Assembly (NCBI RefSeq): GCF_000203815.1
Contig: NW_004457735.1
Location: 2,108,001-2,172,000, forward strand
Source: Cavenderia fasciculata
Taxonomy: Eukaryota; Evosea; Eumycetozoa; Acytosteliales; Cavenderiaceae
Direction: 5' to 3'
Length of the DNA: 64,000 bases
Below the pieces are notes generated by a model. It made no database searches and was not told where the DNA came from. It saw only the letters and a list, made by a program, of their open reading frames with translations. Positions 1 through 64,000 of the stretch are shown here, in pieces; position 1 is the stretch's first letter; every line of letters begins with the position of its first letter. The position numbers and the translations under genes were made by a program.

Positions 1-3000
1 ATACGAGAAAGGGCAATGGTAGCATGAAGAGAAACAAGACAAGAGATGACCTCTTTGACGCACTCATTCAAAGACATCTCGATATCAATGGGTACTGTCG
101 TTCAAAGGCACTGCAATCGTTGACCAGTCTTGTCACCAAGCACAAGATGCCCATAAGAATGACCAATGACATTGTAGAGGTTGCCATCGATCGTATCAAA
201 GACAGTTCATCAAATGTTCGTAGTAGTGCCCTCAAACTACTCACATGTATCATTTACGAGAGTCCATATGCTCCCAATATCACCAAAAAAAGATTCGTCA
301 ATCTCATCAATATTTTGGCAGAAATCTCTGACGATCTACAAAAACAAAACAAAGATAGATTGGCAACTTTGGATATCGAAGAAAATGAATTTGAAAATTC
401 TCAAGATGGTGTTAGAAAAGAGGAAAAAGAAAAAGAGGATAAAGATGATGATGACGAAGAAGAGGATGAAGATGAAGATGGAAAGAAAAAGAAGAAGAAA
501 AAAGACAAACAAGATGATGAAGAAATGGATATAGACCAAGATGATGACGATGTTGAAAAGAAGAAAAAGAAAAAAAAGGATGATGATGATGATAGTGATG
601 ATGGTTATGATGAAAATGGGAAATTGAAAAAAGAAGATATTGGTCTTGATAAAACTCTAAAAAAGCAAAAACAAAGTATTATTTTTAATTTTACACAAAC
701 TTCTGAATCTTTACAAGTATGTATAAAAAAAAAAAATCAAAAAGAAATAGAAAAAAAACCAACTAATCATTTATTTCTTTTTCTTCTAGTTACCAATGGA
801 AAAGGTAAAACTATTTTTAAAGGAATTTTTAAGCACAAGTGGAGCTGAACTCGAAGAATTATTAAAGAAATCAAAATTACAAATTTTGAGTTGGTTGGAT
901 CAAGGAAAACAATGGTGTTTTGGTGCTGTTAGATGTATAGAACTAGTCGAATCTTCAATGGAAACGATTTCAGAGTTATTGGGAAGTACAACCATCAAAG
1001 ATATTGAAGAGGCTGTCAACTTTTTCCAAGTTGGTTATGTCGCTGGTTTAGAATGTCTTAGAACTGAAGGTCTATCCAAAATGCTCCTTTTGATTCAACA
1101 CGAAAATCCAGCCATCAAGAATTGTGTTTCCAATTGTTTTGGTCAACTATTGCTTCATCCACCATCCGAGAATGAACCTACCCAGGCCGCTAGAGTACCC
1201 TATGAAATTGCTAAAAATCTCATAGACATTTCAATCAACAAAACTTTGGGTGAATTAACTTCCTTGGAGGATATTCTCTTTGAATTGGTCAGAGAAAGGA
1301 CCAAGGAGACAAAAGAAAATGGCAAAGTGGTAGTTGATAAAATTAAACATTTTATTCATGATAATGTTGTTAAATCACTTTGGGATATTTTTGGTATGAA
1401 GAGAAAAAGAAAAGGAAAATAATAATAATATTAATATCAAGATTTTATTTTATTTTAGAGGGAAAAGTTACATTATATAGAAGTACTTTAGATAAAAGAG
1501 GAGCTATTTTAGTTTTATCAATGATTGGTAAAGAACGTAATACAATTTTTGGTGATAAAATTAAAATATTGATTTCAAAAGGATTAGATTCTGTAAGTAT
1601 AGATAGAGACAACCAACTAAATAAGTTATATTAATATTTTTAATTTATTTTTTAGGGAGATATGTTTTGTTTAAAATATTCATGTATTTGTTTACAAAAA
1701 ATGAGAAAAAATACAATCACTGATCCAAGATTGGATAACCAAAATACGCTTTACAAGGAATTATTCACAAAATTGACCAATTTGGTTCTAGCCGAACCAA
1801 AGAATCAAAATGGATGGGTCATGTTTGCAGAACAAGCAATCAATGCAATCTATTCACTCAGTAGTTTGCCCGATGAATACATGATGACTATTTTAACAAA
1901 AATGTCAGATGCAGTCACCAAAGACTCAACCGTTTCATTGGCTTCAAGATTCTTTTTTGTCATTGGTCATATTACCATCAAACATTTGGTCTATATTGAT
2001 GAAGTCATATCAAGAGTAACACTCGAACGTATACAGAAAAAGGAAAAGGAAAAGGCTGCAAAGAGCGAAAAGAGTGAAATGGATAAGGAATTGGAAAATA
2101 TTCAAGGTGGTGATACAGATGATGGTGATGAATTCCTTCAACCAAGAGCTCAAAAAGAATTAATTTCTCAAAGTACTTTAATTGGTGCACTGAGTGAAAT
2201 TATTGTTACCATTTGTAGATCTTTTGATGATTTGGTATGACAAGAGATTGATAATCAAAGAGTTTAAAAAAAAAAAAACTAATAGTTGTATTTATTTTTT
2301 ATAGGATGATGATGAAGATTTACGTTGTTCTGCAGTATTGGCTTTTTGTAAAATAATGTTGGTCGATGAAGACTTTTGTAGAAATCATCTTCCAACGTTG
2401 ATTGATATCTTGGAGAAATGTAAATCACATCGACTTCGATCGAATATTGTCATCTGTTTGGGTGATATGACTATTCGTTTCCCAAATTTACTTGGAGAAT
2501 ATACAACAAAGATCTATGGACAATTGGACAATGTTGATCCACTGTCAAGAAAGGACGCCCTCATGGTTTTAATGCATCTTATCCTCGCAAATATGTTAAA
2601 GTTTAAGGCACAAGCATCAAATATCGCAATTTGTACGCAAGATCCTGATCCGGTCATTAGAAATTATGCTTCATCCTTTTTCCGTAAAATTGATCCAGAT
2701 GGTAAAGTATCTCTGAAATTTTAAAAGAAAAGAAAATAACTATATTTATTGTATCATTAACCATTTTTCTCTCTCTTTTTTTTTTTATGATTATTATAGT
2801 TATATACAATCATTTACCAGAAATTATATCAAATCTAAATGATAATGTAAAATTAAAACCAAAACAAATTAGATCCATTTTTGAATACCTGTTATCATTT
2901 ATAGAAAAAGAAAAAAAGAATGAAAATATTGTAGAGAAACTTTGTATTAGATTTAAAGATTCCAAAAGTATGTCAAACAAAAAAAAAATATTAAATGAAG

Positions 3001-3751
3001 AGTTTCACTAACTGGATTCTGTTCTTTTTTTTTTTTAGCAACTGGAGAATCACAAAATATTGCATTTTGTTTACAATTATTAAAGTATAATGAAAAATCG
3101 TTACGTACTTTATTAGACAAGTACAAAATCTATCAAGACAAATTGGCAGATGACGAGACTTATGGTTTTATGATTGCCATTATAGCAAAGGTAAAGAGAG
3201 CTCATCCACAAAGATCGGGTGAAATGAAACAGTTGCTCTATGAATTGGAACAAAAGTTTAATATCAAATCCAATGAAGACGAAGATGGAAACCCAATCGA
3301 TCGTGAACAAAATGTTTCTCCCACTAAACCAAAACCTGGCAAACCAAAAGCAGCTGCAAGAAAGAAAGGTGCAGCCTCTAAAAAGAAAAAAGATGCGTCT
3401 AGCGATGAAGAAGAGGACAATGACAATGATAGCGATGATGGAATGGATGTGGACACTCCCAAAAAACCAGCTAGAACACCGAGAAAGGCCGCTGCCACGA
3501 AAAAGGTCATTGACGACGACTCTGACGATTCAGATTCAGATTCACCATCACCATCAGACTCTGGCTCTGGATCAGAAAGCTCAGACGAGTCTATGGAAGA
3601 CCTATCCCCAAAAAAACCAGCTCCTGCAAAGTCTAAAAAGAAACCAGCAGCCAAACCAGCCTCAAAACCCACCAGCAAAAAAAGAGCAGCCAGTAAAAAA
3701 GTAGCCGAGTCTAGTAGCGATGAAAGTGAATCCGATGACAACTCTGATTAG
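1..3751 (+). CDS. ncapd2: Condensin complex subunit 1 (CAP-D2), 3' part, 5' end outside window
   Basis: Non-SMC HEAT-repeat subunit of condensin I, which compacts chromosomes in mitosis. Seven exons are visible: 1-716, 790-1393, 1459-1592, 1656-2234, 2305-2701, 2800-2967 and 3039-3751; phases agree throughout. The frame is open to the left edge, so the ATG at 24 is internal. The recognisable C-terminal CND1 blocks run in order: RSKALQSLT..., the helical block QVGYVAGLECLR, the stretch GDMTIRFPNLLGEYTTKIYG with the MHLIL block after it, then the LPEIIS and VEKLCIRF blocks seen in animal CAP-D2. A highly charged Asp/Glu/Lys insert lies at about 415-640, and the tail (3300-3751) is rich in Lys, Ser and Pro with Ser-Asp clusters that look like casein-kinase-2 sites. 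The family call is from sequence; the cellular role is inferred from the family. Confidence 0.93.
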
Positions 3752-4193
3752 CCTATTAATAAAATAAAATCGCGAACGTTTTTTTTTGTTTTGAAAAAAT
3801 ATCGGTGCCCGAGCTCCTTTGCAATGGGGAGGTAAAAGACTTTGATTTTTAACAAAATCGAGCGTCCCTGAGTGTCGTTTCGATTTTGTTAAAGCTCGAG
3901 CTTAAATTCAGCCTTTAACCTTAGGATTTCGAATAATCCGTGTTGAATTGAGTGAGCACTTGAAGCCATTGCTCTCTCTCTCTTATTGTTTCTTTCTCTT
4001 CCTTTAAAACGATTAAAAAAAAAAAGAAGAAGAATCTTTATCATTCTTCTTTTAAAGTATTGTGGTCCTCATTTGATCAACTTCATCATCTTTTATTCTC
4101 TTTACAATCCCCAATCACTATCAGATACACAGTGTTTTATCTTTTTTTTTTTTTTTTTGAATAATCACCCAACAAAAAAACAGAACCATAAAG
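3752..4193. other. Intergenic, about 440 nt, with one long inverted repeat
   Basis: No gene seen. The segment 3790-3960 is less AT-rich than its flanks and carries a perfect 14-nt inverted repeat, arms 3848-3861 and 3880-3893. T runs at about 4142-4158 precede the next gene. Confidence 0.6.
3848..3893. repeat. Perfect 14-nt inverted repeat with 18-nt loop
   Basis: Left arm 3848-3861 (TTTAACAAAATCGA) and right arm 3880-3893 are exact reverse complements. It lies about 100 nt after the condensin stop codon and could be a 3'-end structure or part of a small RNA. No function is known to me. Confidence 0.6.
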
Positions 4194-6291
4194 ATGAATA
4201 CACTATTTCACTATTATTTATAATCATTGCTATATGTGTAGTACCATCATATCAACAATTTGCAACTCACACTTGGTCAGGCAACGCTGGTGACAACAAT
4301 TTTATGAATGGTGCTAATTGGATTCCTATAACAGCAGCACCGAATGCAAACTTTAACATTATCATCGGTTTTGGTACGTCAATCTATCTTGACGGTAATG
4401 TACAAGTCAACTCGCTCACAATCTCACAGGCCTCTAGTAATACACCTGTAAACTTTGAAATCCGTGGAGGTTCAAAACTGACGACACAACAGGTCAATGT
4501 CATAGCTGGAACTCTCACTGTCAACGGAGCAACAGTTGTTTCAAACGACTTTTATGCCAGCAGCACTGGAAATACTGTTCTCCTTGGACAAGCTTCTCTT
4601 GTAATCCCCAATATTTGGGCCAACGGCACCTCTGTTGTAACGACAGCCGGACAAGCTAGCATCAATACCACCTTGGCCACTTTTTCACAGAGTGCAACCT
4701 TTAATGCTTCCTCGTCTACCCAATTCAACGGTGATTTAAAGATGACTCAAACCAGTCTGTTCAAGGTTGTAGGTCCAGGTGCAACATTTACTGCTCCATC
4801 ACTCGTTACCTATGACTCTGCAGTGGTGACCACTCAGGAATCTGCCATTTTGTTAAACAAATTCGATGCCTACTCTACCCAAACCTCTGTATTCAACCAA
4901 TCCATTGTTACTATCGATGGAGACATGTCAGTAAGCTCCCAGTCATCACTCACATTCCAAAGCCAATCCATCTTTACCATCATGAATGCAGATGCATTGA
5001 CAACTTCCATTTCAGGTCCAGTCAAATTCCTCCAATCCCGATTCGATATTGCCAACACATCTTATGTCCCAGTATTGGCTGCAAACATTACCGGTGTTGC
5101 CTCTGAAATCAATATCTGGGGTACCATTAAAATTGCAACCAATGTTAGATTCGATTGCGCAAGTTGCAACATTACAACCAATGATGAAGGATATATCAGA
5201 TTTGAAATGAATTCACGTACCAATTGGACAAACACTCAATTTATTAATAATGCTAAAGTTTTCGTTGCTGCCAAGGTAATTATAAAATATTTATCTATAT
5301 CTTTGAAAATATTAACTTTATTTATTTATTTATTTATTTATTTTTAGATGCTAATGCCATTTGGAAATAATATTTTAAATACAGGATATCTTGATTATTG
5401 TGCCGATATTTTTATTGATTCTGTCAATAATACCGTCGCTGATACCAACACTTCACACATTATTACCAATACAGGACAATGGATTTGTTACACACCAATG
5501 CACAATATCATGAGTGCTCCATTCCTCAATCAAGGTGAAATCAAGATGACACGTGGAAATGTGACATTTAACAAGTTGAGACAAGAATCTGGAAGTATCG
5601 GTCTACTCAACGGTATGCTCTTTTCAAACAATACTATTGAAATCTTGGATGGTCTTTTGTATGGATCAGGTAGAATTTATGGTAATGTCAGCAACTCTGG
5701 TCAAATCTTTAATATCACAGATATCAATAATCCAGTTTCATCTATTATTCTTACTGGTTCATTGAATCATACTGGTTCAATTGGTATTATTATTACCAAT
5801 ACTACAAACTTTTCATCTTGTATGTAAATTAATTTAATTACAAAGGTATATTTATTTATTTATAAATAATTAATTTAAATGTAGTAAATATTACACAAAA
5901 TTTAATTGTATCAAATGGAACATTAACAATCAAGATTAATCAAGATGTTGCAAATGGAACTGAAATTAATTTGATGCAATACAGTCAAATGGAGGGAAGC
6001 TTTTCAAAGATTAATATTGTTACCTATGACCCAGCAACTGGACAAGAAAAAGAAGCAGACGAATGTAAATATACTACTAAGGATAATGGTCCATCCTTTT
6101 CTTTGCTTATTGGCAATGACGAATGTTCAGATATAGGTGATGACAAAAAAGTTCCAAAAGCATTGATTATCGGTTTGGTTGTTGGTATTGTAGGTGCTGC
6201 CTTATTGGTTGCCCTACTAGTTGCCAATCGTACTAGAATTAGATTATTTTCAAAGAAAACCTATAATATTCGTATGGGTTCTAAAAAATAA
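4194..6291 (+). CDS. Secreted, probably type I membrane, beta-rich surface protein; apparent frameshift at the signal peptide
   Basis: Exons 4194-5275, 5348-5819 and 5885-6291. The mature part starts around FATHTWSGNAGDNN and is a long run of short beta-prone, Asn/Ser/Thr-rich strands with many N-glycosylation sequons, suggestive of a beta-solenoid or adhesin-like ectodomain. A single hydrophobic helix (IIGLVVGIVGAALLVALLV) near the C terminus is followed by a short basic tail ending GSKK. The ATG at 4194 opens MNTLF, but its frame stops after nine codons; the frame of the mature protein encodes a clear hydrophobic signal core with no ATG of its own (nearest upstream ATG 3986, with an implausible N terminus). 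With one more T in the run near 4206-4208 the signal peptide would be continuous, and the spliced length is one base short of a multiple of three. I do not recognise the family. A surface role is inferred. Confidence 0.72.
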
Positions 6292-6424
6292 ATCAAACAA
6301 TATTCAATTATTATTATTATTATTTTAAATTATATATAAGTATTATTATTCTCTGTGTCAATTATTATTTATTATTATTATTTTCTGTGGCCTATCTTTT
6401 CATTATTATTATTTGTTTTTTTTT

Positions 6425-7929
6425 TTAGAGCTTTGAAATGACAGCATCAGTAAAGTCCTTGGTACCAGAGTTACCTCCCAAATCCTTGGTGGTAGCCTTA
6501 CCTTCGGCGATGGTGGTAAGGATGGCAGATTCGATACGTTGAGCATGTTCGTTGAAACCGAGATGACGCAACATCATAATACCAGAGAGCAAGAGGGCAG
6601 TTGGGTTAGCCTTTCCTTGACCGGCAATATCTGGGGCGGTACCGTGGACGGCTTCAAAGATGGCAGCGCCATTCTCACCGATATTTCCAGATGGGGTCAA
6701 ACCCAAACCACCAATCAAACCAGCACACAAATCACTGACAATATCACCATAGAGATTTGGTAAAACCATAACGTCGAGCTTTGATGGGTTGAGAACCAAC
6801 TACGAAAAATGGGAAGGAAACAAATTTGATTAGTTAACTATGTCATATTCTTCTTTTACCTTTCTATCTATCTATCTATCTATTGTACATACTTGCATAC
6901 AGTTGTTATCAACAACCATTTCTTCATATTTAATAGTTGGGTAACGAGTTGAAACTTCACGACAGGTCTTGACAAACAAACCATCAGATTGCTTCATAAT
7001 GTTAGCCTTGTGAACACAGGTAACCTTTTGACGGTTATTGGCCAAAGCATATTGGAAAGCATAGTTGGCAACTCTTGCGGAAGCTTCCTTGGTAATGACC
7101 TTGATACTTTGGGCTACACCCTTGACTGGCTAAAAATAGGAATTAAAAAAAAAATATTAATACTAGTCCCAAGTTTGTTGTAGGTTTTCATATCGTTCCT
7201 GTCTGTACATACCATATTTTCGATACCTGAATATTCACCTTCAGTGTTTTCTCTAATGACAACAGTGTTTACGTCATCATAACGAGTCTTGAAACCTGGA
7301 ATAGAAAGACATGGACGAACGTTGGCGTAGAGGTTGAAAGTCTTTCTGAGGGCAAGGTTGAGAGATTGATGACCAGTTCCAATTGGAGTACCCAATGGAC
7401 CCTTCAAACCAACCTTATTTCTGTGAATCGATGCAATGACTTCGTCAGAAACACCAGTTTGGGCATTGACGTTAACGGTTTCCCATTCAATTGGTGCCTT
7501 GGCAGCTGCAAAGATAATCTTGACAGCATCTGAAATCTCTGGACCAATACCATCACCTGGAATTAAAGTAACCTTTACCTTCTATATAAATTATATATTA
7601 TAAATGTTAAAATATATTGATTAATCATTATATGTTTTGTATGATATGATGTTCTATATGTGGTCATATTGTATTGTTGGTTGTGCCATGATGATGAGTA
7701 AGTTATGTCTCTTTGTATAATGATCGAAAAAGTGCTGTATACTATCTAAATCTACAATGACATCTTGTTGCTGTCCTTGTTTCATTCATTCGTTCATCAA
7801 CCAACTAATTACACCACTATATATGATCGATCATAAATGTTTTCTCTTTCTCTCTCTCTAATTTACATTTGCGGTGGAGTATTGTCTAATAGAGATATTA
7901 GATAATGATCTGACAGCTGATTTGAACAT
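6425..7929 (-). CDS. Isocitrate dehydrogenase [NAD+] subunit, mitochondrial, catalytic (IDH3A-like) type
   Basis: Oxidatively decarboxylates isocitrate to 2-oxoglutarate in the mitochondrial TCA cycle. Four exons on the minus strand: 7929-7867, 7581-7213, 7129-6893 and 6799-6425, giving 347 residues, normal for the family. The small first exon encodes [20 protein letters not shown], a textbook mitochondrial presequence; without it the protein would lack both start and targeting signal. Family landmarks are IPGDGIGPE near the start, [20 protein letters not shown], the [14 protein letters not shown] loop, VHKANIMK and [21 protein letters not shown] with [20 protein letters not shown]. The intact LYGDI/SDL and HGTAPDIAG blocks favour the catalytic (yeast IDH2/human IDH3A) type over the regulatory type. 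Assignment to idhA or idhB was not attempted. Confidence 0.95.
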
Positions 7930-8021
7930 CTTTGACTATTCTATATTGAGATAATATATAATCGAAAAGGGGTGTATAATGTTTGAAATTAACGACACGA
8001 ATGAATGAGTGATCAAAAACG

Positions 8022-8046
8022 AAAAAAAAAAAAAAAAAAAAAAAAA
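8022..8046 (+). repeat. 25-nt poly-A tract
   Basis: Uninterrupted A run on the plus strand between the 5' end of the isocitrate dehydrogenase gene and the 3' end of the next minus-strand gene. Confidence 0.9.
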
Positions 8047-8102
8047 GAAAAAGCTTTGCAAGTAAATTAATTTATTGTCAGTTTCTTTGCAACAAGATCT
8101 TG

Positions 8103-9304
8103 CTATTGAATCTCTTTTAATTCTATAGACGGGTTTCTGTTTTCGGTCATCGATGGTGAATTATTACTATTATTATTACTATTCTTATTCTTTCCATTGC
8201 TACCATTGCTACCACCACTACTACCAACTCCAACAACATTATTATTATTACTGTTGTTACCAAAAGATAAAGCAGATGATATGGATGAAGAGATGATGGC
8301 TTTTGATTTTTCCCATGGAGAAAGATTGTAGGCATAGAGAATACCAAGTGCAGGTATAATCTCTGTTATTACCAATCCGACAAATGAAAAGGTAATGTCT
8401 GACAACTCGGTGGCCACCAATATGAGAACAAAGAAACAATGCAAGACAAACCCTATCGAAGAGGTAATCGTAACGACATAGATCTTGCGTTGTGTGTCGC
8501 TTACAGCATCCGAGGAATTCTTGTTTCCCTTGGTTTGGTGGTCCCTAAACACTTTCATCATGTTAAAAATGTTGATACCGAGATAAAAGAATGCACCACC
8601 AATAATGAGCGAGATCACTGCCTGAAAGACTGCATAGACAATGGATACAATCTTTTGAGGTGGTGTTGTTTGGAGAGTGTGGAGATACCGTCCACCACAA
8701 TTGTTGGTGGGTACTTCTGCCACTGTGAAATGGAATACCAAGACAATGATGATGAATAGGATGTAGAGCACTACATTGACGCTACCAATCATGAGTGATA
8801 TACGCCTACGGAAATTAGATCTTCTCGTATTACCATTAATGATAATATACCAGAGTACAATGATAATGGTAAATGATGAAAAGTAGATAAAAGTAGGCAA
8901 CACGACGAGAATATAGTCTGCAACGGCCGAGTTTTGGAGGGTACCAGATGGTAACACGAAAAAGTAGACCGCCCGAATAATGATAAACGTTGTGACAGTC
9001 AAGACCAACAAATGAACGAGCTTGAATGATTTGGCGAGTACCAGTCGATCACGCAACGCTCCAATACCAAGCTGGAATACTCCCCACACTCCACACAACA
9101 AGAAAAGCACGGCCAATGCGTAGACCAGTTTTGTGGCATTCTTGTCAAATGGTTTGTAGGTTTCACTCTTGTAATTATCCACACGCACAATGGCAAAGTA
9201 AGTGTCATGAGCACTAACATTTTCAAATCTTGCACAAATCATCTTTACTCCATTTCTTTGTGTATCAGATATAATTTGGGTAATCATTTCTAATGGAACC
9301 AATA

Positions 9305-9359
<55 letters not shown>

Positions 9360-12300
9360 GTCTTTAATGAATGCAAAATCGTATATGGGATACATATCTA
9401 AATCTACAAACCCATCTTCTTCTTCATCTTGTTCACTAATATCATCAAGACAGACTATAAATGATTGAGCACCATTTGAATTGATTTTGATACCATCTGA
9501 TATGATTGTACCGACAACAGCTCCATTTTGATTATAAATGGCAAATTCTGGTGGTTTGGTATATGATACAAAGTTGGAGGAGAGTGTTTGAACGGTTGTA
9601 GATTTGTATAGTTGATGACTGACCATACTGACGAGTACACTTGCACAAAAGTAGGGAACTGACTCTATTGTGAAATTAATTCGACCATAACTAAATTCAA
9701 ATGCAGATTCTTCCAATGCGCATGGGTTGCTCTCACCTAGCAACAATGAAGAAGATGAAAAACAAGAATCACCTCTCTTTTCATTACTGCAACTACATGC
9801 TATTGATTCGAGGTTGTCTTGAATACGTTCGACTCTGCACAATGACGATGATCTAAGTGCTTCGGATATACCAAATTGATGAGAGATGAGTATTTTGGAG
9901 GCAAAGTTTTCAAAAGAGAGGACTGGACGCATGGCAGAGGGTGTTATAAATTGTGGTGATGATTTCCAACCAGTGACCGAGACATACTTTCCCGGGATCC
10001 AATGGGCATTGGTCCATTTAAATTTGTTGGTCCATTGGTTGAGAGTCGATTTACATGAATCACATTGTTGACGTGTCATTTGATTGAATCGATAATTCAA
10101 TCCTATAAAGGTTATATATTCAGTGACGATTTTACATCCCATCTGTGATGTACATTGTTGTGCCGATTGAGATGGTGTCCACCATTGATAGACAACCGAA
10201 CCATTTGATAATTGTTCGCATTGTTGTCGTGTTGTTATGTTGGGTGTAGATAGGTAACACCCATTTGGTGAATCATTTTCAGTTAAAATATCACATGATG
10301 GAAGATATGATAACGGATTGAGAGCACGTTGATTACGAACACACTTTCCTCTATAGTCTAGGTAGTTTTTGTTTCCAGTTTGACTTTGTTGAAAGAAATA
10401 ATTGTCTGAACATTCACCTCCATTGTTTAGACAATCTTGTTTGTTGGCACAAGGTATTTCTTGAATGGTACATATGTTGTTGATGGATGGGTTGGTGCCA
10501 TACGGACTGTAACATTCCGATATGTCATATTGTTGACATGTCACCCATACATCTGTGCAAGTTGATTGATTTGCATTCAATTGAACTTGACAATATCCAA
10601 TCTCTTGGTTCCAAACTTGACCAATAGTACTTGTACAAATAGATTCCAGAGTGATTGTTGGGTTGATACAAATACCATCACCAAGATGTGTAACACATTT
10701 CATACCACATGACTGATCACATATTCCCAAAAGATTTTCACAATCTTGTTGTGACACACCATATCTATACTCTCCATTGGCCAATATACAGATAAACTGA
10801 TCGATAGTACAATTACTTTGATCCAATTCCTTGATGTTGTAACATTCCTGTTGGTCTTGACAATACGAACAGAATCCTCCAAATGCTTGGCAATCTACTT
10901 GTGAGAGTGGACCTTGCACCGTGCAGTACTGTCCATTTAGAGTACAGTTGGAGTGATAGTCAAATTTACTATAACGATATGAATTTTGTGCTTGGAATCG
11001 ATAGTCCATTGCTACATCGTGAATCGTTAGACACGCTTGATCATAGCAATCTGGCATTGGATAGGATTTATCGAAAATGATCTTTGATTCACCTTGAAGA
11101 TTGACACCATGCAACAAATGGAAATGGCGAAAAGACAAACCATTATCAGATACCAAATCGAGTGCACAATCATTTAATTTGAAAAGGTCGTAGAGGGGAT
11201 TGATAAATTCAATCGACAATGGGTCTTGACCTGGCAAATCGAATTCAACCTTTAGGAAATACGATGAAGTGACTGGTGATTGATCCAATACACATGCAAT
11301 ATAATCCATATCTTGATATTCTATTGGTAATTCACAATGTCTTGAGAATTGATTGCAATTACCAATAGCTGTTGTTATATTATTGTTGTCAAGACGTAGA
11401 TACTTTAGCAAGCAATCTGAATCCTCTGAACAAACAGTTGGAGAAGAGTAAATTTCTTGTTTACAGTTGGCAAGAGCATTTGAAATATTGAATTTAAATT
11501 GTTTGATTTCATGGTATGGTAGTTGACATGCGCCATTGTCTACATCTTGAATGGATTGAAAGTAATCAGAGAGAATGGATTGTGTGCACTGTGGCGAGTG
11601 ACACTGATCTGATACCTTGTCACTGTTTGCATTTGTAAATATGGTACGAGTATGTTCGACTGGATGTGGCTCACAACATTGGAAAAATAACAGAGCAGCA
11701 TTGCAACAAGGGTCTAGAAGAACCCTTGGATCAGACTCGTTGTAGGGATAGCTCACCACCTGAACAGAAACCTTTTGATTGGTGGTTTCTGCCATCTGGT
11801 AGGCTTGGTTTGAACAACCTGTCCAACCATCACGAAATGTCAACACATCAATCTGGTATCGTAACGAAGCAACCTCTATAAAATCTTTGGTTTGATACAT
11901 TTGTTGTTGTGTTGTGTCTATGAGATTGGTAACCGCGAGGAATTCTGTATAGTCACATGTTGGTGTCTTAATATCAAACTTGTATGTACCTGTTAAAGGG
12001 GTTCCACTAGCATCGACCAATACATTGGTAAACTCTAATATAGCGTTGCTTGCAATCGTATCAAAACTATAGTATTCATAGGTATGTTGCCACGACGATG
12101 AAAGTGCAATGTTGATTTGATAGGCTGCCGATTTAAATGGATTGTTTGTTTCATTGAGATTGATGACTCCATAGAACCCGTAATTAGACATTTCATCGAC
12201 GAAAAAGTTGGGGATGGGCCAGACAGGGTTACTGTATTGTCGGGGATAGTTCATAAAGAACATACTAGAGCTTGACCAGGTTGCAGACTCGAGTGGATAG

Positions 12301-13541
12301 GTACTACTACTGAGAAAGATACGACTTGTCCCTTGTATTTCGTATGTACCAGCAAGAGGGTTGGTCGATGAGAAGTTGAATAACGCGAGGTTGGTATGGT
12401 GACGTGTGACGGTACAGAGAAAGCCTGATGATTCATAGGCATTGATCTCAATGTACAAAGAGGTTGGTTGGTTAAATGTGGCGACAATATAATCGTCGCT
12501 CGATTGATACCCTTTCCACTTGTAACTTGTTGGTGGGTATACATCTGACATGTAGATATCCATGTCACCATCGATTGCTGGACATGCTACTGTCACAGTT
12601 TGTGGTTGGTCTACAACATAACTATAAAATGAACTTGTACCAGCCGACAAATATCCAAACAAAGAATCACCAGAATTGGTGCATTGATATCCACTTGTAA
12701 TATTTGTACATGCTGGTGGTTGGATAGAAGAGGGTTCAGGTACTTGTCCAGAATAAATGATTATATTGAATTGAATAAACTTGGAAACAGGTTCAATGGT
12801 GATAAAGTATGTATTGTTGGTCCAGCTTGTAGTACTGACAAATGGAGGTATATTATCGGTTGGACATATATTGATTCTTGTATTAAACCGTACTCCTTCT
12901 GTCACGATTCTACGTGGTACTGCAGTTGGGTCGATTCGAGAATACACTCTGTACTCTCCCATCTCTGGCATTGCATAGATTAGTATACCCTGACAAATCA
13001 ATGCATCTGCCTTTAATCTTAGCTCCAAACTACCATCATTCAAATCTCTTGAAAATGTGTACCATTGATTAGTTTGAATCTCTTCCCAAGTATTTGTTGT
13101 TGATGACGGTGGACAATAGAGATATTGTGTAGTAGTATTTGTTTCAATGTCAAACGTTGAATAGGTGGATGGACAAACAACACCAGGACAATTAGTTGCA
13201 CCACCAACAGGTTGACCACAACCAATCTTTGATGCATAGTCACATGTACAATCGACAGTTGCAATGGGACAAGTAAAATTAGGACATGCCACTGAATGAT
13301 AGGTGTAAAGATCCTGGTCAAATTCAAAGTCACCTACTGCAAATTCAAAATCTACTCCAATAACATTGGTTTTCTTGTAAATGATATCTTTTTTTAATAT
13401 ATTTATAGATATTGTTATTAAAACTAAACAAGATAAAATCTAAAGAAAGAGATATAAAAAAAGATTAATAAAAGGGTTCTTATTCTTTAGGATAGATGTA
13501 AATGTACATACAAATAATATAGATTTATAATTTGAAATCAT
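8103..13541 (-). CDS. Giant secreted-ectodomain 7TM receptor-like protein (1788 aa)
   Basis: Two exons: 13541-13512 (10 codons) and 13439-8103. Together they begin MISNYKSILF followed by ILSCLVLITISIN, a signal peptide missed if the ATG at 13292 is used; the frame is open across the join. The roughly 1400-residue ectodomain is Cys-rich, with many C-x(5-12)-C spacings. Near its start is a stretch like a bacterial pre-peptidase C-terminal (PPC) beta-sandwich, with the DGDMDIYMS core. Seven hydrophobic segments follow at 9160-8310, beginning LVYALAVLFLLCGVWGVFQL and ending near IIPALGILYAYNLSPW, like THH1/TOM1/TOM3-type or GPCR-like 7TM regions. A poly-Asn run is encoded by the ATT repeat at 9306-9359, and the cytosolic tail is Ser/Asn/Gly-rich. 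A sensory or adhesion receptor role is inferred only. Confidence 0.85.
9306..9359 (-). repeat. ATT/AAT trinucleotide run encoding poly-Asn
   Basis: In-frame trinucleotide repeat of about 18 units within the 7TM protein, just before its membrane part. Such homopolymers are common in dictyostelid proteins and length-variable. Confidence 0.95.
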
Positions 13542-14973
13542 TATTACAATGAGGAGATTCTATTCTTTATCAAATCTCCTCTTTTCTTTTCTTTTTGTAT
13601 ATCTTTCTCTCGAGTTAAATGATAGGCAAGGTTTAACTTTGTATGATCTTCAGAAGCCGTCTATGACCGAGTTTGTTGTCTTGACATTGTTCATGAAGAA
13701 GAACCTATCATCAGCAGTGCATTAAGTCGGCCTACCATCTTTTGTTGAACCACCAGATCTGGTGTCTATGAAGATTGTTCTAAGGTGTGCAAACAGCACA
13801 AACAAACGAAGTGGAACATGAAAGGACACTAAATATCTATAAATAACAGCAAACCTTCATCTTCTTATTTGTATTATCTATGGATAACTTGTATGAATGA
13901 TGATTGAAAAGTTGTGGGTTGCAAGTGACTTATCTTTTTTTTTTTATTATATTTTATTTTCTACTTTGGTTTGACTTCCCGCTTCTTTCAGAGTTCGGGA
14001 CAAACGCAAACCGAAGTGGCATAGTTCGCCAACAAGATCAAAAAATTTAATTAATTTAATTTTTCGTATTTAGCGAAGGAATGCATAATTATGAACACAC
14101 CAAAATATTTTGTATCACATAGAAGAACAACAAACAAAACAACCTTTACAGATAGATAGATAGATAGATATTTTTTGTTGGTTGTTGTATAAGTTGGATA
14201 GTTTGTTATATTAAGATAATAGTCAACAATACAACAAGTTAGCAGGTGTGAGGTTATTATTGGTTTTTGGTAGAATACATCTCCTCCGACAATAAAATAC
14301 TAGATAGATAGATAAAATAAAATAATCAAATCAACAACACACACAACGTAGTTGCACTTCCTTCTTCCTTCTTCCTTCTTCCTCTTCTTCTCCTTCTTCT
14401 TCTTTTCTGTTGTTCTGGTTTTGTTGCAACAACACCATTATTAGCAATACGCACAGTTAACAGATAGATACACGATATATACACCCGAGGTGGTTTTCAA
14501 CAACACGCACACACATCAACAAAAACACAACTGACACCATCAGCATTCTGGTATAAAAAAAAGTAAATAGTCCCTACCCACCCCACCCTCACTGTTTATA
14601 CTTCTGTTTATTATTATTATTATTTTATCATTACCCATGATTGAAATGATATCAGTTATTATTTATATTTTATTATCTATGTTGTGTATCACATGTGATG
14701 ATACATATATATCAGGCATACATACACATACATAGACATAGAGATAGATAGATACATAGTCAGTTACATCATTTATATATATTTGGGTCACTTGTTCTAT
14801 CTATCAATTTATCTATTTTATGAACTCATATATTTTATAAACTAACTAAAATAATAATTCAATTTATTAATCATCTTTCCTTTCTTTTCCTTTATTTAAA
14901 TTTTTTTTTTTTTTTATAATCTAATCTATAAATCTATTTATCTATCTTTCAATCCAATCAAGTGAAAAAGGAA
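13542..14973. other. Intergenic, about 1.4 kb, between divergent genes
   Basis: Shared upstream region of the 7TM gene (minus) and the aminopeptidase gene (plus). It holds GATA microsatellites (about 14151-14170 and 14304-14316), a CTT-rich tract (14357-14405) and poly-T near 14900. A segment at about 13560-13722 is open in one plus frame and less AT-rich, but I recognise nothing in it. No RNA gene seen. Confidence 0.6.
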
Positions 14974-17900
14974 ATGAGAAATCTTCAACACATTCAATTG
15001 AAAGAGATTGATGATGATGATGAAGATTTCGAGCGTGATGGAGACGACATTAAACCAAGAAAAAAGACATACAAGTTGAATGAAGATGTCGACGATGAAG
15101 ACCGTTATGTCCGTGGTGGTGGCTCTGGTAAAATGCATATTGGCAAGCTATCATCGCTATGGCACACAATGACTGCCACTAATTTTAGAAAATCTGTCCT
15201 TCTTTTGTTTTCTATCCTTTGTATTTTGGCTGTTACCATTACCTTGTCATTTACTACAAGACATTCTGGTATGAAAAAGAAATCAAAAAAAAATATTTAT
15301 TTCTGGAACGTTAATTATTTATTTTAATTTTATCCATTTTAGATTTAAAGATTCCAAGTATTGCACTTTATTCCGATATTAGATTGCCAACATGGATTAA
15401 ACCAATTCATTATTTGGTTTATATGAAGGCTGATATTCAAAATTTAATTTCATCTGTATGTAAAATATAATTATAATTTATTCTAAACTATTTCTAACTG
15501 TATATTCGATTTGATATATTTTTTAGGGAACGGTTGTAGCAACTTTAAATATAAGTCAAAGTCATAATTTTATAGTTGTTCATGGAGAAGATTTAAATTT
15601 AACAAGTGCTCATATCAATGCTATTGACTCTGTAGATACATCTTATCCAACATCTTATAATTATCCATCTTCATCATTACAATCTACATCGATTACCTAT
15701 GATGCAAATAATACCTATTATATTATTGAATTTAGTGATGAATTATCAAAAAATATCAAGGTACTTGTTACTCTAATTAATCATAATTTGGTGATATTTC
15801 TAACATTCTATTTGTTTTTTTTTTAATTTAGGGAGGAAATCAATTTTTTAATTTATATTTATCATTTAATTCAACACTAAGTGATAACAAATTATCTGGG
15901 CTTTATTTATCAAAGTATACTGATCCAGATGGAAAAGAAAGATTAGTAGCCAATACACAATTTGAGCCAAGTGATGCTCGTGAAGCTTTCCCATGTTTTG
16001 ACGAACCAATCATGAAAGCAAATTGGACTATTTGGTTGGATGGTGATTCGGGATATCAAACTCTATCCAATATGCCCATGAAATCTGCAGAACCAGTTTC
16101 CGGTAGTGACAGAAATCTATTCAAATTTGATACATCACCTCCAATGTCTACCTATTTGGTTGCTATGATTTTCCATCAATTTGAAAAGGTTGAAAACACT
16201 GTACTAGTCAATGGAAGAAATGTTACCGTTCGTGTTTGGGCTCAAAGTGCATTGATGGATTCAACAGCCTATCCATTACAAATTGCATCAGACTCGTTAA
16301 CTTATTATACCAAATATTTTAATATTGATTATCCAATTTCAAAAATGGATTTAGTTGGTATTCCAGAGTATGTAAAACAAATCACTTTATATTACTTTGT
16401 ATTGATTTATTTTATTTTATTTTTTAATTTATTTAGTTTTGCTGCAGGAGCAATGGAATTATGGGGATGTATTACATTTAGAGAAGTTGATTTATTCTAT
16501 AATCCAAAAACTTCAACTATGGATAATAAGCAAAGAGTCGTAAGTTTAAAAAGAATATATTATTTATTTTTATTCATGTTGATTGATTAATTTTAATTTT
16601 TAATTTAATTTCAAGTCTGAAGTTATTGCACATGAAATTGCTCATCAATGGTTTGGTGATTTAGTTACAATGGCATGGTGGAATGATCTTTGGTTAAATG
16701 AAGGGTTTGCAACTTTTATGTCTTATAAATGTTTGGCCGCAATTTGTCCAGAATTTGATGTAAGTTTAAAATATCAAAATATACCAACCATTTCTTTACC
16801 TTACTTATTTAATTTAATTTTTAGAGTAAAAATGATTATTTAACATTAATTAAACAAGAAGGTTTGGAAATGGATTCAAAATTATCAACACATGCCATTT
16901 CAAACAATTTTACAAAGGTTATAGATATTGAAGCATCATTTGACTCTGTCACCTATAACAAGGGATCGAGTGTTTTATTCATGTTGGAATCAATTCTTCA
17001 AGATGGTGACACTGATTACTTCCAAAAGGGTATTCAACAATACTTGACCAAGTTTAGTTACTCGAATGCACAAACATTTGATCTATGGGCTTCTCTTTAT
17101 CATGCCTTGCCAGATGATATACAAAAAACCATCAATGTCTCAAAGATTATGGAAAAATGGGTAAAGACACCAGGTTATCCATACCTAAAGGTTGGAAATG
17201 CCTCTCCAACTCAATTGCAAGTGTCTCAACATAGATTCCTTGATGATCTCACTTCCAATGTCTCTACCACTCAACTTTGGGATATCCCAATTTCAATTCA
17301 AGATGGTTGTTCAATCTCAAATTCATTTAAAATCTTTTCATCTGTAAGTTAAATAAGAAAAACAAAGAGAGAAACAATGACGTTAATATTTTTTATCTTT
17401 TAATTTTTAGAAAAATGAAATTATAGATTATAATCCAAATTGTAATTTTACTATATTTAATTATAATGGTACTATTTTCAATCGTATTCTTTATGATGAA
17501 CCATTATTTAAAAATATTACCAATCAATTAAATTCTCAAGACAATGAAATCAATCAACAAGCCATGATCACATTCTTTGATGATTCATTTAGTTTTATTA
17601 AAAATGGTTTATTAAATACAAGCAAAGTATGTAGTAGTAAATTAATAGTCCTACTGTAAATTATTAATTCAATTTACCTTTTTATTTTTTAGACATTGGA
17701 GATTGCAAGAATTCTTAGTGATAGAAATATTACAAATCCAACCATGTGGAAAACTGTAATGGGTGGATTGGACTTTATTAATCATAGAATGCGTCTTCAA
17801 GAATGTTATCCATTTTTTGTTAAATTTGGAGGTGACTTGTTAAACAATGCTCTCGCAGTTGTTGATGTATACAATATTCCAGCGAATGAAACTTATATGC

Positions 17901-18803
17901 AAACCATTACAAGAAAAACTTTAATTCGTTATGGAAATTCCTACAGCAAGGATGATGTTATTGAATATCTAAGAAATTATTGGTTAGAGAATAGTATGAA
18001 TTAAAACAAAAATGTCAAGGCATATTGATTGTTTATTAACCCTTTTTTTTTTTGTAGAATCCCAACCAGAAAATATTGATCCAAATATTAGAGCTACTCT
18101 TTATGCATCAATTATATCTCATGGTGGTAATAATATATTGGATCAAGAGTATAAATGGGTACTTTCAAGATACTTGGATCCAAATACTAAAATGAATGAA
18201 AGAATTGATGCTATGGGTGCTTTGGCATCTGCCAGACAACCTTATTTAATTCAAAAAACTTTAAATTTATTATATAATGTAAGAAGATAGATAGAAAGAT
18301 GAAAAAAAATATTTTTACCTATATATTTATTAATTAATTTTTTTTCAACAGAAACAATTTAGAACACAAGATATTGGTAGTATATTTAGACAATTATCAA
18401 TTAATCAATATGCCTACCTTACAACATGGGAATGGATGAAGAATAATTATGATTTCCTCTTGAATGATTTAAAGGTTCAACCATCAACCTTGGCTAGTTA
18501 TTACAAGTTCTTCTCAGAGTTTTTCGATCAAGTTTCAGACTATGAAGATTTTGAAAAGTTCATGTCTGACAAGAAAGATGTTTTCCCAGTTAGAACTATT
18601 CAACTTGCTCTTGATCAAATTCAAGTATGTATAAAATCAAAAATAACTTATTTTCCACATTTTATTAACTTTTTTTTTCTATTACTTTAAAGAATAATAT
18701 TGATTGGATTGAATCAAATTCTCAAGATATTTGTTATTGGCTTTATCAAAATGTTCAAGTTCAACAAGATGGTATTGTAATATCTGGAAAGATTGGTATT
18801 TAA
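14974..18803 (+). CDS. Membrane-anchored M1 family zinc aminopeptidase (1021 aa)
   Basis: Removes N-terminal amino acids from peptides. Twelve exons: 14974-15268, 15343-15455, 15527-15760, 15832-16367, 16437-16539, 16616-16759, 16825-17343, 17411-17626, 17693-17993, 18058-18278, 18352-18624 and 18693-18803; the total is a multiple of three. An acidic N-terminal cytosolic tail of about 65 residues precedes one membrane helix ([19 protein letters not shown]), so it is a type II membrane protein with the enzyme outside or in a lumen. The zinc site is complete: HEIAH, then 18 residues, then E in NEGFATF. The exopeptidase motif reads GAMEL rather than GAMEN, keeping the Glu. A C-terminal ERAP1-like helical domain follows. 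ATG 14974 was chosen over GTG 14962. It looks closest to aminopeptidase N/ERAP or puromycin-sensitive types; substrate unknown. Confidence 0.94.
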
Positions 18804-18881
18804 AAAACAAAAATAGAATAAAACAAAACAAAATAAAATAAAAGATTAATCTTAAAACAAAATTAAATTAAACCACAGTCA

Positions 18882-18936
18882 ATTCTTCATGGTCAATGCA
18901 ACGGCAGCCTCCATCGAAACGACATTGACGGCTGTG
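18882..18936 (-). pseudogene. 55-nt relic copy of the mucin-like GPI protein gene
   Basis: This segment matches 21973-22027 at 49 of 55 positions without gaps. Read on the minus strand it keeps the same frame (TAVNV, then SMEAAVA, then TMKN) and then meets a TGA where the intact gene reads on. The six differences are all transitions; three are silent in frame. It sits between the convergent aminopeptidase and acyltransferase genes, about 3 kb from its source. Confidence 0.75.
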
Positions 18937-18968
18937 TAAAATGTTAACAATTTAATTTATTAATTAAT

Positions 18969-21200
18969 TTATTTGTGAGGAACAAATAAAGTAAATAAAT
19001 TGACCATTGGCTTCTCAATGGTTAAATGTATGGTAAAAGCAGATGCAATGGCAACTACCAAATTTCCAATAAATGAATATGTATATTCAGTCCAAGAATA
19101 ATGGAATACCAATGTTGAACTAAATACACGAACCATAATAACAATTGGATGTACAAGATAAATTGAATAGGTTAATTTAGAGAAACTCTTCCAAATAGGA
19201 ATTTCTAATATCCATTTCAAAAATCCACCATGACCATAAAATGTTGCCAAAATGAAACCTGAAAATGCCATTGTAAAAGATGTTCTAGAGAAACCACCAT
19301 AGAAACCATTACCCACATTTGACCATGGATTCAAGAAATAGAAATAAGGAAGATAGGATAGGAAAAATGTGGTAATAAATGAAACAATGTAAATTGAATA
19401 TCTAAACCATTTCTTTTCATACAAGGTAGCAGTCTTTGGTTCTAAATATAAAAATGCTACTCCCATACCAACTAAATATGGTCCATATCTATTCCATGGT
19501 TTTTGATAAACATCTAAAAATAGAAAAAAAATAGAAATATATAAATATTATTATTATTTCTTCCTCCTTTTTGTTTCATCTTACCTGTAATAAAACTACC
19601 AGATTCTAAAAATCCATTTGTAAATAAGAATAAAGGTTCAAGATTATTGTCAATGGAAACCCAAGTGGTGAAAATTAAAGTAAAGGCAAGAAGGATGAAA
19701 ATGATTGACCAAGCCAATACTTTACTCTTTCGATAGGCAATGACAATAAATGGTGCGAATAAATAGAATTGCATATCATTTGCCAAGTACCACGCCCAAG
19801 AAAAACACTCGCCAGACATTGTACTTGTAAGATTGTTGATGTACAATAGGTTGGTCCACCATCTCTGCTGACACATTGGATTGACGACCGAGTTGTAGAG
19901 ATAGTAGGCAGGTCCATAACCAAGGAGCGGTCCAACATGCCAGAAAAAGAAGATGAGGAAAAAGTAGATTGGAGAAAGACGAACCACACGATGTATCATG
20001 TACATGGCCCACAATCCAGGGCTTCCATATGTACCCATCGTCTCTTTTCCAGCCTGTCTATATTTGTTGAGTTGATTAATGAGTGAATAGCAAACAAGGA
20101 ATCCAGAGAGTGTAAAGAAAATGTCAACCGCATACTCTCCAGAAGGTATTGCTTGGAATGCAAAGCCTTGTTTGATAGTATCAACCAAATAGCCAGCGTT
20201 ATCATATCCAATCGATGCATTGAATAGAATAGTGTGTCCTAGAATAACCCACATGGTAGAGAATGTACGTACACCATCCAAAGCATCGAAATACTTTTTC
20301 GTACTTGACCCACCAACAAATGAATTGTAATTCTTTTTCAACGAAAAGCATAATAATGCTTTCATTGCCATTGGTGGTCTATCAAACATATTGTTTATAC
20401 TTCTTTCATTGTTTAGTAGTGATTGGTATGGGTTATTGTTGTTGTCATCGTCGTAGTTGATAGAGTTGAGTACAGTTTTCTTGGTTTCTGCTTGTCGTAT
20501 GTGAATGTAGTGGTCTAAAAGACTGGCAATCAAACAAGTAGCAGCAATTATACACGATAGTACAATCATGACATATGATCCAGTAGTGTATTCTCGAACG
20601 GTGCGATCATCCTGTGTATAACAATGAACCACTGCAACACCTTGTTGCACCGACAATGAATAGGATGGTACCAAATTGGCAACATCCTCTTCCGAACAAG
20701 ATGCAGGATAACATACACCAATAAAGTATGTCAATCCCATATACTCATTTTGATATAAACAATAGGTTGATACATTCATTGGCAACTCTAAACATTCTTG
20801 ATAGTTTCCAAAATCCCACATTGATTTACCTGTAAATGATAATACTAATAAAAAGAAACAAGTATGTTAATATATATTTTATTAATTATAATGTAGTATA
20901 TTAATTCGACTTACAAGCAGTTGCATTTGGGTATGATAATCCCAATATAGAGGTCATATCACTTTGACATTGTGTAGAGATGTTTGATGAAGCTGTCAAA
21001 CCAATGATTGATTTAGATTCTAGTGATCGTTGGAATATATTAACATCTTGTGCTTGTATATTATTGTATAGGTCTGATGGATGATTCTTGTTGTTTAAAT
21101 ATTTGATTTGATTATTTAATAGATGATTGTTTTGTGTAAACGACACTGATACAAAACAAACAATGAACAAAAGTAACACAACCACTTGTGTTTGTTTCAT
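18969..21200 (-). CDS. NRF-6-like acyltransferase 3 family membrane protein (691 aa)
   Basis: Three exons: 21200-20915, 20829-19585 and 19513-18969. Starts MKQTQVVVLLLFIVCFVSVS, a signal peptide; the in-frame TTG at 21221 lies upstream and was not used. The first part is a Cys-containing NRF (nose-resistant-to-fluoxetine) domain with CLYQNEYMG and CYPASCSEED. One membrane helix follows, then the acyltransferase 3 domain opening with LDGVRTFSTMWVILGHT (the diagnostic Arg and His are kept) and about ten hydrophobic helices ending IEKPMVNLF. Family members are thought to move acyl groups onto lipids or sugars at membranes; the acceptor here is unknown. The gene converges on the aminopeptidase gene. 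Confidence 0.92.
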
Positions 21201-21612
21201 TTTTTTTTTTTGTTGATACAAATAATATATAAAACACAGATATATAAAATAGTATAATAACTATGGTATGTAGTGTATCGTCAATCAAAGTACCATCATT
21301 ACCTTGAGAGCCATCGCTCGTCTTTCGGGTCGACAAAGAAATCAAAGATATTTGAAAAATCAATGTTGTGATCATCTACTCAAAGGTCAGCATAGACAAT
21401 GTCGACAACAACAAACACATCATCTTTGTATTCTTCTTTAATTAAAACAATTATATTATATTTCTTTTTATTTAGAATACATCTATATTTTTAAGAAGAG
21501 AACACTAAAACGATATGTTTAACCAAATTTGGAAACAATATGATGGTGGTTGATAATATCCAATAAATAACATGTTGTTGATAGACTAGACTAGACCAGA
21601 CTATACTTGACT
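21201..21612. other. Intergenic, about 410 nt
   Basis: AT-rich with a short less AT-rich part at 21290-21410. Nothing recognisable. Confidence 0.6.
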
Positions 21613-22362
21613 CTATAGAGAATAGAACAATGAAACAACAAGGAGAACTAGATTGAGGAAGACAAATGGATTGGTGGCTCTTGCATCACCAGTGGTAGAA
21701 GTGGTGGTGGTGCTAGTGGTTTGGGAGGTTGTCGATGCAGCAGTGGTAGAGCTGTTGGTACCCTTATGTCCGGTAGTGCTACCAGTGGTTGTGGTGGTAG
21801 TAGCAGCAGCGGTAGTTGGACGTGAAGTGGTGGTGGCACCATTGGTGAATGGACTAGCAGTAGTAGAGGTTTGGACGTTGGTAGTCGATGGAGTAGCTGG
21901 AACAAAGACAAGTGGTCCAGAGAAGGTCTTGGTAGAATCACGAGCACTCAATGTGAAATGATCGGTCGAGCCATTCTTCATGGTCGATGCAACAGCGGCT
22001 TCCATCGAGGCGACATTGACGGCTGTGCTTGGAACTTGGAAGACTCTGAAGTTGGGGAGAGCTGGTGTCTCAAATCCAACAATACCACCAAAAGTCAAAG
22101 GAAAGCCTGTCTTTGGAGTGGCAGAGCCTTGGCCTGGAACAAAGTCAACGATCACAGTGATATCATTTTCAATACCAGAAGTCAAGGTCATTCTAATGTC
22201 AGACGAGATGGAATAAGAGCCAGCAGTGCTACCCTTGGCAATAATAATTCTACCACCGTCACCATTGTTATTGAAACCACCTTGATAGGTGTATTGGCCA
22301 ACACAATTGCCAATAATAGCAACCAATAATGTAAAGATAATGGTAAACGATGATTGATTCAT
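21613..22362 (-). CDS. Secreted mucin-like, probably GPI-anchored protein (249 aa)
   Basis: Single exon. N-terminal signal peptide (MNQSSFTIIFTLLVAIIGNC), then a folded domain of about 130 residues with little Cys (GGRIIIAKG, VIVDFVPGQG, TFGGIVGFETP), then a Thr/Ser-rich stalk of about 75 residues typical of O-glycosylated mucin regions, and a C-terminal hydrophobic stretch (FVFLNLVLLVVSLFYSL) right at the end, as in GPI-attachment signals. The likely anchor site is among the small residues before NPFVF. I do not recognise the folded domain. A 55-nt relic of this gene lies at 18882-18936, so the locus or a paralogue has been duplicated and lost. A cell-surface role is inferred from layout only. 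Confidence 0.85.
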   Translation of the reverse strand: MNQSSFTIIFTLLVAIIGNCVGQYTYQGGFNNNGDGGRIIIAKGSTAGSYSISSDIRMTLTSGIENDITVIVDFVPGQGSATPKTGFPLTFGGIVGFETPALPNFRVFQVPSTAVNVASMEAAVASTMKNGSTDHFTLSARDSTKTFSGPLVFVPATPSTTNVQTSTTASPFTNGATTTSRPTTAAATTTTTTGSTTGHKGTNSSTTAASTTSQTTSTTTTSTTGDARATNPFVFLNLVLLVVSLFYSL

Positions 22363-22810
22363 TGTATTGGTATAGATATAATTATCAATTAAATTATTAA
22401 ATTATTTAGTATAGGTAGGTAGATAGATAATTAATTATTGTTATTTGTTATTTGTTTGTTTGATGATATTATTCTTACCTTTTTACCTCTTATTTATAGT
22501 TGTTTGTTGGGACGATAAATTATATTAAAGTATTAATTACCCAGGTATGATATCATATGATGGATGACATGCTAATAATACTGTCACTACTTTAATTATT
22601 CACCAATCAACTATGATGGGTGTTCATTCACACCTCTCTCTCTCCCTCAACCCACTTGCAAGATAGATTATTGTCAAAAAAGTAGAAAAAGACAAAACTA
22701 AAAAAGTATTATGTGGGTTGTCCCTAGAAAAGAAAAGTACTTGGAGAAAAAAAAATAAAAAATACAATCAAACAACTAATAATAATAATCATAATAATAA
22801 TAATAATATA
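22363..22810. other. Intergenic, about 450 nt, between divergent genes
   Basis: AT-rich shared upstream region of the mucin-like gene (minus) and the Uma2-like gene (plus), ending in an ATA/ATC microsatellite at 22780-22810. No gene seen. Confidence 0.6.
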
Positions 22811-23771
22811 ATGAGAGAATGGGAATCTAAAATTACTCTTCTAAAAGAGGTATGTTACTTTATAGTATTCTAGGAATGTAGTTTAAGGTAAAACTAATAA
22901 TACACTTTTGTTTGTTAATAATATTATAGATTCATTTAAATTCAAATAGAAGAGATGATGATGAAAGTGATAGGGTGGAAATTGAACCACCATACATCAT
23001 TGCAAAAGGTGTAACGATGAAGAAGTTTTTAGAGAGACGAGAGAGGGATTTACTTGGACATCTAAAGAACACTAAACTAGCATTTGTCAATGGTGATGTA
23101 TTAGTTTATGAATTGGAAAACTCTGAAGCTAGGGCAATACTAACTGGTTGGTTTTCAGGATGGATAACTAAAAGTCACGTAGACCCATTTATCCAAATCA
23201 CTGGAAGTACTGATATAATTATTTCACCCAATATTGTAAGACAACCAGACAACTCTTTTAGACCTAGAGGAGGAAAAGAAGGTCCCTTTCCAAGGTCCAG
23301 CACAATGGTAGTCGAAGTTGGTTATTTACAATCACTACAATCACTTCAAGATAAAGCCATCCAATATCTCGGTGTAGCTACAGAAATTCAAATTGTTTTA
23401 TGTATATCACTTTGGCCAAGAAAAGAAGAAAAAGAGATCGCCAACTTAACAACAATAACACCTATCAAATGGTAGCACTCCTCTATGATAGATCACATTC
23501 TGTCAATCACCCACAAACTGTTATTTCTTTTGGTACCTCTCCTCTTAATTACACCAATCAAAATATTATTAATAGTTGGTACAACCCTCCAACAACAACA
23601 CCAACACCATCACCATCACCATCACAATCAACAAATGACAATACATGTATACTTGAAATCCCAACATCATCTTTATTCCATGGAGTAGTTCATCAACTAG
23701 AAGGTATTCCAGTCACCATCCCATTAAATCTGTTGCAACTTAGAAGTGAATTGAATGATATTCAATTTTAA
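22811..23771 (+). CDS. Uma2/PD-(D/E)XK restriction-endonuclease-like protein, frame broken once
   Basis: Exons 22811-22849 (starting MREWESKITLLKE) and 22930-23771. The first frame carries a Uma2-like nuclease fold: FVNGDVLVYE, TDIIISPNIV, then MVVEVGY, then a conserved K in QDKAIQYLG. The D...E-x-G...K spacing matches the PD-(D/E)XK superfamily, common in bacteria and scattered in amoebae and fungi. The first frame stops at 23473-23475 (…TPIKW), while the -1 frame continues with VALLYDRSHSV and a C-terminal part ending LNDIQF at 23771. The spliced length is one base short of a multiple of three, so one lost base near the A/G-rich stretch 23416-23440 is the simplest reading. It could be an assembly error, a pseudogene or true frameshifting. 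Nuclease activity is not shown by sequence alone. Confidence 0.7.
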
Positions 23772-23840
23772 AAAGAAAGAAAATAAAATAAAAAAAGGTG
23801 TTTATTCTTATTCTTATTCATTCTTGTTCTTTTTTTTAGA

Positions 23841-23910
23841 GCTGCAGTTTGAAGAATCATTACCGAAATACGGTGATGATATTTTTCGATGATATTTTTC
23901 AAATTGCAAC
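23841..23910. repeat. Nested imperfect hairpin upstream of the tandem array
   Basis: Outer arms 23841-23853 and 23898-23910 pair over 13 nt with two G-U pairs; inner arms 23857-23865 and 23871-23879 pair over 9 nt with one G-U pair and a 5-nt loop. It lies between the Uma2-like gene and gene A. Could be a small structured RNA or 3' structure. Confidence 0.45.
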
Positions 23911-24028
23911 AACTGAAACGATCATGACAAAAACGCAACAATACGTCATTCAATTCGATACAAAGTTTGATTACTTGTAGTTAGTAGTAGTAACAGAGAG
24001 AGAGAGAGAACAAACAGTAGAGATAATC

Positions 24029-25649
24029 ATGATAAATAATGAAGTTTTAGTGTCTACCATCAAGACTGCACCAAAGGTAGTGTTGGAAATGTTGACAAAG
24101 TTGTCGTTTAGTCAAAAGGTATTAATGGGTGCTACTACTGCCACTTTTGTCAGTGTTGGAGGTATGTAAAAGTAGTAGTAAAAGTTATTATTTAGTAGTT
24201 AGTAGTTAGTAGTACAGTTATTTATTATTTAAACACTCTTTACTTGTATATATATATTTAAATATTTTAGTTGCATCTGAAATATTAAGTCCACTTGGTA
24301 GAAAGATTGAAAGTGTAGATGATTATAAACAAATTTTAGATGAGACCAACTATAGATTGTCCAATCTTCAATCATCTGAAGAGTTGAATGACCTCGACTT
24401 TGAAACATTGGAAGATTTGTCCAATACAATGGCAAACAGCAAGTACTTTACACTTGCCATGGAAGACAAGATCGACACCATCTGTTCGATCCTTCTCAGA
24501 TTCTTGTTGGTCGTATTTCAAATTACCCAACAAGTCGAAGCTGCCACTCAAGAAGAAGCACAACAAATCCATTACGATTACTTAAACTCTATCACTGAAC
24601 ATCCATTTATATTAAGTATTCGTAGTATGATTGATTCTATCATTAAATTTTGTATGTACCAAAAAATATTTAAAACACATGTCATATGATAATAGTCTCC
24701 TAACTTTCTTTTCTTTTCTTTCTTTTTTTACTTTTTAGCATCAAGAGATACATTATTTAGTGAAATTATAGATTATGTTGGTAATATTTCATTACTTCAT
24801 ATCCGATTCATCTATATCGATATGATTGCAAAGGGTGTCGTTATAAAAGGAGCTAAAAACTTGGTCGATCCACTCAGAGTATTAGAATTCTTGTCGGTGA
24901 CTGGTTCGCTTGGCACCCATTTCCTCGGATTCGATCATATCAGACACGCCGTTAATATGGTGGCCAACGTTGTCTATGACATGGGACACATTGTCAAATC
25001 CAACGGTGACTTGGTACAAATCCCAGAAGAGGTAATGGAAGCAACCAAGCAAATGTCAGGCATGAGATATCGCAAGTACATTCCATCAAGACTATACAGA
25101 AACAAAGAGTCGGTCGTCACTGATATACTCGTTTCATCACTCGTCCTCTGTACCGGTGCTGCACCTCTAAAGTCGGTTTTAATCTCTAGCTTTTTGTTGA
25201 CTAGCAAGAATTCCGTCTGCGAAGACACCTATGAAAAGTTAAATAATCCAGTTGGCAGAGTATTCTTTATGGCCTTTTTACCCGCCGCTCTCATGTGTTC
25301 ACTTGTTGTAACCACCAAGAGCATCAAGAGTGCGTTGGCAGCTGCCTCTATTGCTGTTTCTGTCTTTGGTGTCGAATGGTTGGCCTATAAATACGGTCCA
25401 AAGAAATTCTTTTCACTGTGTATGATGGATCTTTACTCTTATGATCTTGCTCGTATATCAAGAGCTTCTCAAATGGATGCTGAACAACAAGCTCAAGATG
25501 ATGAAGTTGAACAAGATGAAGTCGCTCAAGTTAGCAGAGAAAAGGGTCAAGCCAAGATTGTTGAAATTATTCAAGAAGAAGATGAACAAGAAAATGAACA
25601 AGAACAACAAGTTGAACAAGATAGAGAACAAGTTGAACAAAAGGAATAA
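24029..25649 (+). CDS. Tandem-array gene A: unassigned multi-helix membrane protein (474 aa)
   Basis: Exons 24029-24161, 24271-24651 and 24739-25649, both introns phase 1. Exon 1 encodes a short N-terminal helix ending in a hydrophobic turn (QKVLMGATTATFVSVG). Exon 2 is helical with a hydrophobic ILLRFLLVVF. Exon 3 has an amphipathic region with IAKGVVIKGAKNLVDP, the block GMRYRKYIPSRLY at about residue 279, then three hydrophobic segments (TDILVSSLVLCTGAAP, RVFFMAFLPAALMCSLVV, ALAAASIAVSVFGV) and a Glu/Gln-rich acidic tail of about 50 residues. It is most like gene B (shared VDPL, RYRKY and VGRVF blocks). First of seven head-to-tail paralogues. No known family recognised; membrane location is inferred from hydrophobicity. 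Confidence 0.85.
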
Positions 25650-25923
25650 ATTAAATAAATAAATAAATAAATAAATTAATAAAGAACAAATAATTAAATA
25701 GAATACGTAAAAACAAAAATGTTGACGAGCTTAGCACCTGACGACTTTGAATCATAAGTCAATGATGAGAGATAAGATATTTTATCTCCAGCTACAACTT
25801 GCAATGAAATATATATATATATATATATACACACATACACTTAACTTTTCTTTCTTTTATTCTCTTGTTGTTTGGTTCATCTTAAACTTAAACTTAAAAA
25901 AAAGAGATAAATAGTCTAAAGGA

Positions 25924-27323
25924 ATGATAAAAAGAGATACTATTTCAAGTATGATGAATGGTGCACCAAAGGTTGTAATTGATATCTTTGACAAGATGTC
26001 AATGACTCAAAAGATTGCAATGGGTGTATTTGCAACTCATTTTGCTTGTTATGGATGTATGTATATATATAAACTTTGATAGATAGATTCATTAAACCAT
26101 TAAACATTCATTTTTCTATTTACTTTTTTAGTACCATCAGAAATTGTAGATCCAGTCAAATCAAAGATTAATCGTGTTGAGTATTATGTTAGATTCTTGG
26201 ATGAAACGTTAAAAAGAGTTACTACTCTTGATGGATTCGATGAGTTGGATAATATAGACTTTGGTACATGGGAGAATTTGGCATTGTCAATGGCCAACAA
26301 TAAAACCCTCGCCATTGCACTAGAGAACAAGATCAATCTCATTACTCAAATCCTATTCAATTTCTTGGTACTAATGTGTGAATATTCAAAGTATATGGCT
26401 ACCATCCAAGATGCTGCAGATGCACGTCAAGCATATTTCCATACTCTCTTAAAACATCCATTCATTCGTAATGCTCGTATCATGATTGATTCAATTATTA
26501 CATTTTGTAAGTAAAAGAATTAATTATTATTATTATTATTATTTTAAACCCAAACTATTATTAATTATATATTTTAATTGTATTAATTTATTTATGTTTA
26601 GCTGAAAAAGATGTAGAATCATTAATATCAAGAGGAGTGAATAGAATTGTATTTGATCATGTTCGATATGTATTTGTTGATATGGTTGCAAAAGGAGTTT
26701 GTAGAAAGGGTGCTGATAATTTAGTTGATCCACTTCAAGTATTGGAATTATTGACTGTTCCTATCTCTACCACTCCCGTGCCGTTGATTGGATGTAATTA
26801 TACTAAACGTGCAATCAATTTAATTGTAAACAGATTACATGACCAAGCCAATGACGGCAAACAAATCAATGTACCACAGGATATATTGGATTCTACCAAA
26901 CCATTGACAGGCAAGAGATATCGTAAATACCTTCCAAGTATTTTATATACACAAAGATTAGAATTGATGACTGAAGTAATTCGTTCATCTCTTACAATCT
27001 ATTTTTGGCAAGCTACCATACCATCAACTATATTGGCCAATCTTGCTCTATCTGATTCATTCAACATTGTAGATTACCTCTTCAAGAGAACAGATAGTAT
27101 GGTTGGAAGAGTATTTATTCATAATGTAGTTCCATCAATTACAGCTTGTGCATTGATTGGTTCTTCCAAGAGTCTCAAAGCCACCATGGCAATCATCTGG
27201 GTACCAATCCTATCATGGGGTGTTAAATCATTGGTTGAATATTCAGTCTCAAGATCATATGCCAAATCTCTCGCTGATCTATATGATATTGACAGACAAA
27301 GAATGCCTCCCCAATCACAATAA
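25924..27323 (+). CDS. Tandem-array gene B: unassigned multi-helix membrane protein (409 aa)
   Basis: Exons 25924-26056, 26132-26506 and 26602-27323, both introns phase 1. The exon 1 length (133 nt) is identical to that of gene A, and APKVV near the N terminus matches it. Shared blocks in order: QKIAMGVFATHFACYG, exon 2 DETLKRVTTLDG and ITQILFNFLVLM, exon 3 DMVAKGVCRKGADNLVDPLQVLELL, GKRYRKYLPSILY, VGRVFIHNVVPSITACALI and the SKSLKA motif. It lacks the acidic tail of A and ends PPQSQ. Intergenic distance to A is 274 nt. A recent duplicate of A by structure and sequence. Function unknown. Confidence 0.85.
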
Positions 27324-27670
27324 AATTTATCAAAGTTAAATTTTAATTACAAATCAAAGGAAAGGGTGGAATCAAATGTGAATAAATTAGGGTATCAATG
27401 GAACTATAAAGGGACTATCACTAATTATAATCAATGATGTATCTTGGGTTTACAATGTTGATTGGTAAGTATTCTTTAAATTTCCCAAGATGATGATATT
27501 TAAAAAGATATTTAATTAAAAAATTAATTTACTTGTTGTTCCAAAAAAAATCTTGTTTTAAAGATGTGTGGTTAAATACCCTGTACACGATCATTGCAAT
27601 CTTACACAACATGTATAATAATAGTAATATATATATTTAAGGTATAGTTTGTTCGTTATAATCATCAATC
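27324..27670. other. Intergenic, about 350 nt, between array genes B and C
   Basis: AT-rich. An 8-nt inverted repeat (ATCTTGGG at 27441-27448, CCCAAGAT at 27484-27491) is the only structure seen. Confidence 0.5.
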
Positions 27671-29117
27671 ATGACTGAACAAATTAAAAAGATAGTTCAA
27701 GTATTAGGAAATGTATCTGGAGAGTTCATAGCAAATCTTACAACAACTGACAAGGTTGTGATGGGAACTACAGCTATTGGATTAACAACAATGATGTGTA
27801 TGTAATATCTCTCTCTATTTAAATAGAGATATAACTTGTACTTGTGTGTACTAATATATAATACGTTTAGACATAAAACATTATATCAATCAATCATTTG
27901 AAGTTAATAGATCAAAGGTACCAGAATATAAAGAGACTATTGCTATAGCACTCAACTTGGTACGTCAAGCTAAAACAATCAATGAATACGAATGTGTAGA
28001 CACTTATGGATTAAAAGTAATTGCACATGCAATGTCGGTCAACAAGTCGGTGACACTTGCCATGACAGATGAGTTTGTCAATATTGCCGGTATTCTAGTC
28101 AACTCTATGCTCTTTTCATATGACTCTTGTCATTTGGCAACTACAACTAGACCTGATCTCGTAGACAATATCATAACAAGCTATTCTCAACTTCCAAGAT
28201 TAGATCCTATCGTTATCACTACTTCATCAATGATTCGTTCCCTTTTACGTCATGGTATGTAACTAACTAATAATAATTAATATTTATTCATAAATATTAT
28301 GAATATACAAGTATAACTAAACTTTTATTTACTTTACTTTACTATATATATATATATAGCACCACAATCAAATGAATTTGCAATGGTTTTAACATCATAT
28401 GCAGGAGGATGTCAATTATTACAAGTTAAATTTATAGTGGCAGAGTTGTTGGCAGATTATGTGGCCGAGTCTAATGACCCAAATATAAATAATCTACCAG
28501 TACTCATATTTTTATTGTCAGTGTATAGTCCACAGTTTGATGTAGTCTATAATCACATGGATCATGCAATCAACAAATTGACCAACAATTTCTTAAAGAA
28601 TCCTCCTCCCAACGTAGACATTACCGATGTGAAAAAATTGGTCGAACCATACGCTGGTTACACCTATCGTAGATACTGTCCAAACAGTATACTTAAATAC
28701 AGAGAGTTTATAGCTATTGTCCTTAATGGTTCCGCAATCGCTATTGGTAAACATTATGTTTCACCAGCACTTCAATTGTTAGTATCTGCATTTTGGTTAC
28801 TCAATGGTACAACTCTGGCAAGTCAATTTGAAAACAAAATTGATTCTTCTATTTGGGCAAGAATAATATTAAAAAGTCTTTATTTGACTCTACCAATTTG
28901 TATCATCTATCCTCAATTCAGTTTCAAGTCCATATTAGTCGCTTCGATCCCTTCAATCATTGGTAAATTATTTGATGTATTTGCCAAGAATTATATCATC
29001 AAAAAGATGGATACTGCATTATTTATACGTTGTAGAAAGGATATTCAAGATTTTGATATTTATTCTAAAAAAGAAAAAGATGCTTTAGAAAGAAGAAATT
29101 TAAAACAACAACAATAG
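27671..29117 (+). CDS. Tandem-array gene C: unassigned multi-helix membrane protein (422 aa)
   Basis: Exons 27671-27797, 27871-28254 and 28360-29117, both introns phase 1 at the positions used by all array members. Exon 1 ends TTDKVVMGTTAIGLTTMM, the family's first hydrophobic segment after a conserved Lys. Exon 3 contains GYTYRRYCPNSILKYREF, the variant of the family RYRKYIP block, followed by hydrophobic segments (FIAIVLNGSAIAIG, LYLTLPICIIYP) and a Lys-rich end (KKEKDALERRNLKQQQ). It is more divergent from A and B than they are from each other. No catalytic motif seen; function unknown. Confidence 0.83.
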
Positions 29118-29468
29118 TTGGTTAGTAAATAAATATATTAATATATTTTCAAACCACAACCTGGGAGGAGATCTGATACATAAATATATATTTATGTCGC
29201 GTGATCTGATACATAAATATTGTACAGTGAGTGACTAATATATATGCTGCATTGCATATGCAAACATATTCATAGAAATTTTGTAGTAAAAATATCAGAG
29301 TTGGACGTTATGAAAATTTTTTAAGAATGATTGCAATCAGTCGTCATATGCCACGCAGCGCTTTACGTCATGTGATCCCCTGCTGTAGTCATTTAACAAG
29401 ATATCTATATATATACAAACAGCAACACACACATTCAAAGATAAGATATCTGTTTGAAACAATCAATC
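29118..29468. promoter_or_regulatory. Upstream region of array gene D with direct repeat, palindrome and CRE-like site
   Basis: An 18-nt direct repeat (29170-29187 and 29203-29220) frames a perfect 20-nt palindrome (29178-29197). A TTACGTCA element at 29363-29370 matches a CRE/bZIP-type site. These are the only distinctive upstream motifs in the array. A regulatory role is inferred from position. Confidence 0.4.
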
Positions 29469-31122
29469 ATGTCAACAAATGTATTCAATTCATTGGTAGC
29501 ATTCAACAAACTATCGATTAAAGATATCTCAAAGAATGTATCGTATTCACTCTTGAATACAGTTAAACATCTTTCGTCAAAGGAAAAGATTATTATTGCA
29601 TCTGCATCTACTGCATGGTTGGGTTTTGCTTGTAAGTAAAACAAACTTTATATATATATATATATATATTTATTATCTTGCTTGTTATGTGTGAAAGGGT
29701 AAACTAATCAACACCTCTCACTCTCTTTCTTTCTCTTTTTCTCTCACTCTAGACTATACAGAAACAACGTCTACAATTACAGATCAATCAGTGGATCAAT
29801 TTATAGAAATACTTGAACGTATGATGGATCTTGCCTATTCGATTGAGGGTATCAATGAACTGTACGATATGGACTATTCATTGATGGAAAATATTGCAGC
29901 TTGGTTGGAATACAATGACGCTGCAATGACTAAATTAGAACCTCAATTGGGACGTATCCTTGTTATTCTCGCTCGTTTTCTACACAACATGATTTTTGTA
30001 TTGATTAATTCTGAAGAAGGTGGCAATCCTCTTCCTGTCCTAGCCGATCGTTTCGATGGTTTTCGTTCTCATCCCATCGCTGAAAATCTAACTCAAATTT
30101 GGAGAACTATGTTATTAAAATGTATGACCGAAATATATATATATATATATATATACATTTAATTGTACAAATAGTAACTAATATATGATCATTTATTTCC
30201 CCTTCTTATTTTAATTACTCTACTCAAACGTTTGTTTGTAGCACCAAAAAAAAAAGTCATCTATTTTAATTTTCTTAATGTACTCGAAGATAATTTAGAG
30301 AATGAAAGTACTAGATTCATAGTACTTTCACTCTTGTCAGAGTCATCACATGGTGTACCATTGGAAACATTTCCAACCAAGAATATTCTATCCTTTTATC
30401 ATCAATTGAAACCCCTTTATAATGGAGGTTGGACCTACGACTCTATCGATCAAACACTCAACCGTCTGGCCAATATTTTAGTGTCGAGATATGATGACGG
30501 TGATATTGAAGAGCCACTCGAGAAAATAGAGTCTTTTGCAGGATACCGTTACCGTCGTTATATTCCTCATTGGATTCTTTCAACCAAGGAAACAATACTT
30601 CTCACTGCACTGGGATCGTCCCTTGCCGTTGGCTCTAAAGTGGTGTCTATTCCAATGCAACTTAACTCGTTGTCCATTTTGGCTGATGGAGAAACCCTAA
30701 TGGGGTTCCTGGGTTTATTTGAATATGTGACAGCTCTCGTGCCACACATATCTATCTATATCATGGGTAGAAACAACTATAAAGCAATAGGAGTTGCTCT
30801 TGCTGCCATCTATGTTCCATTGATGTTTAAACATTTCTATATCAAGAAAATAGAGAAGTCTCGCCAAACCGACATTTACAAACAAAAGACAATCGTTGAT
30901 TTGCGTCATCATATGTCTGCTGTAGAATTCAGAGAACAACAACAACCACAAGTTCAACAAATACAAGAACAAGATGAAGAAATTGAAGCACAACAAGAAG
31001 TTCAAGTACAAGAAGTGGAACAAGAAGAAGTTCAAGAAACTCAAGTCCAAAATGCCAAGGAGATAGGAGGAGGAGAAATCGAAAACCCAACAACAAGTCA
31101 AATAGGTGTCAACCAAGAATGA
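29469..31122 (+). CDS. Tandem-array gene D: unassigned multi-helix membrane protein (470 aa)
   Basis: Exons 29469-29631, 29753-30121 and 30242-31122, both introns phase 1. Exon 1 is the longest of the family (163 nt) and ends SKEKIIIASASTAWLGFA. Exon 2 carries ILERMMDLAYSI and the hydrophobic LGRILVILARFLHNMIFVLI. Exon 3 has GYRYRRYIPHWILSTKETI, then LLTALGSSLAVGSKVV and YVTALVPHISIYIMGRNNYKAIGVALAAI. The tail (about 70 residues) is a Gln/Glu-rich, probably coiled region. The -RNNYKA- block links it to E (RNNWKH) and F (KKNWKC), while RYRRYIP links it to A-C, so D bridges the two halves of the array. Confidence 0.83.
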
Positions 31123-31411
31123 TGTCACAAATAAATATTAATTAATTAAAATAATAGATATAATAATTAGAAAATGGTCGTCTGACCTCAAAGTTTAGAT
31201 AGTTTCTTCCTTTTTACTTGGGTTTGTTTTAGATATTTATTTTAAAATTCCTAAAGGAAGGTGTTTTCCACATAAATCTATGCAAATTTAAAGCCAAAGA
31301 TACAATATCTGTGATGTAAGGACCAAGTCATATTCAACAGTTCATTCATTCAAATTCATTTAGTTTTGTTTATTTAATACTTATCAATAGATAGATATAT
31401 ATACAAGAAAG

Positions 31412-32990
31412 ATGATAAACATTAAAGAGACAGCTTTAGGAGTAGTTAAAGAACTATCATCAAACTTTAACTTTAACTTTAAATTAACCAATACTGACAA
31501 GATTGTTGTTGGTTCATTATCAGCTGTATGGGGTGTTTTAGCAGGTATGTGTTGTGTTATATATATAATGATTATTATTATTGTTCTTTATATTTGTATC
31601 TAATCATCATCTTGATCACTTTTGTATCCACTTCTTTATATAATATATATATATAGCATATAAAATAAAATGTACAAACAAACCAACACAAGAACTTGCA
31701 CAAAAGTATAGTAATCAATTACAAGAGATGATGGAAATTATGACTAAAAGCAATGGTGGATTTGCAGCATTCTTGGATGATCCACAGGGTAGATTATCTC
31801 GTATGCTTTTCCAGATTTCCACTGACATGAAAGCAAGCAGGACACTCACTAGAATGATGTCTTCACAAATTGAAACAGTCGTCATGATTTACCAAGTATT
31901 CCTACTCCAATGCTTTCAATCATACGAACATTTAATTAAAACTCATCCAAAAGATGCAGTCTTACTACGAGATGAATATATCTCTATTCTAGTTGGTCTT
32001 ATCCCTGCCAATCTACTTTCCATGTTACATTCTTTTCTTATATATTGTATGTATACATATACATATGCATATACATATACATATACATATATCGCCGGCG
32101 ATATGGGAAATAATGTAATAATAATAATAATAATAATAATCATATTAACGATTTTGTTTTGTGTTAACATTTTAGGGGATGATAATCATGTACTTTTAAC
32201 AAGAACTGCATTATACGTTAGATCATTGCAACTCAGACATAGTAAGATGCAATTGATACATTTCCTAGCCAGTTATATTGTAGAGTTACCAAGATCAAAG
32301 CAACCAATGTCTCAAGAACTCATGCTTGCATTGTTTGATATTTTATTGGCTGTTCAAAAAGAGCAAGGTGAATTGAGTATCTTTGACACGGTCAACCAAA
32401 TCGACGAAGCTCTCAGTGTCTTGGCCAACAAGTTGTTGGCGAGTTTGACACCGACCGACGAATTGAGAGACCAGATTATCAACCTTGTCACTCCACATCG
32501 TGGCCTTTTCCAAACGTATCTCCCTCGAGCCATCTATCAAAACAAGGAGAGTAGTGTATTCTCACTGATTGGTTCAGGTCTTGCAGTTTACAATTTCGGG
32601 TGGTTTGCAGCTCCATTGTACACCCAATTGACTGAAATCCTATTATACAACGGGTTGGTCAACACTGATGAATATATATCGTCTATTGACAACAAGGCCG
32701 CTTTGTTCTTGGCTAATCTCAATCCAGCCATATTAATGTCTGCCACCTATCTATTGGCCCGAAATAACTGGAAACATTTCCTAGTCTGGAATGGATTAGT
32801 GGCTGCCGGATTAACCATTCAATACAAACTATTAGTATCCAACTTTACAACGTTGGTCACTATCTATCGAGGTTGTGTTGAAGATGATTCACAACATCAA
32901 AATGCAATGATTAAACAATATCTCGAAGAACATGGTGAAGATCAACAACCAACAACAACAAACCCCATTTCACCTGAATTATCACAATAA
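31412..32990 (+). CDS. Tandem-array gene E: unassigned multi-helix membrane protein (445 aa)
   Basis: Exons 31412-31544, 31657-32046 and 32176-32990, both introns phase 1. The second intron (32047-32175, 129 nt) has no stop in frame and a length divisible by three, so it looks coding, but paralogy and the GTATGT...TTTTAG ends mark it as an intron; it holds a TATACA-type repeat and an ATA run. Conserved segments: DKIVVGSLSAVWGVLA, exon 3 YLPRAIYQNKESSVFSLIGSGLAVY, ALFLANLNPAILMSATYLLARNNWKHFL. The usual RYRKY block is reduced to FQTYLP. Short tail ending SPELSQ. Function unknown. Confidence 0.83.
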
Positions 32991-33180
32991 ACTAATAAAT
33001 AATCATACTAAAAATATATTTGTGTTTCTCGATCAGCGACTGCCAGGGTCGATTCATTTGAAAAAGATACAAGTAAGATCTTTTCTAATAGTTAGAAAAA
33101 AACATGGTGACGAAAATAATCATCATCGGTCATTAATTCGAATGCATTGTTGTTCTTGAATGAATTGATTTGAAAGGATA

Positions 33181-33203
33181 TAGATAGATAGATAGATAGA
33201 TAT
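33181..33203 (+). repeat. GATA microsatellite before array gene F
   Basis: Tandem TAGA/GATA units directly upstream of the ATG at 33219. Similar tracts occur elsewhere in the window (14151-14170, 43907-43930). Confidence 0.8.
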
Positions 33204-33218
33204 ATGTATATGTAAATA

Positions 33219-34726
33219 ATGGATCTAAAACATCAACAAGAATACTTGCATAGAGCTATTAAATCATTACCAAAGTTTGTTGGTGATCAATTCAATCAAT
33301 TATCGACAACTCACAAGTTGATCATTGGTTCTGCAGCATTGGGATGGTCATTTTATTCAGCATGTAAGGAAATGAAATGAAGAGAAAGAAAGAAAGAAAG
33401 AAAGAAAGATAATATTGACTATATGATCTTACTCTATCTTTTTCAATCTTTAGCTAAATTAGTTGAAACAGAAGGGTTTGAAGGACCTTTAGATGATGTA
33501 GTATCAGAGTTTATAGAAACATTAAAAAAATTAGACAAAGAAACAAGAGATGATTTCGATCTAAGTAAAATGTTAAACCCCAATCAATACAGTGAACAAA
33601 TTCCTTGGATGGCCGGTATGATGAAGAGAGATAAACGTCTATGTCAAGCAATGAATGATCAGTTTGATATGATCTGTACATTATTCATCCTACTTCAAGG
33701 TCGTATCTACGAAGTCTACCAATTCGCTATCAATGGTGAACCATTGGAAGCTGAAAATATCGAATATTCCTATACCAATCTTGGATTAAGTTCTCCAATA
33801 CTTCAAGGTTTATTTTTAATTTTAGAATCTCTTCTTGAATTTGGTATTTATCAACTTATGAATATATATATATCATTGCTAAATATTAATATTAATTTAT
33901 GTCTCTTTTCTATTTTCTATTTTCTATTTTTTTAGATGAAACAAATTTTTGTAAATTTGCAGAAAGAGGATCAAATATTGGAGTATATCATATGGCCTAT
34001 ACATTTGCAGATTTAATAGCAAAGATGTTAATACTTTGGCCAAACCGTACATACAATTTGGAATGTATGCTTAATATATTTGCTATTTTGGTATCGATTA
34101 AAGTCAATTCAGCTAGTACCGATATCATTGATTTGGTTCTGTTAAAAGTATCAAATCAACTGGTCGGTCTATTGGAATTTGATCCAGAATATAAATCATT
34201 GATGAATCATATCAAACCATTTTCTGGGTTCCACATCACTAAAATCATTCCCATCCCATTTTACCTACAAAAGACAAGAAAGGTATTTGGTGCTCTGTCT
34301 GCATCGCTGTTGTGTTACTATGGATGGTTGACACCTGCATACTATATTGTAAATGAAACATTCTTGTATACTATACTTTCGAGTATATTCCCTAGTAGAA
34401 AAGTCAGTCACAAGAATAGATTCCTCAAATTCTTGACCGACTTGACTCCAATCATTCCATTTATTCCATTGTACATAATGACCAAAAAGAATTGGAAATG
34501 TTTGGTTGCTTCAATTGGCATATTTGTAGGTGGAACGATTATAAATATTATCGAAAGTAAATCAAGTCTCTACAAGGTATTTGTCTGTGTTGACAAACTA
34601 AGAAGAAAAGATTCTACAACCTTCCAAACAGTCATCAAACAAAAAATAGATGAATATAACAAAAAAATGGCATCTCCAGATCTTGACAATATTGAAGAAA
34701 CAGGAGGAGTAGAGGAGAAGAAGTAG
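33219..34726 (+). CDS. Tandem-array gene F: unassigned multi-helix membrane protein (441 aa)
   Basis: Exons 33219-33363, 33454-33843 and 33936-34726, both introns phase 1; the second donor is GTATTT. Exon 1 ends HKLIIGSAALGWSFYSA. Exon 2 has an extended acidic helix (VVSEFIETLKKLDKETRDD) before the usual helical region. Exon 3 keeps FADLIAKM (compare DMVAKG in A and B), the position of the RYRKY block as ITKIIPIPFYLQKTRKV, and FLTDLTPIIPFIPLYIMTKKNWKCLVASIGIF. Tail short and acidic. Clearly a family member by gene structure and the C-terminal block, but diverged. Function unknown. Confidence 0.82.
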
Positions 34727-34948
34727 TAGTAGCTTAATAAACAAACCAAAATATTAATTAATTTATTTATTTAAAAATATCTATCTTTCTCAAAAATATC
34801 TTATTTATTATTTTGTTTTTTTTTTGGGTCATAGTTCGTCATCATTATGAATTAAATCGTATGATCGTTATTATTATTATGTATTTACATCATCAACGTC
34901 TATGATCTCTGTTTATAATCAGGCTTTGTTGATTGATAATCTAGAGAT

Positions 34949-36612
34949 ATGAATAGTATTAAAGAATCGATTATTAAAAGAGCACTTGTAGATCTACCTC
35001 TTTTAGCATCAAATAGTGTAGATCACTTTAATCAACTTGGTTTAATACCAAGAGTTGCAATAGGTGCTGTTATATGTCGTTGGGGTGTATCTGGATGTAT
35101 GTATCATCAATGATCATCATAATCAAATATTGTTATTCTTTCTCTTTATTTACAACTTTTCATTTATTATTATTTATTAGTCTCTGAAGCATACAAATTC
35201 AATAAAATAACAAATGAAAGAGTCATTCAATATAAAGAATGGTTGGCAGCAATCTATGAAGATGATTTTGGAAAAGATCAAACCAATGCTGGATTGAAAA
35301 TGACAGAGATTGCAAGAGAAATGAAAAAGAGTGAGGAATTGACCATTAGAATGCTCGATCAACTACCATTAGTCATAATGATTGCATGCAAGTTTGTTTT
35401 CGAAATATTTGGAAAATACCAAGATACAGCAATTGCACTAAAAGAAGATCAAAGAATGGCAGTCCATTCAGCTTATTTAAAGCAAAGATCCAATCCCCTA
35501 TTTTATAAATGTTTTGTAATATTGGGTACCTTTTTAGCAATTGGTAAGAATCAAATGATTGATCTATAGAGTCGAGTCACTACTGTTACTAACCAAAAAC
35601 AAATAATAATAATGATTGATTGAATGAATATTATATTATATTATTTTATATTATATTTATTTATTTAGGAGATAAAAAATTAAGGATGATAGCATTGGGA
35701 GAAGCAATTGATTTGGCTTATGGTACGTCTGGTTTACATCTTAGATTCTCCCTTCTCTATGAGATTTGTAAAAGTATTGGGGATCATTCAATTGACGATA
35801 TTCCAATGGACAGATATTTAAAGTTGGCTTCACTCTTGTCAACATCGACTGTACCCCAAAAGGATACAATTAGAATGATGAGCAATGCAATTGATTTTGC
35901 CAAAGCTCAATTACTCATTGCCATTACCAAGAATCTATCTTCCATAAAATTCCTATTCGAAAAGGAAAAAGAAGAGTTGTTAATGTTATATGTTGCTAGT
36001 CACCGACAAAATGCCAATCCATTTTTTGGATACCCATTGGTTAAATGGCTACCAGAATTCATTGTTTATAAAAAAGAGTATTACCTTGTCAAGGGTGCAC
36101 TTTTATCTATTGGTCTTTGTACTGGTTTCACCAGCATTGGTATTCAAGCTGGTGTTGACGCGTTCTACAGATCTCTTAAACTCGATTCACGTCAGGCCAA
36201 AAAGACAGAGAGTAGACTTGCAAGATCTCTTTTAGCTTTTGCTCCTGCCATTCCATTTGGTGGTCTCTGTCTCTTTGCATCGACAACAAACAATTGGAAG
36301 GCTGTTGGATTATCATTTATGATATCGTTGGCAGCCAATATCGTACAAGAATTGGTCATCAGCGAACTAGCAAAGAGAAGGTACGATGAATACGTCGTTC
36401 TCTATTGTGCAGATGTTAAAAATTATCCAGAAAGAAAGAAAAAACAACAAGAAATTGAAAAGGAAGAAGCAATTAAATTAAATCAGCAAACTGTTCCTGC
36501 GTCACAAGATGAACAAGAACAAGCTGTAGAACAACGATCTAATAAGGAAAAGGATGGTGAGAAAAAAGAAGAGGAAAAAGAAAAACAAATTAGATCAACA
36601 ACAACCATCTGA
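34949..36612 (+). CDS. Tandem-array gene G: unassigned multi-helix membrane protein (484 aa), tail possibly frame-slipped
   Basis: Exons 34949-35096, 35181-35543 and 35669-36612, both introns phase 1. Exon 1 ends PRVAIGAVICRWGVSG. Exon 3 has GYPLVKWLPEFIVYKKEYYLVKGALL in place of the RYRKYIP block, and RSLLAFAPAIPFGGLCLF then NNWKAVGLSFMIS, matching E and F. The charged tail stops at 36610-36612. In the +1 frame a further 30 or so Gln/Glu/Asn codons (QQPSENRQEVQEEL...) run to a TAA at 36698-36700 and look like a natural continuation of such a tail, so the stop may come from an extra A in a nearby A run. Last gene of the array; the next gene is on the other strand and unrelated. Confidence 0.82.
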
Positions 36613-36791
36613 AAATAGACAAGAAGTTCAAGAAGAATTAAACAACATTGGACAAGAAGAAAAAGAAGAAGAAGGAATTAACAACCAACAACAACAATAA
36701 GTAATCTAATTTATTTCAAATTGTACAATTAATTATTTTATAAAGTTGCCCAAACAAATCTACTCCTAACACTATCTATCACCATCATTTA

Positions 36792-38717
36792 TTATTGACC
36801 ATCCATATTATTCCATTGAGGAGCAATCATTGATACACCAATAAATTGATATGAATTGGATTTGTTTGATGAAATTGTATTTCCATTGGTGAAACTGTGA
36901 ATGTATTCTAGAGGTTCGATATTTATCATTGGGAATACTTTGAATCCATTATCAAATGTTCCTGTTAATTTAAAATCTGTTATATCATTGACTGGTGACT
37001 TTTCAATAGAAATATTAATGGTTAATATTAATAAAATTTTAAAATAATGATATAAAAACATACTTTAAAATGAAGTTTAGTACATTCTACAACATCCATA
37101 TTCTCGCACACCACTACACTACATAATTGTACTTGAAAATAGCCAATGAAATCACCATGATATGAAATTAAGATTGCCATCCTTTCATTGTTATCACTAA
37201 ATATTGAATAAAATTAATTATTAATATTAAAGATTAAATTGTCATTGTTTTTGATGATTTTACTTGTTAGAAGAAGAAGAAAATGTAAATTTACAAGTTA
37301 GACCATTGTTTGAGTTTTCAATTACTTGATTCTTTCCTTTAATGTTAAAAGGTGTGACAGTTTGTTTAAAATTTATAGTTGAATAATCAAAGTTTGATTT
37401 ATCTAAATAATACAAGGTGAGGGTGAGTTTTAGTTTGTTGTTAGATTTCAAAGTTTGAATTGATATAACAAACCTATTAAATCTGGACGATCAAAATAGA
37501 TGACCTTTGATTCTTTGGAAAACTTTTTAGATAATTTAGAATTGGGAATCTTGGGTACTTTGGAAATCATCAAAATGTCAATTGGTCGGTCTGTTGGATT
37601 GACATGACTAACTATAACCTCACCGGCTGAATAAATACCACTACCAGATGCAAGTTTATTTTCACCATTGTTTGATGCTAAAATAGTCAATCCAGTTAGA
37701 GCAGACCAACTCTGTTGCATTTGTCTTGCTGTCATTGATTGAAAATTAACCTTTTTTAAAATTATTATTAATATTATTAAATTATTATTAATATTATTTT
37801 TGAATTATATAATTTAATATTTTAAATACTTACCCATTCAGTTGAAAATAACAAAGTTTGAATACCATGCTTTTCAATTAAATCAGTTTGAGGTTGTTTC
37901 CACATTAGATCAAAACAAATAAATGTTCCAAATCTAACACCAAAATCTGAATCAAAGAATTTGGCATGATATTTAACTGGTTTGTTCATACTATCTTCAA
38001 AAATAGTATGAGCCTTGTGAAACTTTAGCAACAGTCTACCAATTGGTGAGAAAACAATTACAGTATTAAATTGATAACGACCGTCATTTGGACAATCTTT
38101 ATCGATCGACTTGTCACATGGTTGAAGGTCACCATAATCAGCAACTAAATAAATGTTATTTTTCTTTGCCATACAACTTAATCTTTTTAATATTGGTCTA
38201 TCTTTGAATATATCCTCATCACATGGAATAATCTATATAGATTAATAAAAAGTTAATATATTGAAATATAATAATACTTGTGAATAGTCATACAGAAGAA
38301 TTATGAGTATCAGGGTCAGGTATTATCTCTAAGAATAAATTCATTTGGTCTCTTGATTTTAATTCAGACCATGATCCTATGATTCCATATTCAGGAAATA
38401 CAATGATTTGTGCTTCATATTTTACTGCTTCTATTAAATATTTCTTGAATGAAATTATTATTAATTGTTGCAGGAAAAAAAGTATGATCTTTTAAAATAT
38501 AGTAATTTACTTCATAAGCATCCAAATTTGAATTCATATATTTGATAGCATTCTCTTTATTTGAACTGTAGTTGAATCTTGGTATACTATACTCTAAAAC
38601 AGCTCCGATATAATATTCGTCTTTTGAATCATCAAAGAAAACTAAACTATTGTTATTTTGCAATACTCCTAAAAGTAAAGCTACAACTATAATCGATATA
38701 ATACCTATTAACTTCAT
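36792..38717 (-). CDS. Vanin/biotinidase-type amidase (nitrilase superfamily), secreted (503 aa)
   Basis: Predicted to hydrolyse amide bonds of pantetheine- or biotin-like substrates outside the cell or in vesicles. Seven exons: 38717-38511, 38443-38294, 38232-37834, 37750-37474, 37402-37264, 37196-37064 and 36998-36792; total 504 codons, close to vanin length. A signal or anchor helix (IGIISIIVVALLLGVL) comes first. The nitrilase triad is present: Glu in IIVFPEYGI, Lys in LLKFHKAH, Cys in GTFICFDLM. The following STEWVNFQSMTARQMQQSWSAL resembles the vanin WMN...QIQQAW block, and the C-terminal region is the vanin-specific beta domain. Substrate not decidable from sequence. Confidence 0.9.
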
Positions 38718-38913
38718 GATAAATTAAACATAGTTAAACAATGGTGTGTTATATAAACGAAATGTTTAATGATAAAACATTGCAATTGTGGTGTGTTAAT
38801 ACCATTGTTGAAGACAAAGTTACATATCTTTGAAGTTATTAATGATATAATACATATGAGTATTTATTATTTGATTGGTGGAGTTGTTTGTTTATGTTTC
38901 ATTGTGTATCTCT

Positions 38914-39186
38914 TTAAAGTGGTAAGAAAAACAATTTAATCTTTTCCTTTGGAATTTCATAATTCTTGAATAAAAAAAAAAGATTAATATTAATATATTG
39001 AATGAAATCGAGTATACTTACACATGGTGAATCATTTTCGATTGTTGATCCATCTGTATTGTTGACATAACATCTCATTTGTTGACAATTTAATTTATCG
39101 TTGGGATCATCTGCAAAGATGTAAATGAGATTATAGTATACTACAATGGTGAAAATAAATAGAAATGTTAAAAATACTAATCCCAT
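38914..39186 (-). CDS. Small hypothetical membrane or secreted protein (71 aa)
   Basis: Exons 39186-39022 and 38964-38914 give 71 residues. It starts MGLVFLTFLFIFTIVVYY, a hydrophobic signal or anchor, followed by about 45 polar residues with three Cys (NCQQMRCYVNN and NDSPC). The intron has a good GTAAGT donor and a TTCAAG acceptor. Not recognised. It lies between the vanin-like and cystinosin genes, same strand. Could be a short secreted peptide or a spurious model. Confidence 0.45.
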   Translation of the reverse strand: MGLVFLTFLFIFTIVVYYNLIYIFADDPNDKLNCQQMRCYVNNTDGSTIENDSPCVSILDFIQYININLFFLFKNYEIPKEKIKLFFLPL

Positions 39187-39460
39187 TTTATTATTATTAT
39201 TATTATTATTCTGTCTGTTTGAAATTTAATTAATTAATTAGAAGAATTGTTTGTTTCCAATCATCCTTTAAATATTCTAAATATTACTCAAACTAATTCC
39301 AAACCAAAATTCGGATAGTCATAAAACCACACTTGGAAAGGAAACTTTTATGTTTGTTTATGTTTAGTTTTTCTAAAACAAAAAAAAACTAATATATGCG
39401 TGAATTGGTTATTTATTACTACTATTATTTTACTAATACTATTATTATATAATTTCCAAA

Positions 39461-40571
39461 TTAATAATCTGGAACTTTAATTTCCTCGACGATAGGAGAT
39501 GGTGAAACGATTGATTCATTGATAAATCCACTATCGCTATTTATAACAGTTTCGTTGTTTTTGTGAATGTCTGGTGATTGAAGACTTTGGTATCCAGTAT
39601 GTCTATTTTTGTAAAGTAGATAATGTTGAATCATAAACAATATATCAAATGCTATACTAAACATTGATAATCCAAATTTAACTGGATCACCAATAAATAC
39701 TTTCCAATTATCTAAAATCAAAATCAAAATGTTAATAATTTAATTCATTCATTCATTTCCAAATAAATGAAAGTAATTTCATCCATGTCTGAAACATACT
39801 AGAATCTATAGAATCCAAACACATTTGAACCAATGATAATATACCACCAGAGAAATCTAATAATACATTTCCAATACTCCATCCAACCGTACTCTTTCGT
39901 TTGTAATTAATGTAGGCCTGTGGAACGTATTTGATAAATGTGATGAATAATTTTACATAGCTTAGATAGTTGATCACCCACAACCAAGTGATAGTGTTTG
40001 CAGATCCAAGACCAATCACTACTATAATCGACGCCCAAATCGCAATTCCAATACCTATCGAATAGATTGAATTCTTTTGGTCTCCACGTTCATACATAAA
40101 ACATTGTACTACTGTCACCACTGTAAGTATAAGTCCATGAATTGCAAATGCTCTACGAGGAAAGGAAAGAGGGATGAATAAATAAAAGTGAAACTCGTTT
40201 TTAAGACAACACATGTACTTACATATCATTTGGTTGAACAGGGATTGGTGGTGAATACTTTGCAAGGTATTCATCCTGAACAACAGGACTGAAATATAAA
40301 ACACTATTAAACACTGAATAACATATATAACCTGTAATATTAAAGAGTAAGAAATCAAATGATAACCCTAATACTCTGTGATTGAATTGAATTGAATTTA
40401 ATTAAACAATTGTTAGTTCCAACTAGACATTGGGATGTTATTGTGTTCACTACTCTAACGTTCATACGATTTCCTTTTATAATTGAGTACAACTTGTGGA
40501 TAGAATGATAAACTCCAACAAGCAAAGTATGTCCAACCTATTATAGCTGATAATATTGAAAGTGCACTCAT
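39461..40571 (-). CDS. ctns: Cystinosin (lysosomal cystine/H+ symporter)
   Basis: Exports cystine from lysosomes with protons. Four exons: 40571-40468, 40375-40223, 40152-39800 and 39711-39461, giving 286 residues. It starts MSALSILSAIIGWTYFACWS and carries two PQ-loop motifs, FYPQVVLNYKRKS and KYVPQAYINYKRKS, followed by the signature TVGWSIGNVLLDFSGG and then KFGLSMFSIAFDILFMIQHY, all as in animal cystinosin. It lacks the long glycosylated N-terminal domain of the human protein, so only the seven-helix core is present. The C terminus ends EEIKVPDY rather than the human GYDQLN signal; an upstream GYQSL is a candidate tyrosine-type sorting motif. Confidence 0.95.
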
Positions 40572-41290
40572 CTTACTTCTCCTTCTCCTACTCCTACTCT
40601 CTCTATTTTAAAACTCTGTGTATGTGAAATGGGTTGTTGTTGTTGTTGTTGTTGTTGTTGTGTTGACTGGTACTAATAGTGTATCATATGTTAATTGCTA
40701 TATCTCTAGAAAAACTATATACATATGTTTGTGAAATAAATATGGTTCGACAATTGTGTCTTGTTGACATCAACCCAGGACAAAAATCTTTTGGGTTGTT
40801 GTCAACCTTTTTTAGACAAGAGTCTCTTTGCGTCATCCAATTGAATTGATTGAAGATCTCCAACTAGATCACGTTATCATAATAAATAGAATAGAACTCT
40901 TAAAAGACCTCACCTCCACATCCGATGTAAGGCTAAATGTCTCTTTTTGAGATGTTTTGTTTTATTGATTATCATTATTTATATATCATTAATTATTATT
41001 ATTATTATTATTAATTAATATAAAAGATAGTAAAGAGTGTGGTGTGGATGTTATTTGTACAATTAGAATCGAGGTGATATAATAACAGGTTATATACAGA
41101 GTGGATGGTGGATAAGATTATTGATGTTGTTTAAGAAGTTGTAGACCATTGGTATACTGATTTAAAGAGAGAGGTGTGTGTGTGTGAAAGTGTAAGTATT
41201 AATTAATTAATTAATAATATGATTAATAATCTTAATAATATTAATATTAATAATATTATTATTTCAATCTTAACTAAAACCAAATTTCTT
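40572..41290. other. Intergenic, about 720 nt
   Basis: Upstream of cystinosin and downstream of the Q-rich gene. Contains a GTT microsatellite at about 40635-40660 and ATT tracts. No gene seen; ATG-started frames here are short. Confidence 0.6.
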
Positions 41291-42744
41291 TTACATTTGT
41301 TGTGGTGGTTGTTGTTGTTGAACTGGTTGCTGTTGTTGAACTGGTTGCTGTTGTACTGGTTGCTGGAATGCAGTATAAACTGGCTGTTGGTTTGAGTATT
41401 GGTATGATTGGTATGGTACACCATAGTTGGCTGGTTGATGTTGATGTTGTTGATGAGCAGAATAAAGTTGAACATTTGGAACTACAGCAGTGTAGTATGG
41501 ATTGTACATGGCAGCAGTCATATTGGAAGAATAGAAACCAGCATTTAAACTGTTAAGAGCAAGTTGCTCGGATGGTGTTAAACGACTGTATGCATCATCT
41601 TCAGAGATGATTGGTATTTGATTTTGGTGGTATACATTTGGTTGTTGTTGTTGTTGTTGTACCATTGGATGTTGGTAATGATATACTTGTTGGTATTCTT
41701 GTTGTTGTAGTTGTTGTGGTTGAACAGATTGTTGTTGTTGTTGTTGTTGTTGTTGTTCGACCAATAATGGTTGTTGAACAAGAGATTGTTGTTGATGTGA
41801 TTGTTGTACAAGAGTACCAACAACTTCTTCCTCCTCTTCCTCTTCCTCTTCATCTTCGCTGAACTCTTCATCATCATCCTCCTCTTCATACTCACTTTCA
41901 TCTTGTTCTTCTTCAGAACCTTCTTCATCTTCATCATCTTCCAAGTCGACTTGGATTGGCATTCCCATACCTGGAATTGGAGTCATTTCCAATAGATTGG
42001 ATGCAGCAGCAGTAGTAGTAGTAGTGGTAGAAGTAGAATCAATGGCACCAACCTTTGATTTCTTTGTTGGACCTTGTTTCGAGTTGACCTTAGCTTTCTT
42101 GATCGTAGTTTCACGAATCTTGGTACCATTCCAATTACCCTTGTTATACTTTGTGTTTTGAGTAAACAACTTTTTGATTCCTCTGTCTGATAACTTGGCC
42201 TGTATAAATTCAAACGAACAAACGAACAAAATGTATTAGAATATCTATACCTATATATTTATATTATTATTACTATTATTATTATTTATTCATATATTTA
42301 TATACTTTACATACTCTAAGTACTTCATTAGCCTCTCTAAATTCCATAATCACATTCCACATTACTTGTAATTGACCTTCGAAAGCCATTGGATATTGAG
42401 ACATTGTGGAGACAAAGGCACCAAGATTACCATGACATAGTTTGAATACCTTTTCACGCTTGATAAACAAGTCATTTGCTTCAAGTCTTTTAACAATATC
42501 ACGACTGATTACAGGATCCAAACAATCAAGTTTCCATGATTGTAACTAAATAGTTTTAAAATTAAGAATGTAAAACAAGTAATGTATTAATATAATTCTA
42601 AAAGATAGATTGTAAATTTAAATATTTAAATATATATATATATATTGAATTTAACAATTAACTTACAAGTTTAATCTTTTCTAATGGGTATAGTTGGTTA
42701 AGAGTTTGAAGTGAAACATATGGTACAACAAATGTTAATGTCAT
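41291..42744 (-). CDS. Hypothetical Gln-rich acidic, probably nuclear protein (405 aa)
   Basis: Three exons: 42744-42667, 42545-42315 and 42199-41291. The N-terminal 150 residues look folded (MTLTFVVPYVSLQTLNQLY, then KVFKLCHGNLGAFVSTMSQYP and QLQVMWNVIMEFREANEVLR), followed by a Lys-rich stretch (IRETTIKKAKVNSKQGPTKK) that could be a nuclear localisation signal. The rest is low complexity: a Thr run, a 50-residue Asp/Glu block, and Gln-rich segments with Tyr/Pro (YQQVYHYQHP) of a kind seen in prion-like or transcription proteins. No domain recognised. Confidence 0.75.
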
Positions 42745-44112
42745 TGTGTTAATAGTTATTTAAATAGTAAAGTAATAATGATAATAATATAGTATTATTG
42801 TTGGTAAATGGTATGTAATAAGTGAATGTATGAAATGGATGGTTGGTTGGTTGGAGAATGGTATAAAAGTATTGTTGTTGTTTAAGCCTCTAATTTTCAA
42901 TTCTTAAATAGGAACAACCAGCTAGCAAAGGTACTAGCTTTCGGTGGTTTAAAGATGAGGAAGAGGGTGGGAGGAGGAGGGAAGAGCAACAACACAAATC
43001 ATAAGATTTTTTACAAGAGAGAGGACAGGACAGGACACTAAAACTACCACCTCCTCCCACTCTCTTCTCCTAATTGCCAGGTGGCACATTGAAATAGTAC
43101 TGGTGATCAATGTATCCTTTGACCAAACAAAGGGGTACTACAACAGAGAGAGAAGGAGGGGGATGTAAACCCAAAAAGTCAACGATTTTAGAGTAAACCC
43201 TGATCGCTTCTATTAGAATTTTTGGGCGCGAAAACTCACTAATTGCCTTTTGTGGAAGAATGACGGTACCACCCCAAACACCCTACCCCCAAAAATACTC
43301 TTACATTCCTACCTCTCTGATTCATCCCGAAATCGAATATCAATACGACGATCGTGATTGTCCCCAATACAACTACCAACAATTTGATCAATCACCTACA
43401 TGCATTCTCATCGGACGAGGTTCGGGGTTGTTCAAAATACACAAACAACGATACAGCTTTTGTTTGATTTGAACAACTCGAGGAATGGGGACATATCCTA
43501 TTTAGGGAACATTGGAATCCGTACCCATCTTTGACTTTGTTTGACGTTGTGTATCCATTCTCGTGCCTCGGCGCACTAGGTTTCGATCACCCTAACTCGC
43601 GAACTGGAAACTCAAAATTATTATTTTTTTATTTCTTTCTTTCAGCAAAAAACAATAAGGGGAGGGTATCACCATGGTAGAGGTTTAAGGGGGAAGGACT
43701 CATTGCTTCCAATAATACCCACTAGAACGTCCACACACACACTATTAAACATTAGTAATTAAAAAAAGAAAAAGGGAAAGAAAAAGAGTATCCATCAACT
43801 TTGATATATAGATTTGAAAGAAAAGGTAAAAAATATTATAATATTAGGATAAATTATATAATATTATATTATATTTAATGTTCTAATAAAAATAATTAGA
43901 ATAGATAGTTAGATAGATAGATAGATAGATAATAATTTATAATAATAATACCTAAAAAGATATATATTTATAAATATATCGATAGGGATTCACCAAATCC
44001 AAAGAAAGAACAAATCAACAAAAGTATTTAGAGAGAAAAGGAAGGAAGGAAGGAAGGAAGAGAGTTGGAATGGAAATTGTATTCGTGTTGATTGGTATAA
44101 GACTACTACCAC
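42745..44112. other. Intergenic, about 1.4 kb, with a less AT-rich core
   Basis: The segment 43080-43620 is visibly less AT-rich than other non-coding DNA here and contains a 70-codon ORF (43260-43472, MTVPPQTPYPQ...) with a Pro/Tyr-rich start and no recognised domain. It may be a small gene, an untranslated exon or an old insertion. GATA repeats lie at 43907-43930. Confidence 0.5.
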
Positions 44113-45269
44113 CTAATTGTTGTTGTTGTTGTTGTTGTTGATGATGGTAGCTTGGATGGTGGCACCATAGGCAATGACCTGGTCTGGGTCGATTGACTTG
44201 TAGATAGGAATGCCACAGAAAAGGTGTTGGAGGAGTGATTGGATCTTTGGAATACGGGTGGAACCACCTACGAGGATGATTTCGTGGATGGATTGCTTGT
44301 CGAGTTTAGCATCACTGAGAGCCTTTGCGACTAGGTCGAGTCAACAATGAAAGAGGTCGTCGTTGAGTTGTTCGAATCGTGTACGGGTGATAGAGGTGTA
44401 AAAGTCTATACCTCCCATGATCGAGACGATTTCAATTGACGCTTGGGTAGACGACGAAAGAGTACGTTTGGCACGTTCACAAGATGAACGTAGACGATTG
44501 ATGGCACGATGGTTAGTTGTCAATTCCTTTTTGTACTTGTCCTTAAACTCTTTGATGAAATAAGAGACCATACGATTATCGAAATCCACACCACCCAAAT
44601 GTAAGTCACCAGCACTGGCCTTTATCTCAAATACACCACCATCTTTGACAGAGAGTATTGAAACATCAAAAGTACAACCTCCAAGATTGAATATTAGGAT
44701 GGTCTTTTCAATAACCAACTTGTTTTTCTTTTCAAGACCGTAGGCAATGATGGCAGCAGTTGGTTCATTGATAATACATTGGACATTCAACTTGGCAATG
44801 ACGGCAGCGTCTTTGGTGGCTTGACGTTGAGCGTCGTTGAAATAAGCTGGAACGGTGATGACAGCGTCGGTGACAGTTGACTTTCAGCAATTCCCTTCAT
44901 TTTGAGGAGAATCATAGATGAAATCTCTTCTGGTGAGAATGTCTTGGTTTCACCGTTGTACTCTACTTGGATGTATGGTTTGTCACCTTGCTTTTGGACA
45001 ACTTTAAATGGCCAATACTTTATATTTGATTGGACAATAGAGTCGGAAAACTTGCGACCAATGAGACGTTTGACATCGAAAATGGTATTGGTTGGATTCA
45101 AAGTTGCTTGGATCTTGGCATTTTCACCAACAACAATAGAGTCATTGAAAGCAACATATGATGGAGTGGTCCTATTACCTTGGTCGTTGGGAATGATTTC
45201 AACTCTATCTTTTTGCCATACACTAACACAAGAGTATGTTGTACCTAAATCAATTCCAATAGATATCAT
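44113..45269 (-). pseudogene. Truncated, frame-broken Hsp70 ATPase-domain copy
   Basis: Starts [15 protein letters not shown], the Hsp70 phosphate-1 motif, and runs through the nucleotide-binding domain. One base is missing near 44881-44886, after GIAESQ; the downstream frame then gives the conserved [19 protein letters not shown] at 44341-44343 interrupts that frame after DDLFHC, and the same frame continues with [12 protein letters not shown] to a poly-Asn run and stop at 44113-44115. The phosphate-2 motif reads NLGGCTFDV instead of DLGGGTFDV, losing the Asp. The whole substrate-binding domain is absent. The length, 1157 nt, is not a multiple of three. Together these point to a decaying duplicate rather than a working chaperone; a single sequencing error would not explain all of it. 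Confidence 0.85.
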
Positions 45270-46313
45270 TAAAAAATATTTTATTTCTTCTTTAATAATA
45301 ATAATAATATGTATATGGGAAATTATATATATATATATATATATATAAGTAAGTATTAAATGTATGTATGTACCAAGACTTGAAAAGTTGCGATAGATTT
45401 AAATTCCCAAAATATAGCTTTTAAAAAGAGAGAGAGAGAGAGAAAGAAAGAGAGAGTGTGGGTGGGTGTGCTTTGTGTTTGTTCTCACGATATAAATATA
45501 TTATACTATGTTTAATTAAAAATAAATACCTTTGATTTTGTCCATGACAACTAATCGGCCAATTTGTAGTCTAAATTTATCCTAGATCTGAATAAATATT
45601 TATCGCCATTATTAATCTTATAGAATACACCTAATGGTCATTACGTTGTTGAGTAGGTAGAAGAATGTTCATTTCTCTTAACTTAACTATCCATCGCATC
45701 ATTAGTATGATTATTCGAAAATGATCAAACAAATAATTTAATTTAATTTAAAAATTTGAATTTTTCACATTATTTTTTTCCCTCCAAAATTTAATGGGTT
45801 TGTTCATACCTTTCTTGTCCTCCATTCATTCAATACTTTTTTACATTACTCAAAGAAAAAAAAGGAGAAATAGGATTATCAATTCCATTTTCTATATAGA
45901 AACTATTCGTACATCTACAACAACAAAAACAACAACAACATACAATTAGATCTAGTTAGTTAGTTAGTCAGTAGTAGTGATTAAATAAGATAAAATTAAT
46001 TTTGTTATCTTGACTCTACCTCTCTATCTGTCTCTATCTCTATCTCTATCTACAATTTGTTAAACATCATACAGCTACAACTATTTGTGCACAATAACAA
46101 ATAACAACAATAATAATAATCATCATCTCACAAGAATCATTTAAGTATTTTTCTAATCATCATTTTTAATTATTTTTATCAACATTTTATATTTTATTTT
46201 TATTAAATTAGGATAATTTAAGTATTACCTAATTCATCATCATCTTCTTCTTCTTTCATCTATTACATCTATCTATTATCTATATATAAATAAATAAATA
46301 CATACATATAAAT
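45270..46313. other. Intergenic, about 1 kb, between divergent genes
   Basis: AT microsatellite at about 45327-45348, GA-rich tract at 45429-45460, CTAT repeats near 46020-46050. Very AT-rich toward the FHA gene, probably its promoter and 5' untranslated region. No gene seen. Confidence 0.6.
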
Positions 46314-49300
46314 ATGACTTCTTACATTCAACAAGTAGGATCTAAACATAAGATCACAATCGATCCAAAGAAAAGATTTGAATTTGGAAGGTAAGAAAGC
46401 ATTCATCATTGTCATATGATAACTCAAATCATATAATACTCATATTACCTTTTTTTAAATATATATATATAGTAACTCAGAGAACGATGTTAGAATTTAT
46501 ACTGCAGGTGTATCCTCAAAACATACTTTAATTGAATATGACAAATCTGGAAAAGTATGTACTACTACTACTCATATTTCAAAATACTTGTGTTTAATCA
46601 TGGATGATTCTAATTCAATTTATTATTTATTTATTTAGCCAATTATTAAGAATTTAAGTAAAATCAATCAAACCATGGTCAATGGTAAACCAGTCAAAGA
46701 AGCAACCTTGTTAAGAGATGGCGATCTTGTTGAGATTATTGACAAAAAGTTCCATTTCCACACCTCTACTTTGCCATCCACACCTAAAACTCCAAAATTA
46801 TCAAAGGCTCCAATGAGTGAAAGAGTATGTAGATTCAATCAATCAATTGATTGATTGGTTTATAATGATTTTATATTGATGTATTAATAATTATTTATTA
46901 TTTTTGATTTATCACAGAAAAAGGTTCCACTTCAATCGGTTGAAAATATTATATCAAATACTACAAATACTCCTTCTTCAAAGAACAAAAAGAAATCAAC
47001 AAACAACAATAATAATATAATTGCACCAACTACCGTTGCCAAGATCAATGTTTCAAGTGCTTCGACATCATCGATTGCCAATAGAAAGAAACCAATCAAG
47101 ATGAACTTGTCAAATGTTGAGGAGGAAGAGGGTGAATATGAACAAGACAGTAGCAGTAACAACAGTATTGCTGAATCATATGATGATGAGCAATCACAAT
47201 CATCGTCATCTTTTATAGAGTCAGTTGTCAGCGGTGGCAGCGGCAACAGCAGTGCCAACACTAGCTTCAACTCTAGTTTTGGTATTGACCCCAACTCAAC
47301 TCCAATTACCCCACAAACACCATCGCAGTCGGGTTCCAGTCCTCCATCAACCCCATACTCTGCCTATTCCAACAATTCGTCCTTTTCAGCTGCAAAGTTT
47401 GCAACTCCCATCCCCATGTCATCGGCGACCATGGTCTCAAGACAACAAACACCCGCACCCTCAAATAACAACAACAACAATTTGTTTGGTAGTGTTTATG
47501 GATCGGCAGTGACACCCATTTCCAAGCCATTAAAGGGAATTTTAAAGACTCCAAAGCCATTTGTAGAGTTTGCCACTCCGTCACCCAAGACGAGCAAGTC
47601 ACGTGCATTTGTTGAGAGCTTTGACGAGCAACAAGACCAAGAGATGGCCGATATTGCCGCTCCTCCTAAACGTGAATCCACCCTCAAGTTCAAGACACCG
47701 GTCAAGGGTACCCAGACACCATCACAAAAGATTCTCGCCAAAACACCCATCCCCAACAAGAGAGCTGACCTCGACTCGTCCATCGAAGGTACTCCCTCCA
47801 ACACACCCATCAAGATGGTTGCCAAAACACCACTTTCCGTTAAAAAGGCTGTCATCTCTAGTCCAAACAACCAGACATTAGAGTTTGAAAAGACAGAGGC
47901 CATCATCCAAGCACCTCTCTTTGTCGAGGAGGACGACGAACAAGAACCACACTTTGACGAGGAAGAAGAGGTTGAAGTATCTGCATCTCAACTCTCTAGT
48001 CTTGTCGCAGACAAGAAAAAGAAGAGAAGAAAGAGAGTCGTTGTTGCCAAACCATTGGTCGTAGTCCCAACTCACACTCCAGATGTCAAGAAAAATGTTA
48101 AAAAGACAAATTTGTTTGAAAGAAAAAAGGAACAACAACAGCAACAACAACAACAACCAAAGAAACAAACAACCGTTGTCACTCCAGCTCCAATTGTTCC
48201 AGTTGTTGCCGCCCCCACTGCTGCCAATGCTGGTACCAAGAAACAAAAGAGAACTGTTTTGGAACAAGTTCAACAACAGAGTGATATTGTCACATTTGAT
48301 GAGTCATTTTCTACTGCAACTCCATCATCTGTCCGCTCAAATGCTAGTCGTGTAAATATCTCGGTTGATGAATCACCATTCCACACTCCAGTACACTCAA
48401 ATAGTCAAAACTCTTCCGTTGTTTTATCATCACCATCCAACTCTGCTGTAAAGAGCCTCTTTGCCTCTGTAAACAAGACTCCACTTTCAAATAACACTAG
48501 CGTTTTTTCATCTACCCCAGTATCTGTTGCAAAGACCCCAGTATCGGTTGCCAATACTCCAGTAGCCAAGACTCCAGTATCTGTTGTAAAGACTCCAAAG
48601 TCAACCAATGTTGCCACTACACCATTGACTGGTGTCAAGGAACTCTTAAAGACTCCAAAGTCTGCCACTCCAGTATCTGTTTCAAAGACCCCAGTATCCA
48701 AGACTCCAGTATCTGTTGCAAAGACTCCAGTATCTGTCGCCAAGACTCCAGTATCCAAGACTCCAGTATCTGTTGTAAAGACTCCAAAATCATCCAATGT
48801 TGCCTCTGTTGCCACTACACCATTGACTGGTGTCAAGGAGCTCTTAAAGACTCCAAAGTCTGCCACTCCAGTATCTGTTTCAAAGACTCCAGTATCTGTC
48901 TTTAAGACTCCAGCACCCCAAGAAGATGTTGACGAAGAAATGCAAGAAGAAGACTTTGACGAAGAAATGGAGGAAGAAGACTTTGACGAAGAAGAGGAAG
49001 AAGAGTTTGCCCAAGAAGAACAACTTGTTGAAGAAGTTGAATTTGAAGAGGAACAAGAAGAGGAAGAAGAAGAATTGGCAGACGACGAGGAAATTGATTA
49101 TGGAGAAGAAGGATTGGAATATGTCGACGATGAAGAAATAGTCGAAGAACTAGAAGACGACCAACTTGTCCAAGAGGAGGATGATGACGAATACGACTGT
49201 GAAATCGTTGACGACGAGGAAGAATTGGTTGATGAAGAAGCCATTGATCAAGAAATAGTTGCCGACAATGAGGAAATCGTTGACGACGAGGAAGAATTGG

Positions 49301-51273
49301 TTGATGAAGAAGCCATCGACCAAGAACAAATCGTTCAAGACGAAGAAATTGAGGACCAACTTCAAGATGAAATCGTTGACCAAGAAGAAGAATTGGTTGA
49401 TGAAGAAGAGCTCGTTGAACAAGAAGTTGCCGATGATGAGGAACTCGTTGACGATGAAGAACAATTGGTTGATGAAGAAGCCATAGATCAAGAAGAATTT
49501 GTTCAAGATGGCGAAGAAATGGAAGACGACGACCAATATGAAATCGTAGACGGAGAAGAAGAATTGGTTGATGAAGAAGAGCTCGTTGAAGACGAAGAAG
49601 CCATTGACCAAGAAGTAGTTGCTGATGACGATGAAGACGAAGAATTGGTTGAAGAAGCTGTTGACCAAGAAGTAGTTGCTGATGACGATGAAGAAACTAT
49701 TGACGAAGAAGTAGTTGCTGATGACGATGAAGAAGTCGTAGGTGAATTGGTCAATGAGGAAGAAGAACTCGTTGAAGACGAAGAAATGGCCAATGGTGAT
49801 TTCGATGAATCTGACCAAATTGCCAAGTTATCAGAAGATATTGAACCATACATAGAAGAAGAAATCAAGGTCGAAGTAGATACTTCCAAGCCATCAACTC
49901 CAAAGAAAATCATGGAAGAGATTGACGAATCCGCCGCCTCCATGTCTGCCAAAAAGAGACGCTCCTCTATCAGAAAATCCATCTCTAATCCATTCCAAGC
50001 CGACAGAGGTCAAGACATTATTGCTGCCCCTGTACAAATCTCTACTCCAAAGAGAGCTTCCATCCTTCCAGACACCACTGTCTCGTCTCCAGAATCCGAA
50101 GAGGAAAAGATCGAACAAGTAGAGGAGGAGGAGGAGGTTGTAGTTGAAGAACCAGAAGAACTCCCACCTTTGACCAAGAGAGGAAGACGTTCAACCAAAA
50201 AGTTACCTGAACCAAAGGTTGAAGAGGAAGAGGTAAAGGAAGAGATCAAGCCAACAAAGCGTTCATCCAAAAAGGAACAAAAGAAAGAGGAAGAACAAGA
50301 AGAGGAAGAAGAGGTGGTTGAGGTCAAACCAACCAAATCCAAACGCTCATCTAAAAAGGTTAAAGAAGAAGAAGAAGAAGAAGCAGAGGTCAAACCAAAG
50401 GCCAGACGCTCATCCAAAAAGGTGGAGAAAGTTGAAGAAAAGGAGGAGGAAGAAGTGGAAGAGATCAAGCCAACAAGATCAACAAGAGGAAGACGTTCAA
50501 CCAAAAAGGTGGAGGAAGAACCAGAGGAAGAGGTGGTTGAGGTCAAACCAACCAAATCCAAATCATCTAAACGTTCATCCAAAAAGGTGGAGGAAGAACC
50601 AGAGGAAGAGGTAGTTGAACAAGTCAAGCCCAAGAGAGGCAGACCTTCAACTAAAAAGGTGGTGGTAGTGGAAGAACCAGAGGAAGAAGAGGAACAAGAA
50701 GAGGAAGAGATTAAACCAACCAAATCAAAGCGTTCCTCATCCAAAAAGGTGGTCGAAGAGAAAAAGTCCACTGCCAAGAAGAGATCCAAGAAGGAATCGG
50801 ACGAGGAAGAAGAGGAACAAGAAGAAGAAACTCAAGTTAAATCCTCAAGAAAGAGAACAAAGAAGGAGGAAGAGACCCCACCACCAACCAAGAAATCTAC
50901 AAAGAGATCCTCAAAGCAACAAGAAGAAGAGGTCGAAGAGGAGGAAGAAGAAGTCACTGAAAAGAAGAGAAAGAGTGACAAGGATGCCAAGAACAAGAGA
51001 GGCATTAAAAAATCAAAAAAGGAACAAGAGGATGAAGAGGAAGAGGAAGAAGAAGAAGTCAAACCAGTCAAAAAGACTTCATCCAGAAGAACCTCCAAGA
51101 AAGTTGTCCAAGAATCTGATCAAGAGGAAGAAGAGGAACAAGTTAAGCCAAAGTCCTCAAGAGGTAGAAAACCAAAGAAAGTAGAATCAGATGAAGAGCA
51201 AGAAGAACAAGAGGAAGAGGAAAAACCAAAGACCAGAAGAACATCCTCAAGATCAAAAAAATCAACTAGATAA
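46314..51273 (+). CDS. FHA-domain, Ki-67-like repetitive nuclear protein (1566 aa)
   Basis: Exons 46314-46390, 46473-46554, 46639-46824 and 46918-51273. The N-terminal 100 residues are an FHA phosphothreonine-binding domain (RFEFGSNSENDVRI, then VSSKHTLIE, then VNGKPVKEATLLRDGDLVEI); the usual GR is GS. Next is a Ser/Thr-Pro-rich region, at residue 322 GILKTPKPFVEF, which fits a SILK motif followed by an RVxF-like PP1-docking motif. Residues about 640-780 hold tandem KTPVSV repeats with a duplicated block containing LTGVKELLKTPKSATP. A roughly 320-residue Asp/Glu block and a C-terminal array of KRSSKK/KKVEEE repeats follow. FHA, PP1 motif, TP-rich repeats and basic tail in this order resemble Ki-67, a mitotic chromosome-surface protein. 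Homology beyond the FHA domain is not proven. Confidence 0.82.
48500..48920 (+). repeat. Tandem KTPVSV coding repeats with an internal block duplication
   Basis: Units around 18-24 nt encode KTPVSVA/V. A larger block encoding LTGVKELLKTPKSATPVSVSKTPV occurs twice (about 48626-48700 and 48821-48895) with near-identical DNA, implying recent unequal exchange. Confidence 0.85.
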
Positions 51274-51636
51274 TCCAATCATCTCTAAACAAATGATTTA
51301 GTAATTTTTAATTAATTATATATTTTTAATAAATACACCATTAATTTATTCTATAAATATTTTCCTTTGTTAGGGTTGAGGTTTACAAACCATGGTAGAC
51401 TTCCAATTTGGGTTGAGTCATTATTTTCAAGTTAAAGTAACAACGAGTCTATTACAACAAACTGTCAATCAAACCCCCCCATACAATCGGTAATTTTGGC
51501 TTCACCAAAATAAAACCCTCAGTTTCCATGGTTTGTGTTGATAAGATCTGGTGTATTTGTAAATTGTCAATTCTAGAGAAGCATATTTTGCCAAGGTGGA
51601 ATTCATATTCACCCATCTCATCCATTCGTTTAAACA
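51274..51636. other. Intergenic, about 360 nt, with an 11-nt inverted repeat
   Basis: Contains ACAAACCATGG at 51385-51395 and its exact reverse complement at 51526-51536. The segment between is less AT-rich and has no ORF of note. Confidence 0.55.
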
Positions 51637-52124
51637 ATGAAAACATTAATTATTATCTCTTCCATTCTTTTATTACTTTGTTTAGTCAGTTGCATCCAAG
51701 GAGAGGTATGTCAAACAAAATATTGACCAATACAATAACAAATGTTTATCTTATTTTATCTTTTTAGGAAGCATATTTTTCATTCAAAACCCAGGGCTCT
51801 ATCCATGATTTTGTATTCAAGCTGACAGATCCCAAATTGATTAACCATGCTAGAAAATTGATTAGTGGACAAATCGACTCTCAACCTCATATCATGGGAA
51901 AGATCAAAAAGCTATCCAAACCATACAATCCACATTATGAATTCCACATGGATCCAGATCAAATTTCTTTCTTTGACTTTGCAATCGAAGTATGTGACGC
52001 TTCTCTCCCCTATCTTGAGGATAATTTGAAAGACGCTTGTGGGGCATTCCTCCCAGGATGCATGTTTTGTCCATGGAGTTCTCAACTTGTCGAAGAAGTT
52101 CATCCAAAGGTTGACAAAAAATAA
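51637..52124 (+). CDS. Small secreted BP74/DUF7482-like protein (141 aa)
   Basis: Exons 51637-51705 and 51768-52124. Signal peptide MKTLIIISSILLLLCLVSCIQG. The mature domain of about 118 residues has FVFKLTDPKLINHARKLI, HIMGKI, YNPHYEFHMDPDQISFFDFAIEVCDA and CMFCPWSSQLVEEV. This pattern (HxMGxI, YNP, DPxxIxFF, EVCDA, LPGxxxCPWSS) matches, from memory, a family of small proteins shared by bacteria and dictyostelids labelled BP74-related or DUF7482. Its four Cys may form two disulphides. Likely exported; function unknown to me. Confidence 0.7.
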
Positions 52125-52216
52125 AAAATATAAATATTAATTTAAAAAAAAACATATTAGTATTAAAAATCGATTTATTATCATCATTTTATATTTATTC
52201 ATTTATTGGGATAGTT

Positions 52217-52980
52217 ATGGAGTTTATAAATACTAATAATAATACAAATAATCAGATCATTGATGATGAAACAAAACGAATAGGAGTATTAAATGAAATA
52301 TTCCAAAGTGAAGAAACATATTGTGCATCTCTTGATCGATTGATTAACGTATGATCTATAGATCAACAACAACAACTAGAAAGATAGGGAGGGATGGATG
52401 TTAACATTTAATTGATATTCTTTGTTTTATCTAGAATTACTTGGAACCTGCAATCAATGAAAACATAGTAAAGAAGGAAGACATATGGATTCTATTTAGC
52501 AACAGCTTGGCGATAAGAGAGCAAAGTAAAAGATTCGTTACTGCTATGCGACTTGAAATAGAGAGGGGATCTTTAAACTATGCTCAATCTTTTATGGATA
52601 CAATATCATATCCTCCCTACCTTGTCTACGTTGTAGACTATCAACAATCTCTACAAAGACTGGAGAAACTAAAGACACAGTCCACAACGTTTAAAGAGTT
52701 CCTACAAAGACGAAAGAATGTGGCTATACAACAAGGTGAAGCATTTGCTTTGGATCTAGAGTCATACTTGATTATGCCAGTTAGTCGATACCCTCGATAC
52801 CTCCTTTTAATCAATGACCTTCTTCGATACTCTCCTCTTCCTCATCCTCACCATCAACACATTAAACAAGCATCGGATCAAATTAAATATGATTTAAAAG
52901 TAATGAATGACCAATTAAAAGAAATGACTGATGATAACAAGTTAACGTCCAACAGTCAAAACAATTGTACTATAATGTAA
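52217..52980 (+). CDS. Minimal DH-domain RhoGEF with C-terminal CaaX box (225 aa)
   Basis: Exons 52217-52348 and 52435-52980. Nearly the whole protein is a Dbl-homology domain that would activate Rho/Rac GTPases by exchanging GDP for GTP: CR1 is IGVLNEIFQSEETYCASLDRL, CR3 is LESYLIMPVSRYPRYLLLINDLL with the conserved Pro-x-x-Arg-x-Pro-Arg-Tyr pattern. No PH domain follows. The last residues are NNCTIM, a good CaaX box with X = Met, predicting farnesylation, which could replace the PH domain for membrane binding. The first 20 residues are Asn-rich. The GEF identification is firm; prenylation is inferred from the motif. Confidence 0.88.
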
Positions 52981-53067
52981 ACAAACAAATGATATATATA
53001 TATATAAATTAAACCTATTTTTATTCGACCAACAACAACCAATATATGATGATGATAGTTGGATTGG

Positions 53068-54829
53068 TCAGAGTGACAGATTATTAAAACATAATAAATC
53101 TACTTGTTCACAATGATATAGGTTGGATAGATGATAAATTTGGTTATACACTGCAGGAGATATATGCTTGATCGTTTTCTCTGCCATCCTTGTTATAGAT
53201 TGTTTAATATGTTTACAAATAATACTATTTTCAAATCCTAGAATAGTATTTCTATCCAATTGCAATGGTTGTTGGTGTTGATGTTTTACGGGTTGAGGAA
53301 ATTGATTTAAATGTTTAACTAGAAATCTTTGTCTATTTAAAATGGATTCCCATGTACCAAGAATGGATTGAATGATTTCCTTGTCCCCAACGCGATCTGG
53401 ATGCAATAATCTATCCATGACAAAATCTGAAATAAATAATAGTAGTTTGGGATAATTGGTAATAATGTAAAAGTGTTGATCTCCATTGATTAATTTGGTC
53501 ATAAAATACAGTTGTAAAATGATTAATTGTCTTGTTGTATAATCAATCAAAAGGTTGGGATTTGAGGCATTTGAAATGATCATTTTATCAAAGGTTGGTA
53601 AAAGTTGATCTAGAAATTGGTAATCTAACCGATCGATATTAATTAACATGTCTACATGTTTTGAGTTACTTTCCATCATTATACCCAAACTTTCAAAACA
53701 TCTTAAAAGTATTGATTGATTCTCCAAACCAATATTATTATTATTATTATTATAATTATTATTATTTACATCGGTCATTTTTTGCAAAGAAGAATGTCTC
53801 ATTGCAGTATTAATAATTGCTTTGATTATTAAAATGGTTTGAATTTCACTATTACTATTATTATTATTATTATTAATTTCTATTTGATTATTATTCATTT
53901 TCCAAATTGATATGAATAAATCCAATGTTTCCAAATCTAACAACATTGTACATTGTTTACAAAGTAGTTGGAATATGTTGTTTTCATTGGCCAATAATAC
54001 AGTACTAATTGATTGTGAAAGTTGATGAATACCATTGTGATTGTACAGTGTCGTCAATGAATGATAGTGTTTTAATAGTCTGGCCAATGATCTTTTGGAC
54101 TCTGTTCGAACACCCAAATGCTGACTCGACAAGAACCCCTTGACCACTCTTATGACATTGATGAAATGTGCTCCATTGCTTCCACCTTGTCGATAATAAT
54201 ATTCTTCTATATTGTACAATGTTGAAATAAATTTTAGACTACAAGATGTTACATGTGGAGGAGAAGGAGAAGGAGAAGAAGGAGAAGATCCACCACCACC
54301 ACCACTACCAACCTCTTCTTGTACCATTCGATTTAATAAATAATCAATCACTTTGGTGACATGATACGATCCTCCAGACTCTCCAATCACCAACAAACAA
54401 TCGATCACTTGACTTGTGAATCTCTGTTGGTGTGTCTTTGAATCGATTTCCAATAGATATTGTAGTGTTTGAATGATCTTGCAATTGACCAATTCACTGC
54501 ATGCAGAACTTGATATATGTGATATAGCACAAAGACAATTCAAAGCAACTTGAAATGAATAAGTTGCTCCTCCTTCACCACCACCCAAGTTGATCAATTG
54601 GTCAACTTCCTCCACCAAATAGTAATTCAAAACTTGTACCAAATAATCAATATACCTATCAGCCACCAAATCATTGATCGATGAATTCCTCTCTGTTTAA
54701 CAAAATGTTAATCAACATCTACTCTTTATTTATAGTTTATATTTATCTACCTCTCTTACCTTTTGTTTTAATGATTGATTCTATTCTGTTGAGTTTACCA
54801 ACATCTATATAAAATGTTGATGCTATCAT
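53068..54829 (-). CDS. Hypothetical armadillo/HEAT-like helical protein (564 aa)
   Basis: Two exons: 54829-54760 (starting MIASTFYIDVGKLNRIESII) and 54692-53068. The joined frame is a multiple of three. The body is built of amphipathic helix pairs (QVALNCLCAISHISSSACSEL, then SQVIDCLLVIGESGG) reminiscent of armadillo repeats, with low-complexity inserts GGGGGSSPSSPSPSP and two Asn runs. No catalytic motif or known family identified. Convergent with the RhoGEF gene (88 nt apart). Confidence 0.72.
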
Positions 54830-55426
54830 CGTGATAGTAGGTTATTTTGTTGTTGTTGTTGTGTCCACCTGTAGTCGTAGTAGTAGTTGTGAATATTTAA
54901 GAGTTGATGAATACAACCAATGTGAAAGGAGGAAGACTAAAGAGAGAAAGAGAGAGATAAATTATTATATATGTATATATGTCATACTACTTATTTGTTG
55001 GCAAAATAAAAAGAGTAGACAAACAAACAAACAAACAAACAAACCCAAACCAATAACGTCAGTTTTGATGACGATTTAAAGATTTAAAATTTCAAGTGAC
55101 AAATGAACAAACTTGTTTAATACTAGTATATTATAAAATGTAACATTAAATAAGAATAATTTAAATAATAAACCAGTTAACTATTCATTAATTTTAGTAT
55201 TAGTATAACCTTAACTAACTTTAGTTCTTACTTTAAGATCCCCACCCAGATATTTTGCCCCATCTCAATTCCACACTTTTTCAAAACGCGTGTGTATAGA
55301 GATCGAGATCCCCTCCTCACGACTGTCATTTTTTTTCTTCTTGTTTAGCGATCAAGATCAAAGACTAAAGACTTGTCCTTGACGTCCGTTGTATTGTATT
55401 GAAAACTACTGTACTACTATTAAAAA

Positions 55427-55457
<31 letters not shown>

Positions 55458-56076
55458 TGTACTTTATTATCACTTTAGCTATATAAGAAAAGAAAGATAG
55501 AAAAGAAGTAGAAGAAGAAGAGGAAGTTCAAAAAAAAAAAAAAAGGTAATATTATATTGAATCGATCTTCACCAACACACTATCACACACCCTAGGTGAA
55601 AATACACCACCACCCCCCAACATGTTGAATGCCCCACCAGTCATATGGAAGATGGGGGGTAGAGGTGTCAGATGATCAGCAATACAAAATTTTTATTTTA
55701 TCTATCTAGTGGTAGTAGTAACTCGAATTATCATTAAATAATCGAGTGTGCACTACTCGTATAGATTTATAAATAAATAAATAAATGAGGAGGAAGAGGA
55801 GTGGTAATAGGGAAGAGGAGTGAGTAAGTTCTTTTTCTTCTCTTCTCATCATCATACAAAATAATAGATAATATTATTTTTGATAAACAACATATAGATA
55901 GAGAGAGAGATATACTTTCTCTGTCTCTTGTGTCATATCATATATAGTCAACAACAACAACAACAACAACAACAGGTTTAATTGTTTGTTTCATTTTGAT
56001 TGATATTTAAGAAGAGAAGAAGCGTCAGCCAAGTTAATTAGTACCATCATTTCCAATCATTATTATTAACATCACC

Positions 56077-56111
<35 letters not shown>

Positions 56112-56318
56112 CATAATAATAATAATAATTATAATCTAACTATCTAAAGAATCGAAAAAGAATTAGTAATACTCATTCATCTATCCAATCCTTTTAAAAT
56201 TATTAAATAATTTATAGAACTTATCGTAGAAAGAATTGTAAAATAATAGAATTAGAATAGGAATAATAATAATAAGAATAATTAAATAATTAAATAATAG
56301 TAGTAGTGGAAATTGACA
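54830..56318. other. Intergenic, about 1.5 kb, between divergent genes
   Basis: Holds a (CAAA)n tract near 55020, an AT run at 55428-55450, a CAA tract near 55951-55974 and AAT runs at 56077-56108. The part 55240-55340 is less AT-rich. No ORF with coding character; probably promoter and untranslated sequence. Confidence 0.6.
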
Positions 56319-57369
56319 ATGTCAGTACCTTTGTATACATGGCATCAGAATAATAGTACGGTGGTCATAAAGTTTGACGTACCAGCCGCCGTCACTAAAC
56401 AAGATATTTTGTCAGAGATCACGGGATCGTCGATTAAGTTTGGGGTCAAAGGGTTTGCCCCGCACTTGGATGGTCAATTGGCAAATGCAATCAAGGGATC
56501 GAGATGGACACTCAAAGAGGACGTAGGTCAGATACAGATATTGTTGGACAAATCGACACAGTCGATACCATGGAACAACCTTATCACCTCCTTTTCCTCT
56601 TCGTCTCCCTTTGTGTCGCGCGCTCGTGTCATGTATGAATACAGCGCAACCAATGAAGAAGAACTGTCATTATTGCCATACGAGGTGATTGGTATTTTCG
56701 CAAGCGACGATAGTGGGTGGCTCGAGGGTGAGAGACTAGGCGTCAAGGGTGCAATCCCCTCCAATTTTGTTGAAATCTTTCAAAATGATTATCAACCTTT
56801 AGAAGGTACGATTAATTTGTTTAAAAAAAACATATATCTATATTTCCTCTTTGTTCTGTATATATCTCTTTTATCTCTATCTCTGTCTCTCTCTCTTTGC
56901 GACATTACTTTAAAATCAAACCAACAAAGGGCCGCAAACCTTACCTCTGGATTAAAACAAAAAAAAAAAAAAACAAAAAAGTGGACATCACCATCACTTG
57001 GTTGTTCACATAAATATCTGATAAAAGCACAACAACTTCAAGAAAAAGAATATACACTCTAGCAACCCAACTACCACATCTATCGATCTATTCTCTATTT
57101 TTCACACTCCAGTGTTATTCAGTGTTTTAATCGACCACATCTAAAGAGTTATATTTATAAGTACTAATCTAACCTCCTCCTTTTGTACTTTTACTCTTTA
57201 ATTTAGATGTTGAAGCATCAGCAGAGTTTGCAAAGACAGAAGACAATAAACCAGGTAAGAATAATAATGAATCTATAAAACATCATCATCATCATCATCA
57301 TCATTGTTATAGTTTAGAATTTTAACAGTAGCAGCAGACAATGACAACAGAATAGAAAAGAACGATTGA
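56319..57369 (+). CDS. CS-domain plus SH3-domain protein (191 aa)
   Basis: Exons 56319-56805, 57207-57254 and 57329-57369, total 192 codons. Residues 1-95 form a CS (p23/NudC-like) domain: PLYTWHQNNSTVVIKFDVP, GQLANAIKGSRWTLKE, IQILLDKSTQSIPWNNLI. Residues about 105-160 form an SH3 domain: ARVMYEYSATNEEELSLLPYEV, the DDSGWLEGE loop and GAIPSNFVEI, with the usual ALYDY, WW-position W and PSNYV elements recognisable. A short acidic tail ends EKND. The last two small exons are less certain: reading through the GTAAGA at 57255 gives an alternative poly-His end. CS domains bind Hsp90 or similar clients and SH3 binds proline-rich peptides, so an adaptor is inferred. Confidence 0.75.
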
Positions 57370-58127
57370 TCAATCAATACCTGGTTATTGGTTGGCAAGG
57401 GAAAAGAGAAGGGGAGTGGTGACAGTGTTTGGTTGGAATAATATTCACACACATATTATTACCCCTTTCTGTGATATCCCCCCCTCCTTTACCTGACCAC
57501 CAATCCATATGGATATCTACCGCAGTTAAACAGCAATAGGGATTGATGATAAGCAATCAACCACAAACTTGGTCAATCATCCAATCGATTTGTATCATCA
57601 TTAAAAAAGTTAACGCGCACGTTCATATATAGAGTTGTGATCGAATCGAAAAGACAAGGATAGAAACAGAACAAGGTGACAAATGGGTTTTGATAAAAGA
57701 GAGAAGTAATCGCTTTTAAATATGCTCATATTACTCTCATCATCATCAAACAAAACATACAACCTTGCACCATCAACCATAACCATCAATATAAGATTCA
57801 GTAATCCTCCTCCTCCTCCTCCATCCAGTTCTCACTCTCTTACTCTCTCTCTTTGATTGTTTCTGCAATTTATTGTTATTCAATCAAATCAAATCAAATC
57901 AAAACATCACATTGTACAATAACTTGAGTACTAGCTACTATAGTGTTTATATATTTATATTGTCGCTAGTGTCATACTCTGTCACCACTCATATACAATC
58001 TGACGGTTTCGATCGACTGTATTGTGAACATCATCATCATCTTTATCACGCTCTCTTCCTCATCATCATCATCATCACAACATTGTATCTGTTATATATA
58101 GTGTAGACAAGTGTCGCATTTTAAACC
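57370..58127. other. Intergenic, about 760 nt
   Basis: No gene seen. An in-frame stop lies directly before the ATG at 58128, arguing against splicing of the CS-SH3 gene into the next one. CT-rich and ATC-repeat tracts occur near 57800-57855 and 58028-58075. Confidence 0.6.
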
Positions 58128-61100
58128 ATGGCAACCAAAATTTTAAACCTTTTTACTAACAAATCCTCTTCTTCTCCAAACAAAAACAATTCTTCAAATA
58201 ATACACCTACTAAAACCAACAACAATTCAAATACACCTTCTTCTCCTTCATCTCCAATTCCATCTGAAAATACAACAACTATTATCGAATCAAATCCTCC
58301 AAACTCTGAAACTATAACTATTGTTGAAAACATTGATGTTGTTGAACCACAACCTCCACCTCCTCTTGCTACACCTAAAACAGGAATAAGAAAACCAGGA
58401 GGATTAAATTTTATGGTTGATGAATTAAAAGGAAAGTTATCAAATAGAAAAACAACATCATTCTCACCAAAAGAAGTAGAGACTGCATTATCATCACCAT
58501 CGGGAACACAAGAAGAGCCAATTAAATCCACATCCTTGTCATCTTCATCATCATCTTCGGTTCCACCTCCACAACCATCATCATTTGTAACTGCAAAGAT
58601 ATCAAGCAAACCAGCACCAGCTGCTAGAAATCCACTAAATCGTAGTCAATCGCAATCAACTTCACAAGATACTCCATTATCATATAATCCATTCCAACCT
58701 TTACAACCTAAACAAACTCCACCTCCTCCAACTCCAGTTGAAAGACAACAACAACAACAAGCTCAGCAACAACAACAACAACAACCACCTCAACCACAAC
58801 CACCTCAACAACAATCGCAACCTCAACCACCATCACAAACATCATCTTTAAATTCATCTTCAAATTCAATTCAAAAAGAAATGTCACCAAATCCAAAAGG
58901 AAAAGATCAAAATGCCAGTGGTGAGGGTGCAGGAAGTAGAATTACATCATTGTTTAAGAAACCACTCAAAAAGATTACTGCCATTACAGGATTGACTCAA
59001 GGATCAGATAGTCACGACAAACATGCTGGCAAGCCAAGAGCACAAGTACTCTATGACTTTGATACCGATCAACAAGGAGAGTTGGCACTAAAGACTGGTG
59101 AAATCATTGTCATCAACCAAAAAGATCCATCTGGATGGTGGCAAGGAACCAATCCAAATACTGGAGCACAAGGTTGGTTTTCAAATACTTTTGTTGAGGA
59201 ATTACCTCAATCATCTACCTCTTCTACAATGTCTCCATCAAAGGAATCATCAAAAGACAACAAATCATCATCTAAACCATCAGCTCCACCTCCATCGTCA
59301 TCATCAGGACCACAATATGGAACTGTAGAATTAAAGTTACAAGCAATTAAACCAGAAACTCCAAAACTTGAACACAAGAGAAAACCTGGTGCTGCTCGTG
59401 GTAGAAAGTTGCCATCACGTGCTCGTGCTTCTTATTTGTTGGATCCAAACGAACGTGCTGAAAGAGACAAGTTGCGTGCTGGTTTCTACTCTGTATCTCC
59501 TCTTAGAAAGGAAGATTTCCCAGATGAAGATGATGACTCTTATGAAGATAGCAGCAGCAATGGTGGAAGCAGTTTGAATACAAGTGTTGGCAATAGCTCA
59601 CCTACATTGACAGGATCTCGTTCATTTATTACTTCTAGTGCAGGTAATACAATCGAACAAGAAGAGGAAGTGGCAGTTGTATCTTCTACTCCCACACCAA
59701 CTAGTCCTCCAATAGCAGCAGCAGATAAACCCAAACCACCTCCACCAAAACGTAATATTGCACCACTTCAACTCTCTTCCGACAATGTACCACCAGAAAC
59801 CCAAACCACCGAATCAACTGAAAATAGCAACAACACATCAACTACTAGCCCCTTGTCATCATCATCGGGTACCATTTCACCTCCACCTCCACAACCTGCA
59901 AAGGTCATGAAACTCAAACCAAAACCTTCTGCACCACCAAGAAACCCAGAGATGAAATTATCATCCGATACCACTGTAACATCACCAACACCATCATCAC
60001 CTCCTCCACCTCTTGCCAATGTAGAAGAAGAAAAGGAAAAGGAAAAAGAAAAAGAAAAGGAAGTTGTAGCCGAAAAGACATCATCATCGGTAGCTGCTCC
60101 ACCACCACAAAATCAACCAAAACCACCTGCTCCAGGTATGGTTAAATTAAAACCAATGGTAAAGGTGGCTGCCAAACCACCTCCAGCTGCTGCAGGATCT
60201 CAACCACCAACACCAGGAGAACCATCAGATGCACCAAAAAAGATACTAGTTCCATTAAAGAGAACTACTACATTTGATGGAGATAGTATGACACCAAAGA
60301 ATGAAGATAAACCATCTGAACCAATCAAACCACTTTTGAAGCCAGTTGTCAAGCCAAGAGTGGAAGGTGACTCTGGTGGCTCGACTGTTGCAGCTGCACC
60401 AGCTCAAGCTGCATCTGCACCTCCACCAATGAAACCAAAGGTTGCACCAAGAAAGGAACCTTCTTCTCCTCCAACTACCTCTGCTGGTGCATCTGCCTCT
60501 GCTCCAGCACCACAACACAATAGAGTACCATCTTCCTCTTCTTCCAATCCCACAACGCCAGTTACCTCCTCGCCACCCGCTGCATCACCAGTGTCTTCGT
60601 CACCACCACAAAACAGTGCTTCTGGTCCACCACCACCCGCTCTTAAAAAGATCTCTCCAACCGTACCAAGAAGAGCTCTCACAACCTCTTCTGAAGAGCA
60701 AGCCTCTGGAACACCTGCAGACAAGGCACCAACAGGAGGAGAAAAAGAATCAAAAGAATCATTATACAATAGAATTACATCGATTCTACCAGACATTTGC
60801 AAACAAGTTGAATCAATGTCTACACCACTATCAACCTTTCAACACCAACTTCCTCCACTTTCTCAAAGCTTTTTTAGTGCTCGAGCCTATTCTGTTCTAG
60901 GGTCTGACAAGGACTTTTCCTATGGATCTCAAGAGAGACCAAGAATTCCATTGTTCCAATCGGTTTGGCCATTTATATTTACATTGTTGTGCGAGGATTT
61001 GGGAAGTGATGAAATTGACAAGTCGATTGGTAGCAATCTCCCAGAGAATGACACTATCCCATACAATGAAAACAAAAAGGCACACAATCCATTCTGTACT

Positions 61101-61752
61101 GGTGGTGCCTTGGTAGAATCGAATCTCTACTCTTCTAAATACCCATCACCAGCCTATAGAATCTCACAGGTGCTTTCAACCATTGATAAAATCATCAAAG
61201 GTGGAGTATCTTGTGATATGGGTTCATATCTCTCTCAAAAGAATGAAACTTCTGATGAAGTTGCCACTGCTCATCTATTAAAGAGTGTTGGTCTTTTGAA
61301 ATCACCCGAAGATATCTTGGACTTTTACTATCAATTAAATTCGATTCATTTAGATGTCTCTCAAATCTCTCAATTAACAACTACTCTTGCATCACTTGGT
61401 ATTAGTCCAATTAATCAATCGTATGTCTTAAACAAACAAACAAATATATAATCTAGAAAGAGAGTATTTATTAATCTTTTTTTTTTTTTGTTTTAGAAAA
61501 TTTGCAAATCAATCAAATGTTAAGAAATGTTTAGAAGTATTAAAGAATTGTGATACGATTATGAATGAATTGGATGGAAATCAATGTAATAATGGAGTGG
61601 AAATGATAACACTTGGTAGCAAGAGTGGAGTTTTAATGGTTATCATTCCTCAAGTCATGGGTATTACTTTATGTACTCATGGAAACAATGACCGAAACGA
61701 AAAACATATACAATTTTGTAAACTTTTAAAACAACAAATCAATTCACTCTAA
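58128..61752 (+). CDS. SH3 plus degenerate glutaminase-fold protein (1182 aa)
   Basis: Exons 58128-61420 and 61497-61752. The N-terminal 290 residues are Ser/Pro/Gln-rich. An SH3 domain follows (AQVLYDFDTDQQGELALKTG, GWWQGTNPNTGAQGWFSNTFV), then about 550 residues of proline-rich linker with many PPPPxP-type SH3 ligands. The last 300 residues align with the glutaminase (GLS) fold: PLFQSVWPF at the Ser-x-x-Lys site, HNPFCTGGALVESNLY at HNPMVNAGAIV, ILDFYYQLNSI at ILDFYFQLCSI, and SKSGVLMVIIPQVMGITL at KSGVAGGILLVVPNVMGM. The catalytic Lys, the Asn of VNAG, the DRN Asn and the late Tyr are replaced, so it is probably a pseudoenzyme. A cytoskeletal or signalling scaffold role is inferred. Confidence 0.85.
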
Positions 61753-62072
61753 CCATAATTATATAATATATAACGATTAATAATAAAATAATAATTTCTC
61801 AAATTAAAAAAGAAAGAAGGAAAGCAAGTAATGTGTATTTTGATATACTCTAAAAAAAAAGTATGGATAGAGTATTTAAACTTTATATATTATTATATAT
61901 TTGGGATAATTATTTAAATTGAATAGGTTGGTTGTTCGATTTGACAAAAAATTATATATAAATATTTACAAGTTGTTGTTGGATATTAGTGTACATTTTG
62001 TGTGATGATTGATTAGATATATATGACGTATTTTTTTATGGTTGATTTGGGTTGTTGAATATGCGTGTTGAA
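61753..62072. other. Convergent intergenic, about 320 nt
   Basis: AT-rich spacer between the 3' ends of the SH3-glutaminase gene and the SPFH gene. Nothing else seen. Confidence 0.6.
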
Positions 62073-63812
62073 TTATTTATCAATTGATTTCTTGTCAAGT
62101 TTGTTATTGTTTTGGTTGAGTTGATCGAAATAGGCAATTGGACTTGATAAAAAGCTACCAGCATCACTTGGACAGACATAGAGATGTGCTCCTTGGAGTG
62201 CCTTGGCTTTGATCTTGGCCATTTCAAGTTCGAGAAGACATGGGAACTTGGTGTACAACTCACCAAGCATTTCTTGAGCCTTTCTTTGGGCATCGGCAGC
62301 GATGAGGAGTGCATCGGCATCTCTTTGTGAAGAAAGGAGTTTAGCTTGAGCTTCAGAGACAATAGCTTGATTTCTTTGAGTAAGAGCAATGTTATCAGTC
62401 TCGGCCTTGAGCTTGGCTTCAGTGGTCTTGATATCATATTCCTTGACAAGGGTGGCTTGTTTGGTGGTATACTCGGCAGAGGTGATTGATTGACCTGCCA
62501 ACTTTTTGGCAATGTCAGCATCGATAACCTTGATGGTTTCAATTTGGAGACGACATAATTCAATACCATATTCGAGGAGATCGTTGGCAAGGTTACCCTT
62601 TACACGATCTTGAATGGTTTGGATGGCTTCTTCGTGGCTGTTTTCGGTTTTCTTTGAGGGCTTTGTATTGTGGAAGTACATGACCTCTTGAAGGGTGGAC
62701 AATTGGATAGCTTTACCCATATCGGCAAACGATACATTTTCAATATGGTTAATGATACCTTCCTTACCGAGCTTGGTGATGGCGAGTTCTGGATCAATAA
62801 TCTTGAATGCAACAACCAAGACAACACCGACACGGAGTGAGTCACGAGTTTGGAAGATCTTGAGATTGATTTCATCAGAGGTGGCACCCTTGTATTCAGA
62901 GGCAGCTTGAGCCTTGGTCTCCTTTGATGGGAAAAGACAAGTTTGAAGAGAGGTTGGGATGAATGCCTCAAACATATGGGTGGCAGAGTTGATGATGATT
63001 GGATGGCTATCCTTTGGTGGTTGGATGATTTGGAGGATACCATTGTTGTAGGTGATAGCTACCTCACCAGTGTGTGGGATAATACGTTTGATGGAACCAT
63101 GTTCGATATAAGAATCGGTAGCATTGTAAAAGAGATTGGTTTTACGGGCGCCCTCCGGAGATACAAGACGGAATTGTGGGTCAACAAAGACATATGGTTC
63201 ACGACGCGACTCGATGATGAATGGTTGAGTTCCAATCCAAACCTTGGCAATCTTACCAGCTGGTACACGTAAGATGTGAATGGTTGAGTGTTGGATGTAT
63301 GGTTCTTGTTGGTTGACAAATCCAATACCCTCGTTAAAGACAAAGGTTGGATCAATGATGACATGTGGACCTTCACCATACATAACTGGTCTGTTCTTAC
63401 TGGTAGCCAAAGCATAATGACCGGCTGGTACTTGAAGGACATATTTACCATGAGCACCAAAGAAGTTATCAGTCTTTTGAACGGAACCGATGAATTTAAT
63501 GGTGGTAGTTGGATCAGCAGTGTAGACGATACCAAAACGAGCACCACGTGGATCAAACAATTCAGCAACTTGATTACGATGACCAAGAGCCCAATATTGA
63601 ACGTCCAAACGAGAAAGGGCACGACCAAGTACTGGAGAGTCTGTGAAAGCAGTACCCTTTACATTCTTGTTGAAACGTTCAAGGATTTGGGTTGATTGTT
63701 GTTCAGCATCGAGGTCATTGAATTCAGAACGGACAACAATACTTCCAACTCTTAATTCTTCCAATTGGCTCATTTCACTGAGATCTTCTTCGGTGTTACT
63801 TCTTGATATCAT
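62073..63812 (-). CDS. SPFH/band-7 domain protein (about 579 aa from first Met; 5' end uncertain)
   Basis: The N-terminal half has repeated beta modules ([51 protein letters not shown]), each with a VPxG turn followed by a G-P/D-P exit. An SPFH-type core follows ([52 protein letters not shown]) and an Ala/Gln/Glu-rich coiled coil (about residues 460-540), as in stomatin- and flotillin-like scaffolds. No signal peptide. The first in-frame ATG is at 63812, but the frame stays open to the right edge of the window without another ATG, so an upstream exon or start outside the window is possible. Membrane-scaffold role inferred from the family. Confidence 0.8.
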
Positions 63813-64000
63813 GGGCTTCAACGTATTGTTTGGTGAAGTATTGTTTGGTGTATTTGAAATCACTTTTTTAAAAAAAAGTGTCAATAGCCATACGCCTCGT
63901 GCATTGACTTGCTGGCCATTGTTATTTGTATTAACATACTTTTTATCGTCTAGGTCTAGGGGGTTTAGGTTTAGTTGTGATGAATGATAAAGATATATTC

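Follow-up and report, generated by a model that had tools for sequence, protein, structure and literature searches.

What are the seven genes that stand head to tail in positions 24029-36612 of a 64,000-nucleotide stretch of the Cavenderia fasciculata genome (hereafter the window), and does their arrangement say anything about what their products do? The genome measures 31.0 Mb in 21 contigs, of which C3 contains the window. Expanded families are common in dictyostelids and are the ordinary background for such an array: PMC8535579 counts 78 expansion families with 1,077 genes in C. fasciculata, and describes dictyostelid expansion genes as less broadly expressed and as enriched among stage-biased genes. 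The array by itself gives no pointer to self-recognition. We asked of the sequences themselves whether the genes form one family, how that family has evolved and which known proteins, if any, it resembles.

Results

Seven three-exon genes in tandem

The array consists of seven plus-strand genes, g1-g7, the stop codon of the last ending at 36612 (Table 1). Splice models are predictions from the sequence, based on reading frame and the GT..AG consensus. Each gene has three exons, with both introns in phase 1 in all seven; first exons measure 127, 133, 133, 133, 145, 148 and 163 nt, and the 14 introns (73-129 nt) all run from GT to AG. The gene structure given in the preliminary description, including products of 409-484 residues, was thus recovered on remodelling. 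Exons have a G+C content of 0.31-0.40 vs 0.11-0.27 for introns, and the spacers from stop to next ATG are 222-351 nt. Outside the modelled exons of the window, a search for remnants of the family gave two matches only (E 0.66 and 0.82), which we take as none. A repeat scan of the array returned 14 repeat families, made up of tails, simple repeats, the likeness between exon 1 of g1 and g2, and some short two-copy matches.

Table 1. Predicted genes of the array (positions within the window).
Gene	Exons	Strand	Product	Remarks
g1	24029-24161, 24271-24651, 24739-25649	+	474 aa	Q/E-rich long tail
g2	25924-26056, 26132-26506, 26602-27323	+	409 aa	g1 sister, identity 34%
g3	27671-27797, 27871-28254, 28360-29117	+	422 aa	degraded 3' piece on contig C4
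g4	29469-29631, 29753-30121, 30242-31122	+	470 aa	intact copy g9 on contig C4
g5	31412-31544, 31657-32046, 32176-32990	+	445 aa	
g6	33219-33363, 33454-33843, 33936-34726	+	441 aa	relatives g10 (C2, truncated) and g8 (C21, intact)
g7	34949-35096, 35181-35543, 35669-36612	+	484 aa	longest tree branch

Dispersed relatives and common descent

We searched the genome with g1, g3, g4, g5, g6, g7, the C21 protein and a family consensus as queries (g2 was left out) and found three loci beyond the array, on contigs C4 (L048), C2 (L049) and C21 (L050), bringing the total to ten. The C4 locus holds g9, an intact three-exon copy of g4 (both introns in phase 1, product of 448 aa), preceded by a 3' piece of g3 with a broken frame; it is most simply read as a copy of the g3-g4 stretch made as one unit. 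On C2 lies g10, a g6-like gene in which exons 2 and 3 are open and the start falls inside exon 1, so that it is truncated at the 5' end. The C21 locus encodes g8, an intact g6-like protein of 426 aa whose gene has kept intron 2 and lost intron 1 exactly. All 23 matches of the consensus at E up to 10 fell within the ten loci. As the consensus was built from these same ten proteins and the match counts are lower bounds, additional diverged copies may exist. Several homologous paralogues in one genome, one of the criteria for a lineage-specific expansion, are present here at ten loci, and the family is likewise multi-copy, as are the dictyostelid expansions of PMC8535579.

Pairwise similarity within the array is low. 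The closest BLASTP match, g1-g2, has 34% identity (E about 1e-88), the six adjacent pairs have 21-34% identity over the aligned stretch, and some pairs, such as g2-g5 and g3-g7, give no convincing BLASTP match. Six columns are invariant across the seven array proteins, among them G279, P287, K368 and D407 of g1. As a stronger test, we trained a profile without each of the ten members and its close kin in turn, and scored the left-out member together with 1,000 block-shuffled sequences per test. Left-out members scored 67-158 bits, vs 12-32 bits for the best shuffle of each test, and homology of the family therefore stands on sequence, beyond gene structure. Judged in this way, the array genes and their dispersed relatives form one family by common descent, which the preliminary description had argued from gene structure for the seven. 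The firm groupings of the family tree are g1+g2, g4+g9, g6+g10 and g8 joining g6+g10; deeper forks are weak or open, and the tree does not fix the order of duplication.

Signs of an old family under purifying selection

Synonymous divergence was low enough for measurement in two pairs, each an array gene and its own dispersed copy; pairs within the array could not be measured well. For g4/g9 we obtained dN 0.26, dS 0.74 and dN/dS 0.36 (bootstrap 0.27-0.46), and for g6/g10 dN 0.37, dS 0.76 and dN/dS 0.49 (bootstrap 0.37-0.68). In both comparisons of an array gene with its dispersed copy, selection is thus purifying, though these pairwise values are averages in which a few positively selected sites would stay hidden. 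Four other pairs had dS values of 1.25-1.66, near saturation. Divided by part, g4/g9 had its lowest dN/dS in the helical domain (0.24) and its highest in the tail (0.57), whereas g6/g10 gave 0.56 for the helical domain, 0.50 for the membrane part and 0.27 for the tail (on 32 codons). Since the order differs between the two pairs, the ranking of parts by constraint is not general; and the helical domain, under the strongest constraint in g4/g9 but the weakest in g6/g10, does not stand out clearly as the working core. PMC8535579 describes low divergence between the nearest paralogues of dictyostelid expansions, in contrast to the 21-34% identity of adjacent genes here. Taken together, these results suggest a family that is old and, on average, under purifying selection, rather than a recent burst.

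Protein layout and membrane character

From the aligned sequences we infer a common layout, in which an N-terminal stretch would be followed by a short hydrophobic segment led by Lys or Arg, a mostly acidic and probably helical domain of about 220 residues, and then, around G-x-x-Y-R-K-Y-x-P, a stretch that is mostly basic. Next would come two or three further hydrophobic segments, the last two possibly forming a tight hairpin with Lys in the loop, and finally a variable tail, Q/E-rich in several members. The RYRKYIP-like block that the preliminary description had assigned to all seven genes is clear in g1-g4 and in the copy g9, but weak in g5-g7. Column-averaged hydropathy peaks at 0.99 in the exon-1 segment and at 1.45, 1.22, 1.56 and 1.52 further on, with two more peaks near 0.8. 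A net basic stretch precedes H1 in 9 of 10 members, the H2-H3 loop carries a net charge of +1 to +3 and a Lys in all ten, and the helical domain is net acidic in nine. The original label of membrane protein is in keeping with the hydropathy peaks of up to 1.56; g8 has no 19-mer above 1.4, and that the proteins sit in a membrane is likely, not proven.

The proposed structure prediction and fold comparison were carried through for exon 3 only. The model is all-helical and of low confidence (59.6), with block pLDDT of 70-81 in six of the eight ten-residue blocks of residues 21-100. A fold look-up with this low-confidence model gave no clear fold match among the 50 entries listed; PEX3, PEX16 and TMEM135 were missing from those 50, which excludes nothing.

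Comparison with known families

No family in the Pfam, NCBIfam, PADLOC or PDB-sequence libraries fits the array, as the preliminary description had held. At E up to 10, Pfam gave nine families for the seven members, each in one member only (UPF0242, the best at E 0.00093, BioY, Per1, VanZ, PDDEXK_12 and others), which we ascribe to chance or tail composition; BioY was matched again, at E 0.0014, in a Pfam search of C-terminal parts. NCBIfam gave four families, again each in one of seven members (E 0.074 or worse), and a profile search of PDB sequences gave one match at E 0.59. The two PADLOC models, both PycTM, each matched one of seven members (E 0.0068 and 0.035) and were likewise taken as chance. 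Against Pfam, the family consensus found nothing better than E 0.13 as a whole or 0.015 in its C-terminal part. Searches of viral contigs with g4 exon 3 (7 pattern matches) and of GTDB genomes with g1 exon 3 (16 pattern matches) yielded no relatives by tblastn; both reach close relatives only, and amoeba genomes were not included. In the literature, searched without a gene identifier and through such text as was available, no paper could be tied to the family.

Three peroxisome-linked leads, TMEM135, PEX3 and PEX16, were picked by eye and then tested. TMEM135 has a hydrophobic pair with a basic loop, a layout that the array family shares, and its C-terminal pair looked alike by eye; this lead was dropped at an hhalign probability of 0.4%. 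Pfam PF15982 (TMEM135) was listed for none of the seven members and found in the genome on C2 only. PEX3 starts at its N-terminus with a hydrophobic anchor and continues as an all-helical domain, again much as predicted for the array family, and its helices and the KIIPI of g6 looked alike by eye. Its hhalign score of 21.3 (probability 0.8%) was, however, within the range of 60 shuffled decoys, for which the two best scores printed were 23.0 and 20.1, and the alignment was not colinear; PF04882 (PEX3) matched none of the seven members and, when the genome was searched with it up to E 10 and 29 candidates were scored, C17 only. TMEM135 is a member of the Tim17 family, according to PMC5072337, and the peroxins known for sorting the membrane proteins of the peroxisome are PEX3, PEX16 and PEX19, according to PMC8172628.

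The likeness to PEX16 is a short P...KK(S/N)WK block beside hydrophobic stretches. In hhalign, P...KK(N/S)WK of the family fell on RPL...KKSWKPW of PEX16 in a constant register in six runs, with a probability below 2% in all. With the genome's PEX16 alone, 7 of 80 decoys (C-terminal half) and at least 8 of 80 (whole protein) scored above the family. With two PEX16 sequences, column-shuffled decoys matched the observed score in 1 of 60 and 0 of 60 cases, respectively; with three, it was reached by 2 of 150 in either setting, the score was lower than with two, and the reversed profile gave 16.3 and 17.7 vs 18.9 and 21.2 observed. PF08610 (PEX16) matched none of the seven members, none of nine C-terminal halves (that of g2 was left out) and not the consensus part, and its only hit in the genome was the PEX16 gene on C5. 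As positive controls, the genome's own PEX16 matched PF08610 at E 6e-51, and two further PEX16 sequences did so at E 8e-108 and 2e-94. Judged by eye, the blocks in question stand some 100 residues closer together in the array family than in PEX16, and the family has an additional N-terminal helical part. Given that three families had been tried, with motifs chosen by eye, we do not count this likeness as a finding. As the genome has its own PEX16, PEX3 and TMEM135-like gene, on C5, C17 and C2, the array replaces none of them.

Discussion

Our preferred reading, to which we give a probability of roughly 0.4, is that the array encodes putative helical adaptors, anchored in a membrane and maintained as diverged paralogues. 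The leave-kin-out profiles, the gene models, the bootstrap ranges of dN/dS below 1, the charge pattern and the all-helical exon-3 model speak for it; the low confidence of that model, its limit to exon 3 and the uneven constraint on the helical domain speak against it. Such adaptors would bring a partner to an endomembrane, a peroxisome or a mitochondrion, the choice of membrane being a guess, and would not act as secreted receptors; the paralogues would probably differ by partner or by developmental expression. Because the hydrophobic segments are short and marginal, some of them may instead be soluble amphipathic helices. A small transporter or channel, in which these segments would form a pore regulated by the helical part, seems to us quite improbable.

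A neutral or dosage expansion of the ordinary kind, whose copies decay and have no particular role, would be in keeping with the degraded g3 piece and the 5'-truncated g6-like copy. Yet the frames of the seven array genes and of g8 and g9 are intact despite deep divergence, and purifying selection is seen wherever it could be measured, so that we hold this explanation to be unlikely. The preliminary description had looked to fast-evolving biology such as self-recognition, and a family for self-recognition, adhesion or defence, diversified by selection, would indeed match the tandem arrangement, strong divergence and variable tails; according to PMC8535579, signals of positive selection are carried by over half of those genes in dictyostelid expansions that are stage-biased. 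A family of the Tgr type would combine diversifying selection with high polymorphism. Pairwise dN/dS is below 1 in both pairs here (0.36 and 0.49, each an array gene against a dispersed copy); Pfam lists no surface or immunity domain for the seven members, and PADLOC yields nothing but the two single-member PycTM matches. With adjacent genes only 21-34% identical as well, this speaks against the earlier suggestion, and we rate such a family as quite improbable.

A peroxisomal role could also be imagined, with the end of exon 3 going back to PEX16 and fused to a different helical domain, in proteins that help to place peroxisomal membrane proteins. The constant register of the block, the scarcity of equally good decoys with two or three PEX16 sequences, and the YIP..IY...E and DLR..D blocks, which by eye are ordered as in PEX16, speak for this origin. 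The low hhalign probabilities, the better decoys when the genome's PEX16 is used alone, the drop in score on adding a third sequence, the near approach of the reversed profile, the silence of PF08610 outside C5 and the choice of motifs by eye from three families speak against it, and we consider it very unlikely. Its fullest form, a dictyostelid-lineage protein with a PEX16-derived C-terminus and a new helical domain, making up a ten-locus set for handling peroxisome or ER membrane proteins beside normal PEX3 and PEX16, we regard as remoter still.

Whether or not the proteins prove to be membrane-anchored adaptors, they make up a real, conserved multi-gene family for which the libraries tried hold no domain, an annotation gap rather than an artefact. 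Should relatives exist in other dictyostelids, a separate family model would be warranted. Should the family be restricted to this lineage, it would add to the old expansions held by purifying selection, and would offer a case in which to ask why a social amoeba retains so many divergent versions of a single probable membrane protein.

Frames flanking the array

On the 5' side of the seven-gene array (g1–g7), a stretch of ∼57 bases occurs twice, with a few differences: the copy at 21971-22027 is part of a minus-strand frame, and the one at 18880-18936 adjoins the acyltransferase gene. A further frame looks, by eye, like Uma2-type PD-(D/E)XK proteins and matched no Pfam family at E 0.001. The final part of a long open frame (1,778 codons) gave a weak, below-cut-off match to THH1/TOM1-3 (E 5.6e-5). 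Downstream, a single open frame encodes both SH3 (E 8e-12) and glutaminase (E 2e-19) domains, an apparently unusual combination, and at 56307-57059 CS occurs together with SH3. Beyond the stop codon of g7, the last array gene, a Q/E-rich coding-like frame continues in a different register, as if the tail of g7 had been cut by an indel in an A/G-rich tract, whether real or of the assembly.

Coordinates of flanking features and dispersed copies (local, within the contig stretch given)
Feature	Sequence	Coordinates	Strand
1,778-codon frame	window	8106-13439	minus
∼57-base stretch	window	18880-18936	
∼57-base stretch	window	21971-22027	
Frame including ∼57-base stretch	window	21616-22401	minus
Uma2-like frame	window	22930-23472	
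g7 end with Q/E-rich frame	window	36558-36700	
CS + SH3	window	56307-57059	
SH3 + glutaminase	window	58125-61448	
g3 3' piece	C4:443001-453000	local 3969-4260	
G run	C4:443001-453000	near local 4390	
g8	C21:2754001-2764000	local 4248-5593	
g10	C2:692001-702000	local ∼4197-5520	

Copies outside the array

Contig C4 carries a degraded 3' piece of array gene g3, in which 58 residues align at 91% protein identity. This piece is joined to what by eye appears to be an ankyrin-type gene, and a run of ∼20 G follows. The g6-like copy g8 is intact; it has lost intron 1 exactly and retains intron 2. Intron loss via a reverse transcript is usually biased towards the 3' end; the loss in g8, limited to the 5' intron, is the reverse of this bias. 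Another g6-like copy, g10, is broken within exon 1 and adjoined by an antisense gene that by eye resembles small GTPases. Across exons 2-3 of g10 the frame nevertheless stays open for 369 codons, at a dS of 0.76, and g10 is perhaps still in use via an alternative start.
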